A stretch of DNA of 64,000 nucleotides from a bacterium (GCA_022828125.1 JAJEJD010000012.1:319309-383308); one strand, 5' to 3'. Positions 1 to 64,000 are shown, counted from the first letter of the stretch. The notes: generated from the sequence alone by a model not told the origin. A program made the numbers and translations.

Positions 1-166
1 GCCTGAAAACCCCGCTCAGGGCGTCCACCCGGGCGTCCGCCACCGCCGCAGCACCGATGTTCACGCGCGCCGCGCCGTATCCCCCCGTCGTTGCCGCGCC
101 GCCCGTGAGCGCGTTGAACAGCGTCGTCTTGCCAGCGGCGGCCGGGCCGATGATGCCGATTTTCAC
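1..166 (-). CDS. YchF-like GTPase/ATPase, N-terminal part (cut by window edge)
   Basis: The first 55 codons of a minus-strand gene are present; the rest lies left of the window. Translation from a GTG at 166 gives MKIGIIGPAAAGKTTLFNALTG, a P-loop of the form GxxxxGKT right at the N-terminus, followed about 30 residues later by ADARVDALSGVFR. That resembles the VPDxRLDxL segment after the P-loop in the YchF/Obg-related family. A strong GAAGGAG ribosome site lies about 6 bases upstream and fixes the start. YchF proteins are cytoplasmic nucleotide hydrolases linked to ribosomes and stress. The P-loop GPAAAGKTT differs slightly from the usual GLPxSGKTT form. Assignment rests on the N-terminus only. 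Confidence 0.7.
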   Translation of the reverse strand, partial: MKIGIIGPAAAGKTTLFNALTGGAATTGGYGAARVNIGAAAVADARVDALSGVFR

Positions 167-392
167 CTGCGCACTCCTTCAGAAATTTGAGCTGGCAAAC
201 GCGCGGGAGTGTAAGAGAACGAGGGCGAGAGGTCAAAAGGGTCAGGCCTGAGTGAAGAAGGAGAGGCTGTCGAGTGAGAAGGGAGAGATTATCTTCTAAG
301 GAAGGGGTGTTTGACGTCCAAGGAGGTGAAGTAGCCAAATCTGAAAATGGGGGAATTGATGGGGCGTATTCTGTTATGCGGGAATGTGTGGC

Positions 393-1244
393 TTATTTTT
401 TTGTGAGATCTCGCAATGCTTGCTGCGTCAAGTGAACGAGTTTCCTGTCGCCTGTTCGGCGAGCAATATCGCCCGCTTTCTTGATATCTGGTATTGCTTC
501 ATCTATTAGGCCCAAATCGTACTTCGCAACACCTTTATTGAAATAAGCATGAGCATTGTCCGGTTTCAGGCTTATGGCCTTGTTGAAATCCGCAATAGCA
601 GCCTTGTATTTTCTTACAGCTCTGTTAGCGTTACCCCGGTTACTGTAGGCGGGAGCATATTCTTTATCCAGACTTATCGCCTTGTCGAAATCCTTGATAG
701 CATCTTTATATTGCCTTAATACACCCTTCGATTTGCCCCGGTTGTTGTAGGTGACAGCCATATCCGGTTTCAACTGGATCGACTTAGTAAAAGCGTCGAT
801 CGCTTTTTTGTGCTCGTTCAATGCCTGATATGAAACGCCGATGGAAAAGCAGGCGCGTGCAGAAAGATTGTTGTCATTTCCTTTAGAATATTTCTTGATT
901 TCTAACCATTTTTTGATGGCATCTTCAAACTTACGCTGCTGCTGGTATGATTCTGCCTCCGCTATCATCTGGTCGATGTCTAATGATTGGAAGGGATTCC
1001 ATAACCAGACAATTCCAAAAAGAATAATGAAAAGCCCAACGAATATCCCAATTTTTTTTAAAAACCAGTTGCCGAAAGGCAATACCTTGTTTTCTTGCTC
1101 CCCAAATGGCTCAGTATCACTTTGAGAATTTCTTCGGGTTTTCGAGAAGTAGCCTTTAGCAGTGAGAATAGTAATCAATATGGTGATAACGGCAATAATC
1201 CAACCTATATAATCTTTGATCTCAGGCAAGCGTTCATTCCTCAA
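393..1244 (-). CDS. Membrane-anchored TPR protein
   Basis: This 283-aa protein has two hydrophobic segments (about residues 12-30 and 65-82), then a soluble C-terminal part with about four tetratricopeptide repeats. Consensus pieces such as AIDAFTKSIQLKPD, AIKDFDKAISLDKEYAPAYSNRG and AIADFNKAISLKPDNAHAYFNKG are plain. TPR arrays are protein-protein scaffolds; the partner cannot be told from sequence. It probably sits in the inner membrane with the repeats on one face. A short GAGGA precedes the ATG. It stands alone and is lower in GC than the neighbouring metabolic genes. A second membrane TPR protein at 2827-3552 shares the layout but not obvious close identity. Confidence 0.85.
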   Translation of the reverse strand: MRNERLPEIKDYIGWIIAVITILITILTAKGYFSKTRRNSQSDTEPFGEQENKVLPFGNWFLKKIGIFVGLFIILFGIVWLWNPFQSLDIDQMIAEAESYQQQRKFEDAIKKWLEIKKYSKGNDNNLSARACFSIGVSYQALNEHKKAIDAFTKSIQLKPDMAVTYNNRGKSKGVLRQYKDAIKDFDKAISLDKEYAPAYSNRGNANRAVRKYKAAIADFNKAISLKPDNAHAYFNKGVAKYDLGLIDEAIPDIKKAGDIARRTGDRKLVHLTQQALRDLTKK

Positions 1245-1903
1245 TCTGGTTAAGAACCGCTGAATTTCAACTTCAATGCAAATTTCACCAAATCTGAATG
1301 CAGAACTTCTTCCTAAGGTTCACTTTCAACCATCTAGTTCTTCGTTCCCAACGGGTGCACTTCTGGCGCATGCGCAAGGTGGACTAAAATATAAATCTTG
1401 GTTCTTGATTGTGTCGCTGAAGGAATTGCAGCCACGGCGTCCGTCGATTCGTCAATCAAAATACATTCCTCCATTGGACACATCCTCTGGTACGCGCCCA
1501 GGATGGACCCCGCGATTCGCTATTAATTCAGTCGCGGAAGAAAAATTATGAAACCAAGTCCATCAGTGGGATATCTGGAAAACCCCCTAAACTCACATTT
1601 TAATACAATTACATTGAATTACATTAATCTAATGTATCATTTTTCTAGGTAGGCACGTCAAGAGAAAACTTTCCACCCTTCACATCTCACACATATCGAT
1701 CTCGACAATGTCTAGCTACCTTCTACTTGGAGCATGCGCACACGCTAGTATCGGGAGTCTTTCACCTACAAAAAACATGGCGCTTTCGCCGCGGGGAGCC
1801 TATATTTCGTCTTAAGGAGGGAAACGGAGACTCAACCCAGCGGGACATTCAGCAACGAAACCCTACATTCAGACATCATCGCCGCCGGAAAAAGGGATCA
1901 GCG
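1245..1903. other. Intergenic, AT-rich, no gene recognised
   Basis: No convincing coding sequence is seen here; short open frames lack ribosome sites or family features. Around 1590-1640 the sequence is AT-rich with imperfect repeats of ATTACATT, which may hold the promoter of the small secreted protein that follows. Confidence 0.5.
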
Positions 1904-2149
1904 ATGAGAAAGATACTGTTCGCCGCACTGGTTGCGACGGGATTGGCGTTCGGCGTTGCGAATCCGGGATTCGCCCACGACGTCAAGAACGAGCACCAAG
2001 GATGCGACAAAGCGAAGGTCTGTCTGGAGAAAGTCACCTGCGGCAAACTCGAAGGCCGCATCATCTGCTACCCCACCTCGTGCGGCCCCGCGAACTGCGA
2101 CCCGCACATGCACCTGGAGAAGACGGCAGCGCCTATGAAAAAGAAATAG
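1904..2149 (+). CDS. Small secreted Cys-rich protein, unknown function
   Basis: This 81-aa protein starts MRKILFAALVATGLAFGVA and has a clear signal peptide with a likely cleavage after GFA-H (about residue 24). The mature part is about 55 residues with six cysteines (HQGCDKAKVCLEKVTCG, ICYPTSCGPANCDP) and a Lys-rich tail, so it is probably periplasmic with disulfides or a bound metal. The start is chosen over an upstream in-frame ATG at 1727 because the signal peptide begins here and AAAGGGA lies about 9 bases upstream. No family is recognised. A hairpin terminator follows at 2236-2268. Confidence 0.7.
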   Translation: MRKILFAALVATGLAFGVANPGFAHDVKNEHQGCDKAKVCLEKVTCGKLEGRIICYPTSCGPANCDPHMHLEKTAAPMKKK

Positions 2150-2235
2150 CGGACAAGTGAGTGGAAATCGAACCCGCGCATCCCTCCGCGTAACAGGGTT
2201 TCTTCCACCTGAACATCCCGCCGCACCGTCTATCC

Positions 2236-2268
2236 AGCCCCTTCCGGTGCATGCCGGAGGGGGCTTTG
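2236..2268 (+). terminator. Rho-independent terminator-like hairpin
   Basis: AGCCCCTTCCGG (2236-2247) pairs with CCGGAGGGGGCT (2254-2265), with one G-T wobble and a six-base loop. A short T run follows. It lies about 90 bases after the small secreted protein and probably ends its transcript. Confidence 0.6.
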
Positions 2269-2345
2269 TATTGGGGAGTGTTGGTTTTGGTGGGGGGTCT
2301 CAACCAGTCGATGAGAGGGCTTATCAACTATTGAAGGAGGGAAAT

Positions 2346-2762
2346 CACTCCCCCCTTGAGGGTCGGCCTTTCCTCCTCGGGAAGGCCGACGAAGAGCTGA
2401 GGGCGTAAGCCCGACAGCGATTCGGTAGGGGGTGTAATTCGGATTGACGATAAAACGCATTTTACCCCCCACCGATTCAGCCTTCGCACAAACCGCTCGG
2501 CTTCATCGACTCCCCCTCAAGGGGTTGTTGTAAAAGCCTCGATGAACGAGGAATGGCGAATCATGGCCGCGCTCGCCGCGGATGGAAATTTCAACCGTAG
2601 GGGCGTCGAACTTCCCGAAGAGGGAAGTTCGACCGTGCCCGCCCGTATCGGGAATGTCTATGCCCGTAAGAGGTCTCGGACAGGCACGGAGGCCTGTCCC
2701 TACGGCGAACAATCTCGAAGGTCGGATAGGATTTTTTCAACAGCCCCCTCAAGGGGGGAGTG
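2346..2762. repeat. Non-coding element bounded by 17-bp inverted repeats
   Basis: CACTCCCCCCTTGAGGG at 2346-2362 is exactly the reverse complement of 2746-2762. Between them are two further hairpins: GTCGGCCTT/AAGGCCGAC near 2362-2390 and CGAACTTCCC/GGGAAGTTCG near 2608-2632. A close relative of the end motif recurs at about 8876-8900. No coding sequence in the interval is credible. It looks like a miniature inverted-repeat element or a dispersed palindromic family of this genome. Confidence 0.5.
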
Positions 2763-2826
2763 GTTCTTGGTTGACTCGTCTTGTCGCAAAGAATTGCAGG
2801 TGATGGGGAACGCTCTCTGATGTGTC

Positions 2827-3552
2827 TTATTTTTTGTCGAGTTTTTGAAGCTCCTGCTCCGCCAAGGAAATTAGGCTTTCATCACCGGCATCGCCAGCCA
2901 AGTCAAGCGCGGTCGTTAAATCTTCTCGCGCTTCATCTACAAAACCCAACTCGGCTTTCGATATACCCCGGCTGATGTAGCAGGTTTCGACACAATGAAT
3001 CATCCAAAGGTCTTTATATGAGCGTTTCTTGTTTCTATAGCTAGAAATAGCTCTATCGAAATCCTCGACAGCAGCTTCGAATTCACCCGTCATGGCCTCT
3101 GCGAGACCACGATTTCTGTATGCTTCGCCTAAGTTCCGGTCAAGGCGGAGAACCTCGTCGTAAGCTGTAATGGCAGCTTGAGGATGTCCCGTCATAAGAT
3201 ACGTGAGACCAATCGATCTCACTCTTTCAATCTCAAACCCTGGGGCTGTCCAACTGGCAAGAACAATCATGCCAACAGATGCAGTTAGAAAAAATATTCC
3301 TACGACAACCAGCAACAAGACAAGCATGCCTACCGGAGAATCAATATCTTGCAACCAAACATTCGTTGCCAACCCCACAACTATAGAAAAGGAAATAATT
3401 GCACTGAAAAGCATCGTTTCTCGCGCAGTCCACATCTTCCATATCCACCACCAAATTTTTTGATGTTTTTCGTCTAAAGTCATCATCCTTGACTGGGCAC
3501 TCTCCTCAAAACAACGCAAGATTTCGACAATCTTGAATTCATCATCAACCAT
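2827..3552 (-). CDS. Membrane-anchored TPR protein
   Basis: This 241-aa protein has a cytoplasmic-looking N-terminus (about 45 aa), two transmembrane segments (about residues 47-65 and 75-100) and a C-terminal region with three or so TPR-like repeats (GHPQAAITAYDEVLRLDRNLGEAYRNRG, GEFEAAVEDFDRAI, GFVDEAREDLTTALDLA). A GGAGGT site lies 10 bases before the ATG. The layout matches the 393-1244 gene, pointing to a small family of membrane TPR proteins in this genome. The partner and function are unknown. Confidence 0.85.
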   Translation of the reverse strand: MVDDEFKIVEILRCFEESAQSRMMTLDEKHQKIWWWIWKMWTARETMLFSAIISFSIVVGLATNVWLQDIDSPVGMLVLLLVVVGIFFLTASVGMIVLASWTAPGFEIERVRSIGLTYLMTGHPQAAITAYDEVLRLDRNLGEAYRNRGLAEAMTGEFEAAVEDFDRAISSYRNKKRSYKDLWMIHCVETCYISRGISKAELGFVDEAREDLTTALDLAGDAGDESLISLAEQELQKLDKK

Positions 3553-3622
3553 CTAACTCGTTACCTCCGCCAATCGACTTTCTGGAATGGACTTCACATG
3601 CGCGTCAATCTGAAAACACCCC

Positions 3623-5848
3623 TCACCCCACCCTCCTCACATATACCGGACTCGACCAGGCCTGGCCGCCGTCGACCTGGAGGACGCGCACCCAGTAGGG
3701 GTTGACGGCGTCGGGAGAAGCGTTCTCGTCGGTGAACTGGAAGCGAGCGCTCCAGTCCTTTAGGGTCGGCGCGGCTTCGGCGACGAGAACCTGGATGTTC
3801 ACGCCCCCCGCCTCGATGATGGTGGGTTCCGCCGAAATGTCTGAGAGCGGGATCTCGAAACTCTTGACGTTGCTGAAGAAGGAAAGCCGCGCGTCGCCGG
3901 GGGCGTCCACGTCGATGAGCACGCCGTCGGGATCCCCGGAGGTGGCGGTGGCGAAGCGCAGCAGCTTGTTCGACACGCGGGTGATCTCGTCGTCGTACTG
4001 ATCGAGCGCGTAGGGCGTGTGCGCGAGCATCGCGCCCTTGTCCAGCGCGATTCCGCCGCGCCATTCGACCTTCTTGTCGCGTCCGCTTTTTTGCGTCACC
4101 CCGCTCCACTGGACGCGGATTCGCCGCGCGCGGCCGCCGGCTTCGGCTACGTTCACCGGATGGCGGTGGATGGTCTTTGCGCCTCGTTTCAGTTCCACGT
4201 CCAGAAGAGGCGCCGTGCCGTGGACCTCGACCTTGATGGTCGGCGGGCCTTGCGTCTCCACCTCCTCGCCCATCAGGGCTTCGCCGCATGATGTTTTCAG
4301 GTAAATGCGCTCGCCGTTCGTGGCGTAGGTCCTGCGCGCGCGCATCGCCTCCCAGACGGCCTCGCGCGTGAGTTCCCTGGCATACAGGCCCATCAGGCCC
4401 CCCTTGACGTCGAAGGTGACGACGTTGTTCGAGCGCCTGTTGGGGTAGACCAGCCCCTGGCGGCCCGTGTGGTCGTCGCTCCCGCCGATGAAGCCGACGC
4501 GGAAGCCGCGCGCGAGCACTTCCTCGGCGAACCACTCGAAGGTGCCGTGGTGGGAGTGGATTTCCGCGAGGTGCACGAACTCGGGGTCGAAGAAATCGAG
4601 GTTGCACGCGCGTCCGCCCACGTGGGCGACGCTCATCACGTCCTCACGGCCCCGGAAGGTCTCCCAGAGTGCGGAGATGGGGAACCTGTCGTCGGCGACG
4701 TCCGAGAGGTCGTCCACGCCTGCGTGGGAGCTTCTGTGGATGGTTCCCGCATCGCCCGCGTAGTAGATGTTGTAGTCACCGCCGCCGGAACGCGTGCCCG
4801 ACCACTCGTAGCCCAGGAGGGTGACGAAGCGGCCCGGCTCGTTGAACGCCTTGCACTCGTGAACGACCTCCGCCCAGTCTTCCTTTCTGACCCTGAAATC
4901 GTTGCCCTGCCACGCGGCGACGTCCACGCCGGCCTTGTCGCGCGCGAAGCGGAAGTATTCCTCCACCGTGCCCGTGCCGACCGTGGAGCGCGTCTGCCCG
5001 TGGATGTCCCCCCAGAAGAGGGAGTAGGGATCGTCAGGCGCCCTGGGCAGGATCGGCGGGCTTAAAGACACCAGCCCCGCCGGGTCCTCGAGCCGCAGGC
5101 GGTAAGGCCCCTCGCCCGTCAACCGCACGCCGCCGGCGCGCTTGACGCCGCCGTCGTCTGAGGTGAATTCCACCCGGCCCGGCGCCTCATCTTCCTCGCG
5201 CCAGCTTCTGAGACTCTTGTTGACCGACACCTCGCCCGTGAACTCCTCCGCCGGGTTCCCCCAGCTGTCCACGCCGCGCACGATGGCGGAGAACGCCAGC
5301 CCGCGCTCGGGCGTCTGGGGACACGCGAGATGCCAGGTCTCGGGCGCGCCGCCTAAGACGCGGATTTCGGGGTCGTTCTCGAGCTCGTAGAAATGCTTGC
5401 GGTTGAAGGTGTCCACGACGATCTTGAACGTGTGGCGCGTCTCGGGGAACGTCTGCGCGCGGATGCCGGGGCCGCCGCCCCCGGTGTCGCCCAGGACGAG
5501 CGTGACCTCATCGCCCTCGCAGAGATAACCCTTCGCGACCCGTATGGCGACGCCGGAGCGCCAATCGTCGAGATAGCCCTGTTCCTGATAGGAGAGCGCC
5601 AAGCCCACCTCGGGATTCGAGCACGAGACGCTCACGTAGCCCGACGCCGCGGGGTCTTCGAACTGGGGAATCTCCATGTCGCTCGAGAGCCGCTTGCAGA
5701 CCAGTATCTGCGCACCCTCGTCCACTCCGTATTTGCCCGCCGTGAATATGACCCGCCGCGTGAAGAACGCCCCCGCCACGATGGGGGTTTCCGGCTCCAC
5801 GCGGGCGCTTCCCACGTCGAAGCGGTAGGGGTCCAGTCGCTTATCCAT
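3623..5848 (-). CDS. DUF3604 domain protein, probable metal-dependent hydrolase
   Basis: This 741-aa protein begins MDKRLDPYRFDVG; the open frame runs on upstream, but GAAGGA lies 9 bases before this ATG. The N-terminal third is beta-rich. The middle carries SLFWGDIHGQTRSTVGTG, a D-x-H motif as in PHP-like metal centres, and later GFIGGSDDHTGRQG, both features of DUF3604 proteins. DUF3604 members are about 600-750 aa, of unknown substrate, and lack a secretion signal here. The next gene upstream on the same strand (5896-6666) is a class I amidotransferase-like hydrolase 47 bases away, so the two are probably co-transcribed and act on related metabolites. That last point is inference. Confidence 0.88.
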   Translation of the reverse strand: MDKRLDPYRFDVGSARVEPETPIVAGAFFTRRVIFTAGKYGVDEGAQILVCKRLSSDMEIPQFEDPAASGYVSVSCSNPEVGLALSYQEQGYLDDWRSGVAIRVAKGYLCEGDEVTLVLGDTGGGGPGIRAQTFPETRHTFKIVVDTFNRKHFYELENDPEIRVLGGAPETWHLACPQTPERGLAFSAIVRGVDSWGNPAEEFTGEVSVNKSLRSWREEDEAPGRVEFTSDDGGVKRAGGVRLTGEGPYRLRLEDPAGLVSLSPPILPRAPDDPYSLFWGDIHGQTRSTVGTGTVEEYFRFARDKAGVDVAAWQGNDFRVRKEDWAEVVHECKAFNEPGRFVTLLGYEWSGTRSGGGDYNIYYAGDAGTIHRSSHAGVDDLSDVADDRFPISALWETFRGREDVMSVAHVGGRACNLDFFDPEFVHLAEIHSHHGTFEWFAEEVLARGFRVGFIGGSDDHTGRQGLVYPNRRSNNVVTFDVKGGLMGLYARELTREAVWEAMRARRTYATNGERIYLKTSCGEALMGEEVETQGPPTIKVEVHGTAPLLDVELKRGAKTIHRHPVNVAEAGGRARRIRVQWSGVTQKSGRDKKVEWRGGIALDKGAMLAHTPYALDQYDDEITRVSNKLLRFATATSGDPDGVLIDVDAPGDARLSFFSNVKSFEIPLSDISAEPTIIEAGGVNIQVLVAEAAPTLKDWSARFQFTDENASPDAVNPYWVRVLQVDGGQAWSSPVYVRRVG

Positions 5849-5895
5849 CAGGAGGGTTCCTTCGGGTTCGCTTGATTCAAAAGAGGAAACGCCGC

Positions 5896-6666
5896 TCACT
5901 TCACGACCGGGTCTTCCGCGTAGGCGCGGGCCTCGTCCACGAAGCGGGAGAAGAGCTGCGCCGCCCCGTCCGAATCCGCGTAGCCGTAGGCCGACATGGA
6001 TTCGGGGTGCCACTGGACGCCCACGACGAACCGGTGCGAGGGAGACTCGATGGCCTCGATGACCCCGTCTTCGGTCTCGGCCGAAACGCGCACGCCCGGC
6101 CCGACCTCGCGCGCGCTCTGGTGGTGGTGGCTGTTCACGACCGAGGCCGCTCCGAGAATCTCGCCCAGGATGGAATCGCCGATCTCTATCTCGTGGAAGG
6201 TGTAGGTGTTCTCGTCCGTATTCTCGGGGCGGTGCGTGAGCGCGCCCGGCACCTGGGAGGGGATGTCCTGGTAGAGCGTGCCGCCCGCCACGATGTTGAT
6301 GACCTGCATGCCGCCGCAGATGCCGAGCACGGGCATGTCGCGCGACATCGCCCCCCGGCAGGCGGCCATCTCCGCCGTCTCGCGCTTGGGGTTCGTGGGG
6401 CTGCACTCGGGCAAGCGCTCCTCGCCGTAGAGCATGGGGTCGATGTCGTGCCCGCCGCCCGAGATGATGAGGCCGTCGAGGCCCAGGAGCAAGGCGATGC
6501 TCGCCCGCTCATCCTCCACCGCGGGGAGCAGCAGCGGCGCGCCGCCCGCCTTGACCACGGATTCCACATAGGCGTCCATGAGTACGTGGCGCGGGCGCAC
6601 CTTGGGTTCTTCGGGGAAATTCCGCTTGCCCACGTCGCAGGTGATTCCGATTCTCGGCCGTTTCAT
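5896..6666 (-). CDS. Gamma-glutamyl-gamma-aminobutyrate hydrolase-like protein (peptidase C26)
   Basis: This 256-aa protein is a full-length class I glutamine-amidotransferase-like hydrolase. The nucleophile elbow GICGGMQ places Cys117, SHHHQS follows at about 179-184, and GVQWHPE supplies His220 and Glu222, completing a Cys-His-Glu triad. ISGGGHDIDPMLYGEE near residue 68 is typical of the PuuD branch, which hydrolyses gamma-glutamyl-GABA in putrescine catabolism. No other putrescine genes are nearby, so the true gamma-glutamyl substrate is open. It is cytoplasmic and likely forms an operon with the DUF3604 gene downstream. Confidence 0.9.
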   Translation of the reverse strand: MKRPRIGITCDVGKRNFPEEPKVRPRHVLMDAYVESVVKAGGAPLLLPAVEDERASIALLLGLDGLIISGGGHDIDPMLYGEERLPECSPTNPKRETAEMAACRGAMSRDMPVLGICGGMQVINIVAGGTLYQDIPSQVPGALTHRPENTDENTYTFHEIEIGDSILGEILGAASVVNSHHHQSAREVGPGVRVSAETEDGVIEAIESPSHRFVVGVQWHPESMSAYGYADSDGAAQLFSRFVDEARAYAEDPVVK

Positions 6667-6877
6667 TCGTTGCCGCCTCCCTTGCCAGTATTAAAAAAGA
6701 CGTATGAATACCATCAAAAGCGCACGCACCCGCTTATCTCGGACGGAGAACCAATATCACCACATTTCGGGCGAAACGAAAACCGCGCGCGCCCGAAAGA
6801 CCAAAAACGCGCCGGGCGTCCGGTCCCACCGGCATTGCAGGGGCTGTTAAAAAGCCCCCTTTTCAGGAGGCAAAGGC

Positions 6878-7012
6878 AACCCCCCCTACCCCCCCTTGTC
6901 AGGGGGGTCTTTTTGTTGCTCCCCCCTGTCAGGGGAACCTTTTTTTCTTTTACCCTCGTCGTCGGGGGGTTGCTTTTTTATACCCCCCTGACAAGGGGGG
7001 GTAGGGGGGGTT
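6878..7012. repeat. 31-bp perfect inverted repeat of C/G runs
   Basis: The arm at 6878-6908 (AACCCCCCCTACCCCCCC then TTGTCAGGGGGGT) is the exact reverse complement of 6982-7012. The 73-base centre holds further partial copies of CCCCCCTGTCAGGGG. The same 31-mer recurs at 8937-8967. The block lies just upstream of the small membrane protein at 7181. It is a dispersed palindromic repeat, possibly REP- or MITE-like. Confidence 0.75.
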
Positions 7013-7180
7013 GGTTTTCCAGGCGAGAGCCTGCGCCCCCTGCCGGCGCAGGGGTGGATTCCCGCGCCCGCGCCCTTTATATTCCGGTTCGGGAGGTTTC
7101 ATGAGGCTTTGCATCATCCACGCCTCTCCCTCCCGGCGCCGGCCACGCGCTTCGTGGCGATGACGGAGGTTTGCCGGATC

Positions 7181-7489
7181 GTGTTTCGTCTTTACTTCAC
7201 GCGCCTGATACTGCCCATCCTCTTCGTGGCGGGGATGGTGGCGATTCCCTTCGTCTGGCTGCCCGACGTCGCCCCGCCGGAGAAGCCTCCCGCGGCCGGG
7301 GAGAACGCGTCCGGCCAGGCGGCGGAGAACACCAGGCGCGCCACGCCGTTCCAGAAGACGATGACGATAGGTTTCGCGCTCATCCTCGTCTCGGTGACGG
7401 TCGGCGGCTTCATGCTCTACCGCATCACGCGCTCCCAGACGGCGAGCTGGCGGCGGCGTTTCGCGCCTACGAAGCGCAAAGACCGCTGA
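7181..7489 (+). CDS. Small two-helix membrane protein, unknown function
   Basis: This 102-aa protein has a hydrophobic segment at about residues 5-25 (RLILPILFVAGMVAIPFVWL), a Pro/Ala-rich linker, a second segment (MTIGFALILVSVTVGGFMLY) and a basic C-terminus (RRRFAPTKRKDR). It is probably an inner-membrane hairpin. I chose the GTG at 7181 because GGAGGT (7165-7170) lies 10 bases upstream; in-frame ATGs at 7109 and 7160 extend it but have no good site. No family is recognised. Confidence 0.6.
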   Translation: MFRLYFTRLILPILFVAGMVAIPFVWLPDVAPPEKPPAAGENASGQAAENTRRATPFQKTMTIGFALILVSVTVGGFMLYRITRSQTASWRRRFAPTKRKDR

Positions 7490-7573
7490 GGCGTGAGCCC
7501 CGGGATCGCGTAGGGGCGGTTCGCGAAGCGCCCCTACGGAAGAAAATCTCTCACAAACCACAATCCTTTCCAC

Positions 7574-8788
7574 TTAACGGCGCATCTTAAGGGACGCCCC
7601 GCTCAGGACGGACGACCCGACGCCGTAGGCCAGGCACATGAGGGCGAGGCTCTCCACGCTCACGTCGAAGTCGATCAGCCAGCCGAAGACGACGGGCGAG
7701 AGCGCCGTCGACACCACCATGAACGAGGTGGCGAGGGAGCGGATGGCGCCCAGGTTCTCCACCCCGTAGATCTCCGCCCAGATGGCCCCGCCGATGGTGA
7801 TGCGCACGCCGACGGTGACCCCCGTCAGGCACATGTAGAGAAGCGCCGCGGACCAGTGGTCGGAAACCGCGAGCGCCACGAGGCCCAGGCACAGGGGCGC
7901 GAGATGCCAGGGGAGAATCCGGACCGCGCCCACGCGATCGACGACGGGCCCGGTGAGCAGCGTCAACGAGATGGAGAAGAGCGTGTAGAGCGTATACGCG
8001 CCCGTGAAAAACGCGAGGGTCCACCCCTTGGCCTCCACCAGATGCCCCATGTGAAAGAAAAAGCCCGTGGCGATGAACGAGGGGGCGAGGGACACCGGCA
8101 TGATGAGGTAAAAGCGCAGGTCCCCCAGCACTTCCCTTCTTCCCCACACCCCCCGGGGTCCGGAGGCGGACGCCTCCTGCGCGCGCGTCTTGCGACCCAG
8201 ATGCTCGTCTTGATGATCCGCAAGCAGCCAGGCGACGGCGGGAATCAGCACGAGGGCCGAAACCGCCGCCATCACCAGCCAGACCTGCCGCCAGTAGAGC
8301 CACGAGGAGAGCGCCACCGCCGCGAGCGCCATCACCGCCTGGCCCGAGGGTCCGCCCATCGAGATGATGCTCACGGCGCGGCCCCGCTCGGCGGTGAAAT
8401 GCCGGCCGATGCTCGTCACCGAGGTGTGGACCATCAGCCCCTGGCCCGTGAGCCTGAGGGCGAACAGGGCGAAGAGCAGAACCGGGAAGACGGGCGCCGC
8501 CGCCATCAGGACGCAGGAGGCGATGAGGCCGCAGCAGACGCACAGGGCGAAGTGCTTCAGCCTCGTCCTGTCGATCACCTTGCCAATCCATATCAGGCAC
8601 ATCGCGCTCGATACGGTGGCTACGGCGTAGGCGAGGCCGAACTCCCCGTGTGAGAGCGAGAAGGCGGCGCGGATGTCGGTGTTGAACACGGCGATGAAAT
8701 AGGACTGCCCGAAGAACGAGAAGAACGTGAGCAGGAGCCCGAATGCCAGAAACCGGCGGTTTTTCCACGCGAAGGAGAGATATTCCAA
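7574..8788 (-). CDS. Major facilitator superfamily transporter
   Basis: This 404-aa protein has about 12 hydrophobic segments split by a polar central loop (about residues 190-215, DHQDEHLGRKTRAQEAS). The signature between helices 2 and 3 is IGKVIDRTRLKH, a variant of the MFS GxxxDRxGRR motif. It starts at TTG: an in-frame stop lies just upstream and GAAGG is 6 bases before it. The carrier class resembles monocarboxylate/oxalate-type MFS permeases in length and topology, but the substrate cannot be named. It is flanked on both sides by the same G/C-run repeat family. Confidence 0.87.
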   Translation of the reverse strand: MEYLSFAWKNRRFLAFGLLLTFFSFFGQSYFIAVFNTDIRAAFSLSHGEFGLAYAVATVSSAMCLIWIGKVIDRTRLKHFALCVCCGLIASCVLMAAAPVFPVLLFALFALRLTGQGLMVHTSVTSIGRHFTAERGRAVSIISMGGPSGQAVMALAAVALSSWLYWRQVWLVMAAVSALVLIPAVAWLLADHQDEHLGRKTRAQEASASGPRGVWGRREVLGDLRFYLIMPVSLAPSFIATGFFFHMGHLVEAKGWTLAFFTGAYTLYTLFSISLTLLTGPVVDRVGAVRILPWHLAPLCLGLVALAVSDHWSAALLYMCLTGVTVGVRITIGGAIWAEIYGVENLGAIRSLATSFMVVSTALSPVVFGWLIDFDVSVESLALMCLAYGVGSSVLSGASLKMRR

Positions 8789-8875
8789 TGGCGGCCTTCA
8801 TGAACGGGAGGGAGATATCGGTACAGGAGCAGTATAGCATGGGGCGGGAGGAACGGAGGAGCAGGACGTAACCCG

Positions 8876-9068
8876 ATTCACTCCCCCCCTTGAGGGGGAG
8901 TGAAGTTTCCTGCCCGCCCGCTCTGGGCCGGAAAACCAACCCCCCCTACCCCCCCTTGTCAGGGGGGTAAAAAAAGCGACGCCCCCCGACAAGGGGGGTA
9001 AAGGCGACGCCCGCCGCCGGTTGAGGGGCTTTTGTTTTTTCTTGCCCCCCTGACAAGGGGGGGTAGAC
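8876..9068. repeat. Cluster of G/C-run palindromic repeats
   Basis: CACTCCCCCC-TTGAGGGGGAGTG forms a hairpin near 8879-8901. The 31-mer found at 6878-6908 is repeated exactly at 8937-8967, and inverted partial copies (CCCCCCGACAAGGGGGG near 8981, CCCCCCTGACAAGGGGGGG near 9044) follow. The cluster sits between the MFS gene and the integrases and may mark the host side of the island boundary. It is non-coding. Confidence 0.7.
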
Positions 9069-9261
9069 AGGAATGAAATTTCACTTTACCGACAATGCTG
9101 CGACTGACCCTCTTGTTTTGATATAAATATTTGTTTTTACTCAAGTATTTCTTTTTTCTCCCTGTCTTTTTCCCTTGTATTTTCGCCATATTTATGCTTA
9201 AATACGCTCCAGTTATATGCCATTCGTATACGTTTTGATTACGAATCGACGGGGAGGAAAC

Positions 9262-10443
9262 ATGCCCAAAAGAAGCGAACTCAAACTCACCAAGCGCGCC
9301 GTCGACGCGCTCGAAGTCGAAGGCAAGGACGCCGTCTTCTGGGACCGGAACCTTGCCGGCTTCGGCGTGCGTGTCCACCCCACGGGTCGCAAGGTCTACG
9401 TGGTCCAGACCCGCGGGCCGGCGGGACCCAAGCGCGTGACGCTCGGCCGGCACGGGGAATTGTCGACCGACGAGGCGAGAAAACTCGCCGTCCCCATCAT
9501 CGACCGCATCAAGCGCGGAGAGCCTCCCACGCCCAAGCCGCCCGAACCAGCGCTCACCGTGTCCGGCCTGGCCGAACGCTTCATGCGGGACCATGTCGAG
9601 ACGCACCTGAAACCGACCACCGCCGCATCATACCGGTACCTCCTCAAAAAACACATCCTGCCGTCTCTGGGCGGAATGGAGATCGAACGGGTCGGGCGAG
9701 CGGAAGTCTCGGCATTGCACCACCGTCTTTGCGACACTCCCGATATGGCCAACAGTTCGCTCGGCGTCCTTTCCAAAATGTTCTCCCTTGCCGAGACGTG
9801 GGAGCTGCTCCCTCCCGGGAACAATCCCTGCCGCGCGGTGCGGCCCTACAGCATGCGCCGGCGCGAGCGCTTCCTGAGCGATGAGGAGTTCCGCCGCCTG
9901 GGCGGGACACTCAGGGACGCGGAGGCGGACGGATCGGTATGGCCGCCCGCGCTCGCCGCGATCAGGTTGTTGATGCTGACCGGGTGCAGGAGGAGCGAGA
10001 TACTCAACCTTCGCTGGGACGACGTGGACCACACGGCGGGGGAACTCAGGCTCCGGGACGCCAAGACGGGCCCTCGCATGGTTCCCCTGACGACGCCCGC
10101 CAGCCTTGTGCTGGACGACATCGCGCGCTCACCCGGAAACCCCTGGGTGTTCCCCGGGCGAAACGGGGCGAGTCGTCCCCTGGATATCACTTCCTACTGG
10201 AAACGCATCAGGGCCAGGGCCGGTCTCGATGACGTGCGGATCCACGATCTCAGGCATTCCTACGCATCGAGGGCGCTGGCGCTGGGCGAGGGTCTCACCG
10301 CGATCGGCAAGCTGCTCGGCCACGCCAAGGTATCGACCACGGCGCGCTACGCGCACCTGATGCGCGACGCGGAGAAGGCGGCGGCCGCCCGGGTGGGCGA
10401 CAGCATCGGAACCCACCTTGGCGCTCAGACCGCTCAAGAGTGA
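9262..10443 (+). CDS. Tyrosine recombinase/integrase (first of tandem pair)
   Basis: This 393-aa phage-type integrase has an N-terminal DUF4102-like arm-binding domain (AVFWDRNLAGFGVRVHPTG), a SAM-like core-binding domain (about 115-200) and a C-terminal catalytic domain. The catalytic set is complete: Arg in MLTGCRRSEIL, a Lys region before PLT, HDLRHSYAS, GHAKVSTT and the Tyr of ARYAHL. GGGGAGGAAAC directly precedes the ATG at 9262; an upstream in-frame ATG at 9217 has no site. It is the probable enzyme that integrates the island. The second integrase starts 26 bases after its stop. Confidence 0.93.
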   Translation: MPKRSELKLTKRAVDALEVEGKDAVFWDRNLAGFGVRVHPTGRKVYVVQTRGPAGPKRVTLGRHGELSTDEARKLAVPIIDRIKRGEPPTPKPPEPALTVSGLAERFMRDHVETHLKPTTAASYRYLLKKHILPSLGGMEIERVGRAEVSALHHRLCDTPDMANSSLGVLSKMFSLAETWELLPPGNNPCRAVRPYSMRRRERFLSDEEFRRLGGTLRDAEADGSVWPPALAAIRLLMLTGCRRSEILNLRWDDVDHTAGELRLRDAKTGPRMVPLTTPASLVLDDIARSPGNPWVFPGRNGASRPLDITSYWKRIRARAGLDDVRIHDLRHSYASRALALGEGLTAIGKLLGHAKVSTTARYAHLMRDAEKAAAARVGDSIGTHLGAQTAQE

Positions 10444-10469
10444 ATCAGGACGAGGAGGAAGAACCGGAT

Positions 10470-11639
10470 ATGGCGAAACTCAAGTACAGGACGCTCTCGA
10501 ACCGCATGGTCGGGAAGCTCGATACCGATAAAGAGACCGTGTTCTGGGACAGGGAGCTCACCGGCTTCGGCGTCAGGGTCTATGCCACGGGGACGAAGGT
10601 CTACGTCGCCCAGGCAAGAGGTCCCAGGGGACCCAGGCGCGTGGCGGTCGGCCGGTACGGGGTGGTCCATGCCGAGCAGGCGCGCCAGAGAGCGGCCATG
10701 ATCATCACCCGGATCAAGGCGGGCGATGAGGCGGCGCTCAAGCCGAAGAAGCCCGCCGGCGGGCCTACGGTGGCCGAACTCGCCGAGAGATATCTCGCGG
10801 AATACGCCGCGGTGCGGTGCAAGCCGAAGACCCTCGAGACGGTCCGCACGGCGGTCCGCAAGCACATCCTGCCGGCCCTGGGGAAGCTGCGGCTCACGGC
10901 GGTCGAGCGCGCGCAGGTCGCGGAGATGCACCAGCGGCTGTGCGCGACGCCTGTTGCCGCGAACATGGCGCTCCGCACCCTCTCCCTGATGTACCGCCTG
11001 GCCGGGGAGTGGGGACTCGTCCCGGAGGGAATGAACCCCTGCCGCTCGATCGCCAAACATCCCGAGCGCAGGCGGGAGAGGTTCCTGACGGACAAGGAAT
11101 TCACGCGCCTGGGACAAACGCTCGATGAGGTCGGGACAAGAGGAGGCGCCACGGCGCCCGCGGTGGCCGCCATCCGGCTCCTGATGCTGACGGGGTGCCG
11201 GAAGAACGAGATACTGAAATTAAGGTGGGAGGACGTGGCGCTAGAGGAGAATGAACTGAGGCTCCCCGACGCCAAGACGGGCGCGCGGGTGGTTCCGCTC
11301 TCGCCGCGGGCGGTGAAGCTCCTCGCGGAACTCCCGCGCGTCGAGGGCAATCCGTGGGTCATACACGGCAAGAGGCCGGGAACGCACATGACCGAACTCG
11401 ACGACGCCTGGCAGACCGTCCGGGCGCGCGCGGGTCTCTCAGACGTACGGCTTCATGACCTGCGCCATTCCTTCGCATCCAGGGCGCTGGCGCTGGGCGA
11501 GAGCCTGCCCATGATCGGGAAACTGCTCGGCCACGCCCAGGTCGAGACCACGGCGCGCTACGCCCATCTCTCTCGCGAGTCGGTGCGCGAGGCGGCGGAG
11601 CGAATCGCCGTTAGCATCGCTGCCGAAATCATGGGCTAA
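10470..11639 (+). CDS. Tyrosine recombinase/integrase (second of tandem pair)
   Basis: This 389-aa protein has the same architecture as its neighbour: DUF4102-like start (VFWDRELTGFGVRVYATG), core-binding domain, and a catalytic domain with MLTGCRKNEIL, HDLRHSFAS, GHAQVETT and ARYAHL. The pair look like diverged paralogues. GAGGAGGAA lies 9 bases before the ATG at 10470, which is why this start is preferred to the GTG at 10440 that overlaps the previous gene. Tandem integrases are common at island ends; they may act together or on different sites. All catalytic residues are present, so both may be active. Confidence 0.93.
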   Translation: MAKLKYRTLSNRMVGKLDTDKETVFWDRELTGFGVRVYATGTKVYVAQARGPRGPRRVAVGRYGVVHAEQARQRAAMIITRIKAGDEAALKPKKPAGGPTVAELAERYLAEYAAVRCKPKTLETVRTAVRKHILPALGKLRLTAVERAQVAEMHQRLCATPVAANMALRTLSLMYRLAGEWGLVPEGMNPCRSIAKHPERRRERFLTDKEFTRLGQTLDEVGTRGGATAPAVAAIRLLMLTGCRKNEILKLRWEDVALEENELRLPDAKTGARVVPLSPRAVKLLAELPRVEGNPWVIHGKRPGTHMTELDDAWQTVRARAGLSDVRLHDLRHSFASRALALGESLPMIGKLLGHAQVETTARYAHLSRESVREAAERIAVSIAAEIMG

Positions 11640-12190
11640 AATCGAAAAACCGCTCATGTGAAGTTAGGTAAGAAATCATGCCTCGAGCAGAGACCGTGAA
11701 TAAGAGTCCATGAGGTCTTGGCAAGATAGCTGAGTGACGAGAGCAGGACTTCGTATAGCTTCACCAAGTTACCACCACCAAAGAATATAGATTTTCGTAA
11801 ACGTTGCGAGAGAAATGTGCAGGACAAGTCAACTAAGTTCTTCGCATCAAGATCGCAAGTTCAAATCCTATCGCTACAAATTTTGAAAATATGATTTTCA
11901 GAACTTTCCCGTTTCTGGCAACACTATTTTCATAACTCTATTAATCATTGCAGAATACTAAGATGAGCATAGGTAGAAGTATGATTGGCATAGGTCTAGC
12001 AGTAAGCGACATACATCTGTGTGAGCGAATTCTAGCCAATTCTAGCCAAGTTTGTGCTTAACATATTGCTTACAAGGATACGTTAACAATGCTCACTAGA
12101 AGATGCTGCCGCTTTCGCGATTAAAACCTTGCCCATCGAAAATGCCTCTCTGATATGAAGACTACCCGTTATCGCCTTGATTCAGGACGA
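11640..12190. other. Intergenic, AT-rich; possible tRNA 3'-end-like remnant
   Basis: No gene is seen. Near 11849-11880 the sequence GATCGCAAGTTCAAATCCT followed by ATCGCTACA resembles the T-loop and acceptor end of a tRNA (GTTCAAATC), but the T-stem does not pair and no upstream arms are found. It could be an attachment-site fragment next to the integrases or chance. Confidence 0.25.
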
Positions 12191-13477
12191 TCAAGCTACA
12201 ACCGCTTCGCCCACGAATGGAGGGGCATCAGCCAATTTCTGGGCCTGGACTAGGACTAGACAACTACGTCGTGCACGCGTAAGCGCGTTATAGAGCAATC
12301 GCCTCTTTTGCTCATCATCGCTTGGGACCGTGTACGGCCATATGATGACAACGTGATCGAATTCCCGGTTCTTCGCTTGATGGATCGTCATCGCACTGTA
12401 TTCCGTACGAGCACGGCTCCCATAGTGACGCCGTGCCGCCAGCCCCCGGTCAATCTGCCGTTGGATTTCATTGGCCGTGAACTCGTCGGTGCCAAGAACA
12501 CGCCGCTGACGACCAATCCACTCCATAGAACTCTTCACTGCAGGCAAGTGGCTGTGTGGTTCTAGGTGCGCAAGCGCATCGGAGACGTTGCAGTTTGCAG
12601 GCATCGCCAAACCTTCCCATAGTGCATCGCGTTCGGCTGCATCACTGTTTTCCCATTCGATCGGGAACGGTCCATTGCGACTCTTTCCAAGTGGCCTCGC
12701 TCGCACAAGATCGACAATGTTGGTGGCGAAGCCGCGACGGGCCGGCGTAAGCACTGCGACATTGCCGCCGCGCCGCCAAGCGATGAAATTTGCCAAGTAA
12801 GTGGCTGCAAATTGGGGGCGGCCCGGTGTCACCGCCAATTTAAAGCTCCGTCCGTCCCGATCTACCGAGCGTCCATCTCGCACGGCCCGCGCCGCTTCAA
12901 GCAATTCGGCATCCTCAGTACGACGGCATGTATCAAGTTTTACAGGCTCGCAGAATTCCGGCAGCCATGTCTGAATCGGTATCGGGCGCAGGGTCGGGTT
13001 TAGGCATTGGAACTCATCGAAAGCTAGTAGGACATGACATGCTACCGCCGCTTCTTGGATCATCATGGATCGCTCGGTGCTAAGATCCTGCGCCTCATCG
13101 ACGACGATGAAAGGATAGGACGCACAGACCCAAGCGCTAACAGCAGGTCGGGCCAGCAAAGCAGCAGCGAGCGAGCAGGTCAAGTCAAAATTTCCTTCGG
13201 AAGGGATGGCATGACCGAGACTCCGGGCAAGTGACCGCCACCGCTGGCACAGCCGCCAAGCAAAGCTATCCAACGTCGACGCTTGGAACCGCCTGCTGAG
13301 CGCTTCGATCTCACGCAGCCGCGAATCGAGCCGCCGTCTCGATCCATGCATAAAGGTCAGCGCCAGAACGCGCTCATGGGAAGCCAGTGCATTCCTTTCG
13401 ACTGCACCTGCGAGTTGTTCCATCAGGCTATGGGTCTTCCCCGTACCGGCCGGACCTTCGAAGGCGGTAACGGTCAT
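12191..13477 (-). CDS. gajB: Gabija GajB-like UvrD/Rep-family helicase
   Basis: This 428-aa superfamily 1 helicase has Walker A GPAGTGKT (residues 8-15), DEAQD (127-131) as Walker B, and C-terminal motifs TIHQAKNREFDHVVII and YNALTRARRSCLVLV. The start overlaps the stop of the OLD-family gene by four bases (ATGA), so the two are translationally coupled. In Gabija, GajB binds the GajA tetramer and senses or processes DNA termini while GajA nicks phage DNA. It is a little shorter than the roughly 490-aa GajB of Bacillus cereus but keeps all core motifs. It is plainly horizontally acquired, with lower GC than the integrases. Confidence 0.88.
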   Translation of the reverse strand: MTVTAFEGPAGTGKTHSLMEQLAGAVERNALASHERVLALTFMHGSRRRLDSRLREIEALSRRFQASTLDSFAWRLCQRWRSLARSLGHAIPSEGNFDLTCSLAAALLARPAVSAWVCASYPFIVVDEAQDLSTERSMMIQEAAVACHVLLAFDEFQCLNPTLRPIPIQTWLPEFCEPVKLDTCRRTEDAELLEAARAVRDGRSVDRDGRSFKLAVTPGRPQFAATYLANFIAWRRGGNVAVLTPARRGFATNIVDLVRARPLGKSRNGPFPIEWENSDAAERDALWEGLAMPANCNVSDALAHLEPHSHLPAVKSSMEWIGRQRRVLGTDEFTANEIQRQIDRGLAARRHYGSRARTEYSAMTIHQAKNREFDHVVIIWPYTVPSDDEQKRRLLYNALTRARRSCLVLVQAQKLADAPPFVGEAVVA

Positions 13478-15282
13478 GGTCTAAAAACCAGACTAGACAC
13501 GGTATCGTCCCGCACTTGCTCGAAATACGGGGTAGTTTCACCAGCGCATACTTGAGCAAGCGCATGGAGCATGGTGCGTGCACGCTGCAAGCACGATGGA
13601 TTGTCAGCTAGGGCGTTGGCAATAACCTCATAAGCTATGAGATCGCCTTTCATCCCGTATCGGGTGCGTTCATAGGATTTCAGTTGCGCTACGAGTTCCG
13701 CACGATCACCAGTCACGCCGTCAAGTTCCCTGCTTAATCCCTCCATCACCTCAGCTTCATCCGCCTCAATTATCCAGCCAACCACATCTTCAATCATCCA
13801 TTCATCCGGCCAACAAAGCACCTTACCCACACCGGCAGTGGGCTCAGCCAACTCTCTCGCATAACGCTTGCCTTCCGTATCTCCGTCGACCAATGCACAG
13901 ACCTTGGGGTGTGCATTGCTGAGCATTTCGCAGGTTTCCTTGATCTTTGCATCGCCTGTCGGAACCAATCCGACCCGGACGCCAAACATGCACAGTTCCT
14001 CGGAATCCTTCTCAAGTTCTACAGCCCGCATCAAAAGGCTCAGCCAGTCGAAATCCAGCTTACCTTCCGGCACGATAATATATTCGCACATCATTGCCGC
14101 CGCCGTTTCGACCCGGTTGATCTGGAAGAGCTTGCGTATCGCGTTTATCGCATCTTGCCCAAGAGGTCGTTCAAGCATCGGTACTGCGCTGAGCATACCA
14201 CTGTCATTCCGGATAACGAGTAGATCCGTTGCATCGCAGTACCCTGCAACTAACGGTGAGTGTGTCGATACAATCGTTTGCGTTGAAAGTGATTGCAGAC
14301 GCGACAGCACTCGACGCTGTGCAGCTGGCGGAAGGTGGAGCTCTGGCTCCTCAAGCGCCATACAAAAACTCTCGCCGTTCTCGAGTCGTTTTTGTCCAAA
14401 GTGTAAGAGCAAGAACAAGACTTGCAGCGAAATCAAACCACTCCCTTCTCGCTTCGATGGCACAGCATGCTCCCCTCCGGTCAGGAAATGTGGCACGATG
14501 GATTCGAGCACGCTGTTACTGTCCGTTGCCGTCAGCCTCAGTTGCAGGTTGATGTCCAATCCCAGCAGATTCGTGATCTCAGCATTGACTTCATCTACAA
14601 TCGGCTGGATTCGTTCATCGTCTTCAAGCCGCTGTTGTGGACTGCGCAATCGGTCCCGTTCAGCAAGGACCGTTTCCGCTGGCAATCCTCCAGCAGTACG
14701 GATTACTCGTCTGAATAGTTCGGAGCCGAACGAAAGCATGCGATCCCAGGAGCGACTTGCGGGAATGAGGAAGAAGCCGACATCACGGATAAGCTTTGGG
14801 GGAACCGTGACAAAGCCTTCTTCCGCGAAAACATCGATACCCGAGTCATCGTGAAAATACCGAGCGGTCTCGACCTCTATGCTTTCATGATCAAATCGAG
14901 CGGCGAATGCGATCTGGCACGCAAGCGATTGGTTCTTATGCGTTTGCTCGGCGACCACTTCTCCCGTCTGAGGGTCGAACCATTTCGGAACGCCACGTCC
15001 ATCACGGAACCAGTCAGGGTGTGCTGTAAAATCCTCCGGCTCGAACCCCGTGATCGTTGCCAAGATGCTAATCCGATCAGCGGGTTGAGGATTCGATCCA
15101 AAAAAATCGTGCTCGGTCAAGGTGCGCACCAGACGCTCCCGGCCCAGCACGAGCGCTAGTGCCTCAATGATCGTGGTTTTACCACTGTTGTTAGGGCCTA
15201 TCAGAACGGTGTGGTTATGAAACTGTATTGTACCCGACCGGATTCCCCGAAAATTCTCGATCTTAAGCAGTGCGACTTGCAA
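13474..15282 (-). CDS. gajA: Gabija GajA-like OLD-family ATPase-Toprim nuclease
   Basis: This 602-aa protein has an ABC-type ATPase with FRGI near the start, Walker A GPNNSGKT (29-36), signature region REGSGLISLQVL (about 278-288), Walker B CMALEEPELHLPP (307-319) and STHSP (339-343). A C-terminal Toprim domain follows, with Glu406 (VPEGKLDFDW) and Asp466/Asp468 (ALVDGDTEG). This is the class 2 OLD layout of GajA. It begins at TTG with AAGGAG 5 bases upstream. With the coupled helicase it makes a complete Gabija anti-phage pair. All catalytic residues look intact. Confidence 0.9.
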   Translation of the reverse strand: MQVALLKIENFRGIRSGTIQFHNHTVLIGPNNSGKTTIIEALALVLGRERLVRTLTEHDFFGSNPQPADRISILATITGFEPEDFTAHPDWFRDGRGVPKWFDPQTGEVVAEQTHKNQSLACQIAFAARFDHESIEVETARYFHDDSGIDVFAEEGFVTVPPKLIRDVGFFLIPASRSWDRMLSFGSELFRRVIRTAGGLPAETVLAERDRLRSPQQRLEDDERIQPIVDEVNAEITNLLGLDINLQLRLTATDSNSVLESIVPHFLTGGEHAVPSKREGSGLISLQVLFLLLHFGQKRLENGESFCMALEEPELHLPPAAQRRVLSRLQSLSTQTIVSTHSPLVAGYCDATDLLVIRNDSGMLSAVPMLERPLGQDAINAIRKLFQINRVETAAAMMCEYIIVPEGKLDFDWLSLLMRAVELEKDSEELCMFGVRVGLVPTGDAKIKETCEMLSNAHPKVCALVDGDTEGKRYARELAEPTAGVGKVLCWPDEWMIEDVVGWIIEADEAEVMEGLSRELDGVTGDRAELVAQLKSYERTRYGMKGDLIAYEVIANALADNPSCLQRARTMLHALAQVCAGETTPYFEQVRDDTVSSLVFRP

Positions 15283-15502
15283 GGACTCTCCTTCGATTTC
15301 CTTTAACGTCCTACATAACTAAATTTACCATGCACGATTGTCAAAACCAATACATTACTTTCGTTCGAATCCAGATTAAGAGAAAGTAGTTTTCGGTTCT
15401 GAGATACTATTAAAGGCGTGGCGGTCGATGAGCCATTATTACCAGACAACATAACTACCTAGAGCAGTTCTTTGCTTCTACTACGAGGAGACATCCAGTT
15501 TA

Positions 15503-16021
15503 ATGGGGCAGGATGATTGGATCAAAAAAGAAATCGAGAGCGAACTCCTTGACGCGTTTGTCGATAGTTACAGCCTAATAACGAGCCGAGTAATTGACGA
15601 AATCGAGTCTTCCGAAAATCCCGATTTTCTCGCCATGATTGATGGCCAGCGTAGCGGCATCGAAGTTGCCGAACTTCGTGCCGGTTCTGAGCGTGAACCA
15701 TACGACTACATCGCAGAAGCATGGCGGATCGCCGAAAAGAAGCATATTAGTTACAACAAACGCGGACTGTTTTCGATACCTATATTCCTCGTATTCTTTG
15801 CTTCTGAACACCCATTATACGAATTTTACAAAGGTATAGCCGATATACCTCTTGAGGATTTTAACGACCTTGGTTTCTCAGAGGTTTGGTTAGCCGATCT
15901 GAATGAGGAGTACTTCTCTTGTCGTGACCCCCGCAGACCCGCTGACTTATATTGCATAAGCCCCGAAGAATGGCGGGGATTTCACCGATACGGCAATTGG
16001 GGACGAAAGCCCTTTGGTTGA
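15503..16021 (+). CDS. PD-(D/E)XK nuclease-like small protein, unknown function
   Basis: This 172-aa protein contains ENPDFLAMIDGQRSGIEVAEL at about residues 37-57. This matches a pattern (PDF, turn, then GIEVxEL) seen in PD-(D/E)XK-fold proteins, where Asp and Glu would bind metal; the usual Lys after Glu is replaced by Ala here, so activity is uncertain. C-terminal SPEEWRGFHRYG is Trp/Tyr-rich. It faces away from Gabija and is probably an independent unit. GAGGAG lies about 11 bases before the ATG. It could be an orphan effector or nuclease-fold sensor in the defence block. Confidence 0.6.
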   Translation: MGQDDWIKKEIESELLDAFVDSYSLITSRVIDEIESSENPDFLAMIDGQRSGIEVAELRAGSEREPYDYIAEAWRIAEKKHISYNKRGLFSIPIFLVFFASEHPLYEFYKGIADIPLEDFNDLGFSEVWLADLNEEYFSCRDPRRPADLYCISPEEWRGFHRYGNWGRKPFG

Positions 16022-16361
16022 TTCCTAGCTACTTGACCCGCATCCACACCAACATACCAAACTTAGTTTCCGGGACACTGGCGTGAACAAGACTAGGCCT
16101 TTCATCAAGGGTATTGTTCTCAACCTCAGTGAAGTTCGAAACCAACCGATTAATTTACTTGAGCGCGCCGCACGTTGTTGCTCAAGCAAAATCCCACCGA
16201 ACTGATGCCACCATGCTTAACTTTGGCTCCCGTCATCTGCATAGTGGGATACATGCAATCTACGGCTGCATTCATATGCGTCTCGCGATAGATATAGAAA
16301 TTCTCTCAACCGACGCTACGGTCTGAAGTTGGCTATTCGAAAAGGTATCTTGTATTTCATT
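16022..16361. other. Intergenic between convergent genes, nothing recognised
   Basis: These 340 bases lie between two convergent genes. Short open frames lack ribosome sites and family features. No strong terminator hairpin is seen. Confidence 0.4.
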
Positions 16362-18380
16362 TTAGTCAACCAAAACTGTGACACCGCTTGCCATTAGCCT
16401 GTCCTTGTATTTATTACTTTTTACGACCTTATATTCAACTCTACTGCCGGATACTCTAAGGTGCCACGGTACCGCCCTCATTTCGCCTTCATGCACAAAA
16501 ATCTTGTCGCCAATTGCTCTCTCGATAAAACCGTAACGTTTCCATTCGTCATACCATAATATCTTACCACTCTCCTTCATCCCTTCCTTGGGCTCATCCA
16601 TCATCTTGGTTTTGCCACGGTTAGGACTTATAGAATGTACAGTGCTTACCAAGTATTCTGTGAACGCTCGCAACCTATGAGGAGGATTCCGCTGTAAGCC
16701 CTGTCGGTTCTGTGCATTGAATTTGTTTAAACAATCGTTGAGGATGTCTACTGCTGACTCACATTCTCTGGAGCATTGGTCAGGATCGCGGAGCACGGCC
16801 ACGATTTTTAGAGAATAACTCGATATTTTGTTGTTATTAAGATTCGGAGCCTCTTTCCCGCCAATGAGAATGCGCAGCAACATAAGCAATTGATGTTTGT
16901 AGTGCCGCACTGAGCGCTCTGAACGATTTGCGTTGAGCCAGTTTTCCACCATCAATAAGCCTACGCCGCTTGCATAATAAGGTGCTGGCTTGTGATCTTT
17001 TAGAAAAATTTTCCCATTATAGGATTGTAGCAGTTCTCCATAGTACCGCGGATGACTGTGTGGTTCATTCAAAAACATCCCCACAAACGACTTAATTTGT
17101 CCAGTTAGCGTAACAATGTTCTTTGGATCAATATTGTCCATCAAGAATTGTTTAGACCGCCTTTCGTAATACATACGATCTTCAGGGCCGCGAGGTCTTT
17201 CTTGTATATTGTAGAAATCCTCCAATTCTTTATGGAACGACGTTAGTGATTCCAACGCTTCTGGCAAAACTGCGGTTTGTCTATTAGTAGCCTTAATGAC
17301 TTCATTCACAATCTGACTATCAGTTGTCGCTACTAACTTAACGGGAATAAAGATATTTGAATCAATATAGTGTTTATTCTGAAATAGTATGTGTGTGGTT
17401 TGGCAACCGTTAACAATTTGAAAATCACGGATAGTGAAAATATCACCCCGACGATTTATTGAGCGCGCTGTTATCGTTACACCATTATTCAACAATGGAA
17501 AATTTCGACGAACCAACTGATCAGAAAGCGTATTCCTGATATCTTTGTTTACCGGATTGTTTCCTTGGAAATCTCTCACATTATCGAAAAATAGTTCCTT
17601 ATTTAAGTCGCCGTCATCGTTAGAAACAAGCTTGATAAATTCATCGCCAGGCATTAGACCTATATAGGCATCTTCAACACCATCTATCTGCGGAAATACC
17701 GCCGTTTTACTGAATTCGATCTGACGGTCAACGCTTTTCTCCAAATCACGATAAATTGTCTTCAGTTGTTCCGCATCCACTGCGTTTGGGCTTACGGTAG
17801 AGAAGATATTCAATTGTTGAAGATGATCCTTGCACGCTTCTAGGCGACCGGCTGGATCACGCTCATTCATCCATTTGCCAGAAGTCGCGTAATATAGATA
17901 GCATTGGGGGTTTTCTTGCATCTTAATGGTCTGACCGAAAATAAATTTCGTTAACTCAATAAATTGTAAAATTTCCTCGTTAAATACAATTTGTGGTTGT
18001 TTACCGAGAACAGCGGAAAAAAACTGTTGAACCCCAAAAGTAAACTGACCTATGGCTGACGAGTTAAATTTATTGGATGATTTTGCCTGAATAAATATTA
18101 ATTCGACATCTAAACGCCCCAGTGTGTCGATGAAGAATTCCACGTCCTCCTTCGTTCGCGCAGGTCGGCCGTTCACGAGAATACCAATAGCGTCAATACC
18201 ACCATCATTGCTCCCGCCAACTAGAGGTATGTCATCGATTTCTTTTACTTCCCACTGATGAAATTTCCTGAAAAGTGATGAGGACACGAAGAGTTCGAAG
18301 AGTTCTCCATCTTGCAGATGAGTTAGGCTGCGACTTGTCGCAAAACTCTGTACAAAACCGTCTAAAACCAGATCTTTCAT
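16362..18380 (-). CDS. AIPR-family protein with C-terminal cold-shock domain
   Basis: This 672-aa protein has three parts. Residues about 55-105 hold NDGGIDAIGI and then ELIFIQAKSS, a D...Q-x-K pattern of Mrr-like PD-(D/E)XK nucleases. The centre carries the AIPR signature: RNFPLLNNGVTITARSI and FQIVNGCQTTH. AIPR proteins are named for abortive-infection phage resistance. The last 68 residues (about 605-672) form a cold-shock/OB domain: GKILWYDEWKRYGFI (RNP1-like) and DKIFVHEGEM (RNP2-like). I chose the ATG at 18380 because AAGGTGA lies 5 bases upstream; a TTG 24 bases earlier has none. Cold-shock domains bind single-stranded nucleic acid. Confidence 0.82.
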   Translation of the reverse strand: MKDLVLDGFVQSFATSRSLTHLQDGELFELFVSSSLFRKFHQWEVKEIDDIPLVGGSNDGGIDAIGILVNGRPARTKEDVEFFIDTLGRLDVELIFIQAKSSNKFNSSAIGQFTFGVQQFFSAVLGKQPQIVFNEEILQFIELTKFIFGQTIKMQENPQCYLYYATSGKWMNERDPAGRLEACKDHLQQLNIFSTVSPNAVDAEQLKTIYRDLEKSVDRQIEFSKTAVFPQIDGVEDAYIGLMPGDEFIKLVSNDDGDLNKELFFDNVRDFQGNNPVNKDIRNTLSDQLVRRNFPLLNNGVTITARSINRRGDIFTIRDFQIVNGCQTTHILFQNKHYIDSNIFIPVKLVATTDSQIVNEVIKATNRQTAVLPEALESLTSFHKELEDFYNIQERPRGPEDRMYYERRSKQFLMDNIDPKNIVTLTGQIKSFVGMFLNEPHSHPRYYGELLQSYNGKIFLKDHKPAPYYASGVGLLMVENWLNANRSERSVRHYKHQLLMLLRILIGGKEAPNLNNNKISSYSLKIVAVLRDPDQCSRECESAVDILNDCLNKFNAQNRQGLQRNPPHRLRAFTEYLVSTVHSISPNRGKTKMMDEPKEGMKESGKILWYDEWKRYGFIERAIGDKIFVHEGEMRAVPWHLRVSGSRVEYKVVKSNKYKDRLMASGVTVLVD

Positions 18381-18908
18381 TTTTTCACCTTGATTGGATT
18401 TCAATATTTCGAAAGAAAAGTGGGAGGCCCCATATTTACCAATGCATGTTTAATTGCTTGAGTAGCGTAATTATACAAAATGCTGAATAACAAGACCAAG
18501 AGGTTTCCAGAAAACGTCTTGGAAGTCTTCGGCGACGATCAGGGATATTCCTTGTCGTGCTCTTCGGAGAGATGGCTCCCAAAATAATGTCCCGACATTG
18601 CGTGAGACTTCCCAGACTGCGTTTTGTTCCTTTCCTCCGTTTTGCCCCGTCGTCCGGTTCGGCCGCCGCGCAATACCAGGAGCGAGCGACACTGCATGGA
18701 GGTCTTCTCCCGCCGGTTAGAGTGCAAAACATGCTCAGAAAATAGACCGCCCGCGTCACAGTCTAGAAACTTCCAGTTGTTCGCCGCTGGCAAGTGGTGC
18801 TGAGCCGAGGGTTTGGCGGTTGACCCGGCAAAAGGACACACGAGGTTGTCCGAGCACATGACTGGAAGTGCTCTAAATGACGACATGAACGCCTACTATA
18901 GTAACCTG
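18381..18908. other. Intergenic, no gene recognised
   Basis: Open frames here are overlapping, of odd composition, and have no ribosome sites. The first 100 bases should contain the promoter for the AIPR gene. The rest may be decayed sequence. Confidence 0.4.
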
Positions 18909-19550
18909 TTACTGTTGCTCAAGGACAGGTATGATCTTGGCCCAATCAGACGGAATTGCACTCCATCGCTCTGGGAAGTTGGCCCTTACGAGGGGCGATG
19001 GGTGATCCGACGAGAATAAAGACAATCCAGTGTCCATAAAATGACGGCGCGCCTTAGCAGCCTTCTGGCCAACAAAAACAACTGCGCGCAACTTTGGTAG
19101 GAGTTCGATCAGTTCCATGACGCATCTCACCCCCTCGCCGAGTTCAGAACTAGTTACTTTTCGCGTTCTATTCCACCAAGGAATTACGTTCCAGATGATC
19201 GTCTGACTACGAAGTATCCCAGCAGTACGCATGAAGTTGAACGTGGCCTGCGCCGTAAGGTCATCATTGTTTCTACTGATGAAGCCTGACCCGTTACGTC
19301 TACCCGAACTGCTGCTAGCCGTCATCGGCCCTGGCTTCTCAAAGAGAAACAGGACGAGAGCCTCGATGCCGCCGTCAAGAGGGTCAAATTCGGGGACTTC
19401 GCCATACCCCATCTCTCGCAATTTCGATGTATATTCGGTCAAAGGCGCCATATGCGGCGCGTCCAGCATGCTAATGCGAAGCAAACGCGACTCGGGACTA
19501 CGCAATGTTCTAGGATGGTCTTCGATGTCGACGGTCTCTTGCTCACGCAT
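18909..19550 (-). CDS. Uracil-DNA-glycosylase superfamily-like protein
   Basis: This 213-aa protein has FLFEKPGPM at about 68-76, comparable to the GEAPGP motif of family 4/5-like uracil-DNA glycosylases, then GSGFISRNNDD, IIWNVIPWWN (116-127), AVVFVGQKAA, and HPSPLVRANFPERW from 183, comparable to the C-terminal HPSP loop. The first motif has Glu-Lys in place of the usual Gly-Glu/Asp-Ala/Pro, so its substrate may differ. GGAG lies 8 bases before the ATG. Such glycosylases repair uracil in DNA, but members in defence islands (for example Brig1) attack modified phage bases. A defence role here is inferred from position. Confidence 0.7.
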   Translation of the reverse strand: MREQETVDIEDHPRTLRSPESRLLRISMLDAPHMAPLTEYTSKLREMGYGEVPEFDPLDGGIEALVLFLFEKPGPMTASSSSGRRNGSGFISRNNDDLTAQATFNFMRTAGILRSQTIIWNVIPWWNRTRKVTSSELGEGVRCVMELIELLPKLRAVVFVGQKAAKARRHFMDTGLSLFSSDHPSPLVRANFPERWSAIPSDWAKIIPVLEQQ

Positions 19551-19899
19551 TTTCTAACTCCAGCTTCTTGCGGCAAATGTAGTGGGAAAAATTGATTTTG
19601 CGAATTGGATACCTAACGATTTCAATGGTCTTAACCACAGACATGACCAATTGGCGACCCATGTCGATTGCTGCCTAAGCAGACCCAGGCCACCTTCTGG
19701 CCGATATGCGCTTTTTCCATTGCCCTTCGTTCGTGGCGTCAAAGCCGGAGTGCCCATCACCATCCAAGTAATGGACTCTCTCCCTGTACTCATCGGCACT
19801 CAACTTTGAACTCCCCCAAATAGTTGTACCACTGACTACGAGATTTCTGGAACCATGGACGAAAGGCGGGGAGAAGCGAAGACCGAAGGGCAAGGTTCT

Positions 19900-20420
19900 T
19901 TTTGTTTCAGGTTCTGATGAACTGTGCTCCCTGATCCAGTTGTAGATATGCCGCTGGCGCTCCACCATTACTTTAGCTTCAAACAGCGTATTAAACCTCT
20001 CCGGATCCAAGAGTTCATGCTACATCTTCCAGTTTAAAAGATTCGAAATATCCATTCTCCCAGGGGCGGGTAGACTTGATGGAGAGCGTTTGTACACCTA
20101 GGTTCGAGAGCCAGCTTCTCACACGTTTCGAAGTGAACTTAGGTCCGTTATCCGAGCAAATGTTCGGGGAGTCCCTGACTTACAAATAACTCGCGAAATG
20201 CTCCAGCACATCTTCAGACTTTAGCTTTTTGCCCACATCTATGACATACACTCATGCGTGAACTCATCCACCACGACAAGTAGTCGAAGAGGGCACACAT
20301 AGTGGGTCCTCTCGGCACAGAAGTCATATGCTCAGACATGATTCGGGTGCTCTAGTCGCCTTTTTACCCTGGAACGCACGTTCCAACACAATCGACGGTT
20401 TCCTTGCTCAATTCGTCGCG
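19900..20420 (-). pseudogene. Decayed IS3-family transposase (orfB) remnant
   Basis: Reading the minus strand, pieces of an IS3-type DDE integrase core appear in order but in different frames with stops: RRLEHPNHV then YDF near 20330-20380, VVVDEFTHEC (first Asp) near 20260, CSDNGPKF (second Asp) near 20140, WENGYFESFK (Glu) near 20050, and LDPERFNTLFEAK ending with YNWIREHSS near 19920. Several frameshifts and stops separate them, so the gene is dead. It marks past insertion-sequence activity between the glycosylase and TIR genes. I did not find clear terminal inverted repeats. Confidence 0.8.
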
Positions 20421-20837
20421 CATGCTCTTTGTCCCGATGAGCTACACCAATTTTTCGATAAGCACTTCCTCTACGGCATTTAGATTGTTCGTTTTAGTGC
20501 TGACATCGGTTTTCGCTTTTCCAAGCGTGTCGGCTTGTATCCTTTTCGATTCAACAAACTACGCACGTTCGGTCGCATTCATTTCAAGATTGTACTCGTT
20601 TCGCCGATTTGCTTTTCGATCACGCGATCATAGTGGCTGGGAATAAGATAACCAGGCAGGCGGAACATTTAATGGGAGAAAGGTTGGATGCCTCTTAATG
20701 AAACCAGATATTGATTATGGACATTGCCGATATCATGCGATTGTTTGTTGTCTATAATGCACTAATGCTAGGCATGAAACGAGATGAAGTTCCAGATTTC
20801 TGAATTCCGTTCTAAGTGCTTGGCAAAGTTGCTTAGT
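20421..20837. other. Intergenic, decayed sequence
   Basis: No intact gene is visible. It is probably part of the same decayed stretch as the IS3 remnant, with no recognisable ends. Confidence 0.4.
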
Positions 20838-21000
20838 ATCTCGGGATTCTTGGGACATCATACTCGATTATTGACTTTCGGATTGGTGCGCTGTAGCGTC
20901 CTTGCATAGAAAGGGTCGCACTGGTCATGGTGCCAAGGTTTCCCATAACATGACCTAGGGACACATATCTCGGGTAGGGGAAACGAGCGGGCTAAGATCA
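20838..21000. repeat. Diverged direct repeat, left copy, flanking the TIR gene
   Basis: TCTCGGGATTCTTGGGA, then GACTTTCGGATTGGTGCG and a GTAGCGTCC block, align in the same order and orientation with 22229-22397 on the other side of the TIR gene. The copies are clearly related but diverged (substitutions and small gaps), so the duplication is old. Confidence 0.65.
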
Positions 21001-21252
21001 CACCCTACTTGTTCTATTCAAGAATTTCAGGGTCTTTCCTTTGAGTATGATATACGAAAAGGCACTTCGATATATACGACTTCATAAGAGGACAGACAGA
21101 CCCTTGGGAGATGACGGTTTGGTTGGAAAGCTTGAACAGGTATTGGGCCGCCTCCTGAAAAAACAGAAACCAGGATGTAACAGAGGACATAAACATAGAT
21201 CATATGGTGTCTACTAGATTTTACACATTGTTCGCTAATGTTGGCCAAAGTG

Positions 21253-22218
21253 ATGTCAGCTAAGCTTTTCTTCTCCTACAGCCACGCCGACGAAGAGTTG
21301 CGTGATCAACTTGAGGTTCATCTCGCCGCCTTAAAGCATCAGGGTCAGATTAATACTTGGCACGACCGTCGTATTGCCCCAGGCGATGACTTCGAAAACG
21401 TGATCTCAGCTGAACTTGAAGACGCCAAGGTTATCTTGTTGTTGATTAGCTCCGATTATATCGCTTCGAGCTATTGTTACGGAATCGAGACTGCACGAGC
21501 ACTCGAACGTCACACAGCGAATGAGGCGCGGGTGATTCCGGTCGTCCTTCGGCCTTGCGATTGGCATAACTTACCTTTCGGAAATCTTCTGGCCCTGCCT
21601 ACCGACGGCAAACCGATAACGCGCTGGGCAAACATTGACGAAGCCTTCCTGAGCGTCGTTCAGGGAATCAAGAAAACCTTGGCTGAACTGGAAACGACTA
21701 GGGCGGACCAGTCTAGTGAGATAAGACAAGCGATACCGTATGCGCCTGGTCCGTCGGAAACACATTCCGGACCGCGTTCTTCCAATCTTCGAGTCGCGAA
21801 GTCCTTCACAGAGCAGGATCGGGATGATTTTCTACACGAAGCCTTCGCATTTCTACTCAATTTCTTCAAAAACTCTCTGGATGAACTTTCCGAAAGAAAT
21901 TCAGGGATCGAAAGTCGCCTTCGCTGCTTAGGCAAAAATCGTTTTACAGCTGCTATCTATCAAGATGGAAGCAAGATCGCATCTTGCACAATCTACATTG
22001 GCCAAGATTTCGGAAACGGTGATATCCGCTATTCTCATGGCGAGCAAGGTGACTCTAATAGCTGGAACGAGAGCATATCGGTCGAGCATGATGACCAGGT
22101 ACTTTTCTTAAAGCCCATGGGATTGATGGCGTTCGGCAGCCATGGAGATCCGAAACTGTCCATGCATGGATGCGCTGAATTCTTGTGGGGCGACTTTATC
22201 CGACCACTCCAAGAATAG
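21253..22218 (+). CDS. TIR domain protein, probable NADase effector
   Basis: This roughly 321-aa protein opens with a bacterial TIR domain (about residues 1-140): KLFFSYSHADEELRDQLEVHL, INTWHDRRIAPGDDF, VILLLISSDYIASSYCYGIE, and IPVVLRPCDW. The Glu in YGIETARAL sits where TIR NADases have their catalytic Glu. The C-terminal half (about 180-321, with CTIYIGQDFGNGDIRYSHGEQGDS) is a domain I do not recognise and may sense the trigger. The ATG at 21253 starts just before the TIR fold; one at 21238 is also possible and neither has a strong site. It stands alone, so it may be a one-gene abortive-infection effector. Confidence 0.85.
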   Translation: MSAKLFFSYSHADEELRDQLEVHLAALKHQGQINTWHDRRIAPGDDFENVISAELEDAKVILLLISSDYIASSYCYGIETARALERHTANEARVIPVVLRPCDWHNLPFGNLLALPTDGKPITRWANIDEAFLSVVQGIKKTLAELETTRADQSSEIRQAIPYAPGPSETHSGPRSSNLRVAKSFTEQDRDDFLHEAFAFLLNFFKNSLDELSERNSGIESRLRCLGKNRFTAAIYQDGSKIASCTIYIGQDFGNGDIRYSHGEQGDSNSWNESISVEHDDQVLFLKPMGLMAFGSHGDPKLSMHGCAEFLWGDFIRPLQE

Positions 22219-22228
22219 CAGTAATGGA

Positions 22229-22397
22229 TTCTAAGATTCTGGGAACACTCTACTCAATGAATGACTTTCGGATTTGTGCGCCGTAGCGTCCGTGTATGGG
22301 AAGGAAGTATCGCACGGGTTATGACACCAGGATTCCCCTATCACCTAACTCAGCGGCACATCCGGGCCCAGTTCGACGATGTGCGGGCTCATTACTG
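22229..22397. repeat. Diverged direct repeat, right copy, flanking the TIR gene
   Basis: TCTAAGATTCTGGGAACA, then GACTTTCGGATTTGTGCG and GTAGCGTCC, then a CACCTAACTC...GGCACATC block, parallel the copy at 20838-21000. It begins only about 10 bases after the TIR stop codon, so the TIR gene and its leader are neatly bracketed. Confidence 0.65.
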
Positions 22398-22560
22398 TCG
22401 GCTCGGATGAGCAGCTTCAGTAAATTTCCCTAAACAACCTGAATAACGCTCTCAAAACCAGTAATTGTTCCGAAACCGGATTCCATCAAACTCTAGCTCG
22501 GTCAAGCGCACACTTGTCCACCATCTCTGCGGAAGTGACAAATTCTATCCCCTGTACCTT

Positions 22561-22854
22561 TTACGCTGCACCGATAGCATGACTTAATCCTAGGAAACAA
22601 TCCGGGCAAGCGTAGCATTTTCCGGCTCCCTCGATCCCAGCTTCCATCCACCAGCCACCGTAATCGATGCTACGCAAGGTTTCGAGAGCTGCATAACTGA
22701 GTTCTTCTTCGCGAACATCGTCGACCTCAGCATCGAGGGTATCATGCCTTGGGCCGCGCCTTTCACGGCACGTTAACGCCACCACATATTCCCAGCTGAA
22801 CCGACTTACCGCCCGGCAACACCCCTCCCGCAATCCAATTAAAGGCCCCGCCAT
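22561..22854 (-). CDS. Hypothetical protein with CxxC motif (tentative)
   Basis: A 97-aa frame running minus, starting at an ATG preceded by GGAGG at short spacing. The C-terminal half looks protein-like: EEELSYAALETLRSIDYGG, then WWMEAG and CYACPDCF, a possible metal- or redox-active CxxC. The same frame runs on antisense through the ParB gene, which is a GC artefact, so only this part is considered. No family is recognised. Moderate doubt that it is expressed. Confidence 0.35.
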   Translation of the reverse strand: MAGPLIGLREGCCRAVSRFSWEYVVALTCRERRGPRHDTLDAEVDDVREEELSYAALETLRSIDYGGWWMEAGIEGAGKCYACPDCFLGLSHAIGAA

Positions 22855-22953
22855 ACACCTCCAAGAGGCCGAGTCGAGCGGGGCGGGGGCGTAATCCGGG
22901 AGTCCGAGGGGGTTCCCGGCACGTTCCCATCCCATCCACAGGAGGAAATTCGT

Positions 22954-25194
22954 ATGGCTCAGGCAGAACCGCTTATCCGTTCCATCCCGCTCAACCGGCT
23001 GGAACTCGCGCCGGAGAACGTCCGCAAGACCCCGCCCGACCCCGCCTTTTTCACGGAGCTCAAGGCCTCCATTGCGGCCCACGGTCTGATGAAGAACCTG
23101 GTCGTCAGGACAGAGGACCCTGGCGCTGACCCCGGATCGGGTCCGGCTCCGGCCGAGCGCTATGCCGTCGTCGCCGGCGGACGCCGCCTCGCCGCCATGA
23201 AGGCCCTGGCCGAAGAGGGCGTCCTCGACGCGGACCACCCCGTGCACTGCCGTGTGATCGGCGCGTCGGAGAACGCGGAAGAGTTCTCCCTCGCCGAGAA
23301 CGTGGTGCGCGTCGCCATGCACCCCGCGGACCAGGTCGTCGCGTTCAAGAAAATCGCGGACGCGGGGGTATCCGTATCCGCCATCGCGGCGCGCTTCGGC
23401 GTCACGGAGCGCCTGGTCGAACAGCGCCTGAGTCTCGGCGGCGCCGCGCCCGAACTGCTCGACGCCTACCGGGCCGAAGAGATGGACCTGGACACCCTGA
23501 AAGCCTTCACGGTCACGACCGACCACGCCCGCCAAATGGCGGTCTGGGAGCAGGTGAAGGAATACGGCTACGGGCCCAGCGGCTGGCAGGTGAGGCGCAT
23601 ACTGACCGAGGAGAACGTCCCCGCCGTAACGGCCGTGGCGCGCTTCGTAGGCGAAGAAGCCTACGAGGCGGCGGGAGGTACGCTCACGCGGGACCTGTTC
23701 GCCGAAGAGGACGCCCGGGGCATATGGTTCGACGACCCCGTGCTCCTGAACGAACTCGCGGCGGAAAAACTCCGCGCGGCGGCGGAGGAACTGAAGAAGC
23801 GCTGGAAGTGGGCCGATGCGGTGGTCGAGGCCGACTGGAGCGCGATCTCGCGCTTCGGGCGGATAAGCCCCGAACCCGGGACGCCAACCGATGAGGAGAA
23901 GGCCGAGCGGGAGAGGTTGTGGGCCCGCCACGGCGAACTCGTGAACACGGACGAGGACGACTGGACCGACGAACTGGGCCAGGAAGCCGAAGCGATCGAG
24001 GCGCGCCTGCGCGCGATCGACGAAGCCGTGAACGCGCGGGCCGCCTACCGCGAGGGGGATTTCAAGGTGGCGGGCTGCATCGCCACGGTCGGCTACGAAG
24101 GCGAGCTCAAGATAGTCGAGGGCCTCGTGAGGCCCGAGGACATGCCCGAGCGCACGGAGACGGGCGAGGCGAACGGCGCCGGTCCGGGCCGCGTGGACGC
24201 GCCGCTCGCGTCGCCGACCGACCCGCGCGCGAAGGTCCGCAAGGAGACGGGGATCGGGATCGGACTCGCCGACGATTTGCGCGCCGTCCGCACGACGCTC
24301 GTCAAGGCGCACCTGTCGGGGGACTTCGAGGCGGCCTTCGACCTCACGCTCTTCCAGTTCGCCCGGGCCGCGTTCGCCGATGACCACATGGCGGGCGCCC
24401 TCGACATCGTCTTCAAGGAGACCGCCGACAGGCCGCCGTCGCGGGCGAACGACGAGGATTTCGCCGGGTGGAGCCCTGGCGAGGCCATGCTCGTAGAGCC
24501 GACAGGCCTCCCCCTGGCCTGGATGGAGAACGAGGACGAAGACGCCGCCTTCGCGGCGATGCGGGCGTTGCCCCAGGCGGAGAAAGAAGCCATCTACGCG
24601 GCAGCGGTCGCGCGCTCGCTCAAGGGACAGCTCGCCTTCGAGCCCGACGCCCGGCCCGTACTCGAAGCCACGGTAGCCCGCCTCGACGTCGACTTCGCGA
24701 AGCACGTGCGTCCTTCCGCCGCGATGTTCTGGTCGCGCATCACGAAGGCCCGCATCCTCGCCATCGCGCGCGCGACGCTGGGGCCCGTCTGGGCCTCCGC
24801 CCGCGCGAAGTTCAAGAAGGCCGACCTCGCCCTGGCGATGGAAGAAGCCTTCACCGCCGACCCGCCAGAGAGTCTGACCCCGAGGGTCCGGGCCGTCCAG
24901 GCCTGGACGCCGCCGGGGTTCGCGCCCTTCGACAAGGGTTTGGTGGGGGAAGCCGTCGATGAAGATGCCTCCGGCGCAGACGGCGGCGACGCTCCCGCCG
25001 ACGCTGAATCAGGCCCCGCCGCAGACGATACCGCGGCCGGCGACACCCCAGAGCGCGGGGAACTCGCCCGGGCGGTCGACGCGATGAACGCTGTCCCCAC
25101 CGCGGACGGGAGTCCGAGGGTGATCGTGCACGGGATCGATCTCGAAAACGGCCAGGGGGAGGAGGAGAACGACGTTCCCGAATTCCTGCGCTGA
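22954..25194 (+). CDS. ParB/RepB-like partition protein (large plasmid/ICE type)
   Basis: This 746-aa protein opens with a ParB nuclease-like domain (IPLNRLELAPENVRKT, VVAGGRRLAAMKAL, FSLAENVVRVAMHPADQ), then a ParB helix-turn-helix (VSVSAIAARFGVTERLVEQRL, about 130-150). A long C-terminal half of no known fold is rich in Glu and Ala. Chromosomal ParB is about 300 aa; this long form, which I know from plasmids and ICEs of alphaproteobacteria, usually accompanies a strawberry-notch helicase and Toprim primase, as here. AGGAGG lies about 7 bases upstream. No ParA partner is visible, so its role may be in replication or gene control rather than segregation. Confidence 0.88.
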   Translation: MAQAEPLIRSIPLNRLELAPENVRKTPPDPAFFTELKASIAAHGLMKNLVVRTEDPGADPGSGPAPAERYAVVAGGRRLAAMKALAEEGVLDADHPVHCRVIGASENAEEFSLAENVVRVAMHPADQVVAFKKIADAGVSVSAIAARFGVTERLVEQRLSLGGAAPELLDAYRAEEMDLDTLKAFTVTTDHARQMAVWEQVKEYGYGPSGWQVRRILTEENVPAVTAVARFVGEEAYEAAGGTLTRDLFAEEDARGIWFDDPVLLNELAAEKLRAAAEELKKRWKWADAVVEADWSAISRFGRISPEPGTPTDEEKAERERLWARHGELVNTDEDDWTDELGQEAEAIEARLRAIDEAVNARAAYREGDFKVAGCIATVGYEGELKIVEGLVRPEDMPERTETGEANGAGPGRVDAPLASPTDPRAKVRKETGIGIGLADDLRAVRTTLVKAHLSGDFEAAFDLTLFQFARAAFADDHMAGALDIVFKETADRPPSRANDEDFAGWSPGEAMLVEPTGLPLAWMENEDEDAAFAAMRALPQAEKEAIYAAAVARSLKGQLAFEPDARPVLEATVARLDVDFAKHVRPSAAMFWSRITKARILAIARATLGPVWASARAKFKKADLALAMEEAFTADPPESLTPRVRAVQAWTPPGFAPFDKGLVGEAVDEDASGADGGDAPADAESGPAADDTAAGDTPERGELARAVDAMNAVPTADGSPRVIVHGIDLENGQGEEENDVPEFLR

Positions 25195-25216
25195 ACCGCA
25201 CCCCCGTTCAATCACG

Positions 25217-25250
25217 GCGCCCCGCGGCATTTGCTGCGGGGCGCTTTTTT
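25217..25250 (+). terminator. Strong rho-independent terminator after parB-like gene
   Basis: GCGCCCCGC (25217-25225) pairs with GCGGGGCGC (25236-25244), with a short loop and a T6 run. It ends the ParB-like transcript 29 bases before the GHKL ATPase, so that gene needs its own promoter or read-through. Confidence 0.8.
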
Positions 25251-25278
25251 CGTTTTCACGTCTAAAGGAGTCCAGGAC

Positions 25279-26988
25279 ATGAACGACACACCGAATGTTT
25301 CACCGCTGCCCAAGCGGGTCCGCGCCCGGATCCACGAGGGCGCCCTTCATCGCGTCACGAGGATGTACACGGCGCGTCTCGCCGACGTCTTCACCGAGGC
25401 GCTCCAGAACAGCCGCCGGGCGGGGGCGACGCGCCTCATCGTCACCATCGAGGAGGCGTCAGGCGCGCAGGCCGTCACCATCGCCGACGACGGGGCCGGA
25501 ATCGCCGACCCCGTCGTGCTCCTCTCCTTCGGCGAGAACGGCTGGAGCGAAGAACTGGTGAGGCGCGAGGACGCGGCCGGGATGGGGTTCCTGAGCCTGG
25601 CGCGCCGCGGCTGCACGGTCGCGTCGAGGACGCCCTCGGGCGCCGGCTGGCGCGTCGAACTCACGCCCGCTCACTTCCGTGGAGAGGCGGAGGCGGAAGT
25701 CCTCTCAGGCGCTGATGCACCGGAACCCCACGGGACGGCGGTGCGCTTCCGTACGGAAGAGAACCGAGAAGTCATCCGGCGCGCGCTCGAGAACGCGGCC
25801 AGGCACTACCCGCTCCCGGTCATGCTGGACGGCGGACCCCTCCCGCACCGGGATTTTCTCGAAAACGCCGTTTACACGGAGTCCTGGCGAGGGCTCGCCT
25901 TCGGCGTCTTCGCGAACAGAAGCCGCTACCGCGACGAACCGGACTTGAACTTCCACGGCCTGGTCCTGCCCGTGCGCCTGCCCACGGTACACCCCGTCGA
26001 CGGCCCCGCCTGGTCGGTCAGGGCCGATGTCGAGGACTGTCCCGGACTCGAACTCGTCCTGCCCGCCCGCAAGGAGGCGGTCGAAACGCCCTTCCTGGAG
26101 GAGATGCGCGAGGCCGCGCGGACCGCGATCTACCGGGCCATGGTCCAGGCGGAGACCGCGCCGGTCATCGCATTCGAGGAATGGCGGCGCGCGCGTGCGG
26201 CCGGGGTCGAACTGCCGGAACCCTCCCCCGCGCTGCGCCCCTGGCGGCCTCCCGTCGCCGATATCGACAACTGGCTCGCGGGACCCTCGCCCGAACCCCT
26301 GCCCGCAGACGCGCTCCTGATGGATGCGGAACTCGGACCCCCCGAAGCGCAGGCGCTCTGGCGCGCGGCGGAACGCGGCGGGACGGCGCCGCGGCTCTTC
26401 GAGAGCGACCGCAGGTTCGAGGGCTACCCCTGGTACGACGCGCTCCCGCGCGTCACGGACGTCCACACCGATGTCGCGCTCGGCGGCGAAGCCCGTCCGC
26501 TCGAAGACTACCGGACCCCGTCCGACCGGTCGGGTCCCTCCGGTGAGCCGCCTCCGCGACCGGACGCGATCCGCATGCGTCTCGACGTCGAGGGCCCGGA
26601 GGATGCGAGCGAGACCCTTGCGCTCGACGCCGACCTCGTCTTCGCCGGGGAGGCCTGGGCCTGGCTCGCGGACGTGGAGCCGCTGGTTACGGCGGGGAGC
26701 GCCATCGAGCCGGCCGAACTCGCAGACGTCCTGCGCGACGCCTGGTTCTCGCCGTCGGACGAGGCGGAAGCGGACAGCTGGGAGACCCAGCGCGCGCGAT
26801 TCGAGGAGGAAGCCCTGCACCTGGCCATCGGGCTTTTGTGCTCGGAAGAGGAGGCGCTCAGGCGCACGATCGCCTGCGCGGTTCGGCGCGAGCTGTTCTG
26901 GCTCATTCCCAAAGACCGGTCCGTCACCATCACCGTGCGGGGCGGTGCCGTCGGGGTCGACCTGGCCGAAGAGGAGGAATCCCCATGA
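25279..26988 (+). CDS. GHKL-type ATPase of the island maintenance module
   Basis: This 569-aa protein has an N-terminal GHKL (Hsp90/MutL-like) ATPase: EALQNSRRAGA (N box), IADDGAGIAD (G1), and DAAGMGFLSLARRG (G2). The rest is Pro/Glu/Arg-rich, with no further domain recognised. The ATG at 25279 follows AAAGGAG by 9 bases; an upstream in-frame ATG at 25231 falls within the terminator. It overlaps the next gene by four bases. GHKL ATPases act as ATP-driven clamps or kinases; a chaperone or DNA-clamp role in the module is inference. Confidence 0.83.
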   Translation: MNDTPNVSPLPKRVRARIHEGALHRVTRMYTARLADVFTEALQNSRRAGATRLIVTIEEASGAQAVTIADDGAGIADPVVLLSFGENGWSEELVRREDAAGMGFLSLARRGCTVASRTPSGAGWRVELTPAHFRGEAEAEVLSGADAPEPHGTAVRFRTEENREVIRRALENAARHYPLPVMLDGGPLPHRDFLENAVYTESWRGLAFGVFANRSRYRDEPDLNFHGLVLPVRLPTVHPVDGPAWSVRADVEDCPGLELVLPARKEAVETPFLEEMREAARTAIYRAMVQAETAPVIAFEEWRRARAAGVELPEPSPALRPWRPPVADIDNWLAGPSPEPLPADALLMDAELGPPEAQALWRAAERGGTAPRLFESDRRFEGYPWYDALPRVTDVHTDVALGGEARPLEDYRTPSDRSGPSGEPPPRPDAIRMRLDVEGPEDASETLALDADLVFAGEAWAWLADVEPLVTAGSAIEPAELADVLRDAWFSPSDEAEADSWETQRARFEEEALHLAIGLLCSEEEALRRTIACAVRRELFWLIPKDRSVTITVRGGAVGVDLAEEEESP

Positions 26989-27458
26989 AAAAGACCTGGA
27001 CCGTCCGCTGCGGATACGCGGCCCGCTTCGCCGATTCGTTCACCGTGGAGGCGGAGACCCTGGAGGAGGCGCTGGAAAAGGCCGTCGAGAACGCCCATGC
27101 GGACCGGCGGCCGGACTTTCGTTGCCGCAGGATTTTCGTGGACGACGTCCGGGAGGGCGCCGATTCCCGGGACCCGGACGCAGAGTGGCCGGTCCCCGAC
27201 CGGTTCACCGAGCGCGGCGAGCCGCCCCTCATCACCCTGACCGACCCCGGCCGGGCGGGCGGCGGCGCCGTCGAGGTCTCCCGGGGGCGGGTCCTGCTCC
27301 GCTTCGAGAGGCCCGAGGCCACGATCACGAACGAGCTATCCGATCCGCCCCGTCCGCCCCGCAACAAGCCGCTCGTGACGATCCGCCGCCGCGCCGACGG
27401 CGCACCCGAAGTCACCGTTGCCGGGGGCCGGGCAAGGATCCGGGTTCTTGGCTTCTGA
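26985..27458 (+). CDS. Hypothetical protein coupled to the GHKL ATPase
   Basis: This 157-aa protein begins MKKTWTVRCGYAARFADSFTVEAETLEEALEKAVENA; the N-terminal part looks like a small alpha/beta fold. Its ATG overlaps the stop of the GHKL gene (ATGA) and GAGGAGG lies just upstream, so it is translated with it and probably works with it. The C-terminal half is Pro/Arg-rich with a beta-like end (VTVAGGRARIRVLGF). No family is recognised. Confidence 0.7.
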   Translation: MKKTWTVRCGYAARFADSFTVEAETLEEALEKAVENAHADRRPDFRCRRIFVDDVREGADSRDPDAEWPVPDRFTERGEPPLITLTDPGRAGGGAVEVSRGRVLLRFERPEATITNELSDPPRPPRNKPLVTIRRRADGAPEVTVAGGRARIRVLGF

Positions 27459-27512
27459 GTATCACGCAATCAGGTCTTCCCACATCCATCCTGCAAGTAA
27501 AGGAGAACGCCG

Positions 27513-27893
27513 ATGGAACTCATCACGCCTGAGCAGCGCGAAACGCTGCTCGCAAACGGCGCCAGGCGCGGCGCCGATCACGTCCCCGTGGTCAAGCTGT
27601 TCAACCCCTGCGGCGCAGGGACCTGGTTCGTCACCGAACTCGACCCCGAGGATGAGTCCATAGCCTTCGGGCTCGCCGATCTCGGCTTCCACACACCGGA
27701 AGTCGGGAGCTTCTCTCTCAGTGAGCTTGAAGCCTTCCAGGGACCGTTCGGCCTGGGAATAGAACGCGATCTTTATTTTGAGGCGAAATACACCCTCTCC
27801 GCCTACGCCGAGGCCGCCCGCGCCGAGGGCCGGATCGTCGAATACGGCACCGAGCTCGAGGCCGCCGGTCGCGGGAAGGCCGTCGCCGGCTGA
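27513..27893 (+). CDS. DUF2958 domain protein
   Basis: This 126-aa protein matches DUF2958: LITPEQRETLLANG near the start, PVVKLFNPCGAGTWFVTELDPED, then FGLADLGFHTPEVGSFSLSELE and the FEAKYTLSAY end. The family is full-length at this size and is common on plasmids and ICEs beside antirestriction and SSB genes; its biochemical role is unknown. AAAGGAG precedes the ATG. The neighbourhood supports a mobile-element housekeeping role. Confidence 0.9.
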   Translation: MELITPEQRETLLANGARRGADHVPVVKLFNPCGAGTWFVTELDPEDESIAFGLADLGFHTPEVGSFSLSELEAFQGPFGLGIERDLYFEAKYTLSAYAEAARAEGRIVEYGTELEAAGRGKAVAG

Positions 27894-27954
27894 CCAACCT
27901 CTGCGATGCCCGGCCCCGGCGGGGCGCATTCCCTTATCCGCACAGGAGAGAACC

Positions 27955-28272
27955 ATGCCAGACACCGAATCCCGGACTGCGACCACACACCCCATGGACC
28001 CCCGGCGCGGTGAGAGCCTCTCGCCGATGTTCGCGGCCTTTCTCTGCTGGTTGCTGGAGCTGCCGCCCGTGACGGAACCCGCCGTCACGGGCGTCGTGAT
28101 CGCGGGGGACAGCGTCCTCGCGGCCACCAACGCCGATCCCTTCTTCAACGCCCACCTCGGGAGCCTCGCGGAATTCGAGCGCAACCTCAGGGGCTGGGGC
28201 GAGGCCTGCGGCGCAGACGCCGCGATGATCGAAGACCTCGTCACGAAGCTCCGAAGCGCCGGGCGGACCTGA
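27955..28272 (+). CDS. Hypothetical protein of the island module
   Basis: This 105-aa protein has a central hydrophobic stretch (MFAAFLCWLLELPPVTEPAVTG) and a mixed alpha/beta look. The ATG at 27955 follows CAGGAGAG by about 5 bases. It lies between DUF2958 and the methyltransferase-helicase in the same direction with short gaps, consistent with one transcription unit. No family is recognised. Confidence 0.65.
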   Translation: MPDTESRTATTHPMDPRRGESLSPMFAAFLCWLLELPPVTEPAVTGVVIAGDSVLAATNADPFFNAHLGSLAEFERNLRGWGEACGADAAMIEDLVTKLRSAGRT

Positions 28273-28322
28273 CCTCCATTCACACCGGGTAGAGGCCGAG
28301 AGAGGTCCGGCCGGGGCGTTCC

Positions 28323-28360
28323 GGGAGGTCCCGGGGGAGCGATCCCCCGGACGGCCTCCC
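28323..28360. other. GC-rich hairpin before the methyltransferase-helicase gene
   Basis: GGGAGG-TC-CCGGGGGA (28323-28338) can pair with TCCCCCGG-ACGG-CCTCCC (28343-28360) around a GCGA tetraloop. There is no T run, so it is more likely an RNA stability or translation element than a terminator. It lies 30 bases before the start codon of the 1477-aa gene. Confidence 0.45.
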
Positions 28361-28389
28361 TCATTCCCACGACAACCGAGGAGAGAGCC

Positions 28390-31300
28390 ATGCCGCAAGC
28401 CCTGACGGCGGAGGTGCGTCCGCGCGCCGCCCGCTCCGCACAGCCCGCCGAAGCCGATGCGCTCTTTGAAGCCGCCCGGACCCTGCTGCCCGTCCTGGCG
28501 GCGGGACGCCCGCTCGATGCGAATGCGCTGCGCGGCGCCATGACGGGGGCTTTCGGCGCGAACGACGCCGGGGGCGCCTGGGTCTGGAAGGACGCCTACG
28601 AGGCGGCGGAAGCCGCCGTCGTGCTCTTTCTCAAGCGCTACGGCCGGGCCATGCGCCAGCGGACGGGGGCCGGACCCGATGGTCCCGCCGCCATGCTGGC
28701 CATGCTGGAAAAACTGTCCGCGCTGGAACCCTCCCACACGAAGCGCTCCGAAGACCAGGTGCGCCTGCAGCAGTTCTCGACCCCGCTCGGCCTGGCCTAC
28801 GCCGCCGTGCGGGCGGCGGCGCTCCGGTCAGGCGACGTCGTTCTGGAACCAAGCGCCGGGACCGGTATGCTCGCCGTGATGGCGCAGTGCGCGCTCGGAC
28901 GCGAGGACGCGCTCCACCTGAACGAGATCGCGAACGTCCGGGCCGGCCTCCTCGCCCGCCTGTTCCCGAATGCCGGCGTCACCCGCCACGACGCCGAGGC
29001 CGTCGCCGACCGCCTCCCGGGGGTACGTCCGGACGTCGTCCTCATGAACCCGCCGTTCTCGGCCACGCCGGGCGTCGCCCGGGTCCGTCATGACGCGGAC
29101 CTCCGCCACCTGCGCTCGGCGTTTTGCGCGCTGACGCCGGGCGGTCGGCTTGTCGCCGTCACCTCTGAAGGCTGCGTCCCGGGCGACCCGGCCTGGAAGG
29201 CGGCCTTCACCTCCCTGGAGACGCCCGCCCGCGTCGTCTTCACGACGGCGATCGACGGGCGCGCCTTCGCGAGGCGCGGCACCACCTACGACACCCGGCT
29301 CACCGTAATCGAGAAGAGCGAGGAACCCGGCGTCGCCGTCGATCCGGGAAGCCGCGCCGCGGACGCAGCCGAACTGCTTGATGCGGTTACGGCGCATGTT
29401 CCGCCGCGCCTGTCTGCCCCTGCCGCCGAGGCGCCCGCATCGGACGCCCCGCTCCGCGATCTATTCGGCGAGACTCCGGCGTCCGGGGCGAAAAGGCCCA
29501 GGAACACGACGAGAATGCCGGTTTCCAAACCGGCGCACGACCTGGGAACGGTCACCGAGCTCGCATACGAGGCGGCCCCGCCGTGCGGCGAGGACGAGAC
29601 GGTAGGCCCCTACGCGCCCTGGCGGCCAGGCGTCGTCCACCTCCCGGGTGCCGTGTCGCATCCCACGCCGCTCGTCCAGTCGGCCGCCATGGCCGCCGTC
29701 GCGCATCCAAAGCCCGCGCACCGCCCGCTGCTGCCCGAACGCGTCGTAAGCGAGGGTTTGCTGTCCGACGCGCAGCTTGAGAGCGTCGTCCTGGCCGGCG
29801 ATGCGCACGAGCGCCACCTCTCCGCACGCTACCGGGTCGGATCGGGCTGGGAGACGGTCCGCCGCTTCGATGAGGAAGGCGGATCCACGGCCGAGGAAGC
29901 CGTGACGGAAGACGGCGAAGTCCTATCGGCGCCGACCCGGTTCCGCCGCGGCTGGATGCTGGGCGACGGCACCGGGTGCGGCAAGGGCCGGCAGGTCGCG
30001 GCCGTCATACTCGACAACATGCTCCGGGGACGGAGGCGCTCGCTCTGGCTATCCGCCTCCGCCAACCTGCTCGAAGACGCGCGCCGTGACTGGTGCGCCC
30101 TCGGGGGAAGCGCCGAGGACGTGATCCCGCTGGGGAACTTCCGCCAGGGGGCCGACATCCCGCACGAGAGCGGTATCCTGTTCGCTACCTACGCCACGCT
30201 CCGGGCGCCGGCCCGGGAGGGCAAGGCCTCGCGGCTCGAACAGGTGGTCGCCTGGCTCGCGGGCGGTCTCGATGAGGAAGACCTCCACGGCTTCGGCGGC
30301 GTGATCGTGTTCGACGAGTCCCACGCGATGGCCAACGCGGCGGGTTCCAGGGGCTCGCGCGGCGCCGTCAAGCCCTCCGCCCAGGGACGGGCGGGGCTCA
30401 GGCTCCAGAACGCGCTTCCTGGCGCACGGGTGCTCTACGTCTCGGCCACGGGCGCCACGACCGTGACCGGCCTGGCCTACGCGGGACGCCTGGGTCTCTG
30501 GGGCGCAGGGGAGACCCCCTTCGAGAACCGCGAGGAATTCGTAACCGCGATGGAGGCGGGCGGAGTGGCCGCCATGGAGGTGGTGGCGCGCGATCTCAAG
30601 GCACTGGGTCTCTACCAGGCGCGGGCGCTCTCCTATGAGGGGATCGAGGTCGACATCCTCGAACACCCGCTCACGCCCGAGCAGCGGCGCATCTACGACG
30701 CCTACGCCGGCGCCTTCAAGGTGATCCACGCCAACCTCCAGGACGCGCTGGAGGCCACGGGGATCATGCAGGGCGAGGAGACGCTGAACAGGAACGCGAA
30801 GTCCGCCGCCCTCTCCGCCTTCGAGGGCGCGAAGCAGCGGTTCTTCGGTCACCTCCTGACCTCGATGAAGTGTCCCTCGCTCATCCGGGCGGTGGAGGCT
30901 GACCTCGAAGCCGGCCGCTCGGCCGTGATCCAGTTCGTCTCCACCGGAGAGGCCCTGATGGAGCGGCGGATCGCGGAGATCCCGGCGTCTGAATGGGACG
31001 ACTTGTCCATCGACCTCACGCCCCGGGAATACGTGCTCGACTTCCTCGCCCACGCCTTCCCGGTGCAGCTGCAGGAGCCCTTCACAGACGATGAGGGGAA
31101 CCTCATGAGCCGGCCCGCCGTCGACGAGGACGGGAACCCCGTACTCTCGCAGGAGGCCCTCGCCAAACGCGAGGCGCTGATCGCGAAGCTGGCGTCTCTG
31201 CCGCCAGTGCCATCCGCGCTGGACCAGATCGTGCACCGCTTCGGCCACGACGCCGTGGCCGAGGTGACCGGACGCTCCAGGAGAGTGCTCCGTATCGAGG

Positions 31301-32823
31301 ACGCGCAGGGTGCGCGGCACGCGCTCCGTCCGCGTCCTGCCTCGGCCTCCCTCGCGGAGACGGCGGCCTTCATGGACGGAGACAAGCGGATCCTGGTTTT
31401 CTCGATGGCGGGGGGCACGGGGCGGAGCTACCACGCCGACCTCTCCGCCGCCAATACGCAGCGGAGGGTCCACTACCTGCTCGAACCCGGCTGGCGGGCG
31501 GACCAGGCGATACAGGGCTTGGGCCGCACCCACAGGACGCACCAGGCTTCGGCGCCATTGTTCCGGCCCGTGACCACCGACGTGAAGGGCGAGAAGCGCT
31601 TCATCGCCACCATCGCGCGGCGGCTCGACTCCCTGGGCGCCATCACGCGCGGACAGCGCAACTCCCAGACCGCGATGGCCGGGAGCGAGGCTACCCTATT
31701 CCGCGCGGGCGACAACCTCGAGAGCCCCTACGCCCGGACGGCGCTGCGCCAGTTCTACGGCGCCTTGTGGCGGGGCGGTCTCCCAGGCTGGTCTCTCGAG
31801 CGCTTCGAGGAGGCGACGGGCCTGAAACTCACCTACGAGGGATCGCTCAAGGAGGACCTCCCGCCCATGCCCAGGTTCCTGAACCGCCTGCTAGCGCTTC
31901 CCATAGCGGAGCAGAACGCGCTGTTCGCGGAACTCGAATCGCGCGTCGAGTCCAACATCGAGGCGGCCGTCGAGGCGGGGACGTACGAGGTCGGCGTCGA
32001 GACCCTGAGCGCGGACTCGCTCACGGCGGCCGGCAGCGAGACCCTCTACACCCACCCCGGGACGGGGGCGGAAACAGGCCTCGTCGAGATACTCCGCCGC
32101 GACAGGCTCGTGCCCGTCACGGCCGACGCCGCGCTCGAGACGGCCCGAAAATCCGGCGCGACCACGCTCGTCGTGAACGCCCGCTCGGGGCGTGCGGCCG
32201 TCGTCCTGCCCGCCCCCTCGATGCTGTTCGACGACGGGGGCGTGCAGGAACGCGCAAGGCTTCTGAGGCCCGCGGTTCGGGAGGGAGTAGCGAGAGCCGA
32301 ACTCGATGCCTCGAACTGGCGCGAGGCGGACCAGGCCGAATGGCGCTCCCTCTGGGAGGAGGAGGTCGCCTCGCTCCCCTCGCACCGGGAATCGCGGTTC
32401 TGGCTCGTGACGGGGCTCCTCCTGCCGGTCTGGGACCGGCTGGGTGCGGAGAACATGCGGGTGCGGCGCCTCGCCACCGATGCGGGAGAGGCGATGATCG
32501 GACGCGCCCTCGACGCAACCGGCGTCCGGGCCGTTCGCTCCTCCTTCGGGCTCGACGGGGGGCCGTCTCTCGGCGCGGACGAGGCCTTCGACGCCGTCAT
32601 GGGACGCGGCGAGGTCCTGACCCTTGCGAACGGCTGGCGCCTCGCGCGCCGCCGCGTCATGGGAGCGAAGCGCCTGGAGATCGAAGGCCCCGACGACCGC
32701 TGGCTCACCGCCCTCAAGCGCGCGGGCTGTACGGTCGAGATCGTCTCTTGGAGAGCGCGGGTCTTCGCGCCCGACGCAGCCGTCCTCGGCCGCGTCCTCG
32801 AAGACCGGCCCCTCGCCGACTGA
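28390..32823 (+). CDS. Methyltransferase-strawberry-notch helicase fusion
   Basis: This 1477-aa protein is a bifunctional enzyme. Residues about 100-320 form a class I SAM methyltransferase with motif I VLEPSAGTGMLAVMAQ and motif IV DVVLMNPPFSATPG, as in adenine-N6 DNA methylases. Residues about 440-1100 are a strawberry-notch-type SF2 helicase: GDGTGCGKGRQ (Walker A), IVFDESHAM (DESH), LYVSATGATT, and QGLGRTHRTHQ (motif VI). A C-terminal region of unknown fold follows. Bacterial relatives occur on plasmids and ICEs and are thought to act in element replication or antirestriction. It is the largest gene of the block and appears intact. Confidence 0.9.
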   Translation: MPQALTAEVRPRAARSAQPAEADALFEAARTLLPVLAAGRPLDANALRGAMTGAFGANDAGGAWVWKDAYEAAEAAVVLFLKRYGRAMRQRTGAGPDGPAAMLAMLEKLSALEPSHTKRSEDQVRLQQFSTPLGLAYAAVRAAALRSGDVVLEPSAGTGMLAVMAQCALGREDALHLNEIANVRAGLLARLFPNAGVTRHDAEAVADRLPGVRPDVVLMNPPFSATPGVARVRHDADLRHLRSAFCALTPGGRLVAVTSEGCVPGDPAWKAAFTSLETPARVVFTTAIDGRAFARRGTTYDTRLTVIEKSEEPGVAVDPGSRAADAAELLDAVTAHVPPRLSAPAAEAPASDAPLRDLFGETPASGAKRPRNTTRMPVSKPAHDLGTVTELAYEAAPPCGEDETVGPYAPWRPGVVHLPGAVSHPTPLVQSAAMAAVAHPKPAHRPLLPERVVSEGLLSDAQLESVVLAGDAHERHLSARYRVGSGWETVRRFDEEGGSTAEEAVTEDGEVLSAPTRFRRGWMLGDGTGCGKGRQVAAVILDNMLRGRRRSLWLSASANLLEDARRDWCALGGSAEDVIPLGNFRQGADIPHESGILFATYATLRAPAREGKASRLEQVVAWLAGGLDEEDLHGFGGVIVFDESHAMANAAGSRGSRGAVKPSAQGRAGLRLQNALPGARVLYVSATGATTVTGLAYAGRLGLWGAGETPFENREEFVTAMEAGGVAAMEVVARDLKALGLYQARALSYEGIEVDILEHPLTPEQRRIYDAYAGAFKVIHANLQDALEATGIMQGEETLNRNAKSAALSAFEGAKQRFFGHLLTSMKCPSLIRAVEADLEAGRSAVIQFVSTGEALMERRIAEIPASEWDDLSIDLTPREYVLDFLAHAFPVQLQEPFTDDEGNLMSRPAVDEDGNPVLSQEALAKREALIAKLASLPPVPSALDQIVHRFGHDAVAEVTGRSRRVLRIEDAQGARHALRPRPASASLAETAAFMDGDKRILVFSMAGGTGRSYHADLSAANTQRRVHYLLEPGWRADQAIQGLGRTHRTHQASAPLFRPVTTDVKGEKRFIATIARRLDSLGAITRGQRNSQTAMAGSEATLFRAGDNLESPYARTALRQFYGALWRGGLPGWSLERFEEATGLKLTYEGSLKEDLPPMPRFLNRLLALPIAEQNALFAELESRVESNIEAAVEAGTYEVGVETLSADSLTAAGSETLYTHPGTGAETGLVEILRRDRLVPVTADAALETARKSGATTLVVNARSGRAAVVLPAPSMLFDDGGVQERARLLRPAVREGVARAELDASNWREADQAEWRSLWEEEVASLPSHRESRFWLVTGLLLPVWDRLGAENMRVRRLATDAGEAMIGRALDATGVRAVRSSFGLDGGPSLGADEAFDAVMGRGEVLTLANGWRLARRRVMGAKRLEIEGPDDRWLTALKRAGCTVEIVSWRARVFAPDAAVLGRVLEDRPLAD

Positions 32824-32895
32824 ACCCGCGCGTGCGGCCGGCACCCATACGTATAGCCGGCCCTGATTCCACCATCAACCAAGGGAGTCCGTTCC

Positions 32896-33156
32896 ATGAC
32901 ATCACAGACACTGCCGGAAGACCCCGACTTCGCCTTCTGTCCGGCCTACGGCCCGGCCGGCGCGCCGCAGGAGATACGGCTCGTCATCGAAGGGATGACG
33001 GGGGGCATCTCCACCTCCCTCGTCGCCCTGAACCTGGAAGACGCGGAGCGCTTTTGCGATCGGCTGAACGCCCGCCTCGGAAAGGACAGGGAGGCCTGGT
33101 CCGCCCTGGCCGCGCGCTCGATGGGCCCGGCACAGGACGACGAGGCCGAGAGTTGA
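32896..33156 (+). CDS. Hypothetical small protein
   Basis: This 86-aa acidic protein has IRLVIEGMTGGISTSLVALNLEDAERFCDRLNARLG. AAGGGAG lies 9 bases before the ATG. It lies between the helicase and primase genes on the same strand and is probably part of the operon. No family is recognised. Confidence 0.65.
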   Translation: MTSQTLPEDPDFAFCPAYGPAGAPQEIRLVIEGMTGGISTSLVALNLEDAERFCDRLNARLGKDREAWSALAARSMGPAQDDEAES

Positions 33157-33245
33157 ACCGCCCTCCTTGTGCGCAGTCGTCCTGGCGGGGCGGGAGCGTT
33201 CACGCGCCGTCTCTTTTTTTGTTCATTATCCAGAGGAGGTCCGCC

Positions 33246-34241
33246 ATGCCCCGAACACCATCTCCCGCGGCCGGGATCGCCGCAGCACTCGCCTCGCGCG
33301 CCGAAGAAGTTTGCCGTCGATACCTGCCCGGGGGCAAGAAGCAGGGCCGCTACTGGGTCGCGGGCGACCTCGAAGGCTCGCCCGGACGCTCGCTCTTCGT
33401 CCGCCTGAAGCCCCCGGGCGCGCCGGGCAAGTGGACCGACGCGGCCACCGGGGAGCACGGCGACCTGCTCGACTTGATCCGTCATCGAAGCGCCGCGCCC
33501 ACGCTGCGCGCGGCCATGGACGAAGCCCGCGCCTTCCTCGCCCTGCCTGCTCCACCGCCCGCGGGCGGGGGCCCTCCATACGACGCCAGGGAAGCGGTGC
33601 GGCGTATCTGGCAAGGTTGCCGTCCGCTCGACGGCGGCCCGGGGGAGGCCTACCTCCGCGCCCGGGGGATCACGCGGTTCCGCTTCCCCTCCCTGCGCTT
33701 CCACCCGGCGCTCTACCACCGCGAAGCCGGCCGCCGCCTGCCCGCCCTGGTCGCCGCCGTGACCGACACCGAAGGCGCGCTCCACGGGGTGCACCGCACC
33801 TGGATCGATCCCGGTGCGTCCGCCAAGGCCGGCGTCCTCCCGTCCCGCAAGGCGCTCGGCCGCGTCTTCGGATACGCCGTTCGCTTCGGCGCCCCCGGCG
33901 CCACCCTCCTGGTCGGGGAGGGCATCGAGACGGTTCTCTCGATAGTTACCGCGGCGCCCCGGGTCCCCGCCGCGGCCGCACTCTCCGCGGGCAGCCTCGG
34001 CGCCTTCGTCCCCCCCGAGGGGGTCTCTTGCCTCATCGTCGCACGGGACAACGACCCGGAAGGCGAGAGGTCGGCGGGACGCCTGGCCGCGCGCTGCGCA
34101 CGAACCGGAATCAGCGCCCGCATCATTGTCTCCGAACGCGGTGACTTCAACGACGACCTCGCCGTGCTCGGCGCCGCTGTCCTCGCCGCACGGCTCACTC
34201 CGCTCTTCCGCCTGGCGGGAGTCGGAGAGGAGGGGGTCTGA
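33246..34241 (+). CDS. Toprim-domain primase-like protein
   Basis: This 331-aa protein has an N-terminal region like plasmid/phage primases (RYLPGGKKQGRYWVAGD, KWTDAATGEHGDLLDLI), a middle region (GEAYLRARGI, LRFHPALYH) and a C-terminal Toprim domain: LLVGEGIETVLS supplies the Glu and CLIVARDNDPEGE the Asp-x-Asp. This is the DUF7146/Toprim type that travels with ParB, strawberry-notch and SSB genes. It probably primes or helps replication of the element. GAGGAGG lies 6 bases before the ATG; that leader is duplicated at 36059-36083. Confidence 0.88.
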   Translation: MPRTPSPAAGIAAALASRAEEVCRRYLPGGKKQGRYWVAGDLEGSPGRSLFVRLKPPGAPGKWTDAATGEHGDLLDLIRHRSAAPTLRAAMDEARAFLALPAPPPAGGGPPYDAREAVRRIWQGCRPLDGGPGEAYLRARGITRFRFPSLRFHPALYHREAGRRLPALVAAVTDTEGALHGVHRTWIDPGASAKAGVLPSRKALGRVFGYAVRFGAPGATLLVGEGIETVLSIVTAAPRVPAAAALSAGSLGAFVPPEGVSCLIVARDNDPEGERSAGRLAARCARTGISARIIVSERGDFNDDLAVLGAAVLAARLTPLFRLAGVGEEGV

Positions 34242-34274
34242 GTGGGGCGAAGCCCCGGTGAGAGGAGAGAGAGA

Positions 34275-34502
34275 ATGGAGACCATCACATTCAAGCGGGT
34301 CGCCCCGCACGAGTCCCGCATCTACGCCGGGGGCGAGTATGTCGGCAACGTCTATCGCCGCGACGATATCCTCGCCCCCGGCCATGTCTTCTACGTCGTG
34401 CACCTCGACGAGGACCCCCGGGGTCCCCGGCGCGTGCACGAACGCCGCCACATCCGCGATGTCGCGCAGCACCTCGTCGATACACACCCGCTGTGGTCGT
34501 AA
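34275..34502 (+). CDS. Hypothetical small protein
   Basis: This 75-aa protein (METITFKRVAPHESRIYAGG, VGNVYRRDDIL, HVFYVVHLDEDPRGPRRVHERRHI) has a compact alpha/beta look. AGAGGAGAG precedes the ATG at 34275, preferred over a GTG at 34242. It lies in the same direction as the primase. I recall similar small proteins in ICE modules but cannot name a family. Confidence 0.7.
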   Translation: METITFKRVAPHESRIYAGGEYVGNVYRRDDILAPGHVFYVVHLDEDPRGPRRVHERRHIRDVAQHLVDTHPLWS

Positions 34503-34570
34503 CCGGGAGTCAGGCGGCCGCGCCTGCACGTGCAGCCGGCCTGCCGCCGGTAGATTAAAAGGAGAAAACC

Positions 34571-34870
34571 ATGTCTCGGCAAGAATCCAACGAAAACCAC
34601 GACCTGCAAAGCGACTGCGTCCTCTGCGGGGCAATCCAGGAGGAAGACAGCGAAGTCTTCTGGGCCGGCCCAGTCTACGGCGAGCAAGTCCTCTGCCTCG
34701 ACTGCCAGGGAAAAAACCGGGGCGCAGATCCCGCCGCCATCATCGAAATAGAATTGACCCGGCAATGGAGAGTAGGTCTGCTGGAAGAAGAACTCAGGGA
34801 GCGAGAAGAAAGAGAACGCGCCCACCACGAATGCACCCCCTACCCCTGCGACATCTGCTACCCAGACTAA
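34571..34870 (+). CDS. Small Cys-rich, zinc-ribbon-like protein
   Basis: This 99-aa protein has DCVLCGAI and QVLCLDCQG, a CxxC...CxxC pair spaced like a zinc ribbon, and a C-terminal CTPYPCDICYPD. The middle is a charged helix (ELREREERERAHH). AAAGGAG lies 7 bases before the ATG. A nucleic-acid or protein-binding role is likely but unproven. Confidence 0.7.
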   Translation: MSRQESNENHDLQSDCVLCGAIQEEDSEVFWAGPVYGEQVLCLDCQGKNRGADPAAIIEIELTRQWRVGLLEEELREREERERAHHECTPYPCDICYPD

Positions 34871-34910
34871 CCAACTCTTCGGGGGCTCCGGCCCCAGAAA
34901 GGAAACGATC

Positions 34911-35099
34911 ATGTTCTACATCCCGGTGCCCAACAACCCTGGAGACATCCTCCGCAGAACCTCTGGCTCATGGCTCTGCTACCTGATCCAGAACGGCCGA
35001 AACGACAAGCCGCTCCGCTACACCTCCTTCGAGATGAACACACGCCCGCCAGGAAGATCGAGAACCCTCACGCTCAGACCCCGCTACTGGATGAAATGA
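34911..35099 (+). CDS. Hypothetical small basic protein
   Basis: A 62-aa basic protein (MFYIPVPNNPGDILRRTSG, SWLCYLIQNGRNDKPLRY) with AAAGGAAA about 7 bases before the ATG. It is in line with its neighbours. No family is recognised, and the short length keeps this tentative. Confidence 0.5.
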   Translation: MFYIPVPNNPGDILRRTSGSWLCYLIQNGRNDKPLRYTSFEMNTRPPGRSRTLTLRPRYWMK

Positions 35100-35107
35100 A
35101 ACCTGAA

Positions 35108-35157
35108 GGGAGTGAACGATGACTGCCACCGCGACACACGACTCTGCTACAGCCTGA
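35108..35157 (+). other. Truncated copy of the DUF2493 gene leader and start
   Basis: AGGGAGTGAACG, ATG and the next seven codons nearly repeat 36971-37005, the leader and first codons (MTATATHD) of the DUF2493 gene. Here the frame ends after 12 codons. It looks like a partial duplication or recombination scar, not a gene. Confidence 0.6.
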
Positions 35158-35364
35158 CACCGGACGTCTGCCGCTCACACCCGTCTCCGGTTCGACCCGG
35201 CGGAAACCGGGGCCGCTCACGCTCCGTGGACGGTCATCACCGGACGTGAACCTTCCCGGGGTAGAGGTGGAGGGAAGCGGGGAGCCGGGCAAAGGCCCGG
35301 CAGGGGAGAGGGAGACGGTCTCCAGCTCCCGCCGCCGGCGACAACCCCGACAGGAGGCTTGGCC

Positions 35365-35496
35365 ATGTACGAGAACGACTTCGACGTCGATGTTCCCACT
35401 ACGGACGAACTGCTCTCAGAACTCGGACTCGACGCGTACACGATCCGCAAGCTGCGCGCCGAGGCGGACGGCGAAGTGGAGTTCTGCAGCATCTAG
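35365..35496 (+). CDS. Very short hypothetical protein
   Basis: A 43-aa acidic protein, MYENDFDVDVPTTDELLSEL followed by GLDAYTIRKLRAEADGE. GACAGGAGG lies 8 bases before the ATG. It is short but has a good ribosome site and helical look, between the small basic protein and SSB on the same strand. Confidence 0.5.
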   Translation: MYENDFDVDVPTTDELLSELGLDAYTIRKLRAEADGEVEFCSI

Positions 35497-35567
35497 GACG
35501 AACCGGGGGCGGGGGAGAGAATCTCCGGCTCCATCCCTTTCATCACACTCTACGAAGGAGAATCATC

Positions 35568-36008
35568 ATGGCATTCGGACTCAACAGAGCGGAACTGATC
35601 GGGCGTCTCGGCGCCGACGCCGACATCAACCACCTCACGAGCGGGGGGCGCGTCGCCAACCTGTCCATCGCCACGGACGAGGGCTACATCGACAAGCAGT
35701 CCGGCGAGCGGGTGGACAAGACCGAGTGGCACCGGGTCGTCACCTTCCAGCCCGGGCTGGTCGATATGTTCGAGAAGCACGCGAAGAAGGGCCGCCTGGT
35801 CTACGTCGCGGGCAAGCTCCAGACCCGCCGCTGGAAGAAAGGCGATGAGGACTCCGATCGGTTCTCGACCGAGATACTGATCGCCCCGGGCGGGCGCGTG
35901 CAGTTCCTCGACAAGGTGAACGGGAACGGCAATGGGAACGGCAACGGCGCGCACCCCGAGACGACGGCGGTGGCCGCAGGCGTAGCCGGAGACGACATTC
36001 CGTTCTAG
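35568..36008 (+). CDS. ssb: Single-stranded DNA-binding protein
   Basis: This 146-aa protein has an OB-fold N-terminal part (LNRAELIGRLGADADI, GRVANLSIATDEGY, KTEWHRVVTF, KKGRLVYVAGKLQTRRW), a short Gly/Asn-repeat linker (NGNGNGNGNG) and the acidic tail DDIPF that recruits replication and repair partners. It is a typical ICE or plasmid SSB, shorter than E. coli SSB (178 aa). GAAGGAGAA precedes the ATG. It probably protects single strands during element replication or transfer. Confidence 0.95.
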   Translation: MAFGLNRAELIGRLGADADINHLTSGGRVANLSIATDEGYIDKQSGERVDKTEWHRVVTFQPGLVDMFEKHAKKGRLVYVAGKLQTRRWKKGDEDSDRFSTEILIAPGGRVQFLDKVNGNGNGNGNGAHPETTAVAAGVAGDDIPF

Positions 36009-36014
36009 GCTCAC

Positions 36015-36049
36015 AAGGGGTCGGCGCCCTCGCGCGTCGACCCCTTTTT
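36015..36049 (+). terminator. Rho-independent terminator after ssb
   Basis: AAGGGGTCG (36015-36023) pairs with CGACCCCTT (36038-36046) around a GC-rich loop, followed by T's. It lies 7 bases after the ssb stop codon. Confidence 0.8.
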
Positions 36050-36058
36050 CTTTGCTCC

Positions 36059-36560
36059 TTATCCAGAGGAGGTCCGCCCTGCCGGCTCTCTCATCTACCG
36101 GGAACACCCGGTAAGTCCTCCGGTTCCGTGAACGATGAACCGTGTTCCCGGAAGATCGGCATGCTCCTGCCAATCATCCCATATTCAGAATAGTGGCTCA
36201 GTCCACCCCCCGCTGCGGGAATTTCGGGCCGGAAAAAAAGGCCCGAAATGACCCTTTCCGCAGCATGAGAGAATGTTTCCCGATGAGCTTCGCCTTCATC
36301 GTGAAACACCAAAGGCTCTTGTGTCCCGGTGGCGGTACTACCCTCTCTCTCTTAGTTCTCCCATTTTAGCACGAACGCCGAGCGAATAAAGGGTGGCCGC
36401 AAGCGGCCATCATTTGCCGGTGCCCCCCAAAAAACGATGAAGCGTGTTTTTCGGGAACCCCCCGGAAAATGACAAGCCCTTGATTCGCTCGCCTACGGGC
36501 ATCGGTAACACCGCCCGATGCCCTTACGTGCTGAAAATGGGGAACTAAGAAGCACGCCCG
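36059..36560. other. Hairpin-rich non-coding stretch with an orphan leader
   Basis: It opens with TTATCCAGAGGAGGTCCGCC (36059-36078), an exact copy of the primase leader (33226-33245), but with CTG in place of ATG. Inverted repeats follow: CCGGGAACAC (36098-36107) with 36142-36151; TTTCGGGCC/GGCCCGAAA (36222-36248) nested in GCTGCGG/CCGCAGC (36212-36264); TGGCCG/CGGCCA (36394-36409); and GGGCATCGG/CCGATGCCC (36497-36523). No credible coding sequence fits. It may be a structured RNA, a replication or transfer origin, or a recombination scar. Confidence 0.45.
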
Positions 36561-36585
36561 TTAACTCTCTACGAAGGAGAAAGGC

Positions 36586-36960
36586 ATGGAAACCACCGTG
36601 GTGAACCTGAACGACTATGTTGCGCCTCAATTCGGAGGTGGATTGCTGGTCAGGATCGACCGCATGACGAAGTGGGGAAACCCCTTCCGCATCGGCAAGG
36701 ACGGCGAGCGCGCCGAGGTGATTGAAAAATACCGGCGATGGCTGTGGAGAAAAATCCGGCAGGAGGAGGTCAACCTCCACGAACTCGCCGACCTCCAGGG
36801 CTGCGAACTCGGCTGCCACTGCCATCCCCTCCCGTGCCACGGCGACGTACTCGCACGCGCCGCCGAGTGGGCCGCCAGGTATCTCGACGAGATGCCACAA
36901 GAAGTGGGGCGCAACGAGCGTGGCTACGCTCTTCCCGAATTCAACCATCCCCTCGCTTGA
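36586..36960 (+). CDS. DUF4326 domain protein
   Basis: This 124-aa protein carries the DUF4326 pattern: RIDRMTKWGNPFRIGKDGER, VIEKYRRWLW, and LGCHCHPLPCHGDVLA with conserved Cys/His residues. DUF4326 proteins are small, frequent in phages and mobile elements, and of unknown activity. GAAGGAGAA, the same leader type as ssb, precedes the ATG. Confidence 0.9.
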   Translation: METTVVNLNDYVAPQFGGGLLVRIDRMTKWGNPFRIGKDGERAEVIEKYRRWLWRKIRQEEVNLHELADLQGCELGCHCHPLPCHGDVLARAAEWAARYLDEMPQEVGRNERGYALPEFNHPLA

Positions 36961-36981
36961 GGACAACCAAAGGAGTGAACG

Positions 36982-37941
36982 ATGACTGCCACAGCGACTC
37001 ACGACCACAAGGAGAGCATCATGCACGAGGTTGACAACATCGAAGCGCAGAACGAATCCTTCACCGCCATGGTCTGCGAACAGGCCGCGCTGTTCGGCGC
37101 GACCCCCGGGCCGGACGAGTTCGACAACCGGCCCGTCTGGGGCGAGGCGGAGTCCACCGCCGCAGTCCTCAAGGCCTTCGTCGCACTCGCGGAAGCCGCA
37201 CCCGACGGCACCCAGCTGGCCGACGAGCGGGCGAGTCTCCTGTGGGGCTTCGTCAACACCCTCGACGCCCAGACACAACGGCTCGACCGCGCCGCCGACA
37301 AGCTCATACCCGGCATCCGTGAAATGCAGCGCGAGCAGGACGGCTCCGAGATCAGATCGCGCGAACTCGAACTCGCCACCGACCGGGCCGAGAATCTCAC
37401 CGCCCGACGCGACGCCTTCGAAGGACTGCGCGACACGGCCGCAGAGGCCTACCGCGTCGAGACCGGCGAGGTGTGGCGGCCACGGCGAGGCTCCCACGTT
37501 TCGCAGACCGGCAAGCTCACGTCGGCGGTCATCGAGGCGCGCGACTTCCAGCGTGCGAAAAAGGACCGCGAGAACACGGCCCATCTTCCCCAGGGAACCC
37601 TCGTCGCCGTCGCGGGAGGCAAGGAAGCCACCGACGCCGGCAAGATCATCGGCCAGCTCGACAAGCTGAAAGCCAAGTACGCCGACGTCGTCCTCGTCCA
37701 CGGCGGCGGCCCCGGCGCCGAGAAGGTCGCGGCGGGATGGGCCGAGCGGAACGGCGTCCACCAGATCGTCTGCAAACCCGACTGGGACGCCCACGGCAGG
37801 GCCGCTCCCTTCAGGCGGAACGACGAACTGCTCTCCCTCCTCCCCAAGGGCGTGATCGCGTTCCCGGGTTCGGGCATTACCGACAACCTCGTCGACAAGG
37901 CCCGCACCCTCGGTATCCCCGTGCAACGCGTGGCCGCCTGA
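36982..37941 (+). CDS. DUF2493 (SLOG/YspA-like) protein
   Basis: This 319-aa protein has an N-terminal alpha-helical region (about 1-200) and a C-terminal DUF2493 domain: GTLVAVAGGKEATDAGKI, VVLVHGGGPGAEKVAAGWA, VIAFPGSGITDNLVDKA. This is a Rossmann-like SLOG fold that binds nucleotide-related ligands. DUF2493 proteins of this size are common in ICE cargo blocks; the ligand is unknown. AAAGGAG lies 7 bases before the ATG. It is the last gene of the plus-strand module, followed by a GC-rich hairpin. Confidence 0.87.
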   Translation: MTATATHDHKESIMHEVDNIEAQNESFTAMVCEQAALFGATPGPDEFDNRPVWGEAESTAAVLKAFVALAEAAPDGTQLADERASLLWGFVNTLDAQTQRLDRAADKLIPGIREMQREQDGSEIRSRELELATDRAENLTARRDAFEGLRDTAAEAYRVETGEVWRPRRGSHVSQTGKLTSAVIEARDFQRAKKDRENTAHLPQGTLVAVAGGKEATDAGKIIGQLDKLKAKYADVVLVHGGGPGAEKVAAGWAERNGVHQIVCKPDWDAHGRAAPFRRNDELLSLLPKGVIAFPGSGITDNLVDKARTLGIPVQRVAA

Positions 37942-37955
37942 TGTGAACACTCCTC

Positions 37956-37986
37956 GGGTCGCGTCGCCACCCCGGCGGCGCGGCCC
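37956..37986 (+). terminator. GC-rich hairpin after the module, terminator-like
   Basis: GGGTCGCGTCGCC (37956-37968) pairs with GGCGGCGCGGCCC (37974-37986), mostly Watson-Crick with two wobbles, around a five-base loop. No T run follows, so it may slow rather than fully end transcription. It lies about 15 bases after the DUF2493 stop. Confidence 0.5.
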
Positions 37987-38335
37987 GTCGCTTCCCGTGT
38001 CGTTCGTCTGCTTGTGATTTAAAGCGCGAGTTGCAGCGCCCTGTTCGCCTGCCGCTTGTGAATCCAGGCGCAAGGTTCAGCACTCTCACCCCTCTTGCCC
38101 CTCGCTCTGTCCGCTCAAGCGCCGCGGCGGCTCCCGCTCGCCATTCTCTCCGGCGCCGGTTCCCCCATCTCTCGTTCTCACGAATCCGGCAATCTGACGC
38201 CATTCGGCGCTTCGGGTTTCACACCGGACGCATCGCCGATGCGGGTGTCGCGTGAGCTGCGAATGACTGCGATCTCCTGCGCCTGGTTTTTACGGTTCAT
38301 CCCCCCGCGAACCCCCGTCGTGCCGAAACAAGTAA
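37987..38335. other. Intergenic, no gene recognised
   Basis: No gene is recognised between the hairpin after the DUF2493 gene and the palindromic block ahead of the regulator. The GC content drops across it, which marks the change from the maintenance module to the second defence block. Confidence 0.4.
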
Positions 38336-38488
38336 TACCAATCTGGTGTCACGCTATCTCTTTGAAATACGTGCACTTAAAAATGGCGTATGCTCATTGT
38401 AATACGATGTAATACGGGGATTTCCTGTTTGATACCAGATTGGTAGTACACGGGCGCGCGCTGCGTTATGATGCTACCATTTTGGTAG
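38336..38488. promoter_or_regulatory. Palindromic operator-like block upstream of RHH-like gene
   Basis: TACCAATCTGGT (38336-38347) is the exact reverse complement of ACCAGATTGGTA (38434-38445). CTACCA-TTT-TGGTAG follows at 38474-38488, and a short direct repeat TGTAATACG lies near 38399-38417. Together they resemble operator sites for a small DNA-binding regulator, most simply the ribbon-helix-helix-like protein that starts 130 bases downstream. That pairing is inference. Confidence 0.5.
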
Positions 38489-38619
38489 TTCGTGAAACGG
38501 CGTCGCGGGCACCATTTTTGGGCCCGAGGCGGGTGTGTTTGGTGCAAGAAATGAGAATTTTTGCGGTCGTTTTGCGACTGGAACGGATCAAAATCTTCAC
38601 CATAGGAGCGGCGAAACGG

Positions 38620-38928
38620 ATGGTTCAGACGATACAAAAGAACATCAGGGTCACGCCCGAACAGTGGAAACGGATTGAAAATGAGGCTGAAAAGCGCGAA
38701 ATGTCGCCCAACCGACTCGTGGTTGAACTCGTGATGGAAGCCCTGGAGCGCCGCGAATGGCCCCGAACCGAAGCGGAAATCCACCTCTTACGTTCCGCCA
38801 TGTTCACTGCGCAGGCCATCATCCGCGACATGGAACGAGACGGAAGAGAGAAGGAAATCGAGCAAATCAGCAGGAATATCTCCCAAGTCGCACCGGAATT
38901 GCCGGGCAATTCGGCGAAGAACCTGTAA
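38620..38928 (+). CDS. Ribbon-helix-helix-like DNA-binding protein
   Basis: This 102-aa protein has QKNIRVTPEQWKRIENEAEKREMSPNRLVVELVMEAL at the N-terminus, the strand-helix-helix pattern of Arc/CopG/MobC-type dimers, then a charged helical tail. The ATG at 38620 follows AGGAG by about 11 bases. It could repress its own gene through the palindromes upstream, or act as an accessory relaxosome protein; no relaxase is seen, so a repressor role is favoured. Confidence 0.72.
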   Translation: MVQTIQKNIRVTPEQWKRIENEAEKREMSPNRLVVELVMEALERREWPRTEAEIHLLRSAMFTAQAIIRDMERDGREKEIEQISRNISQVAPELPGNSAKNL

Positions 38929-39118
38929 GATAGGGCAGGTCCGGAGAGCGGCAATCTGTAAGTCAAACCACTAATACGAGGAAGACAGCGACTATCAGCA
39001 AGAAATTCATGTGGTCTTAAAATGCACTACAGGGTAACAGGTCATCCGAAGATCGTTTTTTTGAGAACTATATGCATGGCTAGAATAGTTTATTGTTTCG
39101 TAATCATTTATCTAATTC

Positions 39119-39979
39119 TCATGGTTGAACAGACAGGATGAACTCTTTTTTTATGATTTCTTTTATTTCCTTCACCGGAAAAACACCCAGTTCCTGCCAA
39201 GCTGAGCGAATACCTATGAGCCGCTGAATTCGCCCCAGAATCTTTTCATGAAAAAGATAGTGTTTATCTTCATCATTGATGAAATCTGAAAGCGCCCAGA
39301 TCAGAGCGGTACGGACTTTAGCATCTCCCAAGACAGAATTTCTCGATACAACAAGATTGATTAACCCCTCCCAGTAGGACTGTGAAACAGTCAACACCTT
39401 AATAATATCTATCATTTCCGCATCGGATTGTTCACGAACCTCTTGAGCTATATATCTACGCCACCAAGCGCGCGCGAAAGGACAGTTCACATAGACACTG
39501 CGATTTCCACGAGCTTCCGGTAGACCACTCATCCGCCTCAAAGCCGTGCGGGCAATAATATCGATATCTTTTCCTTCCTTTAACGCTCTGTCTATTCTTT
39601 CTAGTCCCCCTGCCTGTGCTCCACCATTCGCAGCCAAATAAAAGGATTTTATTCTGCCCTTTTCTACATGTCGCAAGGTCATAAAACCCCAGAAGGTCAC
39701 ACGGGACGCATTTGCCGGAGAAATCGATTCCCAAGTATCGAATATCCATTTTTCAGTGCTCTTGGGCGGTTCCTTGAATTCCGACTCAGTGAGCGGTTCC
39801 TCCAGTATAGGAAGGCTTTCACCCTGTTCGATCTTGATGCGAGCCCTGATCCAGTCGGGAAACCTACTGCTGGAGCGTAGGGCATCCAGAAATTCCCTCT
39901 GTTCATTAGAACCTTTTGCCTTGAGGATATTCTTACGTAATTCGGTATAAGAGGCGTCCTCAAACTCTGCGTAAGGCAT
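39119..39979 (-). CDS. Unknown protein, fifth gene of the PAPS/DUF262/GHKL operon
   Basis: This 286-aa protein begins MPYAEFEDASYTELRKNILK; the frame is open further upstream, but GAGG lies just before this ATG and only 4 bases separate it from the previous stop. Trp/Arg-rich stretches (DWIRARIKIEQGE, ARTALRRMSGLPEARGN, FARAWWRRYIAQEV) are notable; these may match DUF6339, though I cannot confirm it. It closes a tightly packed five-gene operon, and the spacing implies a shared function. No catalytic motif is evident. Confidence 0.75.
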   Translation of the reverse strand: MPYAEFEDASYTELRKNILKAKGSNEQREFLDALRSSSRFPDWIRARIKIEQGESLPILEEPLTESEFKEPPKSTEKWIFDTWESISPANASRVTFWGFMTLRHVEKGRIKSFYLAANGGAQAGGLERIDRALKEGKDIDIIARTALRRMSGLPEARGNRSVYVNCPFARAWWRRYIAQEVREQSDAEMIDIIKVLTVSQSYWEGLINLVVSRNSVLGDAKVRTALIWALSDFINDEDKHYLFHEKILGRIQRLIGIRSAWQELGVFPVKEIKEIIKKEFILSVQP

Positions 39980-39983
39980 GCCT

Positions 39984-40826
39984 CTATTCCTCGTCTTCCG
40001 ATTTGAGTGGACAATGAGGGTACCATTGTGTGGCGACCTTATCGGCGGAAAAGCCGTCTTCATCCCAGACAGGAAGTTCGCGTTTTTCGAGCTCATTCGC
40101 CAAGGCTTCCAGATTGCGGAATGACTTCCATTTCGGGGTATCGTCATCATCTTCGTCCGATTCACTGTAATCCCGCGCCAATATCTCAAGACACCTACTT
40201 ACTACGTGTGTCAGCACGCTGCTTCGGTGCTTCGGATGTTCACCAGGATTTTGCAGAAAGGAATATAAATCTGATGCCGCATAGACTTTGAAATAAAAAC
40301 CTTCTTGATCGCATGGTTTGACCTCGAAACAGCCATCACGAAAATCTGGTACTTGCTCGACAGAAAGCAAATGGTGGAGCGAAGATGTCGGGCGCAGATA
40401 GCTTTGTAGAGCGAGGCGCGCTCCTTTTGGAATTGTGATTTCTCTACCTTGCCATGCCTCCGCCACCTCATCTTCCGGCCCCAGCATGCAGGAAATTTCA
40501 GTAACGGATACAACGAGAGGACGTAACATGGGCGGCTCGCCGACTACACCCATATCCCATTCCACTCGCTGGCTTGCTTCATCTGATAAATGCAATCTTC
40601 TGTATCCGGTCAATGGTACTGAAATCAGACAGCCATATTTGGCTTTGCGTCCAGAAATCATACGTTCAAGAAAAGCCGCCCCTTTTATCTTATGATTCAA
40701 AAGCACCGAAACACCGCCTTGTTGTGGTGTTGTTTCAACCTGATATTCGCCATTAGGGTAGGATAAATTACCCTCTTCAATAATCGGGTAGGGAAGAGAT
40801 CGGACGATCCCTCCAACTCGAGCCAT
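39984..40826 (-). CDS. Unknown protein, fourth gene of the operon
   Basis: This 280-aa protein has a beta-rich N-terminal half (PYPIIEEGNLSYPNGEYQVE, LRPLVVSVTEIS), a helical middle and an acidic run (DYSESDEDDDDTPKW) near 225. Its start codon shares one base with the stop of the GHKL ATPase gene, so the two are translationally coupled. No family is recognised. Such coupling suggests it forms a complex with the ATPase. Confidence 0.75.
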   Translation of the reverse strand: MARVGGIVRSLPYPIIEEGNLSYPNGEYQVETTPQQGGVSVLLNHKIKGAAFLERMISGRKAKYGCLISVPLTGYRRLHLSDEASQRVEWDMGVVGEPPMLRPLVVSVTEISCMLGPEDEVAEAWQGREITIPKGARLALQSYLRPTSSLHHLLSVEQVPDFRDGCFEVKPCDQEGFYFKVYAASDLYSFLQNPGEHPKHRSSVLTHVVSRCLEILARDYSESDEDDDDTPKWKSFRNLEALANELEKRELPVWDEDGFSADKVATQWYPHCPLKSEDEE

Positions 40827-42832
40827 TACGATATCTCCTGATTTTGAGAACCGGGGACCCGGCGAATCAACTGTGTCTTCAATACAACCGGCATATCATC
40901 GGGCAGATCTATACCTGTTGGTAATTCATAGTCGAATTCGATCTGGATCATCTTCGTCGGGTCGAGCGAGCCTAGCTTGACGCCAAGTGCGTGGTCTTCT
41001 TGATCATGGGTTAACATAGATTCCGATACAGGCCGATTATCTACTTTCACGTTCTTCAACCTTGCAAATGTTTCAATGCCGAATGCATCACAACTCTCAT
41101 CCAGGCTCTCATCAATTGCGAACCGCACCTCGCTCCCAGCGGCTTTTTCTCCAGGCGCCAGTTCGACACGATAGGCCCGCTTACCAGCAGGAATCGGAAG
41201 CGCGGCAAACTGGATGGCATTGCCCGACCTACGAAAAGTTCCACGTCCTCGTCTGTTTGGGTTGATGCCTCCGCCTTTTCCTTTCTTTTCAGTGGTATCG
41301 TCAGGCCCGGCTCCCCTCTCTGTGTCTTCCCCCTCATCCGCTTCCTTTGTGAAGCGGGGCCGTCTACGTATTTCCTGAAACTGCCCCGCCAGTCCTGGCC
41401 GGCGTCCCCCGGACGAGATTCCATTCGAGTTGATTGCCAGAAAATCTTCTATCTCGAACTCTTGATTTTCTTGTGTTGGGACAACCTCATTTAGTTTGGA
41501 AAACACAGCTTCCAGGGCTTTGTTGAGCGCAGCCCTTTCTTCCTTGAAAAGCCATTTTCCGGCTTCCAAGTGATTGTGCAGCGGACCTTCTGCCTTCCGC
41601 ACCAACCGATGAATTTCGCCGTCGCTCGCATCCAGAAGTATCACGCAATGAAATGGCTTAAAGTCTGTAAACCGGTTCCTTTGAAGTTTAGGCAAATCGT
41701 CCGTGATCCACATACCGTTTCTACAAAGCTCGACTCGTGAAAGGCCACCTTGGGGCAAGGAACGCCATCGCATGTTGATACAGCCGAAATCCGTGTTGAT
41801 CCGAATGTCCTCTCCTTTTTCTATCGTTGCAAAAGCGGCAAGCGCTCTTGAGCCTGACAAGAACCCGCTGCGTGTGCGCTTTTCTGCGCTGAATTGGTCC
41901 AAAATTGAAGCAATGTTCGTTTTATCTAGAATTTTGGTGTCATTGTCTTCTCTGAATTCGACACGTAATTCGCCCTTTGCGAAAGCAGCGAAAAAGTTGC
42001 ACGCCGCGGCTTTCGACACCATGTCCCACAATGAATCGCCGTCTTCACGAAACCGGTTAAATCCAGGTACGACCACTACGGTCCCGGCTCCAGGCTTCCA
42101 AGTTTGAGCAATCCATTCCAGCTTGTTTTTTATGTAGTCGGGAATTTCGCCATTCTCGGGAAACACATAAGGCTCGAAAAGATCAGGCCTGATATTTTTT
42201 ACATAGAATCCATCCTTACTTTTGCGTTCATTACCTTGTTGATGAGAGGCCAGAACCGCGTGTCCTGCCCCGATAATCTCTCCGCTCTCCATACGCCCAC
42301 CATAAAGAACGTAGCGCAGGTCGGACGCAGGCAGAACAGTCAGATGGCCATTGCCGACGGCTCCAGTTCCCGAATCACTTTTCACGCTCAGGCCGTCGGC
42401 GAGCAAGCCCTTCATTCTTTCCTTGTCCAGCCCGATACCGTTATCCAGCACGAAAAGCGTTTCACATTCGCTCGACTCCAAACATTCTCTCATTGCCTCC
42501 ACGATCCCAGTCGCCGTATCTGGAAGCTTGCCTCGTGAAAGTTTTTCTTGGTGATTTACAGCTCGTTCGAATGCTGAACGATAAGACTTGATGCCTGGAA
42601 TTAAGTCTAAATTATGCTTTTGAGTTTCGAACCGGATGATGGTGACGTCACGCCCAGTTTCTCTACCCGCATCCAGAGAATTTTGCAATAGTTCTCTAAT
42701 GACCGTAGCTGGTTTGAGATCATGAAATCCAGCCAAACCTGCGGAGGTGAAACCGGATACATCTCCAGGCCCGAACCGGAGGTCGGGGCGTGCGGGCTGT
42801 TTGGATTTTCTTCGCTTTCGCTTTTTACTCAT
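40826..42832 (-). CDS. GHKL (MORC/Hsp90-like) ATPase, third gene of the operon
   Basis: This 668-aa protein begins MSKKRKRRKSKQ, a very basic tail, then a GHKL ATPase: VIRELLQNSLDAG (N box, about 44-56), LFVLDNGIGLDKE (G1, Asp130), and GTGAVGNGHLTV (G2). MORC and Hsp90-type ATPases dimerise as ATP-driven clamps, often on DNA. GGAGAG lies about 11 bases before this ATG; an in-frame ATG 21 bases earlier overlaps the DUF262 gene and lacks a site. It sits between a DUF262-HNH nuclease-like gene and two coupled unknown genes, so it is probably the motor or clamp of a defence complex. Confidence 0.82.
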   Translation of the reverse strand: MSKKRKRRKSKQPARPDLRFGPGDVSGFTSAGLAGFHDLKPATVIRELLQNSLDAGRETGRDVTIIRFETQKHNLDLIPGIKSYRSAFERAVNHQEKLSRGKLPDTATGIVEAMRECLESSECETLFVLDNGIGLDKERMKGLLADGLSVKSDSGTGAVGNGHLTVLPASDLRYVLYGGRMESGEIIGAGHAVLASHQQGNERKSKDGFYVKNIRPDLFEPYVFPENGEIPDYIKNKLEWIAQTWKPGAGTVVVVPGFNRFREDGDSLWDMVSKAAACNFFAAFAKGELRVEFREDNDTKILDKTNIASILDQFSAEKRTRSGFLSGSRALAAFATIEKGEDIRINTDFGCINMRWRSLPQGGLSRVELCRNGMWITDDLPKLQRNRFTDFKPFHCVILLDASDGEIHRLVRKAEGPLHNHLEAGKWLFKEERAALNKALEAVFSKLNEVVPTQENQEFEIEDFLAINSNGISSGGRRPGLAGQFQEIRRRPRFTKEADEGEDTERGAGPDDTTEKKGKGGGINPNRRGRGTFRRSGNAIQFAALPIPAGKRAYRVELAPGEKAAGSEVRFAIDESLDESCDAFGIETFARLKNVKVDNRPVSESMLTHDQEDHALGVKLGSLDPTKMIQIEFDYELPTGIDLPDDMPVVLKTQLIRRVPGSQNQEIS

Positions 42833-42836
42833 TGGT

Positions 42837-44525
42837 TTATATCTCTCCGTCATTCAACAGCTTTTCAATTCGCGCCATAACCATATCCGCACGCTTCTCC
42901 AAAAACTCTTCGTAGGCTTTCCTCAAGTCTACTCCTGAGTTTTCCTTTATGGCGCTTAGATGCTCTGTTCTTACCAGATGCGTGTTGAGTCGTTTTTTCA
43001 CCTCGGCTCCAGGATTACCGGCAAATTGAGATTCTTGCATAGCTTCCAGAAGAAAATCGCCGGGCCACTTTTTTGCCCACTCCTTCCTGTTTGACGCTGG
43101 AGTTAGCAACATGCAATTTAGAGAAAGATCAGGATTAGCTCCAAGTTTCTTGAGAGTGGCTTTTGGAAAAATATGATGATAATCCCGGTTGTCGCTTTGC
43201 TTCAATACTTCGTTCGTTACGACATCCCTGGCGCCTTTCAAAGAACATGCTACAAGAATGGCTTTGCTTAATATGCCCCTGTTTTTGGGCCATCCTGCGG
43301 TTTTCAAATCCTCTCTGTCAGGTCTTTCGCAGTTGAACGCAGGGACGGAAGTTTCTTTCCTAGTTCCGCACAACACTTGGACCAAGGCGTCATGATCTTC
43401 CTTTAGCCGATCATTCGCCTGTCTCTCATAGCGGTCTGTAAAAAAAGACCACCAAAGATATTTGCGAACAAGGCGCCTTGCTTTCGCATGAGCATGTCCT
43501 GTTTTTGGAATAAGATGGTGAAGCGCGGACAAAACCCGCAAAGGGACAGCGGTCGGCAGTCTGGCGTGGTCCCAGATATGCAATTCGCCAAGTGTTTCGG
43601 TCACCCATTTCATTCCTTCCTCAATTTTACTCCAATTGTCCTGAAGTTTCTTAAAATTGAGGTTACGGTAATTCCCGTAAGTGGGTTTCTTGTTTTCTAA
43701 AACGCACTGTACTTTCAAGACTAGGTCACCAACAGGATTAGATCCTTCAAGCGATTCGATGTTTGGCACTTCTCTTGTTAAATCATCAATTTTTGCCGGC
43801 AAAGATTCTGAAATTTCAGTTTCCATCTGGGCGACCGCAAGCTCGTAATGAGAAAGCCTCACCGCTGACCTGTTCGTTTGAATGAAAATATCAATCGCTT
43901 CATCCGGAGAAGTATTCTGTGGCAATGGCAGATATGGAATGACAGTGTCTATCATCCTTTCTCGCAGTTTCTGAACGAACATGGAAATATCTCGTCTGCT
44001 TTCCGCCTCATCGGGGAAAACGGTTTCGCACCATTCTATTGATTGCTTCACACCTTCTTCTCCTGGCGCGAGAATTTTTACGGGCACCCATCCCTTGGCA
44101 AATTCCTCTTCTGGAACGCCAATTTTTCCTTTGTCACGCCCCTTTTTCGACACTGTTTCGATTTCTGTTTCGTTGAATTTGTCCACCAACTTCTCAAAAG
44201 CTACATAGAAGGTATGATTGTCGTGATTGTCATTGAAACTTCTCCATAAGGCAGTTAGTCGTTGCTGGCCGTCCAGCAAGTGCTGTTTGCATGGCTCTCC
44301 ATTATCCGGCGCGCCCGCAAGAGGGCGTGTTTCGAATGGTTGTTGGCTTGTATCCACTTCAAGCACTAGGAACACTCCCAACGGTCGAGATTTCAATATC
44401 GCTGAGAGAAAATTCCTTACATGCTCAGGCGTCCAGACCTCCTCGCGTTGAAACCTGGGCAACCTTATGGCTCCAAGTTTTACGTCATCCATCCATCTTT
44501 GGATATTTTTAGACCTAGTTTCCAT
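42837..44525 (-). CDS. DUF262-HNH protein (GmrSD/SspE-like), second gene
   Basis: This 562-aa protein has a DUF262 N-terminal domain with LLDGQQRLTALW (Asp85-Gly-Gln-Gln-Arg), the nucleotidase-like signature of GmrS/SspE, and a C-terminal HNH-type nuclease (YHHIFPKATLKKLG, then SLNCMLLTPASNRKEW). GmrSD cleaves modified phage DNA; SspE senses DNA phosphorothioation. Here it follows a PAPS-reductase-like gene by 33 bases and precedes a GHKL ATPase by 4. Active-site residues appear intact. A modification-linked restriction role is plausible but unproven. Confidence 0.88.
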   Translation of the reverse strand: METRSKNIQRWMDDVKLGAIRLPRFQREEVWTPEHVRNFLSAILKSRPLGVFLVLEVDTSQQPFETRPLAGAPDNGEPCKQHLLDGQQRLTALWRSFNDNHDNHTFYVAFEKLVDKFNETEIETVSKKGRDKGKIGVPEEEFAKGWVPVKILAPGEEGVKQSIEWCETVFPDEAESRRDISMFVQKLRERMIDTVIPYLPLPQNTSPDEAIDIFIQTNRSAVRLSHYELAVAQMETEISESLPAKIDDLTREVPNIESLEGSNPVGDLVLKVQCVLENKKPTYGNYRNLNFKKLQDNWSKIEEGMKWVTETLGELHIWDHARLPTAVPLRVLSALHHLIPKTGHAHAKARRLVRKYLWWSFFTDRYERQANDRLKEDHDALVQVLCGTRKETSVPAFNCERPDREDLKTAGWPKNRGILSKAILVACSLKGARDVVTNEVLKQSDNRDYHHIFPKATLKKLGANPDLSLNCMLLTPASNRKEWAKKWPGDFLLEAMQESQFAGNPGAEVKKRLNTHLVRTEHLSAIKENSGVDLRKAYEEFLEKRADMVMARIEKLLNDGEI

Positions 44526-44558
44526 GTATTCTCCCGGGTATCCAGCGAATAGTTCAGA

Positions 44559-45908
44559 TCAATCAGTGCAGTCGCAAGGCAGGATACTGTCCGCAAATTC
44601 GGTGAGGGAATCTTTCTGACTCGGCGCTTCCGCTAGACGCTGGTAGGAAAATGCGCTCTTTGCGCCGAAGAATCCGATAAAATCGTTGGGGATTTCTCGT
44701 TTTATTCGTCGGTTTTCAGCCTTCATGTCTCGGCCATACTTCCGTTCCAGATTTACCCACCATGTCAGATCGCAAGGCGTGTTTTGGAGTTCTTCGTCCA
44801 CAACTGCTCCGAGAGCGATGTGAGCGTTCTGGAGTACCCTTAGACCTTTTAGAAAGCAGTAGGTGCAATTGGAAAGTCCATCCTTGGGATCCAGTTCCAA
44901 GTTCCAGTTTTGCTTTTTCCAGAAATTCTCTACGTCTTTCTTGGTAACATCCATATCGAAAAGCGGCATATAGGCATGTTCGCCTCCATAGCTAGCGGAT
45001 TCCGGCCCACCACTATTACGCTGGCGCACTCTGGCAACCCGGTGCGGCTCGTCCGCCCGAAGTCCGACGAAACTCAGATATTCAACCCCGTCTTCCCCGA
45101 AAACAACACTTTCCCCAAAGACATTTTCATCTAGGTACGAACTTTGGAATTGACGAGCGGGGGATGAGAAATCGGCATATAACTGCGCTGGCCGGCATAT
45201 TGGCCGCTCACGTGCGAATTGCTTTTTGTCCAGAAAGATATCTCTGGGAACCCCACCTCCGTTGCGGAGATGGCGCTCGTACAAATCGTCATCTTCCAAG
45301 CGGCTGCTTTTCCCAAAATGCCCCAAGCGTTCGGTCTGGGGCTTGTTGGCGAACCATTCCTTGAGGAAAGCGCGGGTCGTTTCCAATTTCAAACTCTGCG
45401 TGCAGGTGCGTTGGAAAATAGTTGGAACGAAACCATTCCACGACAAAAGTTCTTCATAGACCTCTCCACGCCAGTGATAGCCGTCCGGATTAGTTTCCGA
45501 CAGGGGTTCTACGTTAACGAGGCGATAAGATGGAAGGCGCGTATATTCGCCGTTTCGGGCGTCTTCATAAGTCTGATATTCCAGCCAGAAAAAGGGGATG
45601 TCATACTTTTTCTCAGCCAATTGCTTGCAGCGGCGAGCGAAGTCATACGTCTTGGGATGTTCCGCCGAAGTGTTGTTGAAGATAACCACATCACCTCGTT
45701 CCGCTTTCAAAAGGCCTGCTTCGAGAAGCGTGAAAAGTAGCATCCCGCTCGTCTGACCTCCCGAAAATTTCATTACGTGCGGAAGTTCATCGTGGTCGGG
45801 GTATTTATATCGAAAACAATGATCTGAATCTGAATCAAGGGAATGACAAGTTGGATTTCTCACAAGATATTGAAATTTTTTTGCATGTTGAATCTCGTAA
45901 TCTCTCAT
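44559..45908 (-). CDS. PAPS-reductase/DndC-like PP-loop protein, first gene
   Basis: This 449-aa protein has the PP-loop SGGQTSGML (49-57), then FNNTSAEHPKTYDF, RTCTQSLK (Cys169), GLRADEPHRV and NCTYCFLKG (Cys348, Cys351). That is the pattern of PAPS reductase/DndC-type ATP pyrophosphatases that may hold an iron-sulfur cluster. DndC and SspD adenylate DNA for phosphorothioation, but no DndD, DndB or cysteine desulfurase is nearby. It leads a minus-strand operon of five genes with gaps of 33, 4, 0 and 4 bases. It may make or recognise a base or sulfur mark for the DUF262 partner. Confidence 0.85.
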   Translation of the reverse strand: MRDYEIQHAKKFQYLVRNPTCHSLDSDSDHCFRYKYPDHDELPHVMKFSGGQTSGMLLFTLLEAGLLKAERGDVVIFNNTSAEHPKTYDFARRCKQLAEKKYDIPFFWLEYQTYEDARNGEYTRLPSYRLVNVEPLSETNPDGYHWRGEVYEELLSWNGFVPTIFQRTCTQSLKLETTRAFLKEWFANKPQTERLGHFGKSSRLEDDDLYERHLRNGGGVPRDIFLDKKQFARERPICRPAQLYADFSSPARQFQSSYLDENVFGESVVFGEDGVEYLSFVGLRADEPHRVARVRQRNSGGPESASYGGEHAYMPLFDMDVTKKDVENFWKKQNWNLELDPKDGLSNCTYCFLKGLRVLQNAHIALGAVVDEELQNTPCDLTWWVNLERKYGRDMKAENRRIKREIPNDFIGFFGAKSAFSYQRLAEAPSQKDSLTEFADSILPCDCTD

Positions 45909-46284
45909 TTTTATCCACTATTTCAGAATACGGAACACGAGGGAAAGACATTTCCTTATGAGAGGGCGTTGCACGAACTGAAGATTACCCATTATGAGGA
46001 AATGTGAGTCAAAAGACAATCATTTCGTACTTCGTCTACACGCATTTCAAAAGCAACTCGGAACCCACCGGACACCTCCCGACCGACTGAGCGGATGTCA
46101 ACTAATAGCACGCCAATCGAGTTCCCCCCGGTTCGATTCGTCCTTCATCATGGATTATCCATTTTCAAAGTGAGTCTCTAGTCGATAATCGATGTTCTTA
46201 GCCCTTGACAATGCGTATGTCCATCCCGATAAAATGTAGAGTAGAAATACTTTCGATTCGATGAATCTGAAAGGAAATCTAGAT
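45909..46284. other. Divergent promoter region, otherwise nothing recognised
   Basis: This region lies between the five-gene operon and the DUF2188 gene. It must hold the promoter of the minus-strand operon on the left; a likely plus-strand promoter is listed separately. No gene is seen. Confidence 0.5.
46205..46235 (+). promoter_or_regulatory. Sigma-70-like promoter upstream of DUF2188 gene
   Basis: TTGACA at 46205-46210 is a perfect -35 box. GATAAA (17-base spacing) or TAAAAT (19-base spacing) serves as -10. It would drive DUF2188 and possibly the CBASS operon downstream. Confidence 0.55.
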
Positions 46285-46524
46285 ATGGCACGAAAGCGTG
46301 GACCAGACACCCATCATGTAGTACCAAATCCGGATGGGGGCTGGGATGTGAAGCGAGGCGGCGCCAAGCGTGCATCAGGGCACTGTGACACCAAACGCGA
46401 GGCGATCGACAAAGCTCGCGAAATCAGCCGCAACCAAGGCACTGAGCTCCGCATTCATAATCTGGATGGAAGGATCGCCCAGAGTGACAGTCATGGGGGA
46501 GACCCCAATCCGCCAAAAGGTTGA
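46285..46524 (+). CDS. DUF2188 domain protein
   Basis: This 79-aa protein fits DUF2188: MARKRGPDTHHVVPNPDGGW, VKRGGAKRASGHCDTKREAI, REISRNQGTELRIHNLDGRI. DUF2188 proteins are small, full-length at this size and of unknown role. AAAGGAAA lies about 7 bases before the ATG at 46285, which is preferred to one at 46261. It sits 92 bases before the CBASS operon and may share its promoter. Confidence 0.9.
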   Translation: MARKRGPDTHHVVPNPDGGWDVKRGGAKRASGHCDTKREAIDKAREISRNQGTELRIHNLDGRIAQSDSHGGDPNPPKG

Positions 46525-46616
46525 GGGCAGCATAGTACCTTCCTGACTCAATATTTCATTCCGGCCTCCCTTGTAAGGACAACCGGAATAGGCAAGAGAG
46601 GCAGACAATACAACAA

Positions 46617-47522
46617 ATGGCAACGGTGAAACTTGACGATGTAGACTTGCCCAAAGGCATCCAAAGGATACGTCCTCTTCCAGACCCAGCGCTCGGCATC
46701 CTGTGGGACTCAATCATCCTAGACGAATGCGTGAAGTCGCAACTCCTGTCTCAGGCGGTGTTGAACTTCAAGTTGCGCGGCAAGGTCGATCGCAGTGTGA
46801 TACCTTTGCATGGTGTCATCTTATTGGTTGGACCTCCCGGCACCGGTAAGACTTCACTCGCCCGTGGTTTGGCACATCGGACCGCCGAGTCGTTTCAGAA
46901 AGCCGAGTTCCGCTTGTTAGAGATCGAGCCGCATATGCTGACCAGCTCAGCGATGGGCAAGACGCAACGCGCTGTGTCAGACCTGTTTTCTCAGTCGATT
47001 GCTGAGGCCGCAGTCGACGGGCCGACTATCGTGTTGCTCGACGAAGTCGAGACACTGGCTGCCGACCGTTCAAAGATGAGTCTGGAAGCCAACCCGATTG
47101 ACATACATCGGGCCACCGACGCCGTGCTTGTACAACTCGACATCCTGGCCGAGCAGCACACGAACTTGTTGTTCCTGGCTACCAGCAACTTTCCGCAGGC
47201 AGTCGACAGCGCGTTCACATCTCGGTGCGATCTAATCATGCAAGTGCCGATGCCGGACCGTGAGGCTTGCGGCAGAATTTTGGAGGACTGTCTGAAAGGA
47301 CTCAGCATCAGCTACCCCGCAATCTTGAAACTGTTGGTGGCGCCGGATTTCAAATGTTGCGCCGCCGAATGCGTCGGTCTCGACGGGCGGGCAATCCGCA
47401 AAATGGTGGTCAACGCTCTCGCAAGCAGCCCGCAAACCGCCATGAATCCCGAACTGATCACGGTCGAAAATTTATTAGCCGCCGCACGCGCCGCCAAGGC
47501 AAACCGCGAACAGGGAGTCTAG
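46617..47522 (+). CDS. cap6: CBASS Cap6: TRIP13/Pch2-like AAA+ ATPase
   Basis: This 301-aa AAA+ ATPase has Walker A GPPGTGKT (72-79), Walker B IVLLDEVETL (Asp142, Glu143), a sensor region (LLFLATSNFPQAVD) and Arg-rich SRCDL. It resembles TRIP13, which unfolds HORMA proteins. In type III CBASS this ATPase disassembles the HORMA-CD-NTase complex to switch signalling off. Its place directly before two short genes, a HORMA protein and a CD-NTase confirms the role. It lacks a good ribosome site at the predicted ATG, so the exact start is a little uncertain. Confidence 0.88.
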   Translation: MATVKLDDVDLPKGIQRIRPLPDPALGILWDSIILDECVKSQLLSQAVLNFKLRGKVDRSVIPLHGVILLVGPPGTGKTSLARGLAHRTAESFQKAEFRLLEIEPHMLTSSAMGKTQRAVSDLFSQSIAEAAVDGPTIVLLDEVETLAADRSKMSLEANPIDIHRATDAVLVQLDILAEQHTNLLFLATSNFPQAVDSAFTSRCDLIMQVPMPDREACGRILEDCLKGLSISYPAILKLLVAPDFKCCAAECVGLDGRAIRKMVVNALASSPQTAMNPELITVENLLAAARAAKANREQGV

Positions 47523-47527
47523 ATATC

Positions 47528-48004
47528 ATGAGCACTGTCGCCAGCCGAACCTTTTGCAGCACACCTCAACGCGACGCGTTCCAAACCTGGAGCGCGATAG
47601 TTGACTTGTTAACTCAAGGTAAGACTGGCGCCGCACGGTCGGAACTACTTGCCGTCGCAGGCGTCGCCGCAAGCGTAATCGCAGACCAAGCACCCAAGGG
47701 CGCGGCGATCGTCGTTACTTGTGACGGTCCCCGTACACGCATCTATTGTCTGTATGACGACGACGCCATTGAAGGTTCAGACGCCAAAGAAGACGCCTTG
47801 GGCTTTGATCCGTTAAAGGGCGATTGGCGAGTATCACTTCCCTGCCTGACAGAGGATCTGGCCTGGGTCGAAGATGCGCTAAAGCAGCACAGCACCAGGA
47901 TTACGGCACGCGACATCGCCGCCGCCGTCACGACTAAAGACGCCACCAACGTAAGCAAGACCGAAGGTCTTGTCTTCGATCCGAAAGGGTTTCTCGGTTC
48001 ATGA
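47528..48004 (+). CDS. CBASS accessory protein, possibly second HORMA-like (tentative)
   Basis: This 158-aa protein ([57 protein letters not shown]) lies between the TRIP13-like and HORMA genes and overlaps the latter by four bases. Some type III CBASS operons carry a second, more diverged HORMA or peptide-bearing partner in this position, so this is my assignment, with no clear sequence signature. It starts 6 bases after the previous stop. Confidence 0.6.
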
Positions 48005-48501
48005 CAAACGTCGTCGTTAACACCTACACCCACTCCGTCACCTATGTGGCAGACAACATCCTCAAGAGCTTCAAGGATATTATCCGATTAAGTGGGCTTG
48101 ATCCGAGCAATCTCGTCGCGAGTTGGGAAAGTAATATGCGGGCAATTCGGACTTGGCTCTCCTCGAGGCATCTGGAGACAGTTGTCCTCGAGATCTTCGA
48201 TCCCAAAACCGACGCGCTGGTTGGCCGCTGGGATATCGACGTGGTGTATACAACGGGGATGGGCGACGGTAGTTTCTGGACTGACACCGAACAGATCAAA
48301 TACCACGTGCGCAAGGCTGGGTTGGCACCCAGCGAGGCCAAATATCGCCTATTGCTGCAGAACAAGCCTGGATACCCCCATGTCGATGGATGGGAATCTA
48401 CAACATACCGGTCGACCAATGGCTTTGTGCGGCACAGCCTTGGCTCGACGATAGAGCACAATGGCCTAGGCTGCAGTGCGGCCTACTGGAGGAAGAATTG
48501 A
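48001..48501 (+). CDS. cap7: CBASS Cap7: bacterial HORMA domain protein
   Basis: This 166-aa protein follows the bacterial HORMA pattern: [71 protein letters not shown]. In type III CBASS, HORMA binds a peptide and activates the CD-NTase; the TRIP13-like ATPase resets it. Its ATG overlaps the upstream stop (ATGA), and its stop shares a base with the CD-NTase start, so three proteins are translated in tight coupling. Confidence 0.88.
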
Positions 48502-49400
48502 TGCTTACCATCGATGAAGCCTTTCGCAAGTTCAAGAGCCGGCTCGAACTGAACGAGAAAGAACAGAAGAACGCGTCCGCGCGGCATACGGAAGTGCGCG
48601 ACTATCTCATGGACAAATTCAAGATCGAACGCAGCTTCTTAACTGGGTCCTATGCCCGCTATACCAAGACGAAGCCGCTCAAAGACATTGACATTTTTTT
48701 CGTGCTGAAAGAAGACGAAAAGCACTATCGCTCGGAGGCCCCTTCGGTAGTAATCAGCGACTTCTATGATGCTCTAGTCGAGGAATACGGCAAGGGCGCA
48801 GTCCGCGTTCAGAGCCGCTCGGTTAATGTCGATTTCGGCGTCGTCGTGGACGCCGAGGACAACACTGATTATCACGTCGTTAGCGTAGATGTCGTTCCGG
48901 CATTCGCCGCTGGCGATGATTACACGATTCCCTGTGATGACACTGGCGAATGGATCAAGACTAACCCGGAGATTCACGCGAGTAAGGCCACGGCTGCGCA
49001 TCAGGATTATTCGAATGAATGGAAAGGGCTGGTGCGGATGGTTAAATATTGGAATAACAACGCTCGGCATGGGGAGAAGCCGGTCAAGCCGTCGTTCCTG
49101 ATCGAGGTGATGGCACTCGAGTGCCTCTATGGCGGCTGGCATGGCCGTTTTGATTATGAATTTCAGGGGTTTTTCTCGACCTTGGCCGACCGCATCCTAG
49201 ATGAATGGCCGGACCCTGCGGGCTTGGGGCCTGCCATCAGTGACGGGATGGACGTTGTCCGAAAACAGCGGGCACGTGAATTATTGATGGAGGCGAGCCG
49301 TGACGCAACAATCGCTATCGATCATGCACGGCGCGGACGTAATGGCGAGGGGTTGAAAGCTTGGCGCGCACTCTTCGGCCCGAAGTTTCCGCTTTCGTGA
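48501..49400 (+). CDS. cdn: CBASS CD-NTase (cGAS/DncV-like nucleotidyltransferase)
   Basis: This 299-aa nucleotidyltransferase has [21 protein letters not shown]: Gly49-Ser50 and the Asp62-x-Asp64 metal pair, with a third Asp in VSVDVVPAF (Asp130). The C-terminal part is the usual helical PAP/OAS1-like domain. It makes the cyclic oligonucleotide that activates the SAVED effector downstream. It shares a base with the HORMA stop, so its expression is linked to the regulator. The motif style suggests the CdnC/CdnD group, but the clade is not certain. Confidence 0.93.
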
Positions 49401-49443
49401 AGCGTGAGTGGAATAGCAGCAGCAATGTATGTGGGGATATGTC

Positions 49444-50961
49444 ATGGCTGATGCGGTGATGGCACGCTGGCACGGTGACAACTACCAAGCACGCATCTTC
49501 TGGGAGAACGCATTTAATTTACTGTTGCCACACTCTTGCGTAGTCGAAGTTACTTTTGAGGCAAACGGCCCTAAGGCCTTTGACGATGTAGTCGTCAAAT
49601 ATGATCCGCCAGTCGCCCGCTCCGGTTCCGAGCGTGTATCGGCCGAGTATCATCAAGTCAAATGGCACGTCCAGACGGGCGGTCGGTTTGGATATAAGGA
49701 TTTTATCCACCCCGATTTCATCGGGGCGAAGTCTTTCTCCCTTCTGGAGCGGCTTCAGCAAGCGCGTAGGACGACACCGGCTTCGGCGCATTTCGCTTTC
49801 CTCACGACCTATCGCATCAAGGATGGCGATCCGCTCGCCAAACTGATATCCGGTCACGACAAGACTCTGCTCATCGAACGCCTGTTCGACGGGACCACCG
49901 ACAAGAGCCGTATGGGCAAAATACGAAAGTGCTGGCGGGAACATCTGAAATTGACGAACGACGACGAACTCAAGGCGATCGTACGCGGACTACGCGTACT
50001 TGATGGTCACCGCACTCTCGAAGAGCTTCGGTCCGAGATTAATTTCAGGGCACAAAGCGTTGGAGTGCTGACATGCAACGCCGCTGACTCCGATTTTCGA
50101 TACGACGAGTTGGCGCGCCAGTTGAAAGTGCGCCAGTTGAACACACTGAACCGTGAGGCGTTTTTGCAATTCTGTCACGACGAAGGGCTACTAGTCGAAC
50201 GCGGGGTAGAGCCTGATTCGTTTTTGCCAATCGCGATTCGCAGCTTTCTTGGGCCAGCGGCCGACATCGTCGGTGCAACGCCAGAACACACATTGTTGCT
50301 CACGGACGATTTTAGGCACCGCTATTTGCAAGATGATCTCGAATGGCAACGTGACATCCGACCCAAAGTCGAGACATTCTTGCGGGCAGCAGTGAGGAAG
50401 TGCACGAGATTGCGCCTCATTCTGGACGCACACGCCTCTATTGCGTTTCTTGCCGGCGCGGTGCTGAATTTGAAATCAGGTGTTCAGACGGAGCTTGTTC
50501 AGAAGGGCCGTGTAGGCACCAGAACTTGGCGGGCTGACGATGAATCTGCTGCTAGAGGCACGCGCTTCGAGATTGTCGATGACGAAATTGGAAAGGGCCG
50601 TAACATCGCGGTCGCAATCAGTGTTTCGCAGCCCACGACGGCACAAGCGCAGGCATACGTCACGGAGCGACTGCCCAATGTGGGGAAGCTGATTTCCTTC
50701 GATATGCCTACCGGGCCGGGTCAACAAAACGTCGTCGGTGGCGAACACGCCGCGGCCCTCGCTGAACAGGTATCCAATCATGTTCGAGAGGTGAGGGTGA
50801 ATGACCTTGATGCTATAGTCCATATTTTCGCAGCGTGTCCGAACAGTCTTTTGTTCTTTCTTGGCCAGTACCACCAAGCCATTGCGCCCTGCATCGTCTA
50901 CGAGTTCGATTTTGACAGGCAGGCACACAAGACGTACCAACCATCATTTATAATTGATTAG
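49444..50961 (+). CDS. cap4: CBASS Cap4-like effector: nuclease-SAVED protein
   Basis: This 505-aa protein has an N-terminal nuclease-like domain (about 1-200) with KAFDDVVVKYD and YHQVKWHV, a D...Q-x-K pattern of Cap4-type PD-(D/E)XK nucleases. The C-terminal half is a SAVED domain: NIAVAISVSQPTTAQAQAYV, VHIFAACPNSLLFFLGQ, CIVYEFDFDRQ. SAVED binds the CD-NTase product and triggers DNA cutting. The ATG at 49444 is preferred to one at 49429, though neither has a strong site. It is the last operon gene, 43 bases after the CD-NTase. Confidence 0.9.
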   Translation: MADAVMARWHGDNYQARIFWENAFNLLLPHSCVVEVTFEANGPKAFDDVVVKYDPPVARSGSERVSAEYHQVKWHVQTGGRFGYKDFIHPDFIGAKSFSLLERLQQARRTTPASAHFAFLTTYRIKDGDPLAKLISGHDKTLLIERLFDGTTDKSRMGKIRKCWREHLKLTNDDELKAIVRGLRVLDGHRTLEELRSEINFRAQSVGVLTCNAADSDFRYDELARQLKVRQLNTLNREAFLQFCHDEGLLVERGVEPDSFLPIAIRSFLGPAADIVGATPEHTLLLTDDFRHRYLQDDLEWQRDIRPKVETFLRAAVRKCTRLRLILDAHASIAFLAGAVLNLKSGVQTELVQKGRVGTRTWRADDESAARGTRFEIVDDEIGKGRNIAVAISVSQPTTAQAQAYVTERLPNVGKLISFDMPTGPGQQNVVGGEHAAALAEQVSNHVREVRVNDLDAIVHIFAACPNSLLFFLGQYHQAIAPCIVYEFDFDRQAHKTYQPSFIID

Positions 50962-51017
50962 TGCTTTACGTCCTATTCTAAACAGCGGAAATGACACCGC
51001 CATAGTTTTAGCGCTAA

Positions 51018-51191
51018 GTGGGCCGACGCTACGGAAAGTCCTTCTCGGGATCGTGGAAAGCGTTTCTCGAGGGTGCTGCGGCGGGACCGGAAAAGAGAGT
51101 GCTGGAGGAAATCTACAACAAACGTGTACTAAGGGCGCTAGAGTTGCAACGAATCCGGTTTAAGATGATTACCAAAATAAACTATACGTAA
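51018..51191 (+). CDS. Short open frame, possible gene remnant
   Basis: A 57-aa GTG-start frame reads VGRRYGKSFSGSWKAFLEGA then LEEIYNKRVLRALELQRIRF. It looks protein-like with helical periodicity but has no ribosome site and an in-frame stop immediately upstream. It may be the 3' end of a lost gene. The surrounding 50962-51495 has no other recognisable gene. Confidence 0.25.
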   Translation: MGRRYGKSFSGSWKAFLEGAAAGPEKRVLEEIYNKRVLRALELQRIRFKMITKINYT

Positions 51192-51495
51192 TTTTGGATA
51201 CATACACTGGCACACATATGTTAATTCAATACCATATCTTCTCGGAAAATCGAGTTACAGTAAATCTTGTGTATGGCCGTCGAGTTGGCGAAAACAAAAC
51301 TTATAAGCGAAAACTCGTATCAACAATTACATGCAATCGCGAGTATTATCGACACTTGCAAGGACAATAACGCAAAGGATACACCAGGCTGTAAAAAGCT
51401 CGATAAACTGTTGGCGGTAATGAAGAAGTGATGAGCTACTAACTGAATCAGTTAGGCATGGGATTGAAATACATGAGCTGTGAGGAGATGCCCCT
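51192..51495. other. Intergenic before the AlbA_2 gene
   Basis: No gene is recognised. It holds the leader of the AlbA_2 protein, with GAGGAG about 9 bases before its ATG. Confidence 0.5.
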
Positions 51496-52926
51496 ATGAC
51501 CAGCGAGCAAATCGCAAGGATGGTTGTGGCGGGCGAATCCGCAACGCTGGAATTCAAGAGTACGACGGGAACACGTCGGGAGGCAGTGATGACCGTATGC
51601 GCCATGCTCAATCAGCAGGGTGGGCACGTCTTGTTCGGCGTCACGCCCCAGGGTGATGTAGTCGGGCAGCAAGTGAATGAACGAACCATTGAGGAACTAA
51701 GCGCCGAGATCGGGAGGATCGATCCGCCGGCCTTTCCGACGATTGAGCGGATTCCAGTGACACAAGAACAAGAGATCATCGTCGTAGCCGTGAATCCGGG
51801 ACCGGCTAGACCGTACCAATATCGGGGCGCTTCTTACCGCCGAGTTGGAAACACGACCCTCGCAATGCCGACCGAAGAGTACAACCGAGTGCTTCTGGAG
51901 CGAATGCATAGTGAACAACGCTGGGAGAACCAGCCTGCCATCGGGTGGTCGATCCAGGACCTCGACGAAGCGGAAATCCGGCGAACCGTAGAAAATGCGA
52001 TCCGGCGGGGTCGGCTGGATGACCCTGGAACCCGAGAGCCGGCCGAATTGCTGCGCGGCCTCGGATTGTTCAGGGGCGGGGTTCTGTGTCGTGCGGCGGT
52101 CGTGCTCTTCGGCAATACCGAGCGCATCGAATATGAAATGCCGCAATGCCTGCTCCGCGTCGCCCGGTTCCAGGGCACAGACCGCACGGAGTTCCTGGAC
52201 AACCGGCAGTTTCACGGCAACACATTCTCGCTTCTCAAGGCAGCTGAGAGTTTCTTGCGCCAGACCCTGCCTATTGCAGGTCGGATCGAAGCGGGTCGCT
52301 TCGAGAGGATCGACGAGCCGCTTTTCCCACCCCTCGCTACGCGCGAGGCGTTGGCGAATGCGCTCTGCCATCGCGATTATTCGGTCGGCGGCGGGTCCGT
52401 CGGTGTGGCGGTCTACGATGACCGCCTCGAAATCACATCATCCGGTGCGCTTCATTTCGGATTAACGCCGGAGAAGCTGTTCGCGCCACATGAGTCCCTG
52501 CCCTGGAATCCATTGATTGCTCGCACGTTTTTCCGGTGCGGCATCATTGAGCAGTGGGGCCGGGGAACCTTGAAAATGGCGGAATTGACGGCCTCTGCCG
52601 GTTTGCCCTCTCCCGAGATCGAAGACGTAGGCGGATGCGTGACGGTGCGCTTTCGACATGATAAAACTCCGGTGCGTCTGGCAGCGGAGCCACGCGCGAC
52701 CGGTTGGCGAATGATGGACGATCCAGACTCGCGGCAGCAGGCGATTCTCGATTTGCTATACCACGCGGACCGCCCATTGGCGCTACGTGAAATCCGTGCC
52801 CAGTTACCGCCTTCGGTAAGCGCTCGTCAGTTGAAAAGGGCGTTGGCTCGACTGAAGGAGCGTGGGCTCGCAGCATCCACAGGACGCGGCGTTTCCGCGC
52901 GATGGAAACACATTCAACGACAATAG
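51496..52926 (+). CDS. AlbA_2/HATPase_c_4 transcriptional regulator-like protein
   Basis: This 476-aa protein has an N-terminal AlbA_2 (Schlafen-like) domain: GESATLEFKSTTGTRREAV, GGHVLFGVTPQGDVVG. The middle is a HATPase_c_4-like domain (ATREALANALCHRDYSVG, LEITSSGALHFGLTPEKLF, QWGRGTLKMAELTASAG) and a winged-helix-like end (REIRAQLPPSVSARQLKRALARLKERGLAAS). These proteins are often called RecG-like regulators or helicases, though no helicase motifs are present. It may sense DNA or phage and regulate local genes. Confidence 0.87.
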   Translation: MTSEQIARMVVAGESATLEFKSTTGTRREAVMTVCAMLNQQGGHVLFGVTPQGDVVGQQVNERTIEELSAEIGRIDPPAFPTIERIPVTQEQEIIVVAVNPGPARPYQYRGASYRRVGNTTLAMPTEEYNRVLLERMHSEQRWENQPAIGWSIQDLDEAEIRRTVENAIRRGRLDDPGTREPAELLRGLGLFRGGVLCRAAVVLFGNTERIEYEMPQCLLRVARFQGTDRTEFLDNRQFHGNTFSLLKAAESFLRQTLPIAGRIEAGRFERIDEPLFPPLATREALANALCHRDYSVGGGSVGVAVYDDRLEITSSGALHFGLTPEKLFAPHESLPWNPLIARTFFRCGIIEQWGRGTLKMAELTASAGLPSPEIEDVGGCVTVRFRHDKTPVRLAAEPRATGWRMMDDPDSRQQAILDLLYHADRPLALREIRAQLPPSVSARQLKRALARLKERGLAASTGRGVSARWKHIQRQ

Positions 52927-52933
52927 GCATTGC

Positions 52934-52977
52934 GGGGTCCTATAAGGGGGTCTTATGGGGTCCTATGGGGGTCTTAT
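52934..52977 (+). repeat. Tandem G-run repeat after the AlbA_2 gene
   Basis: GGGGTCCTATAAGGGGGTCTTAT (52934-52956) is followed directly by GGGGTCCTATGGGGGTCTTAT (52957-52977), two near-identical units. It lies just after the stop codon, where I recall similar short G/T repeats behind this regulator type. The role is unknown. Confidence 0.6.
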
Positions 52978-53166
52978 GGAGCTCTGAAGAAAAAGCGAGA
53001 AACAAAGCACACCGTCATTATTCATCGGACTCAGTATCGGCCAGTGCGCGTTTCACCGCAAAATTGACGGAGCACCAGCCCCAAGCCAACACCATCCGTG
53101 TTTGAGTCAGAAATATCTGGAGGCATTCTGCCGCCTCGAAGTCTTGCGTGAATAACAGATGTCTCA

Positions 53167-54012
53167 CTACTTCGCCCGATTGCCAGACAGTGATTTAACC
53201 AGTTTGTGAGAACGTGTCACAATGAAATTGCTTTGTCTAAAGATCGCTTCGTTTAATTTCCGAATATGCTCAGTATCGGTGATGGAGAACAGTCGTTCGT
53301 TCTTGGGCAATAGACCCGGCGTCACTATCACGTCATGAGAAATCGGAAATAGAAGTTCTACTTCAGGGTTGTCCAATCTGGCGGATCCCAGAGGAGAGCG
53401 AATCCTTATAAACGGATTATCGCCCATGACGAAACTCTTGTTGGGATTTGTAATCACAGCAACGGCAAGCCCCTTGCTCCGGAGCAAATCCATCAATTGT
53501 CCTTTGGGCTGTGGAATAATTTTTACCCATGCATTGTGCGTGAGTTCCCTTTGCAGTTCTGGGTCTGCATATTTCCTGCGGACAGAATCAGTAAGAGGGC
53601 GTACCTCACGCTCAAACCCAGCCAGTGTGTCCCAAATAATTTCTGCATCTGGTAGCAATGCACGTGATGTCGGAAGCCTCCTTAATTGACAACAGAAAAA
53701 TTCGTCCCATCTCCTCTTTTCCGATTGCGTCAATCCCGGCTCTTCTCCTAGACGGGCCGCTTCTACAATCTTCTTGACTACCGGAGTGACTGGACCTTCT
53801 ATAGAGGATGACAGCTCCCGTTCAACTGAGAAATCTTTACCGCCATGTTCGTCATACTGCGTATAGAGATGGGATTTAACAAAAATTTTCCTCGGATTTG
53901 ATCTGAATATCTTACCGAACTCTTTGGAAAAACAGTGTAGCTGTCCTTTCACGTCGGTGAAATTCCGTAAAATCATTTGCGGGATATAATGGTGCCGAAT
54001 GGGTATATCCAT
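53167..54012 (-). CDS. DUF4238 domain protein
   Basis: This 281-aa protein fits DUF4238: RHHYIPQMILRNFTD near the start, LHCFSKEFGKIFR, VMGDNPFIRIRSP, LFPISHDVIVTPG. The HHYIPQ motif resembles a divergent nuclease-like Asp/His fold often found in defence contexts, but no activity is established. The frame begins 9 bases after the 68-aa gene, so the two are likely co-transcribed. Confidence 0.9.
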   Translation of the reverse strand: MDIPIRHHYIPQMILRNFTDVKGQLHCFSKEFGKIFRSNPRKIFVKSHLYTQYDEHGGKDFSVERELSSSIEGPVTPVVKKIVEAARLGEEPGLTQSEKRRWDEFFCCQLRRLPTSRALLPDAEIIWDTLAGFEREVRPLTDSVRRKYADPELQRELTHNAWVKIIPQPKGQLMDLLRSKGLAVAVITNPNKSFVMGDNPFIRIRSPLGSARLDNPEVELLFPISHDVIVTPGLLPKNERLFSITDTEHIRKLNEAIFRQSNFIVTRSHKLVKSLSGNRAK

Positions 54013-54021
54013 AATGGAGAT

Positions 54022-54228
54022 TCAATTTCGGGGTTGTATGAGCGGGCAATCTACATCGTTTAAATTCAACATAGACAATTCATACTGTGCGTCATTTTCG
54101 GAACTGCCTTTTTCCCAACCATAGGCTGCTGCAAGCGTCGGGTCAAGAATGGCAAATGTGTCGACCAAGCCATTGCGAGAGGTCTCATGCATTACCCGCG
54201 CGAAGGTAACTTGAGAAACTATGCCCAT
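54022..54228 (-). CDS. Small hypothetical protein beside DUF4238
   Basis: A 68-aa protein (MGIVSQVTFARVMHETSRNG, LVDTFAILDPTLAAAYGWEK). A weak ribosome site precedes the ATG. It lies upstream of the DUF4238 gene on the same strand and could be its partner or antitoxin-like companion. No family is recognised. Confidence 0.45.
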   Translation of the reverse strand: MGIVSQVTFARVMHETSRNGLVDTFAILDPTLAAAYGWEKGSSENDAQYELSMLNLNDVDCPLIQPRN

Positions 54229-54281
54229 TTCATTTTCTTTTCAAAGAATTTCAAAGAATAAAACTGCCGAATAAATTGTAT

Positions 54282-54315
54282 TGTGTTGCGCTACAGAGTA
54301 TGATATATTGCCTTT
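54282..54315 (+). promoter_or_regulatory. Sigma-70-like promoter for the giant HTH protein
   Basis: TTGTGT and TATATT are separated by 17 bases, a reasonable -35/-10 pair about 50 bases before the start codon. The AT-rich stretch around it may also be the site bound by the gene's own HigA-like HTH. Confidence 0.45.
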
Positions 54316-54359
54316 TGTTTGCCGGGGTAAATGATTAATAAAAGGAGAAATTATAAACC

Positions 54360-57300
54360 ATGAGCGGTGCTAACGAAGAGATTATTCACCCTGGTACCTA
54401 CGTCAAGCAGTACGTCATCCCCGAAAAAATGACAGTCACAAAAGCTGCCGAAATCCTGGGAGTCGGGAGACCTGCGCTCTCGAATTTTCTAAACGGCAAG
54501 GCGGCGTTGTCATCCGATATGGCTCTTCGGCTTGAACGTGCCTTTGGGGCGGATCGAGGGCATCTTCTTGATCTGCAAACAAAATTTGCCAATGGGAGGG
54601 CAAACCTGCAAACACAATCTGTTGTTACCGGCACGCATGCGCCTGCGCTTGCCAAAATCAGAGCATGTCAAATTGATAATTGGGCGAATGAGACCCTAAC
54701 GCGCCAAGTACTCGCGGCTCTCTTGAGAAGGATGGTTCACTCAACCAGCCAGAATCTCACGCTCGTGGATTTTCCCGCTTATGACAATGCAGAGCGGCCT
54801 GGATGGGACGGCGTAGTCGAGGCATCGACCCCGACGCCGTGGATACCGGAAGGAAAATCCGGTTGGGAATTCAGTTGCGAGAAAAACCCTAAACGCAAGG
54901 CTGAGGATGATTACACGAAGGGATTAAGATCCGTGCCACTCGAAGAAGAAAGAGCAGAGCGCACTTTCGTTTTCGTGACACCGCGCAATTGGCCGGGAAA
55001 ACAAACATGGGCCAAAGAAAAAGCTTCTCGCGGCGACTGGAAGAATGTCCGAGCCTACGACGCGAGTGATCTCGAACAGTGGCTCGAGCAATCCGCTCCA
55101 TCTCAAATCTGGTTTGCAGAACAGATCGGCCTGCCGGTTGAGGGGTATCGATCCCTTGAGCAGTGCTGGGAGAAATGGGCTTCGGTCTGCGAGCCGGTAT
55201 TATCGCCAGCGCTTTTTGATCCAGCAGTCAAGCATTTTACCAAGGATTTCAAGAATTGGCTGGAAAATCCACCTGATCGCCCCTTTATCATCGCCGCCGA
55301 CTCTCGAGATGAGGCGCTCGCATTTATCTCCTGTCTAGTTCAGCAGGTTGAAACCAGTGGCGACCGGCATGACGACCGCACCATCGTGTTCGACACACCC
55401 CAGGCATTGCAACGATTCGACACTTCTAACTCCACCGCAATCATCGCCATCATCCACAACCCGGAAGTCGAAAAAGAAAGCGGAGGTTTGCACCGCCGTT
55501 GCCACTGCATCATCGTCCAATCGCGCAACGTGCACAATGTGGTGAACATCCAACCCGATATCGACTTAGAACCTCTCAAAGCAGAAGATTTCAATAAAGC
55601 TCTTGAGAAAATGACGTTTCTCCCTGATGAAATCGAAAGGCTCGCGCGAGAATCAGCGTGCTCACCGACGATTCTGAGGAGGCGCCTTTCCGTAAATCCT
55701 ACCATCAAAACCCCTGACTGGGCGGGGGATAAGGAAACCGCGCGAAAACTGCTTCCAGCGGCAATGGTCGGTGCCTGGCACAACGCATCGCTGGCCGACC
55801 GCGAAATCATGCGTCGTCTCGCGGGTGCAGACGCAGACAGCGAACTGGAAATAAACGTAGCGGCATTACTCTACCTGGAAGACCCGCCGCTCTGGGCTCT
55901 TGGGGAATACCGGGGGGTCGCTTCAAGGATCGATGCTCTATTCGCAATCGCCGGATTCATCGCCACAACAGACCTCGAAAATTTCTTCTCGCTCGCCGAA
56001 CTCGTGCTCGCGGAAAAAGACCCCAAGATTGACTTTCCCGAAAACGAGCAATGGATGGCCCCGGTTTATGGGAAGGTACGTGATCATTCGGGCGCTCTGC
56101 GTCGCGGTATTCGCGAAACACTAATTCTCCTTGCAATTTATGGCAACGACCTTTTCCTCGAACGTCTCGGGTTGGATGCCGAGCAAAAGGTTTCAGGACT
56201 AATCGAAAGGCTGCTTCTCCCGTTCGATAGCGAAAAAATCCTGTCTCACTACGAAGATTTTCCGGATTACGCGGAAGCCGCGCCCGAAGAATTCCTGAGA
56301 CTTCTTGAGGAAGACCTCCAGAGTTCTGAACCTGTAATCCGGGAACTGATGCGGCCAGTGGGGGACGTGTTCATGGGCGGCCCTAGGAGGGCTGAGTTGC
56401 TATGGGCGTTGGAAAACCTTGCATGGAACTCCCAGCGTTTCCCGCGCGTGGTGGACGTTCTGGCAAAACTCTGCCTTTTAGGTGAAAGCGAAACCTATGA
56501 CAACTGGATGAACAAACCAGAGAACACCCTTCAATCCCTTTTCCGTTTTTGGTTGCCCCAGACCGCCGCTTCAGTTAATCAGCGGATTCAGATGCTTGAG
56601 GGCCTATGTCAGCGTTATCCAGAGCTCGGGTGGGCCGTGTGCATCAAGCAATTAGACTTGAGAGACCATGCTGCCCCAAATTATCGACCGCGCTGGCGCG
56701 ACGACGCGAAGGGCGCTGGAGACTTCCCCTGTAAGGCCGAGCGACAACAGTTTATTGACAAAGCTCGTGACCTTGTCTTGTCTTGGCCGCAACATGATGA
56801 AACAACGCTTGGAGAGCTCATTGAGCGGCTTGATGATTTTTCTCCCCAGGAGCAGCGGAAAATCTGGAACCTTATCGATCAATGGGCCGACCAAACGGCA
56901 TCCGAGGACGCCAAGGCGTTTCTGCGTCAGCGTATTCATGGATGCGCACAAGTGCGTCGACTTCGGGGCGATGTGATTGCGCACCCCGAGCGCGAGCGTG
57001 AATCCTCGGAAAAACTCTTGCCCAGAGACCTTCTCATTCGCCATGCTTGGCTCTTCGAATCGCATTGGGTCGAATTGCCATCCGATGAAACAGAAGACGA
57101 AGGCTTTAATTACGAGAAAAATGAAGAACGTCTTCACGAATTGCGTCTGGATGCCCTACGCGAAATTTGGGAGGTGCGCGGCTTTAACGGCGTGAGTGCC
57201 TTACTTGAAAAAATTAAATCCGAAGCAAACATCGTGGGCGGGATAATGAGGGAAATTTTGGTGAACCAAATCGAAAGAATCGGATTCGTTAAGGCGTGTC

Positions 57301-58478
57301 TTCATGAAGCGACAGGAGGTGACGAGCCCGTTTACAAAACCTGTCTTGCGGGATTCCTCTGGAATGTCGACACCAATTTCATCAAAGTACTCATCCAAGA
57401 AATTGAACGCTCACTTGAATACAAGGCTCTGCTCATACTGCTCCTCTGCCTTCCATATAGCAGTAGTACCTGGCGTTGGCTTGACGACAAGCAGAGCAAC
57501 TTTCAGGAAGACTATTGGAAAAATGTGAACCCTCGCCTCCGCAATAATGTCCATGGAGCAGAAGAGATCAACGAGACAATCGACAGGCTGACAGAAGTGA
57601 ACCGCGCGCCAGATGCCTTCGGAGCAGTTTTCATGATGCTGGGAAAAGTCGAGACTTCTCGGTTGATACAGTTACTCAATATTCTACCTACTTTTCCCCT
57701 TGAAGAAATTCCCAATCATGTTCGAGGAAATTTTGGATATTACATTTCCAAAGCGTTTGATGCGCTCGATGAGCGCCCCGGCGTTCCCGATGAAGAAAAA
57801 GCCCGCTTAGAGTTCACTTGCCTTCCGTGGCTTGAAAGAAGCGAACACGGCATTCCCAACCTTGAAAAGCTAATCGCCGAATCACCCGGCCTCTACGCAC
57901 AAGTAGTCGCATGCGCCTTCAAACGCAATGACGGGGAGGAAGATCCACCCAAGCTCAGTGCAGGTAACCCCGAAGACCAGAAAAAGATCGCATCAAACGC
58001 CAACCATCTCCTGAGAATCATAAAACGCATCCCCGGCTCCGATGAGCAAGGCAACATCGATACTAAAGCGCTCAAAAACTGGCTCGACCAAGCCCGCGCC
58101 TTGAGTAGTCAATACGGGCGAGTCGAAATCAGCGATCAAAAAATCGGTGAATTCCTGGGCCGTGGCCCGATTGGTGATGATAATATCTGGCCTTGCCGCC
58201 CGATCTGCGAAGGACTGGAATCCGTAGCCTCGAAGAATATTAGTATCGGTTTCGAGATCAGTGCGTTGGACCGTAGAGGTGTTTATAGGAAAGCACCTGA
58301 TGAAGGAGGTTCCCAGGAACGCAATCTGGCGACGCGCTATCGTACATGGGCAAACAAGCTTATCTATGAATTCCCTTACGTGAGCGGCATACTGGAAAAC
58401 ATCGCCAAGTACTATGAAGATATGGGAGGACGGGAGGACATTGAGTCAAACCTCAAGCGCCGGCTGCCATTTCGGTAG
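54360..58478 (+). CDS. Giant protein with HigA-like HTH and nuclease-like motif
   Basis: This 1372-aa protein starts with a HigA/antitoxin-type helix-turn-helix (about residues 22-65: VTKAAEILGVGRPALSNFLNGKAALSSDMALRLERAFG). Residues about 148-195 contain GWDGVVEASTP and SGWEFSCEKNPKRKAEDDYTK, an Asp...Glu-x-Ser...Lys pattern (Asp150, Glu170, Lys175) like PD-(D/E)XK nucleases. The remaining 1100 residues are mostly alpha-helical with Trp/Leu-rich repeats and no recognised domain. It has no partner toxin next to it, so DNA binding, cutting and sensing may be in one chain. GGAG lies 12 bases before the ATG. Confidence 0.75.
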   Translation: MSGANEEIIHPGTYVKQYVIPEKMTVTKAAEILGVGRPALSNFLNGKAALSSDMALRLERAFGADRGHLLDLQTKFANGRANLQTQSVVTGTHAPALAKIRACQIDNWANETLTRQVLAALLRRMVHSTSQNLTLVDFPAYDNAERPGWDGVVEASTPTPWIPEGKSGWEFSCEKNPKRKAEDDYTKGLRSVPLEEERAERTFVFVTPRNWPGKQTWAKEKASRGDWKNVRAYDASDLEQWLEQSAPSQIWFAEQIGLPVEGYRSLEQCWEKWASVCEPVLSPALFDPAVKHFTKDFKNWLENPPDRPFIIAADSRDEALAFISCLVQQVETSGDRHDDRTIVFDTPQALQRFDTSNSTAIIAIIHNPEVEKESGGLHRRCHCIIVQSRNVHNVVNIQPDIDLEPLKAEDFNKALEKMTFLPDEIERLARESACSPTILRRRLSVNPTIKTPDWAGDKETARKLLPAAMVGAWHNASLADREIMRRLAGADADSELEINVAALLYLEDPPLWALGEYRGVASRIDALFAIAGFIATTDLENFFSLAELVLAEKDPKIDFPENEQWMAPVYGKVRDHSGALRRGIRETLILLAIYGNDLFLERLGLDAEQKVSGLIERLLLPFDSEKILSHYEDFPDYAEAAPEEFLRLLEEDLQSSEPVIRELMRPVGDVFMGGPRRAELLWALENLAWNSQRFPRVVDVLAKLCLLGESETYDNWMNKPENTLQSLFRFWLPQTAASVNQRIQMLEGLCQRYPELGWAVCIKQLDLRDHAAPNYRPRWRDDAKGAGDFPCKAERQQFIDKARDLVLSWPQHDETTLGELIERLDDFSPQEQRKIWNLIDQWADQTASEDAKAFLRQRIHGCAQVRRLRGDVIAHPERERESSEKLLPRDLLIRHAWLFESHWVELPSDETEDEGFNYEKNEERLHELRLDALREIWEVRGFNGVSALLEKIKSEANIVGGIMREILVNQIERIGFVKACLHEATGGDEPVYKTCLAGFLWNVDTNFIKVLIQEIERSLEYKALLILLLCLPYSSSTWRWLDDKQSNFQEDYWKNVNPRLRNNVHGAEEINETIDRLTEVNRAPDAFGAVFMMLGKVETSRLIQLLNILPTFPLEEIPNHVRGNFGYYISKAFDALDERPGVPDEEKARLEFTCLPWLERSEHGIPNLEKLIAESPGLYAQVVACAFKRNDGEEDPPKLSAGNPEDQKKIASNANHLLRIIKRIPGSDEQGNIDTKALKNWLDQARALSSQYGRVEISDQKIGEFLGRGPIGDDNIWPCRPICEGLESVASKNISIGFEISALDRRGVYRKAPDEGGSQERNLATRYRTWANKLIYEFPYVSGILENIAKYYEDMGGREDIESNLKRRLPFR

Positions 58479-59258
58479 CACATAGGAGACGACGTGCTAC
58501 ATGCTAAACTGCGCCGAAGGCATGAGCTAGGCGCCGTCATGAGACGCAGAAGCATGACCGCATTCAAGCTGTTGCTTGCCGGACTTTTTTGGGGAAAGTT
58601 GCACAATACCTTGGACATGTACACGCCTGATTACGCAGAAGTTGTAATTCATCCGCTTTCGATTTGATTACAGTTAGCGGAATGTGAACCTCGGGTGAAA
58701 TTTCCAAATAACCAATATCCACAATATTTTCAATAACTTACAAAGATTTCACCGCCGCTGGCAATCCCCCACCGTCTCTAAACACGCGAAAGGCGTGGAA
58801 GAATTCCAGAAACCTGAACCAGGGCAGGATACGGTCGGAATCTGTCCCTGCCGGGTGTCTGATGAAGGCTTTTCGGGATAACGAAAAAGACCGTCCGTAT
58901 TACCTGAGCCACACATAATTTCCCACTTCCTGGTCGCGGCAAACCTTTCCGTTTCGGTCGTAGCCTCTTTTTCGTGGACGGAGACATCCCACTCTCTTCA
59001 ATCGGAACCAAGCCAACGCGAAAGTGATATGCGAAGGCTTCTTCGCAACGTTGTATACAAACTCGTTTTGCCTGCGTTTTCCGCGTCCGCAGGCAGCCGT
59101 GTTCGAGAATTCACGCCACAGGAACCGCCTACGCACCGAGCAGGACGTCACTGGTTTCTCCTCACCAGGCCACCAAACCGCCCTCTTCCACGTCTTGCGG
59201 ACGCAGGTGATAATGCTTAGATTAAGTATTAACAGATCATAATTGCTCGAGGACTCAA
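58479..59258. other. Long intergenic stretch, island-host junction candidate
   Basis: Almost 800 bases hold no credible gene; open frames are short with no ribosome sites. GC rises to host level near the end. A right attachment site may lie here, but I could not match a repeat to the integrase end. A short GAGG site before 59259 belongs to the protease gene. Confidence 0.45.
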
Positions 59259-60854
59259 ATGTCTGCCTCATCGGTCTTGGTATTCCTCTTCGTGTGGGCG
59301 ATTGCGCTTTCCGCTCCGTCCGGCGACGCCTCGGCCCAGCAGGCGCAGGACCCCGAAGACACGGTCTATGCGACCGGCGCGGTCTTCGAAACGGAAGCCG
59401 AACTCGCCGATAAACCCAGAACGCCCCTGTTCCGGGCGTTTCTCCCCGAATACGTGGACTTGAGCGGCCGGTTCCCCCCCGCAGGACATCAGGGCAAACA
59501 GGGTTCCTGCGTGGGCTGGGCGGTCGGCTACGCGGCGCGATCCTACTACAACAGCGCGCCGTACGGCGGGTCCCGGCTGACGGCCGATGATATCCCCAGC
59601 CCGGCCTACATCTACGACTCCATACGAACGCCCGGTTATTCCTGCGACAGGGGCACGAGGATTTCCGACGCCCTGAATCTCCTCATGAAGGGCGCGGTGG
59701 CCCACGCCGATTACCGCTACGACTCGGAGCTTTGCAGACGGCCGGGGGCGAGCATGATCGCCCTCGCTACGAGGTTCCGGATCGCCGAGTGGCAGGTGGT
59801 CGACACCGGCCGTCTCGACCAGGTGAAGGCGGAGCTTGCGAATGGCCATCCCGTCGTGATCGGCATGCGGGACAACAGGGCGTTTCACCGCTTGCGGGGC
59901 AAGAGAATATGGCGCGCCGGCTATCCCGAGGAGAAAGACGGGCACCATGCGGTGACAGTCGTCGGCTACTCCGAACGCGAGCAGTATTTCACCGTGATGA
60001 ACTCCTGGGGCACGGGCTGGGGCGCGCAGGGTTTCGGGCGGATATCCTACGACACGTTCGAAAGACGCGTGAAGTACGGCTTCTCGATGCGGCTCACGGC
60101 AAAGCCCCCGCCTCCCGAGCCGCCGAAGCCTAAGCCGAAACCCGTTATTCCCAAGCCGGAGCCTCCAAAGCCGAAACCCGTCGTTCCCGAACCAAAACCG
60201 GCGCCGGTCGTCAAGGAGATCGAGCTGCCCGAGATCGGATGCGGAAGACTTAAAATCGAGGAGAAAGACGCGAAGAAATTCATTAAGGGTTTCGTGGGCA
60301 CGGTTGAGGACCTCGTCAAGGTGAAAAAGGCCGTGGCGGGAACGAAGGCGCAGTTGGAAGTAGACCTTCGCCCCTGGCCGCAATGCGAGACGCTGATGAC
60401 CATCGAAAAGCCGCTGGCCCGCGCCGGGAGGCCTTCCATATCTCTGCCGAAGCGCTCCTACCGCGAGTCGGACACTCTTGCGTTCGAAATCCGGATGCCG
60501 GATTTCCGGGGGTATCTCCACGTCGCCTATATCCAGGCGGACGGCGCCGTGGTCAATCTCGTGGAATCGGACTCTTTGACGCTGTCGACCCTGGCCGCGA
60601 ACGCCGTCCTCAGGTTCGGCGACGGGAAAGAGGGGCGGCGTAAATTCACTATCGGGGCGCCCTTCGGGAACGAGATGATCGTCGCGGTCGCTTCCAAGAG
60701 CCCGCTCTTCTCGAAGGACCGGCCGCTGGTCGAAACCGAGCGCGAGTTCCTGACGGCGCTCAGGGGGGCCGTTATCGCCCGGCCCGACCCCAACCAACCC
60801 GAACGCTTCGTGAGCGCTTCTTTCGCAGCGCTTAAGACCAAAAAGGGGGAGTGA
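59259..60854 (+). CDS. Secreted papain-like (C1) cysteine protease with C-terminal DUF4384-like domain
   Basis: This 531-aa protein has a signal peptide (VLVFLFVWAIALSAPSG, ending near residue 25). A papain-type domain follows: GHQGKQGSCVGWAVGYAARS with the active Cys, GHHAVTVVGYSE with the His, and MNSWGTGWGAQGFG with the Asn. A Pro/Lys-rich linker (PPEPPKPKPKPVIPKPEPPK) leads to a DUF4384-like domain (LAFEIRMPDFRGYLHVAYIQADG). The protein is probably periplasmic or outer-membrane associated. It heads an operon with an OmpA protein 4 bases on and two caspase-like genes after. Confidence 0.9.
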   Translation: MSASSVLVFLFVWAIALSAPSGDASAQQAQDPEDTVYATGAVFETEAELADKPRTPLFRAFLPEYVDLSGRFPPAGHQGKQGSCVGWAVGYAARSYYNSAPYGGSRLTADDIPSPAYIYDSIRTPGYSCDRGTRISDALNLLMKGAVAHADYRYDSELCRRPGASMIALATRFRIAEWQVVDTGRLDQVKAELANGHPVVIGMRDNRAFHRLRGKRIWRAGYPEEKDGHHAVTVVGYSEREQYFTVMNSWGTGWGAQGFGRISYDTFERRVKYGFSMRLTAKPPPPEPPKPKPKPVIPKPEPPKPKPVVPEPKPAPVVKEIELPEIGCGRLKIEEKDAKKFIKGFVGTVEDLVKVKKAVAGTKAQLEVDLRPWPQCETLMTIEKPLARAGRPSISLPKRSYRESDTLAFEIRMPDFRGYLHVAYIQADGAVVNLVESDSLTLSTLAANAVLRFGDGKEGRRKFTIGAPFGNEMIVAVASKSPLFSKDRPLVETEREFLTALRGAVIARPDPNQPERFVSASFAALKTKKGE

Positions 60855-60858
60855 CGCC

Positions 60859-61401
60859 ATGAATAAACCATGCACTCTCATCGTGATTGCCGCTGCCGCA
60901 TGGATGGGCTTCGCCGCAGCGGTCCATGCCCAGTCGAATCCCACCGAGCAAGAGATCATCAAAGCTTTGACGAGGCACGCGGGCGGGTTTTCCCGAACGC
61001 GCAGTTTCATCGGCGCCAGGGGCGTCAAGGTAACGGGTGGCGAGAAGGCAGCGCCCTCGATCGACCTCAAGGTGAGTTTCGCGTTCGACTCGGCAAGGCT
61101 GAACAACGAGTCCCTGCTTACGCTCGACGCTCTGGGACGGGCGCTGTCCAACGAAGCGCTCAAGGGTCAGCGCATCGAGATCGTGGGCCACACGGACGCG
61201 AAGGGGACGGCCGAGTACAACGAGGCGCTCTCGCAGCGGCGCGCCGCCGCCGTCGTGAGCTACATCGTCGCGAATTTCAAGGTGGACGGTTCGCTCATCT
61301 CATCCAGGGGAATGGGCGAGCGGCAGCTCATCGATGAGAAAAACCCAGAATCTGCGGCGAACCGGCGGGTCGAGATAAGAAACGTCACGCTGACGAACTG
61401 A
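60859..61401 (+). CDS. OmpA-family peptidoglycan-associated protein
   Basis: This 180-aa protein has a signal peptide (TLIVIAAAAWMGFAAAVHA) and a C-terminal OmpA-like domain: VSFAFDSARLNNESLLTLDAL, EIVGHTDAKGTAEYN, LSQRRAAAVVSYI. OmpA domains bind peptidoglycan and anchor envelope complexes. GGGGGAG precedes the ATG, which is 4 bases after the protease stop. It probably tethers or senses envelope state for the co-encoded protease and caspase-like proteins. Confidence 0.93.
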   Translation: MNKPCTLIVIAAAAWMGFAAAVHAQSNPTEQEIIKALTRHAGGFSRTRSFIGARGVKVTGGEKAAPSIDLKVSFAFDSARLNNESLLTLDALGRALSNEALKGQRIEIVGHTDAKGTAEYNEALSQRRAAAVVSYIVANFKVDGSLISSRGMGERQLIDEKNPESAANRRVEIRNVTLTN

Positions 61402-61440
61402 CCGCATCCGCGGGCGGAGTACAGTGAAGGAGTGATGCCC

Positions 61441-63093
61441 ATGCGAAAACTCATTTTTGTATTGGCGGCGTTGCTATCGCTGCCGGTAATCACGGCGCAA
61501 GCCCTGGCGAGCCAGCGGGTGGCGCTGGTGATCGGCAACGCGAAATACAAGCACGCGCCCGCGCTCGCGAATCCCCTGAACGACGCGGGCGACCTCGGCG
61601 CCGCGCTGGATCGCCTGGGATTCAAAGTCACCAGGCTCGATAACGCGGACCAATTCGGGATGATCCGGGGGCTCAAGGCGTTCACGCGGGCGGCGTCTAC
61701 GGCCGAGGTCGCACTCGTCTTCTACGCCGGGCACGGCATCGAGGTGGACAAGCGGAATTTCCTGATACCGGTGGACGCGCGGCTTCAGAGCGACCGGGAG
61801 GTGGAGTTCGAGACGGTGTCGCTGGACCTGGTATCGCGCGCGGTGGAGGGGGCTTCGGGCCTCGGCCTGGTGATCCTCGACGCCTGCCGGGACAACCCGT
61901 TCGCGGCGGCGATGAAGCGCTCGGGCGCAAAACGCTCCATCGGGCGGGGTCTGGCGCGGGTGGAGCCCTCGGGCGAGACCTTGGTGGCCTATGCGGCCAA
62001 GGGCGGTTCCGTGGCGGCGGATGGCAGGGGCAGGAACAGTCCTTACACCACGGCCCTGCTCGCCCACGTGGAGGAACCGGGCCTCGAAGTCGGGCTGATG
62101 TTCAGAAAGGTGCGCGATTCGGTGCTCAAGAAGACGAACGGGCGACAGGAGCCTTTCGTCTACGGCTCGCTTTCGAGCAAGGGCTTTTATTTTACAAAAG
62201 CGCCCGTGGCGACGCCCGTTGCGCCCAGGGTCGTGGACAAGCCCGTTATAAAGAGCAACGAGCAGTTGTTCTGGGAATCGGTAAAGGACAGCGGGGATCC
62301 CGCCGAGATCAAGGTCTACCTGTCCCGATATCCAAACGGCGCCTTCGCGGCTCTGGCGCACGTTCGTCTCAAGAAGCTATCGAACTCTCAGGCGCAGACG
62401 CGGGGCGCGACCGAGGCCGCCGAAGCATCGATCGGCCTCGAGCGCTCCGAGCGGCGGCGCATCCAGATCGCTCTTTGGGCGAGCGGCTTCGAACCCGGTG
62501 ACCGGGACGGATTGTTCGGCCAAAGTACGCGGGCGGCGATAGGCAAGTGGCAGGCATCCTTGGGCAAGGCCAGGACGGGGTATCTGGATACAGAAACGGC
62601 GAAGAAGCTGCTCGAAATCGCGCCGGACGCCTCGGGTGGCGTATGGGCGATGGTAAAGGAGGGTGCCTGCAAGCTGTGGAATCCCAATCCGGAGCCGGGC
62701 GAGAAGGTGAGTTGGTCAGGTCCCTGCGAAGGCGGCAAAGCTTCGGGTAAGGGCCGGGAAGTTTGGAAGACCGCCCGCGGCGAGGAGACCTACGAAGGCG
62801 AATACCTTCAAGGTAGGAAACACGGCAGCGGCGCCTATACCTGGCTTAGCGGCGGCCGCTACGAGGGTGAATGGCGTAACGGAGAAAAGCACGGCCGAGG
62901 CATCATTACTTTTGCCAGTGGCAGCCGCTACGAGGGTAAATTTCGCGATGGCAAGATAAATGGCCCCGGGGTCTATTTCGACAAGTCCGGCAAGAAGGTT
63001 GCGGCAGGCAACGCGGTCAACGGCTGCTTCGGTAAAAAAGGCGGCTGGTGGGTAGCTTGGGGTAGATCCGCAGAGGCTTGCGGATTCAAGTAG
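61441..63093 (+). CDS. Secreted caspase-like (C14) protein with peptidoglycan-binding and MORN repeats
   Basis: This 550-aa protein has a signal peptide (LIFVLAALLSLPVITAQALA), a caspase-like domain with the His in VFYAGHGIEVDKRN and the Cys in VILDACRDNPF, then a PG_binding_1-like domain (RIQIALWASGFEPGDRDGLF) and C-terminal MORN repeats (YEGEYLQGRKHGSGAYTWL, YEGEWRNGEKHGRG, YEGKFRDGK). The start at 61441 has AAGGAG 8 bases upstream. Metacaspase-like proteins cut after Arg/Lys. It is followed by a closely related copy at 63259. Confidence 0.9.
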   Translation: MRKLIFVLAALLSLPVITAQALASQRVALVIGNAKYKHAPALANPLNDAGDLGAALDRLGFKVTRLDNADQFGMIRGLKAFTRAASTAEVALVFYAGHGIEVDKRNFLIPVDARLQSDREVEFETVSLDLVSRAVEGASGLGLVILDACRDNPFAAAMKRSGAKRSIGRGLARVEPSGETLVAYAAKGGSVAADGRGRNSPYTTALLAHVEEPGLEVGLMFRKVRDSVLKKTNGRQEPFVYGSLSSKGFYFTKAPVATPVAPRVVDKPVIKSNEQLFWESVKDSGDPAEIKVYLSRYPNGAFAALAHVRLKKLSNSQAQTRGATEAAEASIGLERSERRRIQIALWASGFEPGDRDGLFGQSTRAAIGKWQASLGKARTGYLDTETAKKLLEIAPDASGGVWAMVKEGACKLWNPNPEPGEKVSWSGPCEGGKASGKGREVWKTARGEETYEGEYLQGRKHGSGAYTWLSGGRYEGEWRNGEKHGRGIITFASGSRYEGKFRDGKINGPGVYFDKSGKKVAAGNAVNGCFGKKGGWWVAWGRSAEACGFK

Positions 63094-63258
63094 ACTATTA
63101 ATTGTTGCGGTCGAATGCCTCAAAAATTGCCTCGAATCGCCTGTTCGCCGAAATAAGCAATGTTTCATGAAAACGTTGGCGGCTCAACTTCCTCCGAGGG
63201 TTTCATTGGCGGAAGGGCTCCGAAACGGGTTGACTCCTCTGCAAAAGGAGAGATGGTC

Positions 63259-64000
63259 ATGCGAAGACTCATGATCGTGATACTGGCCCTGTTCACGCTG
63301 TTTATCCTCATCGCGCAAGTAAGGGCGAGCCAGCGGGTGGCGCTGGTGATCGGCAACGCGAAATACAAGCACGCGCCCGCGCTCGCGAATCCCCTGAACG
63401 ACGCGGGCGACATCGGCGCCGCGCTGGATCGCCTGGGATTCAAAGTCACCAGGCTCGATAACGCGGACCAATTCGGGATGATCCGGGGGCTCAAGGCGTT
63501 CACGCGGGCGGCGTCTACGGCGGAGGTCGCGCTCGTCTTCTACGCCGGCCATGGCATCGAGGTGGACAAGAGAAACTTCCTGATCCCGGTGGACGCGCGT
63601 CTTGAGAGCGACCGGGAGGTGGAGTTCGAGACGGTACCGCTGGATCTGGTATCGCGCGCCGTGGAAGGCGCCTCGGGCTTGGGCCTGGTGATCCTCGACG
63701 CCTGTCGGGACAACCCGTTCGCGGCGGCGATGAAGCGCTCGGGAGCGAAGCGCTCGATAGGACGCGGTCTCGCGCGCGTGGAGCCCTCCGGCGAGACGCT
63801 CGTGGCCTATGCCGCGAAAGGGGGGTCGGTGGCGGCGGACGGCAGAGGCCGCAACAGCCCCTACACGAAGGCCTTGCTCGCCCACTTGGAGGAGCCCGGC
63901 CTCGAAGTCGGGCTGATGTTCAGAAAGGTGCGCGATTCGGTGCTCAAGAAGACGAACGGCCGGCAGGAGCCTTTCGTCTACGGCTCGCTCTCGAGCAAGG
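63259..64000 (+). CDS. Caspase-like protein, second tandem copy (cut by window end)
   Basis: The first 247 codons are present. After a new signal-peptide start (MRRLMIVILALFTLFILIAQ), it repeats the caspase domain of the previous gene, with the same AGHGIEVDKRN and LDACRDNP motifs. About 200 bases after the signal peptide differ at a single position, while later parts have diverged at the synonymous level. AAAGGAG lies 8 bases before the ATG at 63259. Whether it keeps the MORN end cannot be seen. Confidence 0.92.
   Translation, partial: MRRLMIVILALFTLFILIAQVRASQRVALVIGNAKYKHAPALANPLNDAGDIGAALDRLGFKVTRLDNADQFGMIRGLKAFTRAASTAEVALVFYAGHGIEVDKRNFLIPVDARLESDREVEFETVPLDLVSRAVEGASGLGLVILDACRDNPFAAAMKRSGAKRSIGRGLARVEPSGETLVAYAAKGGSVAADGRGRNSPYTKALLAHLEEPGLEVGLMFRKVRDSVLKKTNGRQEPFVYGSLSSK

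Follow-up and report, generated by a model that had tools for sequence, protein, structure and literature searches.

A predicted modular restriction-modification operon joining an SspD-like PP-loop protein to DUF262-HNH and GHKL-based candidate effectors

A five-gene operon occupies positions 39119-45908 (minus strand) of a 64,000-nucleotide stretch of bacterial DNA, referred to here as the window, which is part of a 3.9 Mb genome. On the evidence of sequence comparison, we consider it probable that this operon encodes a modular restriction-modification system in which sulfur, most plausibly a DNA phosphorothioate, serves as the self mark, and which employs two separable effectors.

Organization and surroundings of the operon

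All five ORFs are intact and collinear. The first gene (44559..45908) encodes a PP-loop protein of the PAPS-reductase fold (449 aa), an SspD relative and the proposed DNA sulfur-modification enzyme. It is followed by a 33-base gap (44526..44558) and by the gene for a DUF262-HNH NTPase-nuclease of the GmrSD superfamily (42837..44525; 562 aa), proposed as effector 1. The remaining genes encode a GHKL (MORC/MutL-like) ATPase corresponding to PDC-M33A (40826..42832), PDC-M33B (39984..40826; 280 aa), and PDC-M33C, a divergent DUF6339 protein (39119..39979; 286 aa), proposed as subunits A, B and C, respectively, of effector 2 (M33ABC). The longest ORF of the GHKL gene starts at 42853, and homologues aligned to it begin at the second ATG, residue 8; the gene start is probably 42832. 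The inter-gene spacings are 33, 4, -1 and 4 bases, essentially those given in a first-pass annotation of this DNA, except that the third is a 1-base overlap and not 0. The same annotation had treated the five genes as a unit, a view borne out by the intact ORFs and by the recurrence of their order, far beyond chance, in four loci from other phyla or classes. GC content falls from about 0.64-0.72 over most of the 24-38 kb region to 0.47-0.50 across the operon, which fits an acquired island. Scans for promoters (14 promoter-like sequences, against 8.3 +/- 3.3 in shuffles) and terminators (6 terminator-like sequences, against 7.8 in shuffles) were uninformative.

A complete type III CBASS adjoins the operon on the plus strand (46617-50961), comprising TRIP13, two HORMA proteins, a CD-NTase and a SAVED-PDDEXK effector. 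An AbiU-like protein (16362-18404, minus strand; E=3e-122) and a ThsB-like TIR protein (21238-22218, plus strand; E=5e-122) are also encoded, so that the window is rich in defence genes. It further contains a Schlafen-AlbA_2 protein with HATPase_c_4 (51496-52926), a DUF4238 protein (53167-54012), and a 1372-aa HTH protein weakly resembling PD-Lambda-4_A (54360-58478). The downstream flank of the operon, with NikA-like and YAcAr genes, is common to the window (36982-38928) and to locus L006 of a same-genus genome (11127-12988); the upstream flank differs, being CBASS in the window and, as judged by eye, an AbiE-like pair in L006.

The PP-loop protein and its sulfur donor

The Pfam PAPS_reduct profile matches the window PP-loop protein weakly (E=0.0075). 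When PADLOC models were compared with seven aligned members of the family, SspD and BrxP each matched all seven and DndC five; the best match was to SspD (2.6e-10), and that to BrxP was weak. In hhalign comparisons the family profile matched six SspD proteins at 97% (E=1e-10) and DndC proteins at only 1.5% (E=0.03), the former set being proteins from DUF4007 loci and the latter proteins from DndE loci. Five cysteines are invariant in eight family members, namely C169 (RxCT), C348-x2-C351, and C445-x-C447 at the extreme C-terminus, and the family has in common with SspD the motifs RxCT (RWCT in SspD) and CxxCF and the C-terminal cysteine pair. A sequence-profile search of the PDB with the PP-loop protein gave no meaningful match. 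By profile and motif comparison, the PP-loop protein is thus a relative of SspD and not of DndC, which places its predicted chemistry in a known phosphorothioation group. The earlier proposal that it could write or read a sulfur or base mark can therefore be narrowed to a probable sulfur chemistry of the SspD kind. In CysH-type enzymes a C-terminal cysteine takes part in catalysis; the C-terminal cysteine pair of the PP-loop protein may carry sulfur, and the sequence that it has in excess of SspD may bind DNA.

PP-loop enzymes acting with cysteine desulfurases also thiolate tRNA, and DNA as the sulfur target is a prediction. Sulfur might consequently be delivered to RNA or to a small target, as in tRNA thiolation, with an abortive or RNA-based defence and no DNA mark. 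We give this explanation little credence, since the closest relatives of the PP-loop protein, SspD and BrxP, belong to DNA phosphorothioation systems, and its partners are a member of the DUF262-HNH DNase family and a module otherwise paired with DNA methyltransferases.

In loci L011, L012, L013 and L014 a cysteine desulfurase gene lies between the PP-loop and DUF262-HNH genes, and it occupies the same site in L039; the corresponding gap holds no such gene in the window, and none is found there in L010. The operon-encoded cysteine desulfurases retain the PLP lysine motif and the catalytic-cysteine loop in six of six cases (GSAC in five, GSSC in L013). Accordingly, the first-pass statement that no cysteine desulfurase is present is limited to the window, because homologous operons carry one. 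The window's genome contains two other full-length cysteine desulfurases with 42-43% identity to the operon enzyme, and housekeeping enzymes are known to stand in for a dedicated cysteine desulfurase in phosphorothioation systems (PMC12839542); the sulfur donor of the window operon is probably such a housekeeping enzyme. The cysteine desulfurase of another locus, L030, groups in the tree with a housekeeping copy (support 97/98), which makes its membership in the operon uncertain; it could be a chance neighbour.

The DUF262-HNH protein and the comparison with Ssp and Dnd

The second protein matches PF03235 (GmrSD_N) with E=1e-19, and its alignment shows intact RFQR, DGQQR, FxxxN and HHIFP motifs together with N470/N479 of the His-Me site, following the published GmrSD/DUF262 motif definition (PMC12137116). 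With both the motifs and the His-Me nuclease residues present, it belongs to the GmrSD/DUF262-HNH restriction enzymes, in agreement with the initial family call. Among PDB entries it matches the DUF262 protein 7p9k best, and the nearest PADLOC model is HEC-05. It has the superfamily and the motifs in common with SspE-like proteins, to which there is only a short profile match, and the family HMM did not match two large SspE-like DUF262 proteins adjoining SspBCD.

The known phosphorothioation systems work with either SspB and SspC or DndD and DndE, including a scanning ATPase. SspB (DUF4007) was found in none of the five genomes carrying the PP-loop family and exceeded the cut-off in 10 of the 376 sampled genomes; DndE was likewise found in none of the five (over the cut-off in 6/376). 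DndD gave nothing over its curated cut-off, and no SspC gene lies inside the operon. Canonical Dnd was rejected, given the lack of a DndD match over the cut-off, the failure to find DndE, and a PP-loop protein that is not DndC-like; canonical Ssp was rejected because SspB was not found in the five genomes. The earlier statement that the operon is neither Dnd nor Ssp therefore stands for Dnd and agrees with the SspB result, and it needs amending in that the modifier, as an SspD relative, is of Ssp type.

The operon could also be a divergent Ssp system in which SspB and SspC lie elsewhere or are unrecognisable and an SspD/SspE-like pair stands beside an unrelated restriction trio. The SspD-type enzyme and the SspA-like cysteine desulfurase would suit such an arrangement, as would the occurrence of a canonical Ssp locus (L062) in a same-genus genome (G002). 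We nevertheless regard it as very improbable: a search with positive controls turned up DUF4007 in none of the five genomes, the HMM of the DUF262-HNH family fails to match SspE-like proteins, and the collinear conservation of the genes argues against the trio being unrelated. Locus L062 itself comprises a cysteine desulfurase, SspB, SspC, SspD and a 767-aa DUF262 SspE-like protein, indicating that sister genomes use different sulfur systems.

The GHKL-based M33ABC trio

Genes 3 to 5 match, in order, the PADLOC models PDC-M33A (1.4e-23), M33B (6e-9) and M33C (0.0016, weak), and the aligned family members matched in 10/10, 8/8 and 8/8 cases, respectively. The assignment of the window M33C, weak when taken alone, is thus supported by gene order and by the family-wide matches. 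The two genes first listed as unknowns, together with the GHKL gene, therefore correspond to an unnamed PADLOC candidate.

In M33A the GHKL motifs N, G1 and G2 are all complete and do not vary among ten homologues; the protein gives weak profile matches to MORC3/PMS2. The M33B model is beta-rich with C-terminal helices and of low confidence, with scattered beta-sandwich matches at a TM of about 0.2; that of M33C is a confident all-alpha fold for which the PDB structure search returned no significant match. Nor did M33B and M33C give a meaningful match when their sequence profiles were searched against the PDB, and no nuclease was recognised in either protein when the predicted structures were compared with the PDB, suggesting that M33ABC might act as a non-cutting clamp.

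Seven loci without the sulfur genes (L008, L009, L028, L029, L031, L033 and L041) have M33ABC beside the gene for a Dcm-type, 5-cytosine DNA methyltransferase, and four of them (L008, L028, L033 and L041) also carry a Vsr-like gene. In the M33A tree, the seven sulfur-type proteins fall on one side of a branch with support 100/99; as they form one clade, a single swap of the mark suffices to account for them. Two genomes, G112 and G170, each hold one sulfur-type and one Dcm-type locus.

GHKL genes were also seen in other settings. In L059, L060 and L063 the SspBCD genes precede those for an HKD-type nuclease, an SF2 helicase and a GHKL ATPase, and in L064 they precede a GHKL gene only, identities beyond SspB and SspD having been assigned from motifs by eye; GHKL effectors may thus accompany phosphorothioation more widely. 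In G006, a genome of the window's genus, locus L032 combines Dcm and Vsr with a distant M33-like A/B/C trio and, by eye, a Z1-type helicase-like protein, a possible link to the MORC operons of Iyer 2008.

Distribution and separability of the modules

When GTDB genomes were scanned with the PP-loop alignment as sole query, five loci were recovered. The collinear order PP-loop / cysteine desulfurase / DUF262-HNH / M33A / M33B / M33C is found in L011 and L014 (Gammaproteobacteria), L012 (Ca. Entotheonella) and L013 (a Hyphomicrobiales MAG), so that the five families proposed for the window do co-occur in conserved order elsewhere. Among named relatives carrying the operon, the nearest is the Nitrospinota MAG SB0662_bin_51 (L010); we take MAGs so named to be sponge-derived. 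The hosts are bacteria only distantly related to one another and for the most part uncultured; most of the loci come from MAGs. Among the 376 sampled genomes, five contain the PP-loop family and four of these also M33A, adjacent to the PP-loop gene, an overlap expected by chance with P of about 7e-7, or 8e-4 without the window's genus; the sample, however, is of modest size and in part built around the window. When the search was extended phylum-wide around G201 and G170, no further members came up. Plasmids and phages gave no match to the P0003 query; in viral-contig scans, P0003 alone and PP-loop gave no match, and only two M33 loci appeared, one of them with Dcm and Vsr.

Two further loci break the six-gene set apart. 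L030 has the order PP-loop / M33A / M33B / M33C / cysteine desulfurase and lacks DUF262, and L039 consists of PP-loop / cysteine desulfurase / DUF262-HNH followed by opposite-strand genes, without M33ABC; its genome (G201, whose place in the searched sample is inferred) gave no PDC-M33A match. DUF262-HNH and M33ABC thus each occur without the other beside the PP-loop gene and constitute two separable modules. It had been suggested that a MORC-like clamp gates the DUF262-HNH cut; a MORC-like GHKL protein is indeed present, and since its gene belongs to a separable trio, such gating is not required.

Gene damage was confined to the effectors. DUF262 carries a frameshift in L010 and is interrupted by a transposase in L012, and M33A has an internal stop in L029 and is split in L033; no PP-loop or Dcm gene was broken in any locus read. 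Restriction-modification would be expected to show damage in this direction, with the reservation that frameshifts in MAGs can be assembly errors.

These loci bear on the possibility that M33ABC is modification machinery, in which the GHKL clamp and its two partners would scan and open DNA for the PP-loop protein in place of SspB/SspC or DndD/DndE, leaving DUF262-HNH as the sole effector. SspB and DndE were not found, known phosphorothioation relies on a scanning ATPase, no nuclease is visible in M33B or M33C, and DndDE has been argued to be a core of this type that recruits phosphorothioate or methyl marks (PMC10853773). However, the sulfur pair and DUF262-HNH occur without M33ABC in L039, and M33ABC occurs without DUF262 in L030; Dcm methyltransferases, which adjoin M33ABC elsewhere, are not expected to need a scanner, and the Dcm gene is intact in L029 and L033, where M33A is broken. 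A modifying role for M33ABC thus appears unlikely.

Proposed mechanism

We favour a restriction-modification system with two effectors. This reading builds on the observed gene content and order, the separability of the modules, their family membership, the single origin of sulfur-type M33A, and the undetected SspB and DndE; each of the biochemical steps is a proposal. A cysteine desulfurase, operon-encoded in the relatives, would pass sulfur to the SspD-like PP-loop protein, which would activate DNA with ATP and insert the sulfur, probably as a backbone phosphorothioate. As in SspE/GmrSD, the NTPase domain of the DUF262-HNH protein may sense the mark and its HNH domain nick DNA; the mark may switch the protein on or hold it in check, as happens with SspE. 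DNA without the host mark would be the target of M33ABC, working either as a clamp or through a nuclease so far unrecognised. With SspB and DndE undetected, the PP-loop enzyme would either work without the usual scanning apparatus or use M33ABC, and L039 speaks for the former.

The defence-rich surroundings of the operon are consistent with this reading. Against it stand the lack of an own cysteine desulfurase in the window operon, the rarity of a family known mostly from MAGs (5/376 genomes), the need of known phosphorothioation for SspB with SspC or DndD with DndE, and the failure to recognise a nuclease in M33ABC, which leaves the L030 operon without any. A more specific version is possible, although we hold it with less than even confidence: a two-protein DNA sulfur modifier (SspD-like PP-loop protein and cysteine desulfurase), dispensing with SspB/SspC or DndD/DndE, would have taken the place of the cytosine methyltransferase in a GHKL-based restriction module, creating a family of restriction-modification systems in which a methyl mark and a sulfur mark can be exchanged.

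Relation to known systems

The operon resembles Ssp in its SspD-type PP-loop enzyme, in the NifS/IscS-type cysteine desulfurase, in a proposed DUF262-HNH effector from the superfamily of SspE, and in a single modification module that would serve two effectors, alternatively or additively, an arrangement reported for SspE and SspFGH (PMC8092258). A single Ssp module serves two effectors additively, SspE sensing phosphorothioate and SspFGH, described as Walker-A and FtsK-like, attacking DNA that lacks it (PMC8092258); by analogy, the two-effector layout of the operon is the same as that of Ssp with SspE and SspFGH. In contrast to Ssp, the hosts have no detectable SspB or DndE, the PP-loop protein has 449 aa against about 280 aa for SspD, the DUF262-HNH protein appears to belong to a subfamily other than the SspE-like one, and the second effector is M33ABC instead of SspFGH. 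Type 4 BREX likewise has a PAPS reductase and a cysteine desulfurase in place of a methyltransferase (PMC12839542), whereas the operon lacks BrxC, PglZ, BrxL and DUF4007 and its second module is the GHKL trio.

Genes 3 to 5 are divergent homologues, in the same order, of PADLOC's PDC-M33. Compared with PDC-M33 beside Dcm/Vsr, the operon carries the PP-loop and cysteine desulfurase genes instead, plus DUF262-HNH, and sulfur-type M33A forms its own clade. Prokaryotic MORC/paraMORC operons also place a GHKL ATPase with Dcm and Vsr (Iyer 2008, PMC2292703), but the operon has no helicase, and its MORC likeness comes from GHKL motifs, weak profile matches and the context of its relatives. Iyer 2008 does not mention PAPS, desulfurase, phosphorothioate or DUF262, and does not describe the sulfur-type operon. 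A core that pairs with a sulfur or a methyl mark is also seen in DndDE with cytosine methylases, where the DndDE core recruits either phosphorothioate or methyl marks (Rakesh 2024, PMC10853773); here, by comparison, GHKL-based M33ABC forms the shared core; DndE was not found, and no DndD match passed the curated cut-off.

In the literature searched, which included few subscription papers and no bioRxiv, no paper names the gene set of this operon, an absence that is not proof. The suggestion of a new defence operon largely survives, with the qualifications that three of its genes are already PDC-M33, that the modifier is of Ssp type and that the fuller set comprises six genes; that no named system has this set agrees with the same literature, genes 3-5 being already in PADLOC as an unnamed candidate. 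The methyl-to-sulfur swap itself was already known from DndDE systems and type 4 BREX. The novelty lies in the combination of a GHKL-based chassis with an SspD-type enzyme and no detectable SspB or DndE.

Implications

If the proposed reading is correct, a known family of sulfur-tagging enzymes is joined here to an anti-virus module that elsewhere lies beside DNA methylation genes. DNA phosphorothioation would then be possible with fewer proteins than in Dnd and Ssp, and a minimal DNA sulfuration chemistry would become directly testable. The unnamed three-gene candidate PDC-M33 would be an effector for which the chemical nature of the mark is immaterial, and the operon would join DndDE and BREX as another instance in which methyl and sulfur marks have been exchanged on a single restriction chassis.
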